Assembly: GCA_963402885.1 (NCBI GenBank)
Contig: OY727095.1
Coordinates: 16,745,001-16,809,000, forward strand
Direction of reading: 5' to 3'
Origin: Antedon bifida
Taxonomy: Eukaryota; Echinodermata; Crinoidea; Comatulida; Antedonidae
DNA: 64,000 bases
The position numbers and the translations under genes were made by a program. Shown here piece after piece: positions 1 to 64,000 of this stretch (positions are counted from its first letter, which is position 1; every line of letters begins with the position of its first letter). Under the pieces are notes generated by a model. That model made no database searches. It was not told the DNA's origin and saw only the letters and a program-made list of their open reading frames with translations.

Positions 1-2
1 TG

Positions 3-917
3 TCAGTTCAGGCTGCGGCCAATAAGGGAGCACAAATTAATTTTGAAAAATATTCAGCCCAACTTAAGGCTCCTAATGGCTCTATTTTCAATATTGTAAA
101 GGAAAATAGATTATATTATTTAAATACTTGTAATGATGATTCAGTTAATATGACTTGTGACCTACAAGGTTGGCACAATGTTTTAGGGCACTGTAATTAT
201 GATGATATATTGAAACTACCTAATGTAGTAGATGGTATGAACATACAGGGAAGATGTGATAAACCCAAAATTTGTGATATATGCACTATTAGTAAAATGA
301 TGCAAAGTAGAAATAGAAAGCCTGATGTCCGTGCAAACAAACTCTTAGAATTGGTCCACACAGATCTGGCTGGACCAATTGACCCAGTCTCTAGAGAGGG
401 ATTTAAGTATGCCATATCATTTACAGATGATTATTCAGGAGCTGTGTTTGTATACTTCTTGAAAAATAAAAGTGACACTATATCTGCCACAGAAAGGTTT
501 CTGGCAGACTCTTCCCCACTGGGAAATGTAAAGTGTATTAGGTCAGACAATGGCTGCGAGTTCACTTCAAAGGAGTTTAACTCACTCCTTACAAAGAATC
601 GTATAAGACATGATACTTCTGCACCCTACTCCCCTCACCAAAATGGGACTGCCGAACGAAACTGGCGAACATTATTTGAGATGGGTAGATGTTTGATTGC
701 ACAGTCAAATTTAGGCAAAGATTTTTGGCCATATGCAATTCTAACTGCGGCATATATATGTAATCGATGTTTTAACAATTGTGTACAACAAACTCCATAT
801 TTTATGATGACGGGTCGAAAACCCAATTTGTCCAACATGGGAGTATTTGGATCTGAATGTTATGCATACAAGCAAGACAAAAGTAAATTAGATGATCACC
901 TAATTAAAGTTACTTAA
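3..917 (+). pseudogene. Ty1/copia retrotransposon, GAG-pre-integrase and integrase fragment
   Basis: The reading frame is open from the left window edge, so the start lies outside; the first ATG (150) is internal. The translation shows the copia zinc-binding pre-integrase (WHNVLGHCN, then CDIC) followed by the integrase core: first Asp in VHTDLAGP, second Asp in SDNGCEF, catalytic Glu in NGTAERNWR. All three catalytic residues are present. The frame stops at 917 just after the conserved KLDDH segment. No reverse transcriptase or RNase H follows, although these come after integrase in Ty1/copia elements. It is therefore a 3'-truncated fragment. The family call is secure; whether the missing part is deleted or lies in a rearranged place cannot be judged here. 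Confidence 0.9.
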
Positions 918-2237
918 ATAGACATAGGCTAGCCCTACCCACACAGTGCATCGTAACTGAAAAAATATGGGGAAATATGGGGATTTCCCTTTTCATTCAG
1001 TTGAAGTAGAGACTGATTACGATGTAATAATAAAGGCAATCAAACAAAATTATATCATTTGATTCTAATAAATATGTATCAAATCATCATTAAAATACCA
1101 TTGTTTTGATTGTAAAATGTTTAAATTTCGGCCTAGAAATAAGTGCGTCTTATACATCGACTACATAAAAAATACTAATATTTCAGTCTCCGTTATGGGT
1201 GCGTCTTATACACAGGTGCGACTTGTACACCGAAATAAACGGTTTGTTTTTTAATGTTTATATAGGATAAGAAATTATTTAAGGGCCTAATATAATATAC
1301 TTTTTTGCAACAATAAAGCTGTATTTCAGTACTATTAACTTCCATAATACTGTAGTGTACTATATAATTTCTCTGCATAACTCAGATTTTAGTAGGTAAA
1401 AAATGTCTCTGTAAGCTGATTAAAACAACCGAAATTGCTCTGAGAGCCAAAGCTTCCCTGGACCCCGGCTCGCTGCATTCGCAAAATACTTGGTGTCAAG
1501 TCTCTAATGCATTCTGGCTACGTAAAAATACAGGACTTGAAAACATTCTTTATTTTTTAAGGGTGATGCTGATATAAAGCATTATAACACTTAATTCATT
1601 ATTATCTTTAAACAACTTTATTTTCAAATATGACACTATCATGGTCATTCCCCTATTTAAAAATCAGTTTGGAAACATAGCATTTTACCGGTGATATCTA
1701 AGGGTATGTTCAGATTTATGAAGCATGCATTCATACAGCAAAGGGTTTTGCAAACTGAAGTGCCACAGATCAGAGTGAACATATGGGTATGTAAGAGAAA
1801 ACTTGATTGGTTGGAGGTCAAAATGGTTAATGTTTGACTTTCATAAAGTCTTGTACATTGAGCTTTCAAAACCAAAGACAGGTTAATTACACCCTTTTCC
1901 TAGTTTAGACACACAAAGTTGTGCAAAATCATGTCTGAACAAGATCTTGGATATAAAAAGATGTTTGAGCTGTTAAAAAGCTATCTCACTGAACCAAATA
2001 ATTCAATGATTAGGTTAAGAAGAAACAATTCAGTAACTGTTCCGTATTGTTGGTTGACAGAAATACAAACATTATAGTTAAAAAAGACATTAATGTTATT
2101 TTTTTTTGCTTTTTGTGTCACGTATGTGGACCCAAGTTGCATGGTCATGACATAGCCATTCCATCTGGGAAATCCTTGCGCAACCACTGGTAAAAAAATT
2201 GATATTTTGAAATTAGGATAATGTTTAATTAACTAAC
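918..2237. other. Non-coding stretch between copia fragment and ROCO exons
   Basis: No convincing gene. The part nearest the ROCO gene (about 1981-2187, minus strand) stays open and follows a possible splice acceptor (a CAG near 2188), so it may hold the last ROCO exon or 3' UTR. The reading frame could not be settled. Confidence 0.4.
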
Positions 2238-4471
2238 CATCAAGAAATAGATTCTTTAAATGAGTGGTATTCATAATCTTATCATCACATTTAACACCAA
2301 TGAAATCTTGTTCCAAGCATCGACTGAGATCATGTAAATGAGGCTTCTCTGCTGGATTACAAGCATTACACAACACACATAGATCGTAGCCAACTCTTTC
2401 TCTAGTGACAAGCACAGTTTTTAGTTGATGCTTTAGATACCTTAACACCTACAAACCAAATAGAAATGAAGAGCTTAAGTTAAACATATGTTTTCATTAC
2501 ATTTGAGTGTTCATTGTTGTTCATTCAAAATTGTATATAAACACATATCATCATAATCCTTACCTCTATGCAGAAGCTTGGCTGCGGTTTTTTCATTCGT
2601 AATCTAGTATTGACATCAATTTCAATTAGACGAGAAATTTCAAGCTGATGAGGAAACTTTTCTTTGTTAACTTAACTTAAATAATAAATATAAAACAGTA
2701 CCATTGTATTAATGGTACTAAAATATTTTTTCCATAGTTCAATATTTATTCATTAAAATGAAAATAGTAAGTTGAAGCCAAGGCACTTGACCTTTGACAA
2801 AATTGACTGAAATCTTTTAAAATTGTGCTGCTTTTTACAGTTTTTCTTAATTAAATATATTGATTTGTAACATTAAATAAATATATAAATGAATTTCCAA
2901 ACCTTTAATGCATGCCTGTTGTCAATTTTTACTGCGCCTAAATTGACTCCATGATCCCTAAAGACAAATTCACTGCGATTTTGAAACACATATGGTTCGT
3001 CACGTATACCTTTGACTTCCATCAAGTCCAGAAATGCAACAACCAATGTATTGTATACATCATTGGGAAGAAAGTCCATAGGCATAAGATAGATCGATAT
3101 CATATTTTTCTCGTCCGTTTTAACTGTAAGACTCTCTTTCTTGGTTTGCATCCGAGATGGAACCAGAAATACCCGATCACCTTCGGTTACCTGCAGATGT
3201 AAGCAAAGTGTTGTGGATTAGAAAACTACGAGTAACATTTAAGCTAATTTAAGTTATAGCCAATTTAAAATAAGATGTTACCTTCAATATCTCAAAGATC
3301 AAACCAAATGTCTTCATTACTTCAGTAAAGATTTCAAAGCGATGTGGATCTTCCTCTAATTCATGTTCCCATAAATACCGTAGCAGTCTTTCCTCCAGTA
3401 TTCCTTTCTCATCAAGCCTTTTCCACAGCACCCTCATTTGCTTCTGCATAAAAAACACCTTACTTCTACTCCACACAGTATACAATCACATGTCAATACA
3501 TGTTTCAAATTAAGCAACTTGGTTGTCAAGAGTGTTTGCCAACATAATTATTAGGCCTAAATTCGCACTTTATGTATAATAATAAAATACTTACCACTTT
3601 AATAGACGGTCTAATTACCGTGATTACTTTTGTCACCATTTGAATCATCATTTGAAGGTCTATTATCACAGTGTTTTTCAGTTTTTTGTTAGAACTCGAA
3701 TACAAAATTATCCCACTATCATTAAGATATGTTAGAGCAGCGAAGAACCCCTCTTTGGAAATTCCACATTGAGTGCCTATCCTAGAAGCCTAATAAAAAA
3801 TTGAAATTTAAATAAATTAAAAAACAACAATCATACCTAATAACTACATGTCACAGTTGGCATTTGTTGCAGTTGCATTTACTCGTAGAGCCTGGAGCGA
3901 AGCCAAAAAAATAAAATGATAAGATGATAAACACATTTTCCTGTTTTGAGGGTTCGGTTTCATCAGCAAAACAGGTAACAATTGCATGTACAGTATGTCT
4001 AACATACAGTTCTGTATTTAGCGTTCAATTATGTTTCAAAAAATGTTTTTAAAATGTAATACACATTTAAATCCCAGTACTGTAATATGGCTGTAAATAC
4101 AGTCTGCATCGCTAAAGTGTTCACTTTAGCTTTGTGTATATCTGTTAGGAAAAGGCTATAACAGTTAAAAAACAATGAAACTTGTCATATATGTTATATT
4201 AAGTTGGATACCACAATCAAAACTTTACCTCCTCAAATGTAATACACAATTTGGTTTGGCCTACAATTTGCAACCTTTCCTGTAAATGAAACCACTTTAC
4301 TGGAACTTCTCTCATCATTTCCTTCATGTATCTACCAACGTTTCGCCTGAGTTTTTTAATACCTTCATGTGACTTCACAGTGTTATCGATCATGTACATT
4401 TCACGATCTACATGGTCAGCATATGGCATTCCTTCCATTTTATCAAACATTTTCTTGTACATCTTCATGAC
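2238..4471 (-). CDS. ROCO-family protein, end of Roc domain + COR + C-terminal region (six exons, 5' incomplete)
   Basis: Six exons can be read on the minus strand with AG acceptors and GT donors: 4471-4229, 3789-3595, 3443-3282, 3190-2903, 2644-2564 and 2448-2238. The first five are multiples of three and keep phase 0; the sixth ends in phase 1. Exon 1 contains the Roc end and COR entry (MIDNT, then VPVKWFHLQERL). Exon 2 has the COR motif GISKEGFFAALTYLNDSGII. Exon 3 has LWKRLDEKGIL and VMKTFGLIFEIL. Exon 4 has FLVPS and DFLPNDVYN. Exon 6 has the Cys/His-rich tail (CVLCNACNP, then HLHDLSRCLEQ). Roco proteins are Ras-like GTPases with a COR dimerisation domain, often fused to LRR or kinase domains. 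Nothing coding for the N-terminal half of Roc was found upstream; repeats begin at 4.6 kb. It is either a gene with a very long intron or a 5'-truncated copy. No internal stop was seen. Confidence 0.75.
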
Positions 4472-4644
4472 CTTCAATTAATAAATGTATTCATAATGGT
4501 TTACTAAATAACTAGTTTCTACCTAACTGCAATCTTTCATTTATTGTTTCATGCTATTTTACTTCAATCATAACTTCAAATGAGGGAATCTCAAACACAT
4601 GTGTCTTTGCCTACCAACATTACTATTAAGTATTATGTATATTT

Positions 4645-6131
4645 AGGTGATCATTTAGAGTAAAATGATCACCTATTGTTATTGTACAAAATCTTTAATA
4701 TTCTTCTTCTTCTTTCGGTACACTTTTTTGTGTAACAATTATCTCAAAAAGTTAAATGTCAATGATCACAAAAATTTCACAATATCTTTCAAATACTGTA
4801 ACTTTAATCCTAATAAGCTTTTCAGCGTGATCACTCAACCGTGCATCATTTATACGCCATTTTGTGAAATCACATTATCAATAATATCTCCATAATTCAT
4901 TATAACATATCAATGAAATTCACTACACGTAAACTTCAGGACAAGGGTAAAAATATTAGCAAATAAAAACGCAGGCGCAGGTCATGCGCGTGAAATCGCG
5001 CGTTAAAAATTTAAAAAGCTCAAAATTAAGTTTTGATCAATTTAGAGCATGAATTAGGCCATTTGCGTGTTTCAAAAAATTACTGCGCAAAAACAATTTT
5101 TACAAATCGCATTCTACTCACCATCTTTAGTACATTCCCTAAATAACGCTATACAAGCACGTTAAAAATGACAAAATGCGCACATTAATTTTACAAAAGT
5201 TCTGAAAATGGTGAAAAATAGGTCTTTTTTAAAATGAAAATAATTCTTCAGAATGCAAGATGACCCCCGATTTTTTTAACTTATTCTGGAAGCCATTGAG
5301 TTGTAGATATGAATTCATGTACACATTTTACGTACAAAATGTTTTGACGTCATCAAATGGCCACTTGAATTTAAAAATTAGGATTTGTTATCTTTTTGTG
5401 TAGATTATCACATTCAACAGAGCGCATCTTGGTTATGTGTGCTCGAATTTCGCACAACTTTCAGTATGTGCTTGCTTAATTAATTATCTTTATCATGAGT
5501 TGACACTATCTTCATTTTAATGACGTCATCACGTGTAAAAACTTGAATAACGTAGGCCGTGTAATTTCACCTTCGCAGTAAATTTGAATATCTTACAGCT
5601 CTTCAGAATTGAAGGTTACCTTGATGATTATAATTTATTATGAAAGCTGATAAAATGTAGATATTAATTCATATAAAAATTAAGCCTATTGGATGTTGTG
5701 ACGTTAACATATGGCCAGTTGAAGTGAAAAAGTAGTTGTTTCATATTTTTCGTCAAAGTTATACACAATTCAAAGAGCGCGCACAGCGCTTCTACGTGCC
5801 AAATTTTTTTCCAAATCTTATATTTTTTTGCACAATTAATTATCTTTCGAAATTGTCATCTTAAAGTTTAGTTTGATAACGTCATCATGCCAAAAAATTA
5901 GAACATGTGTGTCCCGTAATTTCACCTATGCTACACTGTATATAGATATACAGTATATACTGTACATATTGTATATGGCATATAGGCACAACTCAGCACT
6001 ATAATAGGATGGCATACATCAACATTTTCCGATCGTATGTTAACGTACGTGCATGTTTAAAAAAAATTAATTTCAGTAAAATGATAAAAATGATCACCTA
6101 TAATTCGTCAAAGTGACGAATTAAATTCTAG
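4645..6131 (+). mobile_element. Helentron/HINE-like element, subtype A, complete
   Basis: Non-autonomous rolling-circle-type element of about 1.49 kb. The 5' end is a hairpin (arms AGGTGATCATTT and AAATGATCACCT, 4645-4674). Near the 3' end the arm recurs inverted (AAATGATCACC) and is followed by a stem-loop with core CGTCAAAGTGACG and then TTAAATTCTAG. This asymmetric inverted-repeat layout is that described for Helentrons and their short derivatives. It contains no ORF of note. Left flank ends in T and right flank starts with T, as expected for T-T insertion. Boundaries are good to 1-2 bases. Confidence 0.75.
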
Positions 6132-6571
6132 TTTTTTTTCTTGTTATTGTCAGGATCTTTTTTTATTGGTTATAAAAAATATTATATTATTATTAAAGAT
6201 GTATTGTCCCCCAAAAACATGAAAAATGAAGATAATTTAAATCAGACTTTGAATATGTTATTTTGTAGTTTTAATCAAGTTAATCACTTCCATAGAAAAA
6301 AAAACGAAAAAAAAAATGTTTTCACTTATAAAATGACAAAATAAATGGTTAAATTCAACCAAAAATCCATTGGCTGGCAGCCAATTTGACCATTTTTTGC
6401 TTTAAATTACATTTTTCTCAGGTAAATACATTTTTTTTCGATCTAATTTTTGGATAAGTGGATAACTATTATGTTACATTAAAATGGAATATTCAACAAA
6501 AATTTTTTTCAGAATTATTTTTTCAGGGGGACAATACATCTTTAATTATTAATTATTATTAAAATATTATT
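6132..6571 (+). mobile_element. Helentron-like 5' remnant hosting a TTAA MITE
   Basis: The first bases (TTGTTATTGTCAGGATC, then T-rich) match the segment downstream of the 5' hairpin of other elements here (compare 8650-8670), but the hairpin is missing. Most of the interval is the MITE at 6197-6541. Confidence 0.45.
6197..6541. mobile_element. TTAA-target MITE (piggyBac-like), copy 1
   Basis: Terminal inverted repeats of about 16 bp (AGATGTATTGTCCCCC and its complement) are flanked on both sides by TTAA (6193-6196 and 6542-6545). TTAA duplication is the signature of piggyBac-type transposition, also seen in Kolobok. 345 bp and no coding capacity, so non-autonomous. The same termini recur at 24206-24752. 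Confidence 0.8.
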
Positions 6572-8250
6572 AGTTATCCGCTTAGTAGCGGATAACTCCT
6601 TGTAATCGTCCTGTTACCTTTTTTTTTTGTTATTGTCAGACTCTTTTTTTTAAATTTTTTTTATTTTTTGCGGATAACCCTCGTGATTGTAAATATCTTT
6701 TTCTTCTTCTTTGTTATTCTTCTTTCTTTCCCGGATAATCATGTGTTTTTCTCTTGAATTATGATTTTACAGCCTTTCTTAGTCATTTTAAAAAAGATTG
6801 ACATCATTTCAAATTAAAATGACGTCATACGAACACGTTGATTTAGACCATTTGCACGCGTTTTAGTTGCAAAAGTGACAAAATATTGTCAAAATTTTGA
6901 ATATATTATAGCTCCTCAGGATCATCCATGACCCCCAATTTTTTAAATTTAATATGTAAGCAGATATGTTGTAGATATAAATTCGTGCAGAATATTTACC
7001 CCTCGGATGTTATGACGTCATCGTATGGCCACACGAATGTAAAATATAAGAATTTTGACTCTTTTGTTATTGCTCATCACATTAAATAGAGCGCATCTCG
7101 CCTATACGTATTCAATTTCCTACGATATTTTATTACTGTCTAGGTCAATCAACTGTCTTTTGCATGAGTTAAAAATATGTTAATTGTTATGACGTCATCA
7201 TGTCTAAAACTGTAAATAACGTGGGTCACTTATTTTCATAAATTTTAATCTGTTATAGCTCGTCAGAATAAAAAGTGATAATCATGGATAAAACATTTTC
7301 CGGAAGCTATTGGATTGTAGATACGAATTCATGTGAATATTTTGCCAATCAGATGTTGTGACGTCATCATATGGCCAGTTGAATTCAACAAGTCATATTT
7401 TCATCTCTTGCATAAAATATTTTAAGTAAATTTTCTTTTGGATGATCCAAAGTCGAATAAAATTCGTAAACTTACGTTTTTTACTCTAGCTTTCGCTGGT
7501 CAACGACGCAGCTTAATCATGAGTGAGTCTCTGTGACTTGGACTTGTTACCATTAGATCTCGTATATGGTATAGCGCCATCTATAGATCATGCAGGTTTT
7601 CCCAAATGGGATTGTCGGGGTCTCCTCTTTAGTAAGTTGTTGTACAATTTTGGGAGTTCCAAACCGCCGTCGTCTCTGTTCATAGTGTTACCATGTTTTC
7701 TTATTTTTGTTTTGTGGAGTAAAATAAGTGTTGACATTGTAACTAGATAAGCAGCGTCTAATTCTTTCTGATATTCTTGGTATGTATGGTATCCCTGGAT
7801 CATCCAAAAGAAAATTTACTTAAAATACTATACAGTGATCCAGATGAACCTTTTTACTAATCTTGCGTAAAAGTTCATTGCGTTTGAACGAGCGCATCTC
7901 TCTTTTACGTTCTCAAAATTCTTCAAATTTGTATTAATGTAATTATTTAGATAATTATCTTCTAAAATTGTTATCTTATATATGTCAATTTGATGACATC
8001 ATCGTGTTAATAATTGGATTTAAAAGATGGGTCTCGTAATTTCGTCTGTGCTACACTAACATACAGTGTATTCTGTAAATACTGTAATATGCTGTATGCC
8101 ACAAAATAGGTAAAATTCAGCACTGTAAACATACTTAATTCATAGGATAGGATGGCATAATAATTGTCGAAGTTCATATAGTTTAAAGTATGTGCATGTT
8201 GCGTTGGCGCGGATAACCCAAACTCGTCAAAGTGATGAGTTCAAATCTAG
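6572..8250 (+). mobile_element. Helentron-like 5' hairpin (subtype C) followed by a subtype B element
   Basis: A subtype C hairpin starts at 6572 (AGTTATCCGC...GCGGATAACT). About 100 bp on, a damaged B-type start (GCGGATAACCCTCGTG, left arm lost) leads into a body with several TGACGTCA sites. The body closes at 8250 with GCGCGGATAACCC, a stem-loop (one stem mismatch) and CTAG. The body lost a segment near 6735 relative to sister copies and carries a Penelope-like insertion at 7412-7860. The C hairpin at 6572 has no obvious partner 3' end nearby. Confidence 0.6.
7412..7860 (-). mobile_element. Penelope-like element fragment (C-terminus of GIY-YIG endonuclease)
   Basis: On the minus strand the peptide KIRKHGNTMNRDDGGLELPKL matches the extreme C-terminus typical of Penelope-like elements and is nearly identical to the copy at 38.7 kb. 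The fragment interrupts a Helentron-like body: TCTTGC stands on both sides (7406-7411 and 7861-7866), and uninterrupted sister copies (for example about 10900) read straight through. The fragment ends carry about 32 bp of inverted sequence (7418-7449 against 7797-7828), as in Penelope elements with partial terminal repeats in inverse orientation. Reverse transcriptase is absent. Confidence 0.65.
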
Positions 8251-8252
8251 TT

Positions 8253-8660
8253 GGTTATCCGAAACTTAGTTGCAGGATAACCCTTGTGATTGTCACGATC
8301 TTTTTGGTTATCCGCAACTTAATAGTTGCGGATAACCCTTGTGATTATCTTTTTTTTCATCTTCTTCTTTGTTATTAGTTATCCGCATTCAACGGATAAC
8401 TCCTTGTAACCATCCTGGATCTTTTTTTTTTTTTCTTTATTAGTTATCCGCATTCAGCGGATAACTCCTTGTAACCGTCCTGGATCTTTTTTTTTTTGGT
8501 TATCCGCAACTTAGTTGCGGATAACCCTTGTTATTGTCACGTTTCTTTTTTTATCTTCTTTGTTGGTTATCCGCAACTTAGTTGCGGATAACCCTTGTGA
8601 TTGTAAATATCTTTTTTTTTTGGTTATCCGCACTTGGCGGATAACCCCTTGTTATTGTCA
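8253..8660 (+). repeat. Seven stacked Helentron-like 5' hairpins
   Basis: Seven 5'-terminal hairpins follow one another with T-rich spacers, starting at 8253 (B), 8306 (B), 8377 (C), 8442 (C), 8498 (B), 8565 (B) and 8622 (B variant). Each is followed by the subtype's own tag (CTTGTGATTGT or TTATTGTCA for B; CTCCTTGTAA for C), so they are independent 5' ends and not a simple tandem repeat. The best reading is serial insertion of new elements into the T tract inside the 5' end of the previous one. Several of the matching 3' ends lie downstream (9844, 11296, 14216, 19142). Confidence 0.7.
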
Positions 8661-11296
8661 GGATCTTTTTTTTTTTTTTTTTTTTTTTCTTTATTCTTTC
8701 TTTCCCGGAATTTTGTTCGCAGCGTATCTCTAATATTTGTCAACATAAGATTGCATAACTTTGTCAGAAGATTGACCTCTAACTGTAGATGTGCAAGAAA
8801 CTTCGTTTTATGATTTTAGAGTTGCGCAACGTGACTTACGCGCGATTTTATGAATTTCAATGATTGATCATAGATAAAAAACCAAATATCATTTTTTATT
8901 GAAACTTGGTGAAAATTTAAGTTATATCAAGCGCAAACTTTCTATGGATTCAAAATGGCATGTTTCACATAAAGTAACGCGCGCACGCGCGTTTAAAATT
9001 TCAGAATGCGTAAAATCAATTTCTAATCAATTTTCTACGCGTTTCATGTCATTTTGAGCATTTCAAAAATTCCCACGCTCGCGCGCATTTTTGCGCGCGC
9101 GGTGCGCACGTAGCACTAAGATTATATTTTTATGCATGATTTATGTTTTTCCAGCCTTTTCCAGTAATTTTACCAACTTTTTAAACAATTTCGACTTACA
9201 ATCACGTCATACGAGCACGTCGAATTGGATAATTTGCGCACGTTTTTGATGAAAAAGTTCAAAAAGTCGTAAAAATTATGCCTTTTTTTAAACAGTCATA
9301 GATTCTAAACTACATGATAAACTTTTCTTTATTTTTTCCATATTCTGGAAGTTGATGAGTTGTAGATATCGGATCATGAATCAATATGGCTAACCGGACA
9401 TTGTGACGTCATCGTAGGGCCACTCGAATATAAAATATTGGATTTTTGTCTCTTTCTTCATAGCTCATCACATTTAATAGAGCGCATCTCCACTTATCCG
9501 TATTCCATTTCCCTCCATTTTTTTATATTGTCTAGGTCAATCAATTAAAAAATTATCTTTCGCATGATTTACCATTTTTAAGATTTTTATGACGTCATCA
9601 TTTTCAAAAGCGTCAATAACTTTGGTCACTTATTTTCACCTACTATTCTGCACTGTATGTAGTACGTATACAGTATATAGTGTAATACTGTATATACTTA
9701 GACGTGACACAAAATAGAGAGCGCACTAAAATTGTTTCAATGGCATAATCGTTTTTCTGTGCGCAATATTCTAACGCATGACGTGCACGTGGCCTTTGCG
9801 CTGCGGATAACCTAACTCGTCCGTAGTGACGAGTTCAAATCTAGTTCATCTTTATTCTTATTTCTTTCCCGGATTTTTGTGCGTCGCATATCTCTCATCC
9901 TTGTCAACATAAGATTATATAACTTTGTCATAAGATTGACCTGTAGCTGTAGATGTGCAAGAAACTTCGTTATATGACGTTAGAGTTGCGCAGCGTAAGT
10001 TACGCGCGATTTTATGAATTTCAATGATTGGTCATAGATTATAAACCAAAAGTCGTTTTGTATTGACACTTGGTGAAAATTTAAGTCATATCAAGGGCAA
10101 ACTTTCTATGGATTAAAAATGACATGTTTCACAAGAAGTTACGTGCGCACGCGCATTTAAAATTTTAAAATGCGCAAAATTAATTTCTAATCAACTTTCT
10201 ACGCTGATCATGACATTTTACGCGTAAGGAGCGCACGGAGCATGAAAATCTTTCTTAGTCATTTTAAAAAAGATTTACATCATTTCAAATTAAAATGACG
10301 TCATACGAACACGTTGATTTAGACCATTTGCGCTCGTTTTAGTTGCAAAAGTGACAATATATAGTCAAAATTAAGCCTATTTTTAATCTATTATAGCTCC
10401 TCAGGATCATCCACGACCCCCAATTTTTTTAATTTAATATGTAAGCAGATATGTTGTAGATATGAATTCATGCAGAACCTTTACCACTCGGATGTTATGA
10501 CGTCATCGTATGGCCACACGAATGTAAAATATAGGATTTTTTACTCTTTCGTTATTGCTCATCACATTCAACAGAGCGCATCTCACTTATACGTATTCCA
10601 TTTCCCCCGAGATTTTAATATTGTCTAGGTCAATCAACTATCTTTCGCATAAGTTAAAAATATTTTAATTTTTATGACGTCATCATGTCTAAAAATGTAA
10701 ATAACTTGGGTCACTTATTTTCATCTTTACAGTAAATTTAAATCTGTTATATCTCGTCAGAAAAAAAAGTGATAATCATGATTAAAACGTTTTCTGGAAG
10801 CTATTGGATTGTAGATACGAATTCATGTAAATATTTTGCCAATCAGATGTTGTGACGTCATCATATGGGCAGTTGAATTCAAAAAGTCATATTTTCATCT
10901 CTTGCGTAAAAGTTCATTGCGTTTAAACGAGAGCGCATCTCTCTTTTACGTGCCCAAAATTCTTCAAATTTGTATTAATGTAATTATTTAGATAATTATC
11001 TTCAAAAATTGTTATCGTTATATGTCAATTTGATGACGTCATCGTGTTAATAATTGGATTTAATAGATGGGTCTCGTAATTTCGTCTATGCTACACTGTA
11101 TATAACATACAATGTGTTCTGTAAATACTGTAATATGCTGTATGCTACAAAATAGGTACAATTCAACACTGTAAACATACTTAATTTATGTCATAGGATG
11201 GCATAACAATTGTCGAAGTTCATATAGTTTAAAGTATGTGCATGTTGCGTTTGCGCGGATAACCCGAACTCGTCAAAGTGACGAGTTCAAATCTAG
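8565..11296 (+). mobile_element. Helentron-like element, subtype B, interrupted by the 8622-9844 copy
   Basis: 5' hairpin at 8565; the body resumes at 9845 directly after the CTAG of the inserted copy and closes at 11296 (GCGCGGATAACCC, stem-loop, CAAATCTAG). Without the inserted copy its length is about 1.5 kb, the same as intact members, which supports this pairing of ends. Confidence 0.6.
8622..9844 (+). mobile_element. Helentron-like element, subtype B variant
   Basis: Opens with GGTTATCCGCACTTGGCGG and closes with CTGCGGATAACC, a stem-loop and CTAG. The 3' loop differs from all others (CCGTAGT in place of CAAAGT) while the stem is kept. The body is about 1.2 kb and has CpG-rich alternating segments and TGACGTCA sites. 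Confidence 0.65.
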
Positions 11297-11306
11297 TTTC
11301 TTTATT

Positions 11307-12860
11307 AGGTGATCATTTAGAATTCTAAATGATCACCTATTGTTATTGTATGAAATCTTTATTATTATTATTTTTTTTTTTCTTTTTATTGTTTCTGTAC
11401 ACTATTTTGTGTAACAATTATCTCAAAAAGTTTAATGTCAATGATTACAAAAATTTCAGAATATCTTTCAAATAATATAACTTAATCCTAATAAGCTTTC
11501 CAGCGTGATCACTCATCCGTGACGACATTTATACGCCATTTTGCGAAATCACATTATCAATCATATCTCCATAATTCATTATCACATAATAATGAAATTC
11601 ACTACACGTAAACTTCAGATCAAGGGTAAAAATATTAGCAAATAAAAACGCACGCGCGTTAAAAATGTAAAACGCTCAAAATTAAGTTTTGATCAATTTA
11701 GAGCATGAATTAGGCCATTTGCGTGTTTCAAAAAATTACTGCGCAAAAATGCGTTTTTGCGCGCGCGATACTTAAAAAGCGTAAAAAACATGAATTTTTT
11801 TTACAAATCTCATTCTACTCACAATCCTTAGTACATTCACCAAATTTGAGTCAGTTCCGACTTAAAATAACGCTATACGAGCACGTTAAAAATGACAAAA
11901 TGCGCACATTAATTTTACAAAAGTTCTGAAAATGGTGAAAAATAGGTCTTTTTTAAAATGAAAATAATTCTTCAGAATGCAAGATGACCCCCGATTTTTT
12001 TAACTTATTCTGGAAGCCATTGAGTTGTAGATATGAATTCATGTACACATTTTACGTACAAAATGTTTTGACGTCATCAAATGGCCACTTGAATTTAAAA
12101 ATTAGGATTTGTTATCTTTTTGTGTAGATTATCACATTCAACAGAGCGCATCTTGGTTATGTGTGCTCGAATTTCGCACAACTTTCAGTATGTGCTTGCT
12201 TAATTAATTATCTTTATCATGAGTTGACACTATCTTCATTTTAATGACGTCATCACGCGTAAAAACTTGAATAACGTAGGCCGTGTAATTTCACCTTCGC
12301 AGTAAATTTGAATATCTTACAGCTCTTCAGAATTGAAGGTTACCTTGATGATTATAATTTATTATGAAAGCTGATGAAATGTAGATATTAATTCATATAA
12401 AAATTAAGCCTATCGGATGTTGTGACGTTAACATATGGCCAGTTGAAGTGAAAAAGTAGTTTTTTCATATTTTTCGTCAAAGTTATACACAATTCAAAGA
12501 GCGCGCACAGCGCTTCTACGTGCCAAATTTTTTTCCAAATCTTATATTTTTTTGCTCAATTAATTATCTTTCGAAATTGTCATCTTAAAGTTTAGTTTGA
12601 TAACGTCATCATGCCAAAAAATTAGAACATGTGTGTCCCGTAATTTCACCTATGCTACACTGTATATAGTACAGTATATACTGTACATATTGTATATGGC
12701 ATATAGGCACAACTCAGCACTATAAGCATATAATAGGATGGCATACATCAACATTTTCCGATCGTATGTTAACGTATGTGCATGTTTAAAAAAAAATAAT
12801 TTCAGTAAAATGATAAAAATGATCACCTATAATTCGTCAAAGTGACGAATTAAATTCTAG
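11307..12860 (+). mobile_element. Helentron-like element, subtype A, complete
   Basis: The 5' hairpin is a perfect 32-nt palindrome (11307-11338, centred on GAATTC). The 3' end has AAATGATCACC, the stem-loop and TTCTAG. It is very similar to 4645-6131 but keeps a CpG-rich segment near 11755 that the other copy lacks. Confidence 0.75.
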
Positions 12861-14275
12861 TATTATTCTTCTTTCTTTCTCCCCCATTTTTGTGTCTCGC
12901 GTATCTCAAGAACTTGTAAACATAACATTTCATAACTTTGTCAACATATGGACATTTACGTGAAGTTGTGCACCTCCTATTTTTGAATGACGTCAGAGTT
13001 GCGCAACGTGACTTAGTGCGATTTTATGATTTTTTATGATTGATCATAGACTAAAAACCAAGCATAATTTTGTTTTGACACTTTGTGAAAATTTAAGTCA
13101 TATCAAGGGCATGATTTTTTGTGGAATAAAAATGTCATGTTCTACAAGACGTTAGGCGCGCATGCGCATTTCTCCTCTATTTTTGTGTCTCGCGTATCTC
13201 AAAAACGTGTAAACATAACATTTCATAACTTTGTCAACATATGGGCATTCACGTGAAGTTGTGCACCTACTATTGTGAATGACGTCAGAAATGCGCAACG
13301 TGACTTACGCGCGTTTTTATGAATTTCGCGTATTTAACATAGATTGAAAACTATATAACAATTTAAATTGAAACTTAGCAAAAGTTTAATTTATATCTTG
13401 CGCTAACTTTTTGTGCACTAAAAATGGCATGTTTAACATGCAGTTACGCGTGCATGCGCATTTAAAATTTAAAATTAATTTCTAATCAACTTTCTACGCT
13501 GATCACGATATTTTGAGCAAGTCAAAAATTCCCACGCGCACGAACAATTTTACGCGCGTGGTGCGCACGTAGCGCTAAAAACATCTTTTTTTTCGTGAAT
13601 TAGGTTTTTCCAGCCTTTTATAGTACTTTTACCAATTTAAAAAAAATTTCGACTTAAAATTACGCCATACGAGCACGTCGAATTGTACAATTTGCGCGTG
13701 TTTTTAATGAAAAAGTTCAAAAATTCGTCAAAATTATACCTTTTTTTAAACAGTCATAGATTCTAAACTACGAGGTAAACTTTTTTTTACTTACATATTC
13801 GGGAAGGTGATGAGTTGTAGATATCGGATCATTAATCAATATTGCTAACCGGACATTGTGACGTCATTGTATGGCCACATGAATGTAAAATATATGATTT
13901 TTGTCTCTTTCGTTATTGCTCATCACATTAAATGGAGCGCATCATGCTTATCTGTATTCCTTTTTTTCCGAGATTTTAATATTGTCTAGGTCAATCAACT
14001 ATTATATGCATGAGTTAAAAATATTTTAATTTTTATGACGTCATCATGCCTAAAAATTTAAATTACTTAAATTTAGCACTAACAACATATCATATTCTTC
14101 AGTTCAGGTCATAATGTCATAATCTTTTTCTGTGTGCAACATTCCAACGTATGACGTGCACGTGGCGTTTGTCGAGCGGATAACTAACTCGTCAAAGTGA
14201 CGAGTTTCATGTCTAGTTAGTTATCCGCTTAGTAGCGGATAACTCCTTGTAATCGTCCTGTTTCATCATATTTTT

Positions 14276-15504
14276 GGTTATCCGCAACTTAGTTGCAGAA
14301 TAACCCATGTGATTGTAAATATCTTTTTTTTCATCTTCTTTGTTATTCTTCTTTCTTTCCCGGATTTTTGTGCGTCGCATATCCCCTATTGCTTGTGAAT
14401 ATATCTTTTGTATAACTTTGTCATTATATGGACATTTACTTGAAGTTGTGCACCTCCATATTTTTAATGATGTTAGAGTCGCGCAGCGTAAGTTACGCGC
14501 GATTTTATGAATTTCAATGATTGATCATAGATTATAAACCAAAAGTCATTTTGTTTTGACACTTAGTGAAAATTTAAGTCATATCAAGGGCAAACTTTCT
14601 ATGGATTAAAAATGACATGTTTCACAAGAAGTTACGCGCGCACGCGCATTTAAAATTTAAAAATGCGCAAAATTAATTTCTAATCAACTTTCTACGCTGA
14701 TCATGACAATTTAAACATGTCAAAAATTCCCACGCGCGCGAAAAAAATTATGCGTAAGGTGCGCACGGAGCATGAAAATCATGTGTTTTTTTCTTGAATT
14801 ATGATTTTACAGCCTTTCTTAGTCATTTTAAAAAAGATTTACATCATTTCAAATTAAAATGACGTCATACGAACACGTTGATTTAGACCATTTGCGCGCG
14901 TTTTAGTTGCAAAAGTGACAAAATTTTGTCAAAATTAAGCCTATTTTTAATCTATTATAGCTCCTCAGGATCATCCACGACCCCCAATTTTTTTAATTTA
15001 ATATGTAAGCAGATATGTTGTAGATATGAATTCATGCAGAACCTTTACCACTCGGATGTTATGACGTCATCGTATGGCCACACGAATGTAAAATATAGGA
15101 TGTTTTACTCTTTCGTTATTGCTCATCATATTAAATAGAGCGCATCTCACTTTCACGTGCCCAAAATTCTTCAAATTTGATTTAATGTAATTATTTAGAT
15201 AATTATCTTCTAAAATTGTTATCTTTATATGTCAATTTGATGACGTCATCGTGTTAATAATTGGATTTAAAAGATGGGTCTCGTAATTTCGTCTATGCTA
15301 CACTGTATATAACATATACAGTTTATTCTGTAAAATACTGTAATATGATGTATGCTACATAATAGGTACAATTCAGCACTGTAAACATATTTATTTCATG
15401 TCATAGGATGGCATAATAATTGTCGAGGTTCATATGGTTAAGTATGTGCATGTTGCGTTTGCGCGGATAACCCAAACTCGTCAAAGTGACGAGTTCAAAT
15501 CTAG
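14276..15504 (+). mobile_element. Helentron-like element, subtype B
   Basis: 5' arm GGTTATCCGCAAC at 14276; 3' end GCGCGGATAACCC, stem-loop, CAAATCTAG at 15504. The body is shortened relative to sisters (about 1.2 kb), lacking one of the two internal modules. Confidence 0.65.
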
Positions 15505-15506
15505 TT

Positions 15507-15536
15507 GGTTATCCGCAACTTAGTTGCAGGATAATT
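15507..15536 (+). repeat. Solo B-type 5' hairpin
   Basis: A 30-bp hairpin is immediately repeated at 15537, with no element body between the two. It could be a local tandem duplication of the terminus or an abortive insertion. Confidence 0.6.
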
Positions 15537-17121
15537 GGTTATCCGCAACTTAGTTGCAGGATAACCCATGTGATTGTAAATATCTTTTTTTTTCATCTTC
15601 TTTGTTATTCTTCTTTCTTTCCCGGATTTTTGTGACCAGCATATCTCTATTGCTTGTGAACATAACTTTGTATAACTTGGTAAAAAGATTGACATTGAAG
15701 TGTAGATGTGCAGCCAAGCTTTTGGACGATGTCAGATCCGCGTTGCGTAAGTTACGCGCGATTTTATGAATTTCTATAACTGATCATAACTTTAGAACCA
15801 ACAAATATTGTTTCATGAAACTTAATAAAATTATAATTCATATCATGGGTCAATTTTCTATGGATTAAAAATGGCATGTTTTACAAGAAGTTACGCGCGC
15901 ACGCGCGTTTAAAGTTTCAAAATGCGCAAAATTAATTTCTAATCAACTTTCTACGCTGATCATGACATTTTGTGCATGTCAAAAATTCCCGCGCGCGCAA
16001 AATAATTTACGCGTATGGTGCGCACGGAGTACGAAAATCATGTTTTTTTCCCTTGAATTGTAATTTTCCAGCCTTTCCTAGTCATTTTTAAAAAGATTTA
16101 CATCATTTCAAATTAAAATGACGTCATATGAACACGTTGATTTAGACAATTTGCTCGCGTTTTAGTTGCAAAAGTGACAAAATATTGTCAAAATTATGCC
16201 TATTTTGAATCTATTATAGCTCCTCAGGATCAACCGTTACCCCCAATTTTTTTAATTTAATATAGAAGCAGATAAGTTGTAGATATGAATTCATGCAGAT
16301 TCTTTACCCCTCGGATGTTATGACGTCATCGTATGGCCACACGAATGTAAAATATTGGATTTTTGACTGTTTCGTTATTGCTCATTACATTAAATAGAGC
16401 GCATCTCGCTTATACGTATTCCATTTCCTCATATATTTTAATACTGTCTAGGTCAATCAACTATCTTTCGCATGAGTTAAAAATATTTTAATTTTTATGA
16501 CGTCATCATGTCTAAAAATGTAAATAGCGTGGGTCACCTATTTTCATCTTTACAGTAAATTTCAATCTGTTATAACTCGTCAGAATAAAAAGTGATAATC
16601 ATGATTAAAACGTTTTCTGGAAGCTATTGAATTGTAGATACAAATTCATGTGAATATTTTGCCAATCAGATGTTGTGACGTCATCATATGGCCAGTTGAA
16701 TTCAAAAAGTCATATTTTCATCTCTTGCGTAAAAGTTCATTGCGTTTAAACGAGAGCGCATCTCACTTTTACGCGCCCAAAATTCTTCAAATTTGTTTTA
16801 ATGTAATTATTTAGATAATTATCTTCTAAAATTGTTATCTTTATATGTCAATTTGATGATGTCATCGTGTTAATAATTGGATTTAAAAGATGGGTCTCGT
16901 AATTTCGTCTATGCTACACTGTATATAACATATACAGTTTATTTGTAAAATACTGTAATATGGTGTATGCTACATAATAGGTACAATTCAGCACTGTTAA
17001 CACATTTATTTCATGTCATAGGATGGCATAATAATTGTCGAGGTTCATATAGTTTAAAGTATGTGCATGTTGCGTTTGCGCGGATAACCAGAACTCGTCG
17101 AAGTGACGAGTTCAAATCTAG
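15537..17121 (+). mobile_element. Helentron-like element, subtype B, complete
   Basis: About 1.59 kb. 5' hairpin GGTTATCCGCAAC/GTTGCAGGATAACC; 3' end GCGCGGATAACC, stem-loop CTCGTCGAAGTGACGAG, CAAATCTAG. It contains two related internal modules, each starting with TTCTGGAAG or TCCTCAGGATC-type sequence and holding TGACGTCATC-type sites. Confidence 0.7.
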
Positions 17122-18585
17122 TTTTTCTGTATTCTGCTTCTTTCTTTCTGTCATTTTTGTGCGTCGCGTTTCTCTAAAACGTGTAAACAGAACATATCGT
17201 AACTTTGTCAATATATCGACATTTACGTGAACTTGTGCACCTCCTATTTTTGAATGACGTCAGAGTTGCGCAACGTGACTTACGCGCGATTTTATGATTT
17301 TTTATGATTGATCATAGATTAAAAACAAAGCATAATTTTTTTTTTTACACTTTGTGAAAATTTAAGTCATATCAAGCGCAAACTTTCTATGGATTAAAAA
17401 TAGCATTTTTCACAAAAAGTTACGCGCGCACGCGCGTTTAAAATTTTAATATGCGAAAAATCAACTTCTAATCAACTTTCTATGAGTTTCATGTCATTTT
17501 GAGCATGTCAAAAATTCCCACACGCGCGAAAATTTTTACGCACGCGGTGCACACGTAGCGTTAAAAAACATATTTTTTTCCCGTGATTTATGTTTTTTCA
17601 GCCTTTTCTAGTAATGTTACCAACTTTTAAACAATTTCGACTTAAAATTACGTCATACGAGCATGTCGAATTAGATAATTTGCGCGCGTTTTTGGTGAAA
17701 AAGTTCAAAAATTCGTCAAAATTATGCCTTTTTTAAAAAAGTCATAGATTCTAAACTATGAAGTGAACTTTTTTTTAATTACATATTCTGGAAGTTGATG
17801 AGTTGTAGATATCGGATCATGCATTAATATGGCTAACCGGACATTGTGACGTCATCGTATGGCCACGCGAATATAAAATATAGGATTTTTGTCTCTTTTG
17901 TCATAGCTCATCACATTTAATAGAGCGCATCTCCACTTATTCGTTGTCCATTTTCACCCCGATTTTAATATATTCTAGGTCAATCAACTATCTTTTGCAT
18001 GAATTAAAAATTTTTTAATTTTTTTATCGTCATCATGCTTAAAAATTTAAATTACGTTGGTCATTAATTTCATTTTTACAGTAAATTTTAATCTGTTATA
18101 GCTCGTAAGAATAAAAAGTGATAATCACGATTAAAACGTTTTCAGGAAGCTATTGTATTGTAGATACAAAATCATGTGAAAATTGTGCCAATCGAATGTT
18201 GTGACGTCATCATATTCATATATAAATAAAAAAAGTCGTATTTTCATCTTTTGCGTTATATTTCATTACATTTAAAAGAGCGCGCATCAATATTTCACGT
18301 ATTCATATTTCTTCTACACGTTAATATGTTGTTGGTGAGATAATTTCATTCTGAAATTTCTACTTTTGCATTTCATTTTAAAACCGTCAAGATGTTAAAA
18401 ATTACAATAAAATACTATATGACACAAAATAACAGAATTCAGCAATAACAATAACATATCATATTCTTCAGTTCAGGTCATAATGCCATAATCCTTTTCT
18501 GTGTGCAATATTCCAACGTATGACGTGCACGTGGCGTTTGTGTTGCGGATAACTAACTCGTCAAAGTGACGAGTTTCATGTCTAG

Positions 18586-19142
18586 TATTATTCTTCTTTC
18601 TTTCTCCTCCATTTTTGTGTCTCGCGTATCTCAAAAAATGATTAAAATGTTTTCTGGAAGCTATTGGATTGTAGATACGAATTCATGTGAACATTTTGCC
18701 AATCAGATGTCACCATATGGCCAATTGAATAAAAAAAGTCGTATTTTCACCTTTTGCGTCATCACATTTAAAAGAGCGGGCATCTACATTCTATGTATTC
18801 AAATTTATTCTACACGTTAATATGTTGTTGCTGAGATAATTTCCTTCCGAAATTGCTATCTTAGCGTTTCATTTTGATACCGTCGCCATGTTCAAAATAT
18901 GAATAAATGGCGGGTCCCGTAATTTCACCTATTCTACACTGTATGTAATATGTATACAGATTATACTGTGTATACTATATGACACAAAATAACAGAATTC
19001 AGCAATAACTACATATCGTATTCTTCAGTTCAGGTCATAATGCCATAATCTTTTTCTGTGTGCAATATTCCAACGTATGACATGCACGTGGCGTTTGTCG
19101 TGAGGATAACTAACTCGTTAAAGTGACGAGTTTCATGTCTAG
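18586..19142 (+). mobile_element. 3' part of an internally deleted C-type Helentron-like element
   Basis: It resumes with TTCTTCTTTCTTTCTCC after the preceding CTAG. It jumps from the 5' proximal region to the second internal module (near 18637) and closes at 19142 with a C-type end. The stem has one C-to-T change. Its 5' hairpin is probably one of the stacked ones near 8.4 kb. Confidence 0.5.
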
Positions 19143-19335
19143 TTAGGTGATCATTTAGAATAAAATGATCACCTATTGTTATGTATGAAATCTTATTCCG
19201 CTTTATTTCTTTCTGTAAAGATTTTGTGAATTAGACAGGCTAGAAAACCCAAAACCAAACATCGAAAATGATGATGAACAAGACGAAAACATTATTCCGG
19301 ATTTATGACCCAAGGAAAAAGAACCGTATAGATTA

Positions 19336-20085
19336 CAGGGGCGGTCGCAGGACGATTTTAAGGGGGTTGCCCGAGATTCCTCAGAGAGCCGTAGCTATAC
19401 TGAGTATTTGTTAAATGACACCCCTAGATGGCCGAAATGTAATCTCGCGCGTAAAATTCACGACAAATAGAAATGACTCTCTATATCGGGCTACATAGTA
19501 GCAAACAGATCGTATCAGGCTGGTAAAACACAAGCGAAAAACAATAGGATAACATTTTAAGGCAGAGGAGGTCCCCGACAAAGGTACTTCCGGTAATGTA
19601 ATAAATTCTAGCAATTAAAATCAATTAATACAAATTAATTATTATCAATTAATAATTAAAACAATTTAGAAAAAAAATGTGAAGCTGCTGCTATAAATAT
19701 ATTGAGCAAAACGTTAAATTGTATTATTTTGAAATAAATGCTAAATAAGTCAGTAAAACCACAATTTCCAAAATTCATTTTCATTTATCCACTATAAAAT
19801 GTGCAACCACCATCGAAATTTGAAGAAGCAATTAAACACTGTTTTTTCAAAGTTCGGAACGTCCGTAATTATTACGGAAATTCGCCCAAATATTACGGAC
19901 GTAGGGAAATGAAGATAAATATAGTCTTTTCCAACCCTGGACTTCTATAACGTTAACAGTTAATATATAATATGACGAAATGGGATCTAAATTTTAATTT
20001 AGTGGCAGTGGCAGAAAAAAACATTTAGTATGAAATTAAGGGTGTTGCCCGGGCAACTGGGGCAACACCCCTGCATCCGCCCCTG
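19336..20085. mobile_element. hAT-like non-autonomous element with 5-bp TSD, copy 1
   Basis: Termini CAGGGGCGG and CCGCCCCTG, with further subterminal similarity to copy 2 (AAGGGGGTTGCCC left, TTGCCCGGGCAACTGGGGC right). Flanked by GATTA (19331-19335 and 20086-20090). 750 bp without coding capacity. Removing it and one GATTA joins the helicase frame. TSD length and termini fit the hAT5-type subgroup. Confidence 0.75.
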
Positions 20086-21187
20086 GATTAGAACATACAG
20101 AAAGTAGAATATCAAAACAGGAAAGCAACTATATGATCAGATGCCTAAATGACAAACAACAGAAAGTGTTTTATGAAATAAGACAGTGGTACTTAAACAA
20201 AGTTAACGGAAAACAGCCTGAACCATTTTATGTATTCATCACTGGAGGTGCTGGCGTTGGCAAGAGTCACTTGGTTAAATGTATTTACAACGAAGGTACA
20301 AGAATACTTGGAAAAATGATGCAAAATCCAGACGATGTTTCAATTTTAAAAGTTGCTCCTACCGGAATTGCAGCATACAATATAAATGGTAAAACAATCC
20401 ACAGTGCTCTATCTATCCCTATTAATGTATCACTTCCATATCAACCTCTTGGAGAAGAGAAAATAACGCAACTTCGTAATCGGCTTGGTCAATTACAACT
20501 ACTAATCATTGACGAAATATCCATGGTAGATCAAAAGATGTTATGTTACATACATGGTCGATTAAGACAGATCAAACAAGTACGAGATGATTCACCTTTT
20601 GGTAATGTTTCAATATTGGCAGTTGGAGACTTTTTTCAATTACCACCTGTAAAAGGCAGTTCATTATATAAAGAATCGCTTCAAAATATATTATGGACAG
20701 ATAATTTCAAGCAAATAGATCTCGATGAGATAATGAGGCAGAAAGAAGATGCTAAATTCGCTAATTTGTTAAACAGATTACGAACAAAGGAAAAAAATCA
20801 AATTTTGTCTAATGACGATTTAGAAACGTAGACTAGTCCAGATTTGAGAAAAATGAAATGCTGTAGGCATTTCATGTTAAAAGCGAATAAACATGTGTTT
20901 TAGGGTAATTTTGGGGTGCTGAATTCAAATTTGCTGTTTACCCGGCTCAATTTTTAGATCTTCACCCTAAAAATGTGAAAAACAAAATGGCCGCCATTTC
21001 ATACTTATTTTGGCTTATAACTTGACTTTTAAGTGACGTAGCAAGTTAAAAATGGTGTCTATACCTACTGTATGTTTGTGATAGTGAAGATTCCAACTAT
21101 ATTGTTATTAAAGTTGAAAATATTCTATTTCAGCCGCCATGTTGAAATCCAAGATGGCCGCCATCATTTTAAACGTATTTTGGCTTA

Positions 21188-23034
21188 TCTATATATAAAT
21201 TTACGTAAGGGCAAAATTCGGTAATTCGCGCGTTACTTCTAGAATGTTTACTCGATGATATATAAAGTTGGTTCGTACTTTCGGTACTGATTTTAACCAC
21301 CTGATGTAACCCTGTTTACTAATTAAATTGAGTTAGATAATTAGTTATTGACAATTAAAACGAATTTAGGTTCAACGATTTGCCCCAAATAGGGGTGTTT
21401 TTCGATCGTGCTATACACTGTCTAATGGATGTCCATCTTGAAAAATACCCGCAGACAATAATACGAGGATACTTCGCATTTTCCTATCTCCTCCTACGAT
21501 AATTGTTTTTAATGGCTGGAAACCGGTTGAACAGCTCGAGTACAGTATCATAATGTTGAAGACAGGCAGATTTTCTTTAAAAAATACTATTTTATAGATT
21601 TAATATACGTTTATACAAATGTATTGATTTGCGATGAATGGAACATTCCAATCTCTGTTCCACAAGTGTCTATTCCCTCAGGCGTCGTAAAGGCAAGTAC
21701 TGTATACTCATAACAGAAATTCGATCCATTTTTTTTTTCAATCTGTGCTGCAGAGGTTGGATATAGATTTTTTTTTAAAAAGATAATGAGCTAGCGTTTT
21801 CAGTCGCCGTATATTATGTACAGATCTTTATTATTGCAGTTAAACCACCCACATCATCACCCTTCCCTCACTGGCATGAGTAGCGTTGTAAAGACAGTAG
21901 AGGATACTTACTTACTAACTAAGTTGAGTTAGATAATTTAATATTTATTGACGATTAAATCGAATTTATGATTTGCCCCAAATAGAGGTGGTTTTCACAA
22001 ATTGTTTTACATTATATAAACATATACACGTCGTAGTGATGTATCGTTACATGTACTGTACTATTTCAATCGTCTAGGACGGTGATAGTTTCAACAAAGT
22101 ATTACATCGCAATGTTTTACTGTGTTTAGTGGTATATTATTTGTAAAACATGAAAACAATTAATATTTCGTTACTAAATGGATAAAGAATATATTTAAAA
22201 ATTGTTTCTCTTTCCACCCATCCTCTTCCCCATCCCTCAACCCTAATGTTACATACAAAACACAAATTAAGTTTGTTTAAATTTGACTTAAACAATTGGT
22301 CTCATTTTGTGACAAGTTTCTCTTTCGGAAGTAATTCCCAGGGTGCTAATTTTAGTTGAGTACATAAATCACAGTGTCTATTTATTCGTTCCTGTATTGT
22401 ATTATTCTCCTGCGGTACGTACATTTGAAATTATGGAACGCCGTTTACGCAACATTTCGATGATATGAATTTTATGACGCGATATGTGAATGAAATGTAT
22501 CGATATGAATTTTATGACGCGATATGTGAATGAAATGCATCGATATGAATTGAATGGCGCGATATGAATGAACTGTTTTGAATTGAATGCTTTGAATTGA
22601 ATGTTTTGAATAAAATGTTTTGAATGAAATGTTTTGAATGAAATGTTTTGAATGAAATGTTTTGAATAAAATGTTTTGAATGAAATGTTTTGAATGAAAT
22701 GTTTTGAATGAAATGTTTTGAACGAAATGTTTTGAATGAAATGTTGTTTTGTTGTTTTTGTTTCATTCAAAACATTTCATTCAAAACATTCAATTCAAAA
22801 CATTCAATTCAAAGCATTCAATTTAAAACATTTCATTCATATATCGCGCCATTCAATTCATATCGATGCATTTCATTCACATATCGCGTCATAAAATTCA
22901 TATCATCGAAATGTTGCGTAAACAGCGTTCCATATGAAATCGCCAGTTTTTTAACGCTGAAATTAGTATGTATTCGAGAACCATCTGTGGGCACGACCTA
23001 GATGGTACGCGAGCGAAGCGAGCGTACCATCTAG
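21188..23034 (+). mobile_element. Classical non-autonomous Helitron
   Basis: Starts TCTATATATAAATTTACG and ends with a GC-rich hairpin (GGTACGCGAGCG, AA, GCGAGCGTACC) followed by ATCTAG. It sits between A and T (CTTA|T...CTAG|TAAC). The host sequence on both sides joins to reproduce the neighbouring subterminal repeat (GGCTTATAACTT), an internal empty-site check. 1847 bp, non-coding. It has different termini from the hairpin-opening elements elsewhere in the window. Confidence 0.8.
22430..22940. repeat. Giant imperfect hairpin built on a 14-bp minisatellite
   Basis: A left arm rich in GTTTTGAATGAAAT repeats meets a right arm of the complement around 22745-22765. The outer arms (GCGATATGTGAATGAAATG and complement; AACGCCGTTTACGCAAC near 22437 against GTTGCGTAAACAGCGTT) also pair. 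Long translations here (SFKTFHSKHFIQNI repeated) are artefacts of the 14-bp period. Confidence 0.8.
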
Positions 23035-24205
23035 TAACTTTAATTAACATAGCAAGTTAAAAATGGTTTCTACCTATAGTCCAGTAAAAGTATGGTTGAA
23101 CCTAGAACAAATTGCAGCATAATTTGTTTTTGTTTTGTCTGGTTGATATGGTCCAAATTAACATCATATCCAAAGTTTACCAAAATCGGACATCGTGAAG
23201 TGGGTTCATTAGCATAAATTAAAAATGGCCGTCATTTACCATTTTGAAGTCCTGTATATTATCTCCTTAACGGTTGTTTACTGTAAGTGAATTACTATTA
23301 ATTATTATTAATCAGATGTCAGATGCATGTTTCGAATTCATTCATAATTCATATCTTTGTTTCTTTGCAAGTACAGATCGTTTCTCATTCGAAATGCCAT
23401 TGAAGATGTTGCCATTTGCTCCCCAGTGTTTTCTTTAACTACAGATTTTTCCACTATATATTGCTTCTTCTGTCTTAAAATATTTTTTTAATGATGGCAA
23501 AGTAATAGTAGGCCCCTAATAGATTTAATGCTCCATCTGCATTCAAAGTTTCGATTCCATTTCCTGAAATTTTTTGCCAAGGAAGTTAAATACTGCTTGT
23601 TGTAGAAATTTAAATACTGTAATTAAGTACCAATTATCAATTTATTCACCATTTCAAATTATTTCAAATTCATAAAGATTTATAACAAATGCTGGTGTGG
23701 ATGACATAAGAACAAAGCTTGTTTACCGGTCACCGGTAGTGATGGCAAGTTAGAAAATTACCCAAACCCTTTGAATACCGTTGATATGCAGTATCTTTAA
23801 CTGATGGTTCTTCATCCTTGTTGGGACAATATAATGTCCTTTATGCTCGATGAATCTTGGAAACAACATTATAATACGAGCCAAAAAAGTTGTAAACAGG
23901 TAAAATTCTGGCAATGAAATAGCAACTTTGATTACAGATGAAGATGCTCACTTGTTATACCAAAAACTGCAATATGACATTATTTATTTCATGTGTCATT
24001 TCAATTTTGGATGTTTCCATACACGTTTGATCCAAAAAAATTACTGGGGTAATAATGTTTCACAACATTAGGCGCTATATAAATCCACGATATTATTGTA
24101 TGAAAACTATTAATTTGATATCTAATTATTATACTATAAATTAAACTTATATTTATGTGTGTAGGCCTACATATTACCACTAATTGCAAAGCATATATAG
24201 CTTAA

Positions 24206-24752
24206 AGATGTATTGTCCCTTGAAACACAAAAAAATGAAGATCAAAATATTCTAAATTTAAATTGGCCATATCAAAGTAATATTAAAGTTATTCACTTTA
24301 AGTTGAAAATTCGAGCCAAAAACAAACATTTTACGTAATTAACAGCTAAATTAATTTGATTACATTTCGTCTGGAAAATCGTCGCGAGCGAACGTAAACA
24401 AAGATTTCAAACCACGAGTATGCTTTATGCATGATGTTAATTAGGATTGTTTACAACTCGTCATGGTTGAGAAGGTGTTTTCACACAGATCGCGAGGAAG
24501 TTTTATGATTATGCATACAGAGTAGCCAAATAAGCGTGTTGCATTATGAGATATGTTTTGATCGAAAACTTTGACTGGAAGTCAAAGTTATTTTTTGGAC
24601 CAAAAAACGTCTGTATTGCAGTTAAATGATTTTTTTTTCGACTTTTTTTTGGTGAAAGTTAATAACTATTATGATACTTCAAAATGACCGACTTTTTTTT
24701 CGAAATCTTTTTTTTTTTTTTTTTTGGAATTTGACAAAAGGACAATACATCT
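24206..24752. mobile_element. TTAA-target MITE (piggyBac-like), copy 2
   Basis: TIRs AGATGTATTGTCC and complement between TTAA copies (24202-24205, 24753-24756). The second copy of the surrounding duplication has a single TTAA at the same place (30672-30675), so the insertion is directly visible as a filled and empty site pair. 547 bp, no ORF; internal sequence differs in length from copy 1. Confidence 0.9.
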
Positions 24753-25844
24753 TTAATGTTTATTGCGTAATAATTGTTTAATGGGCTAGGCCGGCTATGT
24801 GCAGGTGTTCACAGGTCCCCAGGGCACAGAGAACTACATGCACAACAGGCCTATAGGATATGCCCAAAGTGAGTTTTACTCACTTGAGCTCGCCGGGATT
24901 TATGCAATTAATTCTGTTCAAAGGATAGGTGTAATTAATTAAAAATTTATGCGAGGCATCGTTTTACCATCATCAAAAAATGCGAGGCATCATTTTATCA
25001 TTTCCCAAAATTTAGGATCGATTATTATTCTATGAAAACAGAACAGTATCAGCAGACATATTACAGCATTTTTATTGACAAATTAACAAATATATTGAGA
25101 TTAAACGTGTTTTTCACCAATAAATGCATGAGAAATTGACGCATTCCATTTTGTTTTAGTCCCCTATTATCATTTTGCCGTGAAGCTAGTTAATTCTATT
25201 TCCTTATTCTGAATAGAAGGCATTATATATAATACTGTAGATGAAAAAACCTCAAAACGAAACCTCTACTTCCTCTGTTATCCAGTATCATTTACTACTA
25301 TGGCTAATGCTATCATCTTACACTATTAATAATTTTATAAATTACAGTACCTTTTTTTGTAAACATTTTGTACTGTACTTTTATAAGTTTCACAATTTCA
25401 CAACAATCATTAATATATGTTTTCTCAATTTATATATTATATTATACTGATGTCTTTATCAATTGTTGTTTGTATACATTTAACATGTTTGTTTTTTTAC
25501 CAATTTTACAATCTATTTCTATTCCGAGAAATGTTTTGATATAAATACGTTGTTGTTGTATTGAATGAATTCTGTGAAGTCTTCTTGACCAACTCTTTCA
25601 TTATCATTATGAACAAACAATTTGAACATTGTAGTCAACTTATACCAGCCTTATACAGGATATGACTTGAATGAAAAAAACAATCGTTACATAAAAATAA
25701 ACAACAACATGATGAGTGTATACACGAATCTATTTCGATACGCTAGGCCTATTTTAAAAATATAAATAATTGATTATTAGGCCTATAATATAGCATAATA
25801 GCATGTTAAGATATGCCTCGCACCTTTTTGAAATTGTAAACTAT

Positions 25845-25905
25845 ATGCCTCGCACCTGCATATCAAGCAGAAGGTTCCGGGTTTGAATCTCGGAGAGGGC
25901 TTTTT
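25845..25905 (+). other. tRNA-like 3' half (also at about 31804-31864)
   Basis: GGTTCCGGGTTTGAATCTCGG resembles a T arm with a B box, preceded by a CTGC/GCAG anticodon-like stem; no D arm is present. It may be a decayed tRNA or SINE head. Confidence 0.3.
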
Positions 25906-27046
25906 CTCATTCTCACAGGTTTCGTCATTTTTATTTTTTCTAATTAATTAAATTTCATTATATCGGGCGGATTAGAATTTATTCTGTGATGTTTATACTG
26001 TATATATATATATTTTTCTCTTTTGTGGCGCAAACACTACTTTTATTCACATTCCTATTATCTCATGTCATTAAAAATCATATTATTTAACACATTTTTG
26101 TTAATTCCAAATGTCATCATTAACATTTTTACATTTATGAATTCCGTATTACCTCCTTTTTTCATTAATTTTCTTATATTTTTCTAAACACTTGACAATG
26201 ATCATCATTATCATCTATCTCGTTTTAAAATATTTTACACATAAAGAACAATCCCTTTGTGAGTTTTTCATTTTCATTTGTTTGTTTGCCTCGCACTTTG
26301 TTACTACCCTGTGTGTGTGTGTTTAAAATAGGCGCCATCTTTGATTTCAACATGACGGCTGTTTACAACTTTAATAACAATATATTTGGAATCCTCAGTA
26401 TCACAAACATAGGTACTGTATAGACATCATTTCTAACCTACTATGTTACTTATATGTTAAGTTACAAGCCAAAATACGTTTTAAATGGCGACCATCTTGA
26501 ATTCCAACATGGAGGCTGAAATAGAATATTTACAACTTTAATAACAATATATTTGGAATCCTCAGTATCACAAACATAGGTATAGAAACTATTTTAAACT
26601 TGCTATGTTAATTAAAAGTCAAGTTATAAGCCAAAATACATTTAAAATGGCGGCCATCTTGGATTTCAACATGGCGGCTGAAATAGAATATTTGCAACTT
26701 TAATAACAATATAGTTGGAATCTTCACTATCACAAACATAGGTATAGAAACCATTTTTAACTTGCTACGTCACTTAAAAGTCAAGTTATAAGCCAAAATA
26801 AGTCTGAAATGGCGACCATTTTGTTTTTCACATTTTAAGGGTGAAGATCTAAAAATTGAGCTGGGTAAACAGCAAATTTGAATTCAGCACCCCAAAATTA
26901 CCCTAAAACACATGTTTATTCGCTTTTAACACGAAATGCCTACAGCATCTTATTAGAGTGGAAATATGACTATCTGGACTAGTCTAATGCTGAAATCACG
27001 TGTAACTGGTGAAGACTGTGAAGAAGCTATTCATATATTCATATAT

Positions 27047-30000
27047 AACAAGTACGAGATGATTCACCTTTTGGTAATGTTTCAATATTGGCAGTTGGAG
27101 ACTTTTTTCAATTACCACCTGTAAAAGGCAGTTCATTATATAAAGAATCGCTTCAAAATATATTATGGACAGATAATTTCAAGCAAATAGATCTCGATGA
27201 GATAATGAGGCAGAAAGAAGATGCTAAATTCGCTAATTTGTTAAACAGATTACGAACAAAGGAAAAAAATCAAATTTTGTCTAATGACGATTTAGAAACG
27301 TAGACTAGTCCAGATTTGAGAAAAATGAAATGCTGTAGGCATTTCATGTTAAAAGCGAATAAACATGTGTTTTAGGGTAATTTTGGGGTGCTGAATTCAA
27401 ATTTGCTGTTTACCCGGCTCAATTTTTAGATCTTCACCCTAAAAATGTGAAAAACAAAATGGCCGCCATTTCATACTTATTTTGGCTTATAACTTGACTT
27501 TTAAGTGACGTAGCAAGTTAAAAATGGTGTCTATACCTACTGTATGTTTGTGATAGTGAAGATTCCAACTATATTGTTATTAAAGTTGAAAATATTCTAT
27601 TTCAGCCGCCATGTTGAAATCCAAGATGGCCGCCATCATTTTAAACGTATTTTGGCTTATCTATATATAAATTTACGTAAGGGCAAAATTCGGTAATTCG
27701 CGCGTTACTTCTAGAATGTTTACTCGATGATATATAAAGTTGGTTCGTACTTTCGGTACTGATTTTAACCACCTGATGTAACCCTGTTTACTAATTAAAT
27801 TGAGTTAGATAATTAGTTATTGACAATTAAAACGAATTTAGGTTCAACGATTTGCCCCAAATAGGGGTGTTTTTCGATCGTGCTATACACTGTCTAATGG
27901 ATGTCCATCTTGAAAAATACCCGCAGACAATAATACGAGGATACTTCGCATTTTCCTATCTCCTCCTACGATAATTGTTTTTAATGGCTGGAAACCGGTT
28001 GAACAGCTCGAGTACAGTATCATAATGTTGAAGACAGGCAGATTTTCTTTAAAAAATACTATTTTATAGATTTAATATACGTTTATACAAATGTATTGAT
28101 TTGCGATGAATGGAACATTCCAATCTCTGTTCCACAAGTGTCTATTCCCTCAGGCGTCGTAAAGGCAAGTACTGTATACTCATAACAGAAATTCGATCCA
28201 TTTTTTTTTTCAATCTGTGCTGCAGAGGTTGGATATAGATTTTTTTTTAAAAAGATAATGAGCTAGCGTTTTCAGTCGCCGTATATTATGTACAGATCTT
28301 TATTATTGCAGTTAAACCACCCACATCATCACCCTTCCCTCACTGGCATGAGTAGCGTTGTAAAGACAGTAGAGGATACTTACTTACTAACTAAGTTGAG
28401 TTAGATAATTTAATATTTATTGACGATTAAATCAAATTTATGATTTGCCCCAAATAGAGGTGGTTTTCACAAATTGTTTTACATTATATAAACATATACA
28501 CGTCGTAGTGATGTATCGTTACATGTACTGTACTATTTCAATCGTCTAGGACGGTGATAGTTTCAACAAAGTATTACATCGCAATGTTTTACTGTGTTTA
28601 GTGGTATATTATTTGTAAAACATGAAAACAATTAATATTTCGTTACTAAATGGATAAAGAATATATTTAAAAATTGTTTCTCTTTCCACCCATCCTCTTC
28701 CCCATCCCTCAACCCTAATGTTACATACAAAACACAAATTAAGTTTGTTTAAATTTGACTTAAACAATTGGTCTCATTTTGTGACAAGTTTCTCTTTCGG
28801 AAGTAATTCCCAGGGTGCTAATTTTAGTTGAGTACATAAATCACAGTGTCTATTTATTCGTTCCTGTATTGTATTATTCTCCTGCGGTACGTACATTTGA
28901 AATTATGGAACGCCGTTTACGCAACATTTCGATGATATGAATTTTATGACGCGATATGTGAATGAAATGTATCGATATGAATTTTATGACGCGATATGTG
29001 AATGAAATGCATCGATATGAATTGAATGGCGCGATATGAATGAACTGTTTTGAATTGAATGCTTTGAATTGAATGTTTTGAATAAAATGTTTTGAATGAA
29101 ATGTTTTGAATGAAATGTTTTGAATGAAATGTTTTGAATAAAATGTTTTGAATGAAATGTTTTGAATGAAATGTTTTGAATGAAATGTTTTGAACGAAAT
29201 GTTTTGAATGAAATGTTGTTTTGTTGTTTTTGTTTCATTCAAAACATTTCATTCAAAACATTCAATTCAAAACATTCAATTCAAAGCATTCAATTTAAAA
29301 CATTTCATTCATATATCGCGCCATTCAATTCATATCGATGCATTTCATTCACATATCGCGTCATAAAATTCATATCATCGAAATGTTGCGTAAACAGCGT
29401 TCCATATGAAATCGCCAGTTTTTTAACGCTGAAATTAGTATGTATTCGAGAACCATCTGTGGGCACGACCTAGATGGTACGCGAGCGAAGCGAGCGTACC
29501 ATCTAGTAACTTTAATTAACATAGCAAGTTAAAAATGGTTTCTACCTATAGTCCAGTAAAAGTATGGTTGAACCTAGAACAAATTGCAGCATAATTTGTT
29601 TTTGTTTTGTCTGGTTGATATGGTCCAAATTAACATCATATCCAAAGTTTACCAAAATCGGACATCGTGAAGTGGGTTCATTAGCATAAATTAAAAATGG
29701 CCGTCATTTACCATTTTGAAGTCCTGTATATTATCTCCTTAACGGTTGTTTACTGTAAGTGAATTACTATTAATTATTATTAATCAGATGTCAGATGCAT
29801 GTTTCGAATTCATTCATAATTCATATCTTTGTTTCTTTGCAAGTACAGATCGTTTCTCATTCGAAATGCCATTGAAGATGTTGCCATTTGCTCCCCAGTG
29901 TTTTCTTTAACTACAGATTTTTCCACTATATTGCTTCTTCTGTCTTAAAATATTTTTTTAATGATGGCAAAGTAATAGTAGGCCCCTAATAGATTTAATG

Positions 30001-31939
30001 CTCCATCTGCATTCAAAGTTTCGATTCCATTTCCTGAAATTTTTTGCCAAGGAAGTTAAATACTGCTTGTTGTAGAAATTTAAATACTGTAATTAAGTAC
30101 CAATTATCAATTTATTCACCATTTCAAATTATTTCAAATTCATAAAGATTTATAACAAATGCTGGTGTGGATGACATAAGAACAAAGCTTGTTTACCGGT
30201 CACCGGTAGTGATGGCAAGTTAGAAAATTACCCAAACCCTTTGAATACCGTTGATATGCAGTATCTTTAACTGATGGTTCTTCATCCTTGTTGGGACAAT
30301 ATAATGTCCTTTATGCTCGATGAATCTTGGAAACAACATTATAATACGAGCCAAAAAAGTTGTAAACAGGTAAAATTCTGGCAATGAAATAGCAACTTTG
30401 ATTACAGATGAAGATGCTCACTTGTTATACCAAAAACTGCAATATGACATTATTTATTTCATGTGTCATTTCAATTTTGGATGTTTCCATACACGTTTGA
30501 TCCAAAAAAATTACTGGGGTAATAATGTTTCACAACATTAGGCGCTATATAAATCCACGATATTATTGTATGAAAACTATTAATTTGATATCTAATTATT
30601 ATACTATAAATTAAACTTATATTTATGTGTGTAGGCCTACATATTACCACTAATTGCAAAGCATATATAGCTTAATGTTTATTGCGTAATAATTGTTTAA
30701 TGGGCTAGGCCGGCTATGTGCAGGTGTTCACAGGTCCCCAGGGCACAGAGAACTACATGCACAACAGGCCTATAGGATATGCCCAAAGTGAGTTTTACTC
30801 ACTTGAGCTCGCCGGGATTTATGCAATTAATTCTGTTCAAAGGATAGGTGTAATTAATTAAAAATTTATGCGAGGCATCGTTTTACCATCATCAAAAAAT
30901 GCGAGGCATCATTTTATCATTTCCCAAAATTTAGGATCGATTATTATTCTATGAAAACAGAACAGTATCAGCAGACATATTACAGCATTTTTATTGACAA
31001 ATTAACAAATATATTGAGATTAAACGTGTTTTTCACCAATAAATGCATAAGAAATTGACGCATTCCATTTTGTTTTAGTCCCCTATTATCATTTTGCCGT
31101 GAAGCTAGTTAATTCTATTTCCTTATTCTGAATAGAAGGCATTATATATAATACTGTAGATGAAAAAACCTCAAAACGAAACCTCTACTTCCTCTGTTAT
31201 CCAGTATCATTTACTACTATGGCTAATGCTATCATCTTACACTATTAATAATTTTATAAATTACAGTACCTTTTTTTGTAAACATTTTGTACTGTACTTT
31301 TATAAGTTTCACAATTTCACAACAATCATTAATATATGGTAATATCAAAAAAAACAAAAATAAATTACACTACTTTTTAGCAGTTTTCTCAATTTATATA
31401 TTATACTGATGTCTTTATCAATTGTTGTTTGTATACATGTAACATGTTTGTTTTTTTACCAATTTTACAATCTATTTCTATTCCGAGAAATGTTTTGATA
31501 TAAATACGTTGTTGTTGTATTGAATGAATTCTGTGAAGTCTTCTTGACCAACTCTTTCATTATCATTATGAACAAACAATTTGAACATTGTAGTCAACTT
31601 ATACCAGCCTTATACAGGATATGACTTGAATGAAAAAAACAATCGTTACATAAAAATAAACAACAACATGATGAGTGTATACACGAATCTATTTCGATAC
31701 GCTAGGCCTATTTTAAAAATATAAATAATTGATTATTAGGCCTATAATATAGCATAATAGCACGTTAAGATATGCCTCGCACCTTTTTGAAATTGTAAAC
31801 TATATGCCTCGCACCTGCATATCAAGCAGAAGGTTCCGGGTTTTAATCTCGGAGAGGGCTTTTTCTCATTCTCACAGGTTTCGTCATTTTTATTTTTTTC
31901 TAATTAATTAAATTTCATTATATCGGGCGGATTAGAATT
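27047..31939. repeat. Segmental duplication, second copy
   Basis: Tandem direct repeat of 20575-25979 lacking the MITE. It includes a 5'-truncated helicase piece (27048-27300, to the same TAG), the left end of the long-TIR element (from 27301), the Helitron (27660-29506) and the giant hairpin. It breaks off at 31939, so it lacks the right TIR. The junction at 27047 puts the helicase out of frame. Confidence 0.95.
27660..29506 (+). mobile_element. Helitron, duplicated copy of 21188-23034
   Basis: Same TC start, terminal hairpin and CTAG end, shifted by 6472 bp as part of the larger duplication; not an independent insertion. Confidence 0.8.
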
Positions 31940-32170
31940 AATTAATTAATTATATATGCAGTGTAGAATAGGTGAAATTATGAGATTAAGTAAGTCTTTA
32001 TACATGCAGTACTCTATTCTATATGACACATAATATACACAATTCAGTACTTAAACGTATGCATCAGGTCATAGGATGTTTGCGATTTTTTTTTCATTAA
32101 ATGTCGAGAAAATTACCCTTTATCACAAAAATAAAATATGATTCGTCAAAGTGACAAAATAAAATCAGTT
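31940..32170 (+). mobile_element. Decayed Helentron-like 3' end, partly inverted
   Basis: 31957-31985 is the complement of the family motif TTTCACCTATTCTACACTG. From 32010 on, sequence follows the normal 3' order (ATATGACACA, CAGGTCATAGGATG). It ends with GATTCGTCAAAGTGAC and AAAATCAG in place of the intact stem-loop and CTAG. It lies exactly at the broken end of the segmental duplication. Confidence 0.5.
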
Positions 32171-32501
32171 TTATTGGAACTTGTTAAATACTATTAAATA
32201 AACACATTTGCTTTATAGGAAGGACAGATTCATGTCTTTTGTAGAAAACAATGAACAGCCAGTTAAACGAAAACAGTAAGTAAAGCTATAATTTGTTCTA
32301 AACTAAAACCTTTGAAGTCAAAATAGCTATATAGGTATTCAAGGGAAGAGTGAAATTGCAATTCGACTCTTCCCTGGGTCTTCAGAATCAGGGATGGTTA
32401 GTGGTGTTCTGTTTACATAGGGAATTGTCTACAATTTTGAAATTGAAAATTATTACAGTTTTATGTCGTGTTTATCTTTCTAATTCATTCTTTTAAATAA
32501 G

Positions 32502-33019
32502 ATTGGTCAGTTCCTGCAGTGGTAATTGCCAGGGGTAAAGATGCTGTTAGAATATTTAAAGAAGAGTCTGAAAGTGGTATATTCTCAGTTGTGAATTCAC
32601 GATGTATGTTTCTTGGGAAAGAAGGTGTTGGAAAAACTAGCTGTGTAAAGGCTATGGTTGGAGAAAGGTAACAAATAAAATGGATATATATATATATATA
32701 TATACTGTATATTGTGCATCAAGAAGCATAATTCCAATAACTGTTTCCAAGGTTTGCTAGTGTAAAGCCTAGTCCACTCGTTTGAAAAGTAAAAATAAAG
32801 TTGGCTCGATAAAATGAATAAATAAATAAAGGTTTACAGTCACTTTTCATAATTTAAAAGACATTAATTTCTAAAACATTATTGTTCAACTTTACTTTAC
32901 TTTATGTTATAATAGATTCAATTCTAGCGAACCGTCTACAGATGGAATTGTTACAACATGTAACTGTCAAGTAACTGGAGAGGCATTTAGCAACTGGAAA
33001 AGAATTAAAGATGTAAATG
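32502..33019 (+). CDS. ROCO-family GTPase, start of Roc domain (two exons, partial)
   Basis: Exon 32502-32667 (AG acceptor, AG|GTAACA donor) encodes VPAVVIARGKDAVRIF, the usual segment between LRRs and Roc, then the P-loop GKEGVGKTS. Exon 32916-33019 (AG acceptor, donor GTAAGT) continues in phase (AG + A) as RFNSSEPSTDGIVTTC, holding the switch-I-like STDGI of Roco GTPases. A (TA)n microsatellite sits in the intron at about 32687-32706. Later GTPase motifs and the COR domain are not found downstream before repeats take over. The missing parts are partly those present on the minus strand at 2.2-4.5 kb. No stops in the exons. It is a genuine gene part or a recent truncated copy. Confidence 0.7.
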
Positions 33020-33139
33020 GTAAGTTATGGTAGCTATAAAAAACACATATTGGTTCTTTTGTTCGACATTTTGCTGTAATTTTAACATTTATAGTAAGTA
33101 CATTAATAATACTTACGAATAAATTAACAAGTAATTATC

Positions 33140-33185
33140 AGATGGGACTCGAACCCACGTCCTCCATATCACTAGACTAGTTCAT
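33140..33185 (-). other. tRNA-like T-arm segment
   Basis: On the minus strand, GTGGGTTCGAGTCCCAT is a well-formed T arm with B box. The upstream half does not fold clearly as a tRNA, so this is more likely a SINE or tRNA remnant. Confidence 0.3.
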
Positions 33186-33204
33186 GAGATTTTCAATGTA
33201 CTTA

Positions 33205-33463
33205 AGCCTGGTTTCCATTAAAATCGCTACAGCATTTCCATTAAAATCGCTACACGCGCAGTTGTCACCGACGCAATCAGGAAGGCTCCCCGATTCATCG
33301 CAGTCAAATCGGCAAAGTTCAACCATGTTCAACTTTGCCGATTGTGTCGGCGATGAATCGTATACGCGTACCAAAGAATATTTAGCGCTCGCGTACTAGA
33401 TCCTCGATAAATTCTAGTGTTTCCATAGAATCTGTCGTGTAGCGATTTTATGGAAACCACGCT
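33205..33463. mobile_element. PIF/Harbinger-like MITE
   Basis: TIRs (AGCCTGGTTTCCATTAAAAT and AGCGTGGTTTCCATAAAATC when both are read inward) lie between TTA direct repeats (33202-33204, 33464-33466), the usual PIF/Harbinger target. The centre is itself palindromic (GGCAAAGTTCAAC and complement), giving a 259-bp foldback. The left TIR inner part is locally duplicated. The two overlapping ORFs here are shadows of the palindrome. Confidence 0.7.
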
Positions 33464-33466
33464 TTA

Positions 33467-34562
33467 GTATCAATTACAACCAACAACTGACCAATTACTC
33501 AACACCCTCATGCAAAGCTATTCAACAGTATGTTGATATAATAGAGGAGAGTAAAACAAATCAGCCATAGTTATTCATTCTCACCAACAACAATAAGGCA
33601 AAAAAAAAAAATTATTGTGTTGGCCACGTTTTGGGTAAATCCCAAAAATGGGTAGGTCGGTAGGAAAATTTAATTTTTTTTTTATACCAAAAAATGTGTT
33701 GGCGGCAAAAAAATAAACAATTTAGAGAAATGATAAAAAAAGACTTTTAAAACCACTTTTCATAGCACCCTAGGCTCACGCTAGCTATAAATATTGTTTC
33801 AACAAAAGTTTAAAAAAGGTTTATTAAATAAACGTATGCTTAACTTTTCTAGGCATAGGGCTAGGCCCAGCTAGCTAGGCTAGGCTCTAGCTACCATTTT
33901 TAAAGCCAAAAACAATCAAGATCGAAATAAACTATTTTCGTGTTATATGCTACATTACGCGAGTTAACATTATTCCAGATGAAAAATATTGAGTTTTATA
34001 TTGTTTTATCCATACATAATTACACTGGCATTAAAGATATAACATTAAAATGCAGGCTGTTATGAGCCATATTTCGCCATAAATCACTTGACCAATAAAG
34101 GTCAAAAGGTCAAAATGCAATTTCACCAAAATACTGTACTGTTTGGTATCGTTGGATAGATTTTTTTATTCTGAATAAAGTTTTACTAATATCTATTCTA
34201 TTTTACAAATGTTTATTGTCATAATTTTCCAATTATGTAAATAAATTGTTTTTAAATGTTCCTTGTTGTTTTTTCATGCTAATTACTTTCTTATTTACAT
34301 ACAATCTGTCTTATTGGTATATAAGTACTTTAGGCGTTCTTCTTCTGATGAGAATAGTTTCTCGAAACATGTCACATTTTGAGGCAGTTTGCCTATTCAT
34401 TAAATCGCTATACTCATTTTAACAATGACAAAAGTAGTCTCCTTCGTATTAAGATAAATACGGTTTTTCTTATTGGTTTTACAATTCATTCAAATGTTTG
34501 TTTGATTTTCATTCTACTTTGTTATTGTCCATTTATATGTTTTATAGTATATTATATATTAT
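33467..34562. other. Non-coding AT-rich stretch
   Basis: No gene, clear repeat structure or continuing ROCO exon was recognised. A GGTAGGTCGGTAGG segment near 33650 is flanked by A- and T-runs. Confidence 0.4.
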
Positions 34563-36129
34563 TGTAACCCGAGTTTCTAGCAAGAAACTAAAATTTCCAA
34601 GAAGTATTAAATAATCAAATCAAGGAAAACGCCTTATAAATTAAAAATGTAGATTTATTCCTTTGACATCAACTTGTCGGAATTTACATAAAACCAATAT
34701 TATTTGTTCTCAAGATAAAACATTAAAGTGTCCACAAAACTAAAAGTTTATATTAAAATTGAGTCTTCAGTTGAAACAATTCCGACTTGAAAGGTTCCAC
34801 AGTAGAGTAAATGTTATCAACGAAATGTTCCGACCAATGGTGTAATAATTGCAATAATGATTCGTAAATTTCAAAAGTAGTGTTTTCTCATCTAAGAAAA
34901 GAGAAAATATATACATATACTATATAACTATAAAACAATTTAAATCAAATATCATTTGGTACATAATTACAATACCACAATGTTTGCAAAATAACCTAGG
35001 CTATGATAGACAATTAAACAAAATAAAATATAATCCGTCAATACCATCAGGTTCGATTAACACTGATTGGTATATGATTATTCACACTACTCATTAAAAC
35101 AATAGTTACATTATATAGTTAGAGGTACTTCGTTTGGTAAGTATGCTAATACTTGATACCAATATAACTACATTGCAACGCAATGGATAATAGCAATAGC
35201 TATTCAAACGTGTGTCTATCAACATATTAACCTGACTATTATAAACTCAGGATGGTTAATGCATCCATTCAATAAACTAAATTATAAACTAAAAGGTAAT
35301 TAAATGTATAAAAATAAATGTCGCATATAAAGCGGAAATCAAAAATAAGTGTATAATACAATAGTATCAATTCTACAATCACACTCCAATTGTCTCTAGG
35401 TCAATCAATACCAAGAGTGTACTGCCATCTAGTAAATGACCCACATTTACCAGAATCATCCTGATACACTCATAAAATTAAAAGTATTAGCAAAAGCAAG
35501 TTAATCACTTCAAGACCCTTTAACTTAAAACGGGAGAGAACAATGTGTGATTGCAGAACCTTACTTTACAGTAACATAAATTACCAAGCGCAATTGCAAA
35601 TGGTATCACAAAAGTTATAAAATATAATCAAAGTTAGGTATCACATAACTAATCTAAAGCATTGAGCCAATGCAAACATAATGCATAAACCTAATCTTCA
35701 TAAGCTTAAATCTCAAATTAAGTTATATTAACACATTTGTTAAACATAAAATAATATAATTGATAGTTCTTACCTAAGAAAAGAGCCAAAATATGAAAAA
35801 GTGACTTCCTTTAAAGTTGTTAAAAATGTATAGATGTTTCTTGTGAGCAGGCACAAGTGGAAGTGATGTATAATCATCAGAAATGAGGTATAATCACCTT
35901 AGTTGCCTAGCAACTTGGCAAAACACATTCCTTACTTCCCAAACAGTGGTCACTTTGACCCACTTGGGGTAACCTTTGTTGCAATTAAGCTGCATTCTTT
36001 TCTACTGACCTATAAACTATATTTATATACATTGTAAAAACAGATACATTCAAATGAATAAAATCAAACAGAAAGATATAAGAAAGATATAAATGGTAAA
36101 ATATATTCATAAAAAATCATAGGGTTACA
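34563..36129 (-). repeat. Candidate long LTR of a minus-strand Ty3/gypsy element
   Basis: On the minus strand it starts TGTAACCC directly after a purine tract (AGAGGGGAGG) at the end of the integrase ORF and ends GGGTTACA at 34563, giving TG...CA ends with matching inverted tips. About 1.57 kb, with no ORF. A second LTR is not present, so this cannot be confirmed by pairing. Confidence 0.5.
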
Positions 36130-38343
36130 ACCTCCCCTCTTGAACTCTGCGTTGTCCCTAACGCACTTAAAGAATTTGCCAGACCATAGAGACTGGTGGC
36201 TACTCTGCTATACCAGGTTGGATTTCCAAGATGATCATAGTTGAGTCTTCGAGGCACTTGACGGTTTCTGACTGGCCTGCTGTATTCCTCCGTTTTTACA
36301 GTGATGTCGTCACCTTGTTCTGTAACACTTTCTGGTTCATTGGTTGTTTGATCACCATCATCAGACTCAGACCTCGTTGTTGTGTTAGTATCACCACTAG
36401 CTGTGTCTGCAGTTTCTACAGGCACTTCAGTATTGTTTTCACACTGAACTCGCTCCTCTTGTCCACTACTAAAATCTGTGATTTTCTTTATAAGTGTTCT
36501 AGGCGTGTATTCAGAGGCATCCATATTTGGAAATGTAAAAGGTACTATTATAGGCCTACTTGGAGTTTCTTGTAGATACGGTGGTGTAAGTGAACCCGCT
36601 ATGCTGCTATCCTCTATTTCAGAATTATCATTTTGTACAGGAGTAGCATTGAGAACATCAATGTGCTCAGTTTCACTGGCCTGATCATTTGCATTATCTA
36701 CAGGAACTGATATAGTTACATCTACAACAGATTCATCATCTTCATCACTGGAACAAGAATTTTCATTCTCGGTTGTATTCTTTGTTTGTGATCGGGTTTT
36801 TTGTCTTCTAGCCTTTTCTGGAACTGGACTGGGTTGTCTCACTTCTGTGATGTAACCAACAGGAAGAATATGATCCCGATGCAAAGTTTTAGCTTGTTCA
36901 TTACCTTTTTCTGGTTTAAGTCTGTAAACTGGAAGGTCTGCAAATTTCTCTATAATAATAAAAGGTTCAGGTTTCCAACGGTCTGCAAGCTTATTCTTTC
37001 CTTTAAGTCCTAAGTTTCTGACTAGAACTCGGTCTCCTGGTTGCAGAACTGCATTAGCTATACGGACTTTCTTATCGTACCTCCTTTTGTTAGCATGCCC
37101 AGCCTTTTCTGACTCATTTCTTGCCATATCATAAGCTTTCTCAAGACCTTGACGAAGATCTTCCACATATTTGCTATGACTACGATTTTGGTTTCCATCA
37201 GGGTGCAAGTCGAAACAAATATCAACTGGCAAGCGAGCTTCCCTTCCAAACATAAGAAAATAGGGTGAAAATCCGGTACTGTCATGCTTCGTGCAATTAT
37301 ATGCATGCACTAACGAGCTGACATGCTTACTCCAATTTACTTTCTTTTCATTTTCTAATGTTCCCAGCATGTTTAATAGTGTTCGGTTAAATCTCTCAGG
37401 TTGTGGATCTCCTTGTGGGTGATAAGGAGTGGTATGTGATTTGTGAATTCCTAATAGACCAGTGAGTTCTTTGATCACTTTACTTTCAAATTCTGGTCCT
37501 TGATCAGAGTGGAGCCTTTTTGGTAGCCCATAGTGTTGAAAGTATTGTTGCCATAATACCTTCGCAACTGTAAGTGCTGTTTGGTCCTTTGTCGGAAAAG
37601 CTTGGGCATACCTGGTGAAATGATCGGTCACTACCAGTATCGACTTCTTACCACTGCTATCTGGCTCAAGAGACAGAAAGTCCATACAGACCAACTCCAT
37701 AGGTCCATTTGTTTTAATATTGTGTAGCGGTGCACTTTTTGAAGGCAAAGATTTACGTGCTAGGCAACGACCACAATGCTTGACCCACTCTACCACCTCT
37801 GTTGACATCTTCGGCCAATAGAATCTCTCTCTAACTAACGCTACTGTGCGTTCAGTGCCATGATGTCCTAAGTCATTATGGAGCATTGTCAAAGCCTTCA
37901 CTCGGTAAGCCTTTGGTAAAAGGAGTTGTTCAATTTTACTACCGTCTTGAGGTCTGGTAATAATACGGTACAGTACATTATCTTTCAATGTTAATTTGGC
38001 ATATTCTCTGCAATAACGAGTAAGTTCCTTCGACGCGTTGTTTGTTATCTTTGGCTTCTGACCTGATTTTACCATTTCTTTCAGTTCCTTTAACACATAA
38101 TCAGCATCCTGTGCTTCACTCCAGTTAATAACATCAGTGAGGGATGTTTCATTACTATACATCTCTGGAATACACTGACTACTACCACCAAGACAATATG
38201 CATAAGGTAGTGTGTCACTTGAATTGGTAACAGCTGAACGTACCCCATATACCGCATTTATGACTTCTTTAGGTGAGATTTCACTCACTCGCGTTTGTAG
38301 ATTCTCTTTAATTCTCATCTGATCAACTTCATCTGCCGCATTA
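36117..38343 (-). pseudogene. Ty3/gypsy integrase fragment (5'-truncated pol)
   Basis: Long minus-strand frame of about 740 residues. It has the HHCC zinc domain (HNDLGHHGTER, then CGRCLARK) and the integrase core: Asp in VCMDFLSL, Asp in HSDQGPEF, Glu in DPQPERFNRTL, all intact. A C-terminal module follows (GDRVLVRNLGLKGKNKLADRW, VYRLKPE, RTLHRDHILPV pattern), then an acidic, Ser/Thr-rich tail of roughly 200 residues. Protease, RT and RNase H are missing: upstream of about 38343 the sequence changes abruptly to an inverted Penelope-like piece, so the annotated ATG (38354) lies in foreign sequence. The stop codon falls just inside the candidate LTR. Recently active, now a truncated copy. Confidence 0.8.
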
Positions 38344-39003
38344 GTTGTGAACAATTTCTGAAGCTGAATTTCTGGCTGAACGTGTTAGGATCCCTGTACA
38401 ATGTGAAGTGACATCTGCTTTGTGTTCTTTTATCCTTGTGGATAAGGTTCTAGCTGTTTCTCCTATATATGCTTTTTCGCAGTTGTTGCAATTTACTTGG
38501 TATATTACACCAGATTTGTCATCATTTTTTATTATTTCAGCCAGAAATTCAGCTTCAGAAATTGTTCACAACTCAGCTATCACCGATCACATGACCACTC
38601 ACACTCACTTACCAAATTGGAACGTAAAAATACTAGGCACGGAATCTTCATGGAAAGACAGAAAAATAAAAGAATCAATAAAAATAAGAAAACATGGTAA
38701 CACTATGAACAGAGATGACGGCGGTTTGGAACTCCCAAAATTGTACAATAACTTACTAAAGAGGAGGCCCCGACAATCCCATTTGGGAAAACCTGAACGA
38801 TCTATAGATGGCGCTATACCATATACGAAATCTAATGGTAACAAGTCCAAGTCACAGAGACTCACTCATGATTAAGCTGCGTCGTTGACCAGCGAAAGCT
38901 AGAGTAAAAAACGTAAGCTTTACGATTTTTATTTGACTTTGGATCATCCAAAAGAAAATTTACTTGAATACTATACAGTGATCCAGATGAACCTTTTTAC
39001 TAA
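38343..39003. mobile_element. Rearranged Penelope-like element: GIY-YIG endonuclease in two opposed pieces
   Basis: The minus strand (about 38515-38345) encodes VIYQVNC, then CEKAYIGETARTLSTRIKEH, the GIY-YIG nuclease core. The plus strand (38540-38875) encodes its continuation: AITDHMTTHTHLPNW, then GNTMNRDDGGLELPKL, ending in TAA at about 38875. The segment spelling ARNSASEIVHN is present at both breakpoints in opposite orientation (38343-38380 and 38538-38575). One part has therefore been inverted, with a copied overlap. The 3' tail (GGATCATCCAAAAGAAAA, 38942 on) equals that of the fragment at 7.4-7.9 kb. The nuclease provides target cleavage in Penelope retroelements; RT is absent. Confidence 0.7.
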
Positions 39004-39196
39004 GGAAAAGCAACATAATGCAAACATCTTAATGCAGACATTGATAAACAATCTTGCCCACCCACTGCACCCAGCTGCATTACATTGTAGGTACAGTGGA
39101 AAATAATAAAAAGTAAAGGAAAAGAAAACATATCTAAAACATGACAGGGTTACATCACGTATACAGTATATTTTACCATAAAGTTTAAGAAAAATA
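39004..39196. other. Short non-coding spacer
   Basis: No feature recognised, apart from the stretch ACCATAAAGTTTAAG near its end that recurs beside the second tRNA-like sequence. Confidence 0.4.
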
Positions 39197-39268
39197 GGTT
39201 TCCCCAGGGCTCAGACCAGGAACCTTCTGCGTGTTAAACAGGCTTGATAACCACCACACTACGAAACC
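39197..39268 (-). tRNA. tRNA-Val(AAC)-like, probable pseudogene
   Basis: 72 nt on the minus strand. Acceptor GGTTTCG pairs with GAAACC; A box TAGTGTGGTGGTTATCA; anticodon loop TTAACAC (AAC). The T stem has a central mismatch and the T loop is altered (TCTGAGC). Confidence 0.45.
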
Positions 39269-39480
39269 TCTTACACCACCAAAAATGTGGGTTACACAAC
39301 GTTTTTTAATCCATTTACATTACAAATAAATATGGTAATAAGCACAAAGCAAAAAAAAAATGTGTAAAAGTTATAATTACCGATTACACAAAATAAGTAT
39401 GTGAGAAAATAATAAAAATAAGATATACTGTGTATATCATATTGCATACAGTACTTTTCACCATAAAGTTTAAAAAAAAA

Positions 39481-39552
39481 GGTTTCACCCGGGCTCGAAC
39501 CGGGTACCTTCTGCGTGTTAAGCAAACGTGATACCCACTATGCCAAGATTCC
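39481..39552 (-). tRNA. tRNA-Val(AAC)-like, second copy
   Basis: 72 nt. The T arm is perfect (CCCGG, TTCGAGC, CCGGG) and the anticodon arm pairs fully around TTAACAC. The acceptor stem is damaged (GGAATCT against TGAAACC). It shares downstream sequence (ACCATAAAGTTTAA) with the first copy, so the two arose by local duplication or are SINE heads. Confidence 0.5.
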
Positions 39553-41657
39553 GCATATAACTACATGACGCTGTGGTGTGTGTCACACATTGTGGGTTCT
39601 TAATTAAACAAATTAATTAACAAACAAAAAAGCACGAATGTGCGATACTCGGGGTACTGCAAATGAAGCTGTAATGACGTCATAAGACGGGATGTGACGT
39701 CACATACACATCAATAACCTACCAAATACGGCTATATGGTACCATCTTCGAGACGTCATATTTCTGCATCCGGGTTGAAAATAAAAAATCCGGCTCTATA
39801 GCTTTGAGGACATGTGCCTGTAGTATATTCATGCCAAATCCCAGCTCAATACTACAACGAATAAGGGAGGAGTAGTACTTTAAAAATCGCACTTTTTACT
39901 CAATACTGTCCAGATGGAGGAAGAAGAGGGGGAGAAAATGAGTAAGTCCTAGACTCGGGTACCCCGAGTAAAAATTGCATCTTATAATTTGAAAACATCG
40001 GGCCTAGAGGCTTAAAAAAGTGGTTAATTGGGGTGGGTGAGTGGTGTGTGTCCGCAAGCGTAGACCATTTTCAGTCGCGAAAATCAGTATACCTCGCAAG
40101 TGTATGTATGCTTACCATCTGGACTTTGAGTATGGTGAGAAGTTCATGACATACAGGACATTGAAAACATAATAACTAAACTATAATAAGATGTTGTTGG
40201 CTAAGCGAAAATAGCATGTTTTTGTTTAGTAATGTATGAAATATTTATTTTAGGTGCCCCACGGTACAGAGGGTTAATCGTAAATTAAAAAATTGGTGAA
40301 CATACGAATAATTAACATAACTTGTTTTTGCTGTAGCGTATGTCGATACACAGTACACAAAGTAACACGAACGATTCGTACAAAGGCAAGACAAGTGCAT
40401 TCTTTCGTTTAGTAGTTAGATCGCTGGCAATAATGAATGCATAAAGTGCATAATAATAGCCCTCTGACGTACTCACGGTCAATTGAACGTCGCGGTTTTC
40501 TAGGTGCTGAAGCTACAAAGTGAACGTGAACAATGTGCAGTATATTATATTCCCCGACAAAAATTTGGTGGGAGAGCTAGTCTCCCTGGCAAGGGGGGCT
40601 TGAGCCCGTAGCTCGAACTAGCACTTTTTGAAGTCGAAGTTCGAACTACGACTAAAGTCTGGTTTAAAGAATACGGGCGTATCACTGTACTATCAGACTA
40701 ATATACCTTTTTTTTATTTTCACGTCAGACATGTTTTGTTCAAAGATATTCAGCAGCTTAACTTCTGTGACCTTTGTAACAGACATTAGTAGGTTTGAAA
40801 TTACCTTTTAACTCAAGTTTATTGAACAATTCATGTGCTATTAAACGAAAGGCCTGAAAGGTAAGTGATAACATAGGCAGAATTTGAGCAAAAGATAGTT
40901 ATCACCCTTGTAGTGTGTGCACCAAGATTAGCTTTTAAGCCTCTGAATTTCGAATTAAAATCTGTAATTTTATTGTATTGCAATTTTTGCTGTAAAAATA
41001 AAATACTTGAGAAACACACAATGGATGCGACTGGTTGCCATAAACAAACATTTCCAAACAAAGTATTGCTATTCGTGTAATTGTCATAAAACAACGCACA
41101 ATTCTGTAAGTCAAATGAAATGTTAAATAAATAATAATATAAAAACTCACACTACAACTGAATCTGAACAACAGAATTGTTGGTACCGTACCCTGGAAAC
41201 AATCCTCCATCCACTGGTAAATCAGTCCGACTGAACAGCTCTACATCAACAGACGCTACTTGACTATAGGGTGTTTATAATTGTCACTGCTTCTGTGCGT
41301 CACATGACTTCCTAATCAGTCTTGCATGCTAGCCTATAATAGAAAATATAAATGGGGTTTACCTATCTATCGTTTTCAAACTTCATATAAACAAAGATAG
41401 TGTTAGGAAGATATCATAAATCCTATTCAACCAATGTAAACGAATGAATTATGGGCTGAGCCAGAGCCATATATAAAGAGTTACGACATTGGGTTAAACT
41501 TAAAAGTCATGTGATAATGATATACAGATCAAATTGTGTCAAAATTATCTCCATTAACGCATGTAAAGTATAGATTAGGAGCAACAAATACTTTAAACGT
41601 TTTCTTATATTTTTAAAAATGTAATTGAATTTTTTGACGGTAAATTATTGATGTGCA
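39553..41657. other. Non-coding stretch
   Basis: No coherent gene. Small ORFs near 40.8-41.2 kb lack any recognisable motif. Two TGACGTCA-like sites occur around 39675-39700. Confidence 0.4.
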
Positions 41658-42525
41658 CAGTGGCGTATCCAGGATTTTGAAGTTGGGGGGGCCGGGAATT
41701 GCCAATTTGCCGACAAAATTAGTGTCATTACCTGTATACACTTGATCAATATATGTTCTAGGATTGCATAGTCATGTTGTCTTTTAGGGATAACGATGCA
41801 AAATTAAAACCAAATTAAACATCTGTTAGTCAGTTGTATTAATAAACAATAAAGAAAGAATTACGAAAATCTGACTTGTAGTTTTTGAAAAATATAGGGT
41901 CTAAAACATCGCCGAAAATGATCGTTTTTAGCCATGAAAGTAAAACAATTTTCGGCCTCAGTCGACAATTCTATTAACTACGCCATTTTTGGTTACAATA
42001 ATTACATATAATTACGTTTTTTAATAATTTATTTTATATATCACCATTGGAAATATCAAGTAAACATGTTATCAAATGCTTATAAAATATATAAAGTTGT
42101 TTACTTAACGGAATTCGGACAAATTCATTGCTCTAACTTTGTGTAGTAATGATCAGAGAGATGACTTCATGGTACACGCGTGAGAGAAAACATTCCGCTG
42201 CGGGTGATTCGCATCCACCAATTAAATCAGCCAGAATCCAAAATCATTCAACCGTGAACAATGCCAATCACAAGAAAGCTCAGATTTGATTGGCTTACGA
42301 TGACATCATATCACAAAATGGTGGTTTTGTAGTTGAGTCTCACGGAATATTCTGTTCCAAAAATGAAATACATGGATATTTTTTATGGTATGTGTTTTCG
42401 GGTTTTTGGCACTTATAATAACAATATCTTAGAGAAAAAAGCACATGGCATGTGGAACTATATAATCTTAGCGTAGGAAGACATACAAATCCCAAGTCAT
42501 GAGAGGCTCAACAAGGTTGAATAGG

Positions 42526-42772
42526 TGTAATGATATTACATTACAAGTGACTGAACTTACAGGTTCAACAGGTCCACACACCTTACTGGTATCTAGGTTA
42601 GCTATCCTCATAGCCATGACAACCACATACCAGACGTATTAGTAATGATAACTAATGTTTCATAACCACTTGCTATATTGCTGAGCTACAATAAACATCT
42701 ACCAAACCAAACTAACGTCTTCGTTCATTTATATATTATATTGTTGTGTACAAACAAAGACATAACATCACA
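42526..42772 (+). repeat. 5' LTR of the gypsy element
   Basis: Begins TGTAATGATATTAC and ends ACATCACA (TG...CA). AATAAA near position 195 of the LTR is a likely polyadenylation signal. It appears identical to 47132-47378. Confidence 0.95.
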
Positions 42773-42790
42773 TGGTGTCAGAAATTCGAA
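42773..42790 (+). promoter_or_regulatory. Primer binding site
   Basis: TGGTGTCAGAAATTCGAA follows the LTR immediately. TGG pairs with the CCA end of a primer tRNA; which tRNA was not determined. Confidence 0.7.
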
Positions 42791-42947
42791 CCAATTTAAT
42801 GTGGATATATTTTATGTTATCATCGGATTAATTTTTTCATTGGCATATTGAAGTTAGACCTCTGTTTTCTTCGGATCTTTGGACTCTTCTTGCTTCAGTG
42901 GATAATATCAAGGTCTGTGAGTAACTTTATTTTATAACACATTAACA

Positions 42948-43304
42948 ATGGCCGACAAGAATAAACCAGCAATGGACTGGGCATCACCAGATTTGTTGAG
43001 AGAATTTAAACGGTTCAAACAACACTGTCAATTCACGTTTGATGGTCCTTTAGACGCAAAGACGGAAATACAAAAAGTTAACTATTTAATGACTTGTATT
43101 GGGGACCGTGGACGAGAAATATATGGGACATTTGTATGGGCCGCAGCTCAGCCCGAAAATGGTGACCAAGCAGCAATACCTGCAGAAAACGAGATGCTGA
43201 GTGGGGTTTTAAATAAGTTTGAAAATTACCTAAAACCCAAGCGAAACGTGATCAAGGCAACAAAAGATGCCAGCACAAAAGTGAAAATTTTAATGACTTT
43301 TTGA
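42948..43304 (+). pseudogene. gag N-terminal part, ending at a frameshift
   Basis: ATG at 42948; 118 residues beginning MADKNKPAMDWASPDLLREF, the usual opening of gypsy capsid proteins of this type. The stop at 43302 comes from a frame change around 43286-43295, in a run of A and T. The rest of gag, including the zinc knuckles, continues in the other frame. A one-base loss is the simplest explanation. The bases do not fit a canonical -1 slippery heptamer in the zero frame, so programmed shifting seems unlikely. A base-calling error in the homopolymer is possible. Confidence 0.8.
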
Positions 43305-46300
43305 CGGACATTAGAATTCTTGTAAAATTGTGCGACTATGGCGATCTAGAGGAAAGGATGTTGCGCGATGCTATTGTACTGAAAGCCATTCATCCCAGAG
43401 TCAAGGAAAAGTGTATGGATGAAGGGGACAATCTAACCCTGGACAAGGCAATCAGCATTGCACAAAATCAAGAAGTTAGTGATGACACGTTGCAAGCACC
43501 GGCAAGTCAACTAAATGCATTGAGCATGAATAATCATAGTAACTCAAAAAGGAGCACTACTAAACACTTTGACTGCAGAAGGTGTGCCACAAAACATGGA
43601 CCAAAATCATGTCCAGCATTTGGTAAAATATGTGACAAATGCAACGGGCGCAATCACTTCGGAAAATGCTGCACAACGAAAATAAGCTACGCAAAGAAAC
43701 ACGCAAAAGATGATAAACACAAATATCACAGCAAAAGCTTTAAAAGAGCGAATGTGGTTGTAGCATCGGAATCGGAATCTGAGGAGGAAACCTTTCTATT
43801 GAACACAATTGAAATAGAGTGTAACGCCATTTCAAAACCCTCCCATGGATTTTTCTGTCAACTTGACATAAACAACAACAAAGTTGTATTTCTACTTGAC
43901 AGTGGGGCAAAAGTTAACATATTGCCATACACGGAATACAGCAAACTGAACAGCAAACCACTCCTCATTCCCGTAAGTACGCCAGTCAAGAGCTACTCCG
44001 ATGCTGCTATCCCAATTTTAGGGAAATGCAACCTGGACATAGCGTACAGTAAGGATCGTAAAGGAACATTTGCAGTATACATAGTTGATGACAAATTGAC
44101 AAATTATAAACCACTATTAAGTGCCGATACATGTTTGCAGCTGCAACTAATAATACCGAACTTTGAGGAAGCGTCACTGAATACAGTGGAACGAAACACC
44201 ACTAACGGCATTCATCATGTACAAGATATTGTAAACAAACACGATAATGTCTTCAAAGGTCTTGGGTGCTTACCAAGGAAGTATCACATACACACTGACA
44301 AATCGATTCCACCAGTTCAAAGTCCTTGTCGGAAAATACCCTTCAAGATAAGAGATAAAGTTAAAATGGAACTTGATCGCATGGAACAGCTTGGTGTGAT
44401 AGAAAAAATTCAGGAACCAACTGAATGGGTAAGCAACATCGTTACCGTGAACAAACGGAATGGTGACATTCGCCTATGCCTTGACCCTAGAAATCTCAAT
44501 AAAGCCATAAAGCGTGAACACTTCAAGCTACCGTCAAGGGAAGAAATTATGGCCGAATTCGCTGATGCTAAATTTTTTACAAAACTAGATTTCACATCAG
44601 GATATTGGCAGCAACCTCTCGATGACGAAAGTGCTCAACTAACATGCTTTATTACACCTGTGGGACGTTACATCTTCAAACGTTTACCATTTGGAATTAA
44701 CTGCGCAAGCGAAGGGTTCCAAGTGGCAATTAGCAACTTGTTGGAAAACATACCACGAGTAAACTCAATGCAAGATGACATCATCATATCATCTAAAACA
44801 ATTGAAGATCATAGAGACAAATTAAGCCAAGTACTTGACATCATAGAGAAGAACGGCATAAAGCTAAACAAACGAAAATGTGAGTTCTGTGTCAAGCAAG
44901 TTGTATTCCTTGGTGATTTACTCACAGATAAAGGCATAAAGCCAGATCCAGAGAAAATTAAGGCAATAACAAATATGCCACAACCCTCAACCAAGCTCGA
45001 GATGCAACGATACTTAGGCATGGTCACATACCTAGCAAAGTTCGTACCAGACTTATCAAACATAACTGCTCCGCTAAGAGAGTTGACGAAAGATAACGTA
45101 GTCTGGGTATGGCAAACATCCCAAGATAATGCTTGGAGAGAAGTTAACAAGCTGCTGACAACTGCGCCAGTTTTGCAATTCTATGATCCAAACAAGCAAT
45201 GCAAAGTCAGTGCGGATGCATCAAAGGATGGCATCGGAGCTGTTCTACTCCAACAACACAATGATAGATGGGCGCCAATAGCATATGCCTCAAGAGCAAT
45301 GACCTCAGCAGAAACAAGGTACGCACAAATTGAAAAAGAGTGCCTAGCCACAATGTTTGCATGTGAAAGATTCCACCAATTTCTTTATGGACAATCAGTT
45401 ATATGCGAGACTGATCACAAGCCACTTGTATCAATTTTCTCGAAACCGCTAGCTGATGGACCTCTGCGTCTACAAAGAATGCGATTGCGTCTGCAAAAGT
45501 ACGACATAAAGATAATCTATGTACCTGGAAAATCACTCCAAACAGCGGATACTCTTTCACGAGCAGTTGACGCGACATACCAACTGTCGTCAGAGCAACA
45601 ATTTAATGATGACATTGATATGTATGTACAATCAATAATTGCAGCGTTACCTACTACTGACAAAAAACTCAAGGAAATTGAAGTTGAGTCAGGCAACGAT
45701 GAAGCGATAAGAGAACTGAATCGCACAATTCAACAAGGATGGCCTAACAAGCGAAACAAATGCCACCCAGCAACACGAGATTACTGGAATTATCGTGATG
45801 AGCTATCAATAAAAGGCGATCTCGTATTCAAAGGTGATCGAATCGTAATACCTGCTAAAATGACAAAGGACATGCTTAAGCAAATCCATACTGGACACTT
45901 GGGTATCGAAAAATGCAGGAGACGGGCTAGACAAGTAATATTCTGGCCAAACATCAACAAGGACATAGATGACAAAGTAAAATCTTGTCCGACATGCCAG
46001 AAACACCAACCAATGCAACCAAAGGAACCAATGGTATATGCAGCCGATAACACCCAACCATGGCAAAAAATTGGGGTTGATCTTTTCACGGTAAACAATA
46101 ACAATTACATCACATGTGTTGACTATTATTCTCAATACATTGAAGTTCGTCAACTAACAAGTTCATCTTCAGCAGCTGTAATCAACATACTGAAATCATG
46201 GTTTGCGATACATGGTACACCATTTGTACTCTTTTCTGATAATGGTCCACAATTCGTCAGTGAAGAATTTCGGAAATTCACCAACGAATGGAACTTTGAA

Positions 46301-46924
46301 CATACAACTTCCAGTCCATATTTTGCGCAGTCAAATGGACAAGCTGAAAATGCAGTAAAGATAGTCAAACGAATTATCAAGAAATGTACAGAGACAAAGG
46401 AAGATATATACTTAGCACTACAGATATATCGTGCTACACCACTCGAGCATGGACTTAGTCCAGCAGAAATGATGTTCTCAAGGAAAATCAGATCAAACCT
46501 CCCAGTTAATGAGTCAGCGCTAAAACCAAAACTTATTGACTTAAAGGAAAAGAAGGATGAGCTAAAGCAAAAACAAGCGTGGAACTATAACAAACATTCA
46601 AAAACTCTAGAAACCATACAATACGGACAGAAAGTTAGAGTATATGATACAACATCTAAGTTGTGGAACAAAGTTGGAACAATTCACAAATCACTACCTC
46701 ATAAATCTTATCTTGTGAAATGTGGAAATAATATCTATAGACGGAACAGAAGGCACATCATGCCAATACCATCCATTGACAGATATGACAATGACGACTA
46801 TGACTCGGATGACGACGTACCGGTTCCAAATGACAGAAATCGTCAAACTACCGATCAAAACCGACCACGACGTCAAGCCCGACGACCAGCATACTTAGAC
46901 GACTATGTTACAGACAAAATATAA
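43301..46924 (+). CDS. gag C-terminus and pol polyprotein (PR-RT-RH-IN)
   Basis: Open for 1207 codons with no ATG at its upstream end. In order: end of capsid; two zinc knuckles (CRRCATKH and CDKCNGRNHFGKCC, residues about 90-125); aspartic protease LLDSGAKVNILP (about 198); reverse transcriptase with KLDFTSGYWQQPLD (about 427) and catalytic MQDDIIIS (about 492); RNase H with SADAS, EKE and ETDHKPL (about 637-705); integrase HHCC (about 862-905) and D,D,E in GVDLF, FSDNGPQF and GQAENAV (about 926, 979, 1014); C-terminal IYRRNRRHI. All catalytic residues seen are intact. It makes and integrates the cDNA of the element inside gag particles. Confidence 0.95.
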   Translation: MTDIRILVKLCDYGDLEERMLRDAIVLKAIHPRVKEKCMDEGDNLTLDKAISIAQNQEVSDDTLQAPASQLNALSMNNHSNSKRSTTKHFDCRRCATKHGPKSCPAFGKICDKCNGRNHFGKCCTTKISYAKKHAKDDKHKYHSKSFKRANVVVASESESEEETFLLNTIEIECNAISKPSHGFFCQLDINNNKVVFLLDSGAKVNILPYTEYSKLNSKPLLIPVSTPVKSYSDAAIPILGKCNLDIAYSKDRKGTFAVYIVDDKLTNYKPLLSADTCLQLQLIIPNFEEASLNTVERNTTNGIHHVQDIVNKHDNVFKGLGCLPRKYHIHTDKSIPPVQSPCRKIPFKIRDKVKMELDRMEQLGVIEKIQEPTEWVSNIVTVNKRNGDIRLCLDPRNLNKAIKREHFKLPSREEIMAEFADAKFFTKLDFTSGYWQQPLDDESAQLTCFITPVGRYIFKRLPFGINCASEGFQVAISNLLENIPRVNSMQDDIIISSKTIEDHRDKLSQVLDIIEKNGIKLNKRKCEFCVKQVVFLGDLLTDKGIKPDPEKIKAITNMPQPSTKLEMQRYLGMVTYLAKFVPDLSNITAPLRELTKDNVVWVWQTSQDNAWREVNKLLTTAPVLQFYDPNKQCKVSADASKDGIGAVLLQQHNDRWAPIAYASRAMTSAETRYAQIEKECLATMFACERFHQFLYGQSVICETDHKPLVSIFSKPLADGPLRLQRMRLRLQKYDIKIIYVPGKSLQTADTLSRAVDATYQLSSEQQFNDDIDMYVQSIIAALPTTDKKLKEIEVESGNDEAIRELNRTIQQGWPNKRNKCHPATRDYWNYRDELSIKGDLVFKGDRIVIPAKMTKDMLKQIHTGHLGIEKCRRRARQVIFWPNINKDIDDKVKSCPTCQKHQPMQPKEPMVYAADNTQPWQKIGVDLFTVNNNNYITCVDYYSQYIEVRQLTSSSSAAVINILKSWFAIHGTPFVLFSDNGPQFVSEEFRKFTNEWNFEHTTSSPYFAQSNGQAENAVKIVKRIIKKCTETKEDIYLALQIYRATPLEHGLSPAEMMFSRKIRSNLPVNESALKPKLIDLKEKKDELKQKQAWNYNKHSKTLETIQYGQKVRVYDTTSKLWNKVGTIHKSLPHKSYLVKCGNNIYRRNRRHIMPIPSIDRYDNDDYDSDDDVPVPNDRNRQTTDQNRPRRQARRPAYLDDYVTDKI

Positions 46925-47118
46925 TGTATATAGATAATTATGCAACGACTTATGAATAATGCTAGCATGTACATAAATAAATTTAAATAACAAGATAAAA
47001 ATATTTTTTAAAAAAAAATAAAAAAATCTAAGTATAATACTCTTGAAATCTTATGCATGAACTATGGATACATAAATAACAGATTTAAAAGAATACTAAG
47101 AAAAATATTTTAACTTTC

Positions 47119-47131
47119 AAAAGAGGGAAGA
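47119..47131 (+). other. Polypurine tract
   Basis: AAAAGAGGGAAGA lies immediately before the 3' LTR, the usual primer for plus-strand synthesis. Confidence 0.85.
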
Positions 47132-47378
47132 TGTAATGATATTACATTACAAGTGACTGAACTTACAGGTTCAACAGGTCCACACACCTTACTGGTATCT
47201 AGGTTAGCTATCCTCATAGCCATGACAACCACATACCAGACGTATTAGTAATGATAACTAATGTTTCATAACCACTTGCTATATTGCTGAGCTACAATAA
47301 ACATCTACCAAACCAAACTAACGTCTTCGTTCATTTATATATTATATTGTTGTGTACAAACAAAGACATAACATCACA
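47132..47378 (+). repeat. 3' LTR of the gypsy element
   Basis: No difference from the 5' LTR was seen on reading, implying a very recent insertion. Confidence 0.95.
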
Positions 47379-47860
47379 ATAGGGTAAGGTCACCGGACCG
47401 TTCAAAGACTTTTGAGTAAACAATCTAGCACGTAGATGATAAGATATTTTAACCACATTTTTTACGTGTTTGGTTGGATGTAATGAAAATAAAAAATAGT
47501 TGATCTGAAGGGAATGATATTATATGTAAATAAACAAACATTCAAAAGAATTATGTTTACAGTTCAATTATTGTCAGAATAATAGTTTATTCATATTTGC
47601 CTAACTTTATTTTTTTTCCCCGGCACAGGGGAGGCCCGCCCCACCACACCGCCCCCACCCCCCCACTGGATACGCCACTGGATGTGCAAAGTGTACAGAA
47701 GTACTTGCGACAAAGAATAATTGCATGTGCGCTTGCGCTAGTACATTATAAGATTGATTGATTTTGAATAATTCGCGGTACTAGACGTACCGGTCATTTA
47801 TTTTGTAACAACAGAATATATATATACAGTATTATACAGATATTGCCTGCTTAGAGGTGA

Positions 47861-47998
47861 AATATAAGATTTGACATCCCCGAGGGAATGATATTATGTT
47901 CGAGGGAATATATATATCCCGAAGCGGCAGCTGAGGGATATATATAATTCCCCGAGAACATAATATCATCCCGAGGGGATGTTAAATCTTATATTTTA
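47861..47998. repeat. Long hairpin with CCCCGAGGG arms
   Basis: Arms of about 60 nt (AATATAAGATTTGACATCCC and its near complement) fold around the loop GAAGCGGCAGCTGA. No terminal duplication was identified. Related CTCGAG-type units recur at about 48590-48720 as two loose direct repeats. Nearby ATTACATAGCC (48024) and GGCTATGTAAT (48777) may be the ends of a larger element. Confidence 0.5.
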
Positions 47999-48475
47999 CC
48001 GATATAAAAGGCGATATCTGTTATATTACATAGCCAAGAACAAGTCTGGGTCAGGTGAAGCTAGGCTAGGCTATATCTAAGCCTCCTTGTTGTATTGTAT
48101 GTAAACAAGCTGCCTAGACACCTTACCTTGTGAAGAATAATATACAGATAATTACTAATTAATGATTCCTTGGCAATAAAATATTCACTAGCCTAGGTCG
48201 TTTAAATAATAACAGAAGAATTTCCATCAATAAGCCTACATTAATAATAATAATATTATCATAGGCCGAATAAAAATAACAATTCGTCTTCTTCCTTCGA
48301 GCCGAATCACCGGATGTTCAGTTGCGAGTATCGTGCGTCGCGCGCGTACCGGTTACTACTGTGAGTATTAACCAATCACAAATGGTCTTTCATCACATCT
48401 AGGAAGGACTAATAACAAATGAGGGCGCTATGTATGCATAGTTTAAATAGTTTAGTTGATTAATTTCTTCAAGCA

Positions 48476-48560
48476 AGTTCCGTGGCGCAGTGCGTGAAGC
48501 GTTGTCTTGTGATGGAGGTGACAATTCCACCGCATTCCATCGCAGGTTCAAGATCCAGTA
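48476..48560 (+). other. tRNA-like sequence (SINE head or pseudo-tRNA)
   Basis: A-box-like GTGGCGCAGTGCG and B-box-like GGTTCAAGATCC are about 60 nt apart, with a GGTG/CACC variable-arm-like stem between. Acceptor pairing is weak. Confidence 0.35.
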
Positions 48561-48799
48561 GATGACTTTTGTTTAACGCGAGTGTTGCCACACGAAAATT
48601 ACACAGTCAATATCATCGAACTCGAGAATTTATATGATTAATGACAGGGACACGATAATTACGCGAAAATTACTCGGTCAATATCATCGTTCTCGAGGAT
48701 ATATATACGATTTACGATCCTCGCAGTGGTTGTCATGTGATGCAGTTTCAACCAATCACGTTCACGTATTTACATAGGCTATGTAATATAACTATGTAA

Positions 48800-50363
48800 T
48801 ATTTTTTAATTCATAATGCATGCTTTGCTGACTAAATAAAATAGTAGTGTCGTGGATATACAGTATTTGTTAATAAACTGAAAAGGGTATGAACAATATT
48901 AAAATAATAAAGGCAAATTATTACAAATGAAATGATGAATGAGTCTTTAAAATGTAATCAAGTTGGCGGCGCACTTTGTGTCAAAAACACAGAGCCATAA
49001 AGAGGGATGAATATGTGTGTTATAGCTTTGATTTATCCCAACTTGCATGTAGCATTTATTTTGTTAATTATAAAAAAATATATATAGGCTACCGAATCAA
49101 GACCATTAATAAAACAAATTACTAAAATAAAAACGGAATCTAAGCATTATTTCATAGATAAAAATAATGCATGAACTACGGGAAAACGCTATACAAAATA
49201 AACGAGCACGCATGCAGCGTGCTATCTTTGACACAAAATGGCTTCTAATCATTCAATGTTCAACTCTTTATATCTCTGGGCTGAGCCATTTACTCAATTT
49301 AAAGGACACCTTGCACATCTTGATCTTGATTGGATAATTGATAAACTCCAACTGGAGTATCACTCAATATTGAGTAGGTAAAGTAATAGGATAACATGTA
49401 GAATTACAACTGTAAAATAAAGGTGAACACAAAAATTAATCATATAATATAATGTTAGCTTTATAAAAAAAAGTGCAAATTCATAATATTTTATGTTTTA
49501 GGGTAATAATTTGTATTTTGATTACCAGGAATTGTTTAGGTATAAAACACAATTTGTACTATAAGGCTAATTAGGAGGCTCTGTTTGTTTAATAAAGGCC
49601 TATAGCGTATGCCATTTTATGTTGTGATAATAGTATTGATAATATTATTTATAGGCCTACTGATACTGATTAATTATTGAAAAAGGATATCCGTGGGGAG
49701 GCCTATCTTACTTCACATCACATTAATATAACTTTTTTATTTATCATAAATTGGTATGGAGAATGGTTTAAGCTACATTAAATGTATCACCTAATTATAA
49801 ATTATTAATTCAAAAAATCATAATATCATAATGAAACAAAAACCACTAAATGTATTTATTGTGAGCAGTCTACCAGTTTTATACAAAATATTAAAAAAAT
49901 AACAATTATGGATAAAAAAAAAATGGATATTACAATAAGAACTGAACTTTATTTTAAATTAAATATATTTATATGAGATAAACAATTCTTTATTTAATAA
50001 TTATATCATTTATTGTTCATATTTTATTAAAAACCAAAAGAGTACTTTTGCACTGCCGTTTTAGTATGTGGAGGTCCGAAATCGGAAAAATTAAATGGTG
50101 GGAGACTTTATAAAAGCCTGGGCGAAAAAGGACATTTTAAAATTTTGATTAGAACCATGGGGCCTAGGCTTCTTTCTCCAGTCTATTATTAGCCCTCGTC
50201 CCCTCTAAATCCTGGATCTACTCCTGGTGTATTTCTACCAAAATGAGTGTGACATTATGTTTATGCAGTTATTAGACAAACTTACTGATTTGAACAACAG
50301 ATTTTTACAATCTTCTGTCATGTGAAATATAAAGCATTATAACTACAGAACTAAACTACCGTA
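48800..50363. other. Non-coding stretch
   Basis: AT-rich; no gene or repeat structure was recognised. Confidence 0.4.
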
Positions 50364-50812
50364 TTATACTCCACACAAATACCCTGACTAACACTCAACA
50401 GCCCTGGGGAAGCAGTGCATTTTAGTCTATTAATAAATGGATCATAAAGTAAGGTAGTACAATACCCCACACAAATACCCTGACTAACAGCCCTGGGGAA
50501 GCAGTGTATTTTAGTCTATTAATAAATGGATCATAAAGTAAGGTAGTACAATACCCCACACAAATACCCTGTCTAACAGCCCTGGGGAAGCAGTGCATTT
50601 TAGTCTATTAATAAATGAATCATAAAGTAAGGTAGTACAATACCCCACACAAATACCCTGTCTAACAGCCCTGGGGAAGCAGTGCATTTTAGTCTATTAA
50701 TAAATGGATCATAAAGTAAGGTAGTACAATACCCCACACAAATACCCTGTCTAACAGCCCTGGGGAAGCAGTGCATTTTAGTCTATTAATATATGGATCA
50801 TAAAGTAATAAC
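50364..50812. repeat. Tandem repeat, five units of about 89 bp
   Basis: CCACACAAATACCCTG recurs at 50371, 50467, 50556, 50645 and 50734. The first unit is 7 bp longer (extra ACTCAAC-type bases). Units differ by only a few bases (GACTAAC against GTCTAAC; GGATCA against GAATCA). Confidence 0.9.
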
Positions 50813-51887
50813 CAAACATTTCTATAACCTTTGTACATCAGATCAGATGATTTTTACTTTATCTTTTGTTTAAATACAAAGTTAATATTAAACTGACGTT
50901 AATGATTTGTTTGGCTGTATCTAGGGGCAACAGGCAAACAGTAAAACACAAACACACAACGGTCATTAACAATAATCAGGCCCCTTGTTTTTCTCAAAGT
51001 ACAAAAACAATCCTGGCTAAAAAGATTCTGAGATAAAACACAATTCCTGATCAACTCCTACTGAACAATTACAGTACTTTTTCCATAAGAAAAATCTCTG
51101 ACAAAAATTGTTTTAGCTATGAAATTGTCAAACATTGAGTATGTTATATACAGAAAAATTATTAAAACATAATTTATCCTCTTTTAGTTCTCTAGTTTCA
51201 CATTTTTCTATTTTCTATTTCTTACTCAAAATGGGTTTGTTTCTACAATGAAGAAATTAAATTTCTTTAAAGAAAATGTCATGAGGATTTTTTTCGACGT
51301 AGCCTCAGTGGCAAAGCCTTTGCACTTTATTTTCTTCTAAACTTGTGTAGTTTGCTTGGTTCACTTTCCCAAAAGTATTTAGGCTATAAAGATTTCCTAT
51401 ACAAATTTTGTTTTTTTTTTAGTGTCCTACACGCTGTATTCTAAAACAGACCTAATCTTTTACTTTGCTGTTGACTAGCTAGTTCTAATTTGAAAGTCAT
51501 GTCATTAATTAATTGGTTTTAATGACATTTTATGCATTTGCTGCAATTGTGTCATCCATTCTGATACAAGTCCTCACACACTAAGTGGGCATTAAAACAG
51601 GTATTCACAATACCTTAATTTAGTCTTATGTGTGGTATCCCATGTTAGATCTGGTTGAAAGCTCTCTTCCTTGGGTTTCATGGGTCACTATATTTGTCAA
51701 AATTGGTCTTATTTGAAATTTTATTTTTGGTTAATCTTCTTTTGGGCTACAGGGACCTCTAATAAGTAATTTGTTATCTCACATTTGATCTGGTCTGGTT
51801 CAGGGGCTATATACAGTCATAAGACTTCAGCAAGCATTTATTATCTTTTTTATTTTTTGTACATATTGCTCTGGTCGGACAGTTTAT
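50813..51887. other. Non-coding stretch
   Basis: No feature recognised. Confidence 0.4.
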
Positions 51888-52943
51888 ATGATAAAAAGTT
51901 AGTTATAACATTTATACAGAAAACCAGGGTAGAAATTATTATTAATGATTTGTTTGTTTTGTTTATTGAGTTCCTGTTATACAATTTGTTCTTATGATAA
52001 AAAGTTCATTATAACACATATTCAGAACAGGGGCGGTCGCAGGACTATTTTAAGGGGGTTGCCCAAGAGTCCAGGGCCATAATAGAAACGAAGTATTTGC
52101 GCCATGGGGCCTGTGACGAAGCGAATTTTGTTAAATGACACCTCTAGGTGGCCGGAAATGGTACACTCGCACGTAAAATTCACGAGAAAATGGCACCTCT
52201 AGTTTTCGCCGGAAATGACACTCTAATATCTATCAGCAGTATTTATCCCGCCTATTTTTTCCGCCGGTAAAACACATGCGACTAAGGATAACATTTTTTT
52301 TGCGTTCAATACAAACGTCAGAGGAAGTCCCCTCCGGTAAGGTAATATTATTCTAGCAATTATGATCAATTAATACAAATTAATTACTAGGCCTATAAAT
52401 TAATAATTTAAACAAGTTAGATAAAAAATGTGAAGCTGCTACTATAAATATATTGAGCAAAACGTTGAATTGTATTATTTTGAAATAAATGCTAAGTAAG
52501 TCAGTAAAACCACAATTTCCAAATTCATTTTCATTTATCCACTATACTGTACAAATGTTATTTCAAAGTTCGGAACGTTCATAATTACTACAGAAATGCG
52601 GCCTAATTTTACGGACGTAGAGAAACGAAAAAAAAAAATCCACTGACCGCCGTTAAATTGTGCGCGCACGGTTAATTTTACTCTGCAGTCAATCAATTTA
52701 CATATAGACTCTTCCAAACCTGGACTTCTATAACGACATTAATGGTTAATATATATGCATCATTGAAATGGGATCTAAATTTTAATTTAGTGGCAGAAAA
52801 AAACATTTAGTATGAAATTAAGTGTGTTGCCCGGGCAACTGGGGCAACACCCCTGCGTCCGCCCCTGCAGAAAACCAGGGTAGAAATGTATTAATGATTT
52901 GTTTGTTTTGGTTATTGAGTTCCTGTTATACAATTTGTTATAG
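51888..52943. repeat. 106-bp tandem duplication, second unit split by a hAT-like element
   Basis: Unit 1 (51888-51993) starts ATGATAAAAAGTTAGTTATA. Unit 2 starts at 51994, is interrupted at 52028 and resumes at 52868, ending near 52943. Unit 1 serves as an uninterrupted version of the insertion site. Confidence 0.85.
52028..52867. mobile_element. hAT-like non-autonomous element with 5-bp TSD, copy 2
   Basis: Same termini as 19336-20085 (CAGGGGCGGTCGCAGGA at the left; CGTCCGCCCCTG at the right). TSD CAGAA at 52023-52027 and 52868-52872. 840 bp, non-coding. Comparison with the neighbouring 106-bp unit confirms the boundaries. Confidence 0.85.
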
Positions 52944-53620
52944 ATAATCTTAAACCATAGATTTAATATTAACATTGTATTCTAAATCTAATGTTCAACA
53001 AAGATAATAAATAGAACACACAGCTGTTTACTTGGTACTACTGTATTACCATTTTGGTTATTTACACAGAGTGATAATAAAATGAACTTAGTCAATACTC
53101 TGTCATTGTACACTTCTATTACCAAAGTGATAATGGGGATGAACTACAGTGAGTGGGTTAACAATGGCACTACCTAGCCCTAGTTCAAAATGATCAAGGC
53201 ATGGCATAGCAGATAGATTGTTGTTGACTTGTTTTCACGAAGGATAGTTTAATAATATATCTATTTAGCTTGTTTCTACTAGAAAAAATAAATATTAATC
53301 AAATGTAACATTTATATCATAAATAAACTACTTAAGAAAAGAATAGACTAAGTAACGCTGGGTAGATGTTTGTTGTTGTGGTTCGGTCTTTCTTTGTGAA
53401 CTAATTTAATAATTTTCTGTAGAAGTGAATGTACCCATAGTTTGTTATTAAATATGTTTTATAAAATGTTTTATTTATTTATTTTTATTTCAACAATATT
53501 TTATGAGGGTGGTCCATCCAGCCAAAGCTGACCATTAGGGACCCTCACAAAAATACAATATGACGAGACATAAACATGTAACAATATAAATTAAATTAAA
53601 AGAAATCAAATTTAAATATA
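52944..53620. other. Non-coding stretch
   Basis: No gene. A segment near 53505-53560 (GAGGGTGGTCCATCCAGCC, GACCATTAGGGACCCTC) looks like a repeat tail, similar to GAGGGTGGGCATCCACGC near 54195, but was not assigned to a family. Confidence 0.4.
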
Positions 53621-54117
53621 CAGTAGAACCTCTGTTTTACGTTCCCTGGATTTTATGTATGCTTAAAATGACTGATGACATCATCATTTTCTTACATTGA
53701 GGGCGCAATTTAACAACAAGCACAACGCCATGGCTGTGTGAGGAACTCTGCTGTGTGAGAGACAAGCTACACATGTGCATTCCACCTAAAGCAGTGTTGT
53801 TTTTATTGAAAATACAAGAACATTGATATTTTATTTATAACACTTTATTTAAACATCGCACAGCCTGTATATACTGTACTTTTCTAGTTAGGCCTCACAT
53901 CTTGCTAGGCCTGCTAGCCTGGCGTAGATTAGTCTAGGCCTAGCTAGTGACCACCTGCATGCTGTGCAGTAAAGTACTGTAGGCAAACATGGCAGCCTTT
54001 TTAGCTATAATCTACGTATTTGGGGTCAATTTAAGGTCAACCTGGATTTTACGAATCCCATGTTTTACGTATGTCTTTTGGTCTCATGTGTACCGTACGT
54101 AAATGAAGGTTCTACTG
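53621..54117. mobile_element. pogo/Tigger-like MITE with TA target
   Basis: Ends CAGTAGAACCT and AGGTTCTACTG between TA dinucleotides (53619-53620, 54118-54119). Subterminal GTTTTACGT and CCTGGATTTTA motifs repeat near both ends. 497 bp, non-coding; termini resemble Tc1/mariner elements of the pogo/Tigger branch. Confidence 0.7.
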
Positions 54118-55037
54118 TATTATCATAATTCTATTTAAAATGACATAACATCTGTCAAATCAAGTCTTCTTTAGTCTGTATACATCCGCTCTCATGAGGG
54201 TGGGCATCCACGCTCTGTTACAAATTTCTAATGCAAAAATTGCAGATTACTCATTCTTGTGATATATTCTCCGTTTTTTCTCTCAGCTGGTCATCTCTGC
54301 AAAATGGCTGCGGGAGCACAAAAATTTGTTTGAGTTGTCATTTAGTTGTGAGACCCTACATTTTTATTTTGTGCCCGATCGTCTCTTGTCCCAATCGTCT
54401 TACAACATTATTGGGCTCCCCGATCGCCTGGGCCAGGCCTGGCCCTAGCTGTTTTATTTCGACTCCAAACTTATTTTGAATACCACACCTTAGAATTTTT
54501 AATTAAAATTAGCATATGTATGAAACGCCATATGTGGCAATATATTTATCTTTTTACTAAAATTATGTCAAAACACATTTTAGAACCTACCTGTAGACTA
54601 CCCAAATATCTGAAGTTGACATACTAAACTAATTGTAAGGAGAGAACTCACTCATTAGACAGACGTGATGAAGAAAATAACAGAAATTGCTTGACATGAA
54701 GAGAAAAGGAAAAATTAAATGTGAAAAAATATTATAAGGTCAATTTGACAATGATAATTATTAAATTGTCAATTCCCAAAGTGATTTATTTTTAAATGTT
54801 TACAACATTCTTCTAATGATTTTTTTTTCTATTTTGTAATTGATATATATTGATTGATATTCATATGTAGTTATTGTTAACAACCTCTTTATCAACTGGA
54901 ATTTATTACAACTTAACAATATAAACACCCAAGAAAATGGCCTGGTTATTTAATATTAGATTTCAATATTTTCAGTTAAATTTCCTGCCGAAAACGAGAA
55001 ATATGTTAATTTATAAATTTTTGGAATGTATATCATT
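54118..55037. other. Non-coding stretch
   Basis: Contains an 82-codon ORF (54231-54479) without recognised motifs in a locally GC-richer patch; I would not call it a gene. The remainder is AT-rich. Confidence 0.35.
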
Positions 55038-55101
55038 AGGTGATCATTTAGAATAAAATGATCACCTATTGTTATTGTATAAAATCTTTATTATTATTTT
55101 T
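55038..55101 (+). mobile_element. Helentron-like 5' end, subtype A, broken by insertion
   Basis: Hairpin 55038-55067 and about 35 bp of leader are seen before the next A hairpin begins in its T tract. No partner 3' end lies within the window. Confidence 0.65.
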
Positions 55102-55164
55102 AGGTGATCATTTAGAATTCTAAATGATCACCTATTGTTATTGTATGAAATCTTTATTTTTTTT

Positions 55165-56595
55165 GGTTTTCCGCAACGAAGTTGCAGGAAAACCTCTTGT
55201 GATTGTACGAAATCATCATCATCTTTTTTGTCATCTTCTTTCTTTCTGTATGATTTTTGTGTAACGCTTTTCTCTGAAACTTGCAAACATAACATTTTGT
55301 GAACTATGTTAACATTTTGACATTTATGTAACGTCGTCAAGCGAAGCTTTTCATGATGTTTACAATTGCGCAACGTGACGTACGCGCGATTTAACGATTT
55401 TCTCGTATTTAACATAGGTCAAAAACCAAATAACATTTTAAATTGAAACTTTGCACAAGTTTAATTTATATCATGCGCTAACTTTCTGTTGAACAAAAAT
55501 TGCGTGTTTTACACAAAGTTACGCGTGCACGCGCATTTAAAATTTCAAAATGCGCAAAATTAATTTCTAATCAACTTTCTACGCGTTTCATGTCGTTTTA
55601 AGCATGTAAAAAATTCCCACGCGTGCGCAAATTTTTACGTGTGCGGTGCGCACGTAGCATTAAAAACATATTTTTTTCGCGTGATTTATGTTTTTCCAGC
55701 CTTTTCTAGTAATTTTACCAACTTTTAAACAATTTCGACTTACAGTAACGTCATACGAGCACGTGGAATTGGACAATTTGCGCGAGTTTTTGTTGAAAAA
55801 GTTAAAAAATTCGTCAAAATTATGCCTTTTTTTAAACAGTCGTAATTTCTAAACTGCACGGTCAACTTTTTGTGGATGACATTTTCTGGAAGTTAATGAG
55901 TTGTAGATATCGGATCATGTATTAATATGGCTAACCGGACATTGTGACGTCATCGTATGGCCACGCTAATATAAAATTTAGGATTTTTGTATCTTTCGTC
56001 ATAGCTCATCACATTTAATAGAGCGCATCTCCACTTATCCGTTTTCCATTTTCACCCAAATTTTGATATTGTCTAGGTCAATCAACTGTCTTTCGCATGA
56101 ATTAGAAATATTTTAATTTTTTTGACGTCATCATTCCTAAAAATTTAAATTACGTGTGGCATTAATTTCATCTTTACAGTAAATTTTAATCTGTTATAGC
56201 TCGTAAGAATAAAATTTGATAATCACGATTAAAACGTTTTATGGAAGCTATTGGATTGTAGATACGAAATCATGTGAAAATTTTGCCAATCGGATGTTGT
56301 GACGTCATCATATGGCCAGTTAAATGAAAAAAGTCGTATTTTCATCTTTTGCGTCATAATTCATTACATTTAAAAGATTAGATTATACTGTGTATACTAT
56401 ATATGAATCGAAATAATAGAATTCAGCAATAACAACATATCATATTCTTCAGTTCAGGTCATAATGCCAATGTGAACACTTCCTTTTGTCCTCAACCTAT
56501 CCCTTAATGTTAAAAGGTACGTCGTTACACGTTCATGTTGCACCACTTGCGCGGCGGAAAACCAAACTCGTCAAAGTGACGAGTTACATGTCTAG
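55165..56595 (+). mobile_element. Helentron-like element, subtype D, complete
   Basis: 5' hairpin GGTTTTCCGCAAC, GAA, GTTGCAGGAAAACC. 3' end GGCGGAAAACC, stem-loop ACTCGTCAAAGTGACGAGT, ACATGTCTAG. About 1.43 kb. Confidence 0.75.
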
Positions 56596-56597
56596 TT

Positions 56598-59500
56598 GGT
56601 TTTCCGCAACGAAGTTGCAGGAAAACCTCTTGTGATTGTACGAAATCATCATCAACTTTTTATTAGTTATCCGCATTCAGCGGATAACTCCTTGTAACTG
56701 TCCTGTTTCATCATCTTTTTTTTTTTTTTTTCTGTATTCTTCTTTCTTTCTGTCATTTTTGTGTCACACGTAACTCAAAAACGTGTAAACATAACATTTT
56801 ATAACTTTGTCAACATGTGGGCATTCACGTGAAGTTGTGCACCTGCTATTGTGAATGACGTCAGAGTTGCGCAACGTGACTTACGCGCGTTTTTATGAAT
56901 TTCGCGTATTTAACATAGATCGAAAACCATATAACATTTTAATTTGAAACTTAGAAAAAGTTTAAGTTATATCTTGCGCTAACTGACTGTGGGAAAAAAA
57001 TGACATGTTTCACACAAAGTTACGCGTGCACGCGCGTTTGAAATTTCAAAATGCGAAAAATCAATTTCTAATCAACTTTCTACGTGTTTCATGTCATTTT
57101 GAGCATGTAAAAAATTCCCACGCGCGCACATTTTTTTACGCGCGCGGTGCGCACGTAGCGTTGAAAACAATTTTTTTCCCGTGATTTATGTTTTTCCAGC
57201 CTTTTCTAGTAATTTTACCAACTTTTGAACAATTTCGATATAAAATTACGTCATACGGGCACGTCGAATTGGATAATTTACGTGCATTTTTTATTAAAAA
57301 GTTCAAAAAATCGTCAAAATTTGTCAAAATTATGCCCTTTTTTAAACAGTCGTAGTTCCTAAACTAAACGGTGAAAGTTATTTTTTTTGCATATTCTGGA
57401 AGTTGATGAGTTGTAGATTTTGGATCATGCGTTAATATGTCTAACCGGACATTGTGACGTCACCGTATGGCCACGCGAATATAAAATATAGGATTTTTGT
57501 ATCTTTCATCATAGCGCATGACATTTAATAGAGCGCATCTCCAATTATCTGTTTTCCATTTTTACCCAAATTTTTATATTATCTAGGTCAATCAACTATC
57601 TTTCGCATGAGTTAAAAATATTTTAATTTTTATGACGTCATCATGTCTAAAAATGTAAATAATGTGGGTCACTTATTTTCATCTTTACAGTAAATTTCAA
57701 TCTGTTATAGCTCGTCAGAATAAAACGTGATAATCATGATTAAAACGTTTTCTGGAAGCTATTGGATTTTAGATACGAATTCATGTGAACATTTTGCCAA
57801 TCGGATGTTGTGACGTCATCATATGGCCAGTTGAATAAAAAAAGTCGTATTTTCATATTTTGCGTAATAGTTCATCACATTTAAAAGGGCGCGCATCTAT
57901 ATTTTACGTATTCAAATTTCTTCTACACGGTAATATGTGGTTGCTGAGATAATGTCCTTCCGAAATTGCTGTCTTAGTTTTTCATTTTGATACCGTCGCC
58001 ATGTTAAAAATAGGAATAACCGGGGGTCCCGTAATTTCACCTATTCTACACTGTATGTAATATGTATACAGATTATACTGTTTATACTGTATATACTATA
58101 TGACACAAAATTGACAGAATTCAGCACTAACAACATATCATATTCTTCAGATCAGGTCATAATGCCATAATCTTTTTCTGTGTGCAAAAGTCTAACGTAT
58201 GACGTGCACGTGGCGTTTGTCGTGCGGATAACTAACTCGTCAAAGTGACGAGTTACATGTCTAGTTTATCTTCTTTCTTTCTGTATGATTTTTGTGTATC
58301 GCTTTTCTCTGAAACTTGCAAACATAACATTTTGTGAACTATGTTAACATTTTGACATTTATGTAACGTCGTCAAGCAAAGCTTTTCATGATGTTTACAA
58401 TTGCGCAACGTGACGTACGCGCGATTTAACGATTTTCTCGTATTTAACATAGGTCAAAAACCAAATAACATTTTATATTGAAACTTTGCACAAATTTAAT
58501 TTATATCATGCGCTAACTTTCTGTCGAACCAAAATTGCGTGTTTTACACAAAGTTACGCGCGCACGCGCATTTAAAATTTCAAAATGCGCTAAATTATTT
58601 TCTAATCAAGTTTCTACGCGTTTCATGTCGTTTTAAGCATGTAAAAAATTCCCACGCGTGCGCAAATTTTTACGTGTGTGGTGCGCACGTAGCATTAAAA
58701 ACATATTTTTTTCGCGTGATTTATGTTTTTCCAGCCTTTTCTAGTAATTTTACCAAATTTTAAACAATTTCGACTTAAAGATACGTCATACGAGCACGTC
58801 GAATTGGACAATTTGCGCGCGTTTTTTTATGAAAAGGTTAAAAAATTCGTTTAAAATATGCCCTTTTTTAAACAGTCGTAATTTCTAAACTAGACGGTCA
58901 ACTTTTTGTGGATGGCATATTCTGGAAGTAGATGAGTTGTAGATATCGTATCAGGTATTAATATGGCTAACCGGACATTGTGACGTCATCGTATGGCCAC
59001 GCGAATATAAAATTTAGGATTTTTGTATCTTTCGTCATAGCTTACCACATTGAATAGAGCGCATCTCCACTTATCCGTTTTCCATTTTCACCCCGATTTT
59101 GATATTGTCTAGGTCAATCAACTATCTTTCGCAGGAGTTAAAAATATTTTAATTTTTTTGACGTCATCATGCCTAAAAATTTAAATCACGTGTGGCATTA
59201 ATTTCATCTTTACAGTAAATTTTAATCTGTTATAGCTCGTAAGAATAAAATGTGATAATCACGATTAAAACTTTTTCTGGAAGCTATTGGATTGTAGATA
59301 CGAAACTATGTAAAAATGTTGCCAATCGGATGTTGTGACGTCATCATATGGCCAGTTAAATAAAAAAGGTCGTATTTTCATCTTTTGCGTCATAATTCAT
59401 TACATTTAAAAGAGCGCGCATCAATATTTCACGTATTCAAATTTCTTCTACACGCTAATACGTTGTTGCTGAGATAATTTCCTTTCGGAAATGCTACCTT

Positions 59501-59790
59501 CGCGTTTCATTTTAAAACCGTCAACATGTTAAAAATTGCAATAAATATCGGGTCCCGTAATTTCACCTATTCTACACTGTATGTGATATGGATACAGATT
59601 ATACTGTGTATACTATATATGAATTTAAATAATAAAATTCAGCAATAACAACATATCATATTCTTCAGTTCAGGTCATAATGCCAACGTGAACACTTCCT
59701 TTTGTCCTCAACGTATCCCCTTAATGTTAATGTTGCACCACTTGCGCGGCGGAAAACCAAACTCGTCAAAGTGACGAGTTACATGTCTAG
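56598..59790 (+). mobile_element. Helentron-like element, subtype D, split by a C element
   Basis: D hairpin at 56598, interrupted at about 56663; resumes at 58265 (TTATCTTCTTTCTTTCTG) and closes with a D-type end at 59790. Own length about 1.59 kb. Confidence 0.75.
56664..58264 (+). mobile_element. Helentron-like element, subtype C, complete
   Basis: 5' AGTTATCCGCATTCAGCGG; 3' GCGGATAACT, stem-loop, ACATGTCTAG. About 1.6 kb, with two related internal modules. Confidence 0.75.
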
Positions 59791-59792
59791 TT

Positions 59793-61376
59793 AGTTATCC
59801 GCATTCAGCGGATAACTCCTTGGAACTGTCCTGTTTCATCTTTTTTTTTCTGTATTCTTCTTTCTTTCCGTCATTTTTGTGCAGAGCGTATCTCTAAAAC
59901 GTGTACAGTTAACGTTTCATAACTTTGTCAACATATGGGCATTCACGTGAAGTTGTGCACCTCTTATTGTGAATGACGTCAGAGTTGCGCAACGTGACTT
60001 ACGCGCGTTTTTACGTTTTTCGCGTATTTAACATAGATCGAAAACCATATAACAATTTCAAATGAAACTTAGCAAAAGTTTAATTTATATCATGCGCTAA
60101 CTTTCTGTGGACAAAAAATGACATGTTTCACACGAAGTTACGCGCGCACGCGCGTTTAAAATTTCAAAATGCGAAAAATCAATTACTAATCAACTTTCTA
60201 CGCGTTTCATGTCATTTTAAGCATGTCAAAAATTCCCAGGCGCGCGCAATTTTTTTACGCATGCGTGCGCACGTAGCGCAAAAAAACTTTTTTTTTCGCG
60301 TGATTTATGTTTTTCCAGCCTTTTTCTAGTAATTTTACAAACTTTTAAACAATTTCGACTTAAAATCACGTCATACGGGCACGTAGAATTGGATAATTTT
60401 CGCGAGTTTTTGATGAAAAAGTTTTAAAATTCGTCAAAATTTGTCAAAATTATGCCTTTTTTTAAACAGTCGTAATTTCTAAACTGGACGGTCAACTTTT
60501 TGTGGATGACATATTCTTGAAGTTGATGAGTTGTAGATATCAGATCATGTAATAATATGGTTAACCGGACATTGTGACGTCATCGTATGGCCACGCGAAT
60601 ATAAAATTTAGGATTTTTGTATCTTTCGTCATAGCTCATCACATTTAATAGAGCGCATCTCTACTTATCCGTTTTCCATTTTCACCCCGATTTTGATAGT
60701 GTCTAGGTCAATCAACTATCTTTCGCATGAGTTAAAAATATTTTAATTTTTATTACGTCATCATGTCTAAAAACGTAAATAACGTGGGTCACTTATTTTC
60801 ATCTTTACAGTAAATTTCAATCTGTTATAGCTTGTCAGAATAAAAAGTGATAATCATGATTAAAACGTTTCCTGGAAGCTATTGGATTGTAGATACGAAT
60901 TCATGTGAACATTTTTCCAATCCGACGTTGTGACGTCATTACATGGCCAGTTTAATAAAAAAAGTCGTATTTTCATATTTTGCGTCATAGTTCATCACAT
61001 TTAAAAGAGCGCGCATCTATATTTTACGTATCCAAATTTCTTCTTCACGTTAACATGTTGTTACTGAGATAATATCCTTCCGAAATTGCTATCTTAGTTT
61101 TTCATTTTGATACCGTCGCCATGTTAAAAATTGGAATAAATGGCGGGTCCCGTAATTTCACCTATTCTACACTGTATGTGATATGTATACAGATTATACT
61201 GTGTATACTATATGACACAAAATATACAGCATTCAGCACTAACAACACATCATATTCTTCAGTTCAGGTAATAATGCCATAATCTTTTTCTGTGTGCAAT
61301 ATTCCAACGTATGACGTGCATGTGGCGTTTGTCGTGCGGATAACTAACTCGTCAAAGTGACGAGTTTCATGTCTAG
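59793..61376 (+). mobile_element. Helentron-like element, subtype C, complete
   Basis: Same termini as the 56664 copy and the same length class (about 1.58 kb). It begins two bases after the CTAG of the preceding D element. Confidence 0.75.
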
Positions 61377-62890
61377 TTCTTTTTATTGTTTCTGTACACT
61401 ATTTTGTGTAACAATTATCTCAAAAAGTTTAATGTCAATGATTACAAAAATTTCAGAATATCTTTCAAATAATATAACTTAATCCTAATAAGCTTTCCAG
61501 CGTGATCACTCATCCGTGACGACATTTATACGCCATTTTGCGAAATCACATTATCAATCATATCTCCATAATTCATTATCACATATTAATGAAATTCACT
61601 ACACGTAAACTTCAGATCAAGGGTAAAAATATTAGCAAATAAAAACGCACGCGCACGTAGGTTCATGCGCGTGATATCGCGCGTTAAAAATTTAAAACGC
61701 TCAAAATTAAGTTTTGATCAATTTAGAGCATGAATTAGGCCATTTGCGTGTTTCAAAAAATTACTGCGCAAAAATGCGTTTTTGCGCGCGCGATACTTAA
61801 AAAGCGTAAAAAATATGAATTTTTTTTACAAATCTCATTCTACTCACCATCCTTAGTACATTTACCAAATTTGAGTCAGTTCCGACTTAAAATAACGCTA
61901 TACGAGCATGTTATAAATGATAAAATGCGCACATTAATTTTACAAAAGTTCTGAAAATGGTGAAAAATAGGTCTTTTTTAAAATGAAAATAATTCTTCAG
62001 AATGCAAGATGACCCCCGATTTTTTTAACTTATTCTGGAAGCCATTGAGTTGTAGATATGAATTCATGTACACATTTTACGTACAAAATGTTTTGACGTC
62101 ATCAAATGGCCACTTGAATTTAAAAATAAGGATTTGTTATCTTTTTGTGTAGATTATCACATTCAACAGAGCGCATCTTGGTTATGTGTGCTCGAATTTC
62201 GCACAACTTTCAGTATGTGCTTGCTTAATTAATTATCTTTATCATGAGTTGACACTATTTTCATTTTAATGACGTCATCACGCGTAAAAACTTTAATAAC
62301 GTAGGCCGTGTAATTTCACCTTCGCAGTAAATTTGAATATCTTACAGCTCTTCAAAATTGAAGGTTACCTTGATGATTATAATTTATTATGAAAGCTGAT
62401 GAAATTTAGATATTAATTCATATAAAAATTAAGCCTATCGGATGTTGTGACGTTAACATATGGCCAGTTGAAGTGAAAAAGTAGTTTTTTCATATTTTTC
62501 GTCCAAGTTATACACAATTCAAAGAGCGCGCACAGCGCTTCTACGTGCCAAATTTTTTTCCAAATCTTATATTTTTTTGCTCAATTAATTATCTTTCGAA
62601 ATTGTCATCTTAAAGTTTAGTTTGATAACGTCATCATGCCAAAAAATTAGAACATGTGTGTCCCGTAATTTCACCTATGCTACACTGTATATAGATATAC
62701 AGTATATACTGTACATATTGTATATGGCATATAGGCACAACTCAGCACTATAAGCATATAATAGGATGGCATACATCAACATTTTCCGATCGTATGTTAA
62801 CGTACGTGCATGTTTAAAAAAAATTAATTTCAGTAAAATGATAAAAATGATCACCTATAATTCGTCAAAGTGACGAATTAAATTCTAGTT

Positions 62891-64000
62891 AGGTGATCAT
62901 TTAGAATAAAATGATCACCTATTGTTATTGTATGAAATCTTTATTGGTTTTCCGCAACGAAGTTGCAGGAAAACCTCTTGTGATTGTACGAAATCATCAA
63001 CTTTTTATTAGTTATCCGCATTCAGCGGATAACTCCTTGTAACTGTCCTGTTTCATCATCTTTTTTTCTTCATCTTTCTTTCTGTCATTTTTGTGCAGAG
63101 CGTATCTCTAAAACGTGTAAAGTTAACATTTCATAACTTTGTCAACATATGGGCATTCACGTGAAGTTGTGCTTTTCTATTTTTGAATGATGTCAGAGTT
63201 GCGCAACATGACTTACGCGTGTTTTTATGAATTTCGCATATTTAACATAGATCGAAAACCATATAACAATTTATATTGAAACTTAGCAAAAGTTTAATTT
63301 ATGTTTTGCGCTAACTTTTTGTGCCAAAAAAATGTCATGTTTTACAAAAAGTTACGCGCGCACGCGCGTTTAAAATTTTAATATGCGAAAAAAAAATTTC
63401 TAATCAACTTTCTACGCGTTTCATGTCATTTTGAGCATGTCAAAAATTCCCACGTGCGCGCAATTTTTTACGCACGCGGTGCGCACGTAGCGTTAAAAAC
63501 ATAATTTTTTCGAATGATTTATGTTTTTCCAGCCTTTTCTAGTAATATTACTAAGTTTTAAACAATTTCGACTTAAAATTACGTCATACGAGCACGTAGA
63601 ATTGGACAATTTTCGCACATTTTTGATGAAAAAGTTCAAAAATTCGTAAAAAGTATGCCTTTTTTTAAACAGTCGTAATTTCTAAACTGGACGGTCAACT
63701 TTTTGTGGATGACATATTCTTGAAGTTGATGAGTTGTAGATATCGGATCATGTATTAATATGGTTAACCGGACATTGTGACGTCATCGTATGGCCACGCG
63801 AATATAAAATATATGATTTTTGTATCTTTCGTCATAGCTCATCACATTTAATAGAGCGCATCTACACTTATCCGTTTTCCATTTTCACCCCGATTTTGAT
63901 AGTGTCTAGGTCAATCAACTATCTTTCGCATGAGTTAAAAATATTTTAATTTTTATTACGTCATTATGTCTAAAAACGTCAATAACGTGGGTCACTTATT
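62891..64000 (+). mobile_element. Three stacked Helentron-like 5' ends (A, D, C) running off the window
   Basis: Hairpins start at 62891 (A), 62946 (D) and 63010 (C), each in the T-rich leader of the one before, followed by a C-type body up to the window edge. No 3' ends are reached. Confidence 0.7.

Follow-up and report, generated by a model that had tools for sequence, protein, structure and literature searches.

Can the order in which transposable elements inserted into one another be read directly from DNA? The question is raised by the 64,000-nt stretch of Antedon bifida DNA analyzed here (the window), in which an interval at 55.1–62.9 kb carries Helentron-like ends arranged like brackets. 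Taking 5′ hairpins as opening and CTAG stem-loop ends as closing brackets, the original prediction read A( D( )D D( C( )C )D C( )C )A, and our analysis confirmed this nesting: 10 of 10 brackets were present in the stated order. With the open/close skeleton held fixed, the closer labels can be ordered in 30 ways, of which 1 fits (about 0.03); the labels alone are thus weak evidence, and rejoining after excision is stronger evidence than label order.

After in silico excision of nested copies, the elements measured 1433 (D1), 1602 (C1 element), 1593 (D2), 1586 (C2) and 1575 nt (A1), in agreement with the predicted 1.4–1.6 kb, and the pieces of D2 and A1 rejoined colinearly at the predicted points. 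Rejoined A1 showed 99.0% identity to the uninterrupted A copy at 11306–12860 and 96.6% to that at 4644–6131, and rejoined D2 showed 95.3% identity to D1. The restored D2 junction (Table 1) equals the uninterrupted D of locus L024, save for the number of CAT repeats. The claim that these are nested Helentron-type HINEs with an insertion order readable from the sequence is supported.

Table 1. Positions of elements, element pieces and coding fragment in the window
Feature	Position	Strand	Remark
A, uninterrupted	4643..6131	+	
5′ end array B B C C B B, spacing 53–71 nt	8251..8619	+	leads into seventh (B 8621)
B7, complete B-type HINE, innermost of array	8620..9845	+	
B6, resumed body and 3′ end	9846..11296	+	
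A, uninterrupted, inside C4 tract	11305..12860	+	
C4, resumed body (internally rearranged) and 3′ end	12861..14216	+	
C 14218, 5′ piece	14217..14273	+	resumes 17122–18585
B, complete, inside C 14218 tract	14274..15504	+	
B with duplicated 5′ hairpin	15505..17121	+	
C 14218, resumed body and 3′ end	17122..18585	+	
C3, resumed body (internal deletion) and 3′ end	18586..19142	+	
A 5′ end, truncated	19143..19194	+	
Helentron-like Pif1 helicase fragment	20040..20831	+	PIF1 E 3e-30
A-type 5′ end, outermost opener	55036..55099	+	interrupted after about 64 nt
A1, 5′ piece (TT, hairpin, tract)	55100..55162	+	rejoins with 61377–62888
D1, D-type HINE, 1433 nt, internal deletion	55163..56595	+	other D copies 1594–1626 nt
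D2, 5′ piece	56596..56662	+	C1 element (TT..CTAG) removed gives ...CAACTTTTTA^TTTATC...
C1 element, complete C-type HINE	56663..58264	+	nested in D2 tract
D2, resumed body and 3′ end	58265..59790	+	restarts at reference position 68
C2, complete C-type HINE	59791..61376	+	adjoins D2 within A1 tract
A1, resumed body and 3′ end	61377..62888	+	restarts at reference position 75
A-type 5′ end, opener of next nest	62889..62943	+	A body and 3′ end beyond window, to 67794 (window-equivalent)
D-type 5′ end	62944..63007	+	D body resumes beyond window, ends 66252
C-type element	63008..64000	+	3′ end outside window at 64708

The interval is very probably a nest of five HINEs of subtypes A, C and D, built by serial rolling-circle copy-and-paste with landing in a resident's tract or beside a resident copy and in last-in-first-out order. 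Copies would arrive one after another, each newcomer landing in the same orientation in a T-rich tract, mostly 53–83 nt inside the resident 5′ end, or beside the resident. The outer 5′ hairpin would stay as the opening bracket, and the body and 3′ end of the outer copy would be displaced downstream as the closing bracket, so that nests close last-in-first-out and their order becomes readable. The tract would be chosen as T-rich and as lying beside a Rep-bound 5′ hairpin.

The closers expected beyond the window were written down first, from the openers left at its end, and the sequence was then read. Three of four were found in order, with )C at 64708, D resuming at reference position 68, )D at 66252, A resuming and )A at 67794. 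The fourth, the closer of the A 5′ end that opens at 55037, 64 nt ahead of the interval, was absent from the stretches read, including its predicted place, where A copies abut. The A copies beyond the window also stand head to tail.

Balanced brackets hold within 55102..62888 but not in every cluster. The cluster at 4.6–19.2 kb is unbalanced, with 15 5′ ends against 10 3′ ends counted by eye; the 15 include one half hairpin and one duplicated hairpin and leave out hairpin-less remnants, and the 3′ end at 9845 escapes the automated terminus scan. Resumed bodies follow in nested order here (B7, B6, C4, C3), but five 5′ ends are unclosed (C6571, B8252, B8305, B8497 and A19144). An assignment of 12863–13171 to B was abandoned, since rejoining the tracts of C3 and of C4 yields nearly the same string. 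A general excess of 5′ ends was likewise dropped: matched exact 24-mers across the genome numbered 1,506 for A 5′ ends versus 1,635 for A 3′ ends, so the excess is local to this cluster. The 316-Mb assembly contains 1,603 exact copies of the A-type 3′ end; one 3′-end pattern searched in viral contigs gave no matches.

The same syntax was found elsewhere in the genome. On assembly sequence C1, six A 5′ ends are followed by six A 3′ ends. Openers 3–5 break off at CTTTA, while resumed bodies one to three start TTATTATT; the divergent opener 2 stands opposite the divergent fourth body, opener 1, cut late in its tract, stands opposite the fifth body, which starts late, and the sixth 3′ end has no A tract after it. 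These cut tracts fit last-in-first-out pairing, the order observed in the cases examined. Within-cluster pairing along this assembly sequence, using exact A motifs only, gave 76 matched pairs and left 24 openers and 18 closers unmatched. Among its 10 clusters with 5′ arrays, four are pure balanced nests (depths 6, 3, 2 and 2) and six are mixed or unbalanced.

The predicted HINE layout was borne out. The target (T-T) and the terminus (CTAG) named in the original prediction proved to be readings of one boundary with a 2-nt ambiguity, which can be drawn as TT..CTAG at A^T or as T..CTAGT at T^T. CTAG was followed by a T in 99 of 99 cases, and a T stood in front of T(A/G)G at 131 of 131 starts, which is compatible with T^T without being unique to it. 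The base before TT was A 36, T 10 and G 1 at host level (n = 47) and A 26, T 20 and G 2 inside tracts (n = 48); an A^T target is here the same string as T^T with the boundary shifted. Removal of TT..CTAG restored the local sequence of an uninterrupted copy, without a TSD, at both non-T sites examined (the empty-site pairs were the C1 element in D2 versus L024 and D in A of L019 versus L039). Such junctions, being not all T, narrow an element boundary that is otherwise hard to fix in T-rich DNA.

The terminal structure is that of HINEs, with insertion into TT or T-rich DNA and no TSD. Where HINE subTIRs span about 11–15 nt, the 3′ copy matched its own 5′ arm at 12/12 positions in A, 10–11/11 in B and in C, and 11/11 in D. 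A palindrome with a 10-nt stem and 3-nt loop stands ahead of CTAG in two B ends, and 3′ ends folded as DNA gave z scores of −5.3 for A and −2.9 for D, the latter with 2 of 200 shuffles equally good. As in canonical Helitrons, whose 3′ CTRR has a hairpin some 11 nt upstream, a hairpin precedes CTAG, but the 5′ ends are TT(A/G)G rather than TC, and Rep/Helicase without endonuclease does not describe the family. The 5′ TT, 3′ CTAG and A-T insertion of proto-Helentrons (Phytophthora type) fit one reading of the boundary, whereas their lack of an endonuclease does not carry over.

Insertion positions were scored in the window and in loci L009–L048, with 5′ ends counted if at least 90 nt into a locus; L009–L028 were chosen from matches mostly starting with an A 5′ end plus D, so that A-with-D nests are over-represented. 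Inside another's 5′ end lay 46 of 116 5′ ends, 44 of them at 53–83 nt and two at 30 and 36; 36 lay within 15 nt after a 3′ end, 33 in host DNA, and one followed a D 3′ end missed by the scan. Conversely, 35 of 75 scored 3′ ends had a 5′ end within 15 nt downstream, and the other 40 were followed by a resumed family body (29, all at reference 54–84) or by host or unscored DNA (11). Other insertions abutted an element, and none was seen in an element body; insertions into relatives sit in one 5′ tract, hence the clean bracket syntax. All 96 3′ ends lay on the majority strand of their own locus and 0 on the opposite strand. A sample of 40 A 3′ ends was drawn with less bias: 28 had their own A 5′ end upstream, five were tract-interrupted and seven were unscorable, which also upholds the expectation of solo copies with the same termini elsewhere.

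The favored tract is itself T-rich, and T-richness accounts for part of the position bias. That a plain T-rich preference explains the bias, with the 5′ end playing no role, has in our judgment somewhat less than an even chance. Such a preference is already known for HINEs from passages of PMC4067079 and PMC7492417, the longest T run lies in the 5′ tract in five of eight uninterrupted elements (tied in one, not longest in two), and the tract holds 27–68% of the T-rich 12-mers (A 19/28, C 14/25, D 6/10, B 4/15). Against it, the other T-rich 12-mers of the same elements took 0 of 29 resumed insertions, in a partly selected set. We tentatively suggest, as a possible alternative, that Rep on the resident 5′ hairpin may steer newcomers into the T-rich tract as a landing pad, the family combining an endonuclease-bearing Helentron with proto-Helentron-like TT..CTAG ends.

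Serial nesting must also be weighed against composite transposition, in which an element with several 5′ ends and one 3′ end would move whole, starting at its leftmost 5′ end and stopping at the first 3′ end met, and some arrays would thus be inherited. This has been proposed for Fusarium FoHelis with repeated 5′ termini of 31, 65, 73 or 85 nt (accessible part of PMC5148889), and it would account for the unclosed B8497, B8252, B8305 and C6571 and for L025, in which an A 5′ end holding a D gives way to host DNA and lacks any A body. Given the five unclosed 5′ ends and L025, the nest explanation needs deletions or composite elements. Parts of the 8252–8690 array match elsewhere at 67–98% identity (longest about 375/451 bases at 76%), but no second full array appeared among the best candidates scored. 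A composite ending at the first 3′ end would lack a resumed body, whereas the A body resumes past the inner element in 15 of the 20 loci L009–L028, with differing cut points, and likewise in the interval, its extension and the six-deep nest. We therefore consider this reading unlikely. The narrower idea that an A 5′ end plus D is mainly one moving composite was set aside, weakened by those same 15 loci and their differing cut points. L025 still fits such a moving composite.

If the 3′ terminator were bypassed, a mechanism proposed for Helitrons of bats and silkworm, concatemers would result; this account bears on abutting pairs only. Exactly end to end are 25 of 35 neighboring pairs; five of the seven exact pairs in the window are of one subtype (B–B twice, C–C, D–D and A–A, with 15506 read as B), and A copies run head to tail past the window end too. 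Two of the seven cross subtypes (C–A and D–C), however, and concatemers do not yield 5′ arrays with resumed bodies, which makes this account distinctly improbable. Separate production of 5′ arrays and body arrays by tandem duplication, slippage or unequal crossing-over is very hard to credit: spacings of 30 nt at 15506/15536 and 36 nt in L026 look slippage-like, but different subtypes occur within one array (B B C C B B B), 4 of 10 array clusters on assembly sequence C1 are pure balanced nests, the other six being mixed or unbalanced, and openers and their last-in-first-out closers in the six-deep nest have complementary cut tracts.

A-type ends adjoin two of seven Helentron copies examined. 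At the C8 copy, A 1–1389 matches sequence upstream of the Rep match (8197496) in one piece at 93.8% identity, and reading 5.1 kb downstream revealed no A-type 3′ end; at C15, a copy with a Rep match and an endonuclease end (54% over 89 aa), A 1324–1555 has a 74% match about 2.2 kb past the endonuclease end. A related 3152-aa ORF in the same genome encodes Rep, Pif1 and endonuclease (OTU, DUF6570, Helitron_like_N, PIF1, Exo_endo_phos) and carries IEFQMRGSPHVH, including the S given as a Helentron sign in a passage of PMC4067079; no A-type ends were found beside it. The Pif1 fragment in the window shows 73% identity over 245 aa to its helicase part. A Helentron with both A-type ends was not recovered among the copies examined, and a search for the ends of the L053/L054 Helentron family found none. 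These alignments, which cover subtype A, mark it as a HINE in the sense of a putative non-coding deletion derivative of a Helentron, and an endonuclease-bearing Helentron of the same genome is the likely source of its transposition protein.

Much of this anatomy has precedent. Like the HINEs and DINE-1-like elements of Thomas et al. 2014 (in the available part of PMC4067079), the Antedon elements have subTIRs, the 5′ one palindromic, a 3′ palindrome, no TSD, T-rich targets, high copy number and descent by deletion from Rep/Helicase/endonuclease Helentrons; unlike those, they place CTAG ahead of the 3′ flank, and their boundary can be read as TT..CTAG at A^T, a form described there for proto-Helentron-Pi, an element without endonuclease. 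Pacific oyster Cg_HINE (portions of PMC7492417) shares the 5′ subTIR, inverted repeat and microsatellite-like tract, the 3′ subTIR and palindrome, and T-rich targets, but has satellite-like central arrays, and those portions do not mention self-nesting within the 5′ tract. FoHeli of Fusarium oxysporum shares hairpins, asymmetric inverted repeats and self-insertion, its 31–85-nt 5′ repeats are near the spacing found here, and the same kind of insertion site may, by analogy, already have been met there; the accessible part of PMC5148889 differs in reporting one nested element and partial copies, without deep nests with resumed bodies. Bat, maize and silkworm Helitrons likewise form clusters and direct neighbors, with tandem arrays put down to missed termination (as excerpted from PMC4067079), whereas in Antedon a large part of the arrangement is nested. 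There is precedent for nesting, for T-rich targets and for multiple 5′ termini; what looks new is deep nests that can be read and that sit at a fixed tract, and we recognized no description of a fixed self-insertion tract in the accessible portions of the open-access literature, including PMC2374699 and PMC3789558.

The relative order of insertions is usually inferred from divergence; in these nests the sequence itself records it, and computation alone could therefore order many rolling-circle insertions and measure which targets they prefer. The nest pattern also offers a test of whether a transposition protein targets its own 5′ ends. If the landing pad is real, the family would stack into itself, which would spare host DNA, preserve its own termini and leave a stack-ordered record of its insertions.

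The original prediction read 5′ hairpins as opening brackets and 3′ hairpins with CTAG as closing brackets in the interval at 55102-62888 of the window, and this reading is borne out: A( D( )D D( C( )C )D C( )C )A is spelled out by five non-autonomous Helentrons (HINEs), each with a hairpin at its 5′ end and a hairpin followed by CTAG at its 3′ end. The label order by itself would match by chance 1 time in 30. The expected element size of about 1.4-1.6 kb likewise held, at 1433-1602 nt once inner copies were taken out. After in silico excision the pieces rejoined, A1 sharing 99.0% identity with an A copy free of insertions (11306-12860) and D2 95.3% with D1.

The window spans C8:16745001-16809000 of the assembly, and four openers are still stacked at its end (A55037, A62890, D62945 and C63009, named by subtype and 5′ position). 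The order of their closers was predicted in advance and tested on four short stretches, together 2,254 bases out of the 5,550 that follow the window; in them )C at 64708, resumed D, )D at 66252, resumed A and )A at 67794 appeared in the predicted order. The D body resumes at reference 68 with 99.2% identity to the D2 reference, and the closer spacings, 1,544 and 1,542 nt between stretches read piecewise, fit single bodies. The fourth predicted closer was not found in these stretches; two more A copies abut there. Just past the window, at C8:16809450-16809593, 144 nt without a C-reference match precede a C 3′ end, and are perhaps a non-family insert or a divergent body.

Landing sites were scored in the window and in genome loci L009-L048. 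Among 75 scored 3′ ends, 35 had a 5′ end within the next 15 nt, 25 of these abutting exactly. Another 29 ran into a family body that resumed, in every case, at reference 54-84, and the other 11 into host or unscored DNA. Of the 5′ ends that start 90 nt or more inside their locus (n = 116), 46 lay behind another 5′ end by no more than 120 nt, at 53-83 nt in 44 cases and at 30 and 36 nt in the other two, with the class of A 5′ ends before D inflated because 20 loci (L009-L028), picked among 149 genome matches, mostly start that way; the remainder comprised 36 after a 3′ end, 33 in host DNA and one after a D 3′ end missed by the scan. A less biased sample was drawn from the A 3′ ends listed for contig C1, namely the first 43 minus three close neighbours (40 in all), with 321 nt around the tract (the T-rich stretch just inside the 5′ end) read for 20 of them. 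Solo copies sharing the termini, as anticipated, do occur: 28 of these 40 ends had their own 5′ end, while five tracts were interrupted (by A, D, D, C and D) and seven cases were fragments or unscorable. T-rich 12-mers alone would place 27-68% of insertions in the tract, and T-richness is therefore a large part of the cause of tract insertion; the 5′ hairpin may also play a role in targeting. Without exception, the 96 3′ ends share the strand that predominates at their locus, as expected if a T tract is required on the target strand.

A search of the assembly (315,563,634 bases, 27 contigs) found the exact 34-nt A 3′ end 1,603 times and its reversed control 0 times. In the first 20.455 Mb of contig C1, the exact A ends listed number 100 at 5′ and 94 at 3′ and form 79 same-strand clusters: 34 with a single 5′ then a single 3′ end, 15 lone 5′, 12 lone 3′ and 10 with 5′ arrays. 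Within clusters 76 openers matched closers, leaving 24 openers and 18 closers, on an exact A motif that is blind to mutated A ends and to the other three subtypes. The ten arrays comprise four pure balanced nests (depth 6, 3, 2 and 2), one balanced but mixed and five unbalanced. The depth-6 nest is the cleanest case found. Its 5′ array and six 3′ junctions show complementary details: openers 3-5 all end at CTTTA, and resumed bodies one to three all start with TTATTATT; a divergent A variant is common to opener 2 and resumed body four; opener 1 has a late tract stop and the fifth resumed body a late start. After the sixth 3′ end, the junction read shows no A tract.

Features located in the window and on contig C1
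Feature	Position	Description
Six-deep A nest	C1:19280160-19291600 (L096-L102)	six 5′ ends at 55-75 nt spacing, followed by six 3′ ends at 1.5-1.7 kb spacing
Element with long terminal inverted repeats (by eye)	7418-7859	within a B body; part repeated near 38845 (~38.8 kb), other strand
MITE-like insert	6168-6570	inverted ends AAAGATGTATTGTCCCCC / GGGGGACAATACATCTTT (by eye); adjoins hairpin-less B-type 5′ remnants
124-aa frames	22402-22776 and 28874-29248	identical, 6,472 bases apart; suggests direct duplication
Retrotransposon frame	43223-46924	reverse transcriptase/RNase H/integrase
Retrotransposon frame	36117-38384	integrase

The second cluster, at 4.6-19.2 kb, follows the same insertion rule, yet is unbalanced. 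Seven consecutive 5′ ends (B B C C B B B) precede the body of B7 and then resumed B6, C4 and C3. The tracts of C3 and C4 are cut at different places, and their rejoined strings match over about 62 nt except for a single T within the tract and a single base beyond it. Bodies for B8252, B8305, B8497, C6571 and A19144 are absent from the cluster; such bodiless 5′ ends could reflect deletion, recombination between bodies, or moving composites with several 5′ ends of the kind proposed in PMC5148889. In C4, at 12861-13180, a second body start lies about 310 nt past the first, the product either of duplication within the element or of a deletion joining two bodies.

In alignments C and D are 83-85% alike and A is 61-63% like either, colinearly, so on sequence grounds the subtypes appear to have branched within one family and to differ in their terminal repeats. 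The first and second 5′ arms pair at 6-11 of 11 positions, the minimum being in truncated B15506, and the complement of the first arm reappears right before the 3′ palindrome. On DNA folding, each of four 5′ hairpins was better than all 200 shuffles (z -5.1 to -9.3). At each of two non-T sites, excising TT...CTAG leaves the sequence that a copy without an insertion has there. The T-T target put forward originally is possible, with T after CTAG in 99 of 99 cases, but unproven: because Ts are common to flank and element, TT..CTAG at A^T is the same string as T..CTAGT at T^T. A Helitron-like A^T target is equally possible and equally unproven; the base before TT at 47 5′ ends classed as host-level is A in 36, T in 10 and G in one.

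A PF14214 profile search of the genome gave 39 matches, 38 over the cut-off and 20 in open frames >2,000 aa. Read in two pieces, a 3152-aa frame contains the domains OTU, DUF6570, Helitron_like_N, PIF1 and Exo_endo_phos. Over 245 aa it shares 73% identity with the helicase fragment of the window, and the ends of this Helentron were not found in its flanks. A-type ends flank two of seven Helentron copies looked at. The copy on contig C8 (Rep at 8197496) has an upstream match to A 1-1389 at 93.8%, read apart from the Rep match, and no A-type 3′ end was found in 5.1 kb read downstream. The copy on contig C15 (Rep at 11257406) has an endonuclease end (54% over 89 aa), likewise read apart from the Rep match, and about 2.2 kb past it an A 3′ end, of which the final 234 nt align with A at 74%; before that end, no other A body match is present in the stretch read (L065). 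Upstream, in a stretch also read apart from the Rep match, an A body resumes after inserted A copies at reference 78 and reaches 1337 at 86.5%. Downstream of two Helentron copies (L054 and L061) lie reverse-oriented B-type elements.

Earlier work already describes HINE anatomy, T-rich targets and an origin from endonuclease-bearing Helentrons (PMC4067079), HINE elements of oyster (PMC7492417), DINE-1 (PMC2374699), silkworm Helitrons some of which are combinations of other Helitrons (PMC3789558), and self-insertion with repeated 5′ termini of 31-85 nt (PMC5148889), close to the spacing in Antedon bifida nests. As far as the open-access literature searched shows, a consistent self-insertion tract common to four subtypes, deep last-in-first-out nests with complementary cuts, and CTAG ends adjoining endonuclease-bearing Helentrons are new.
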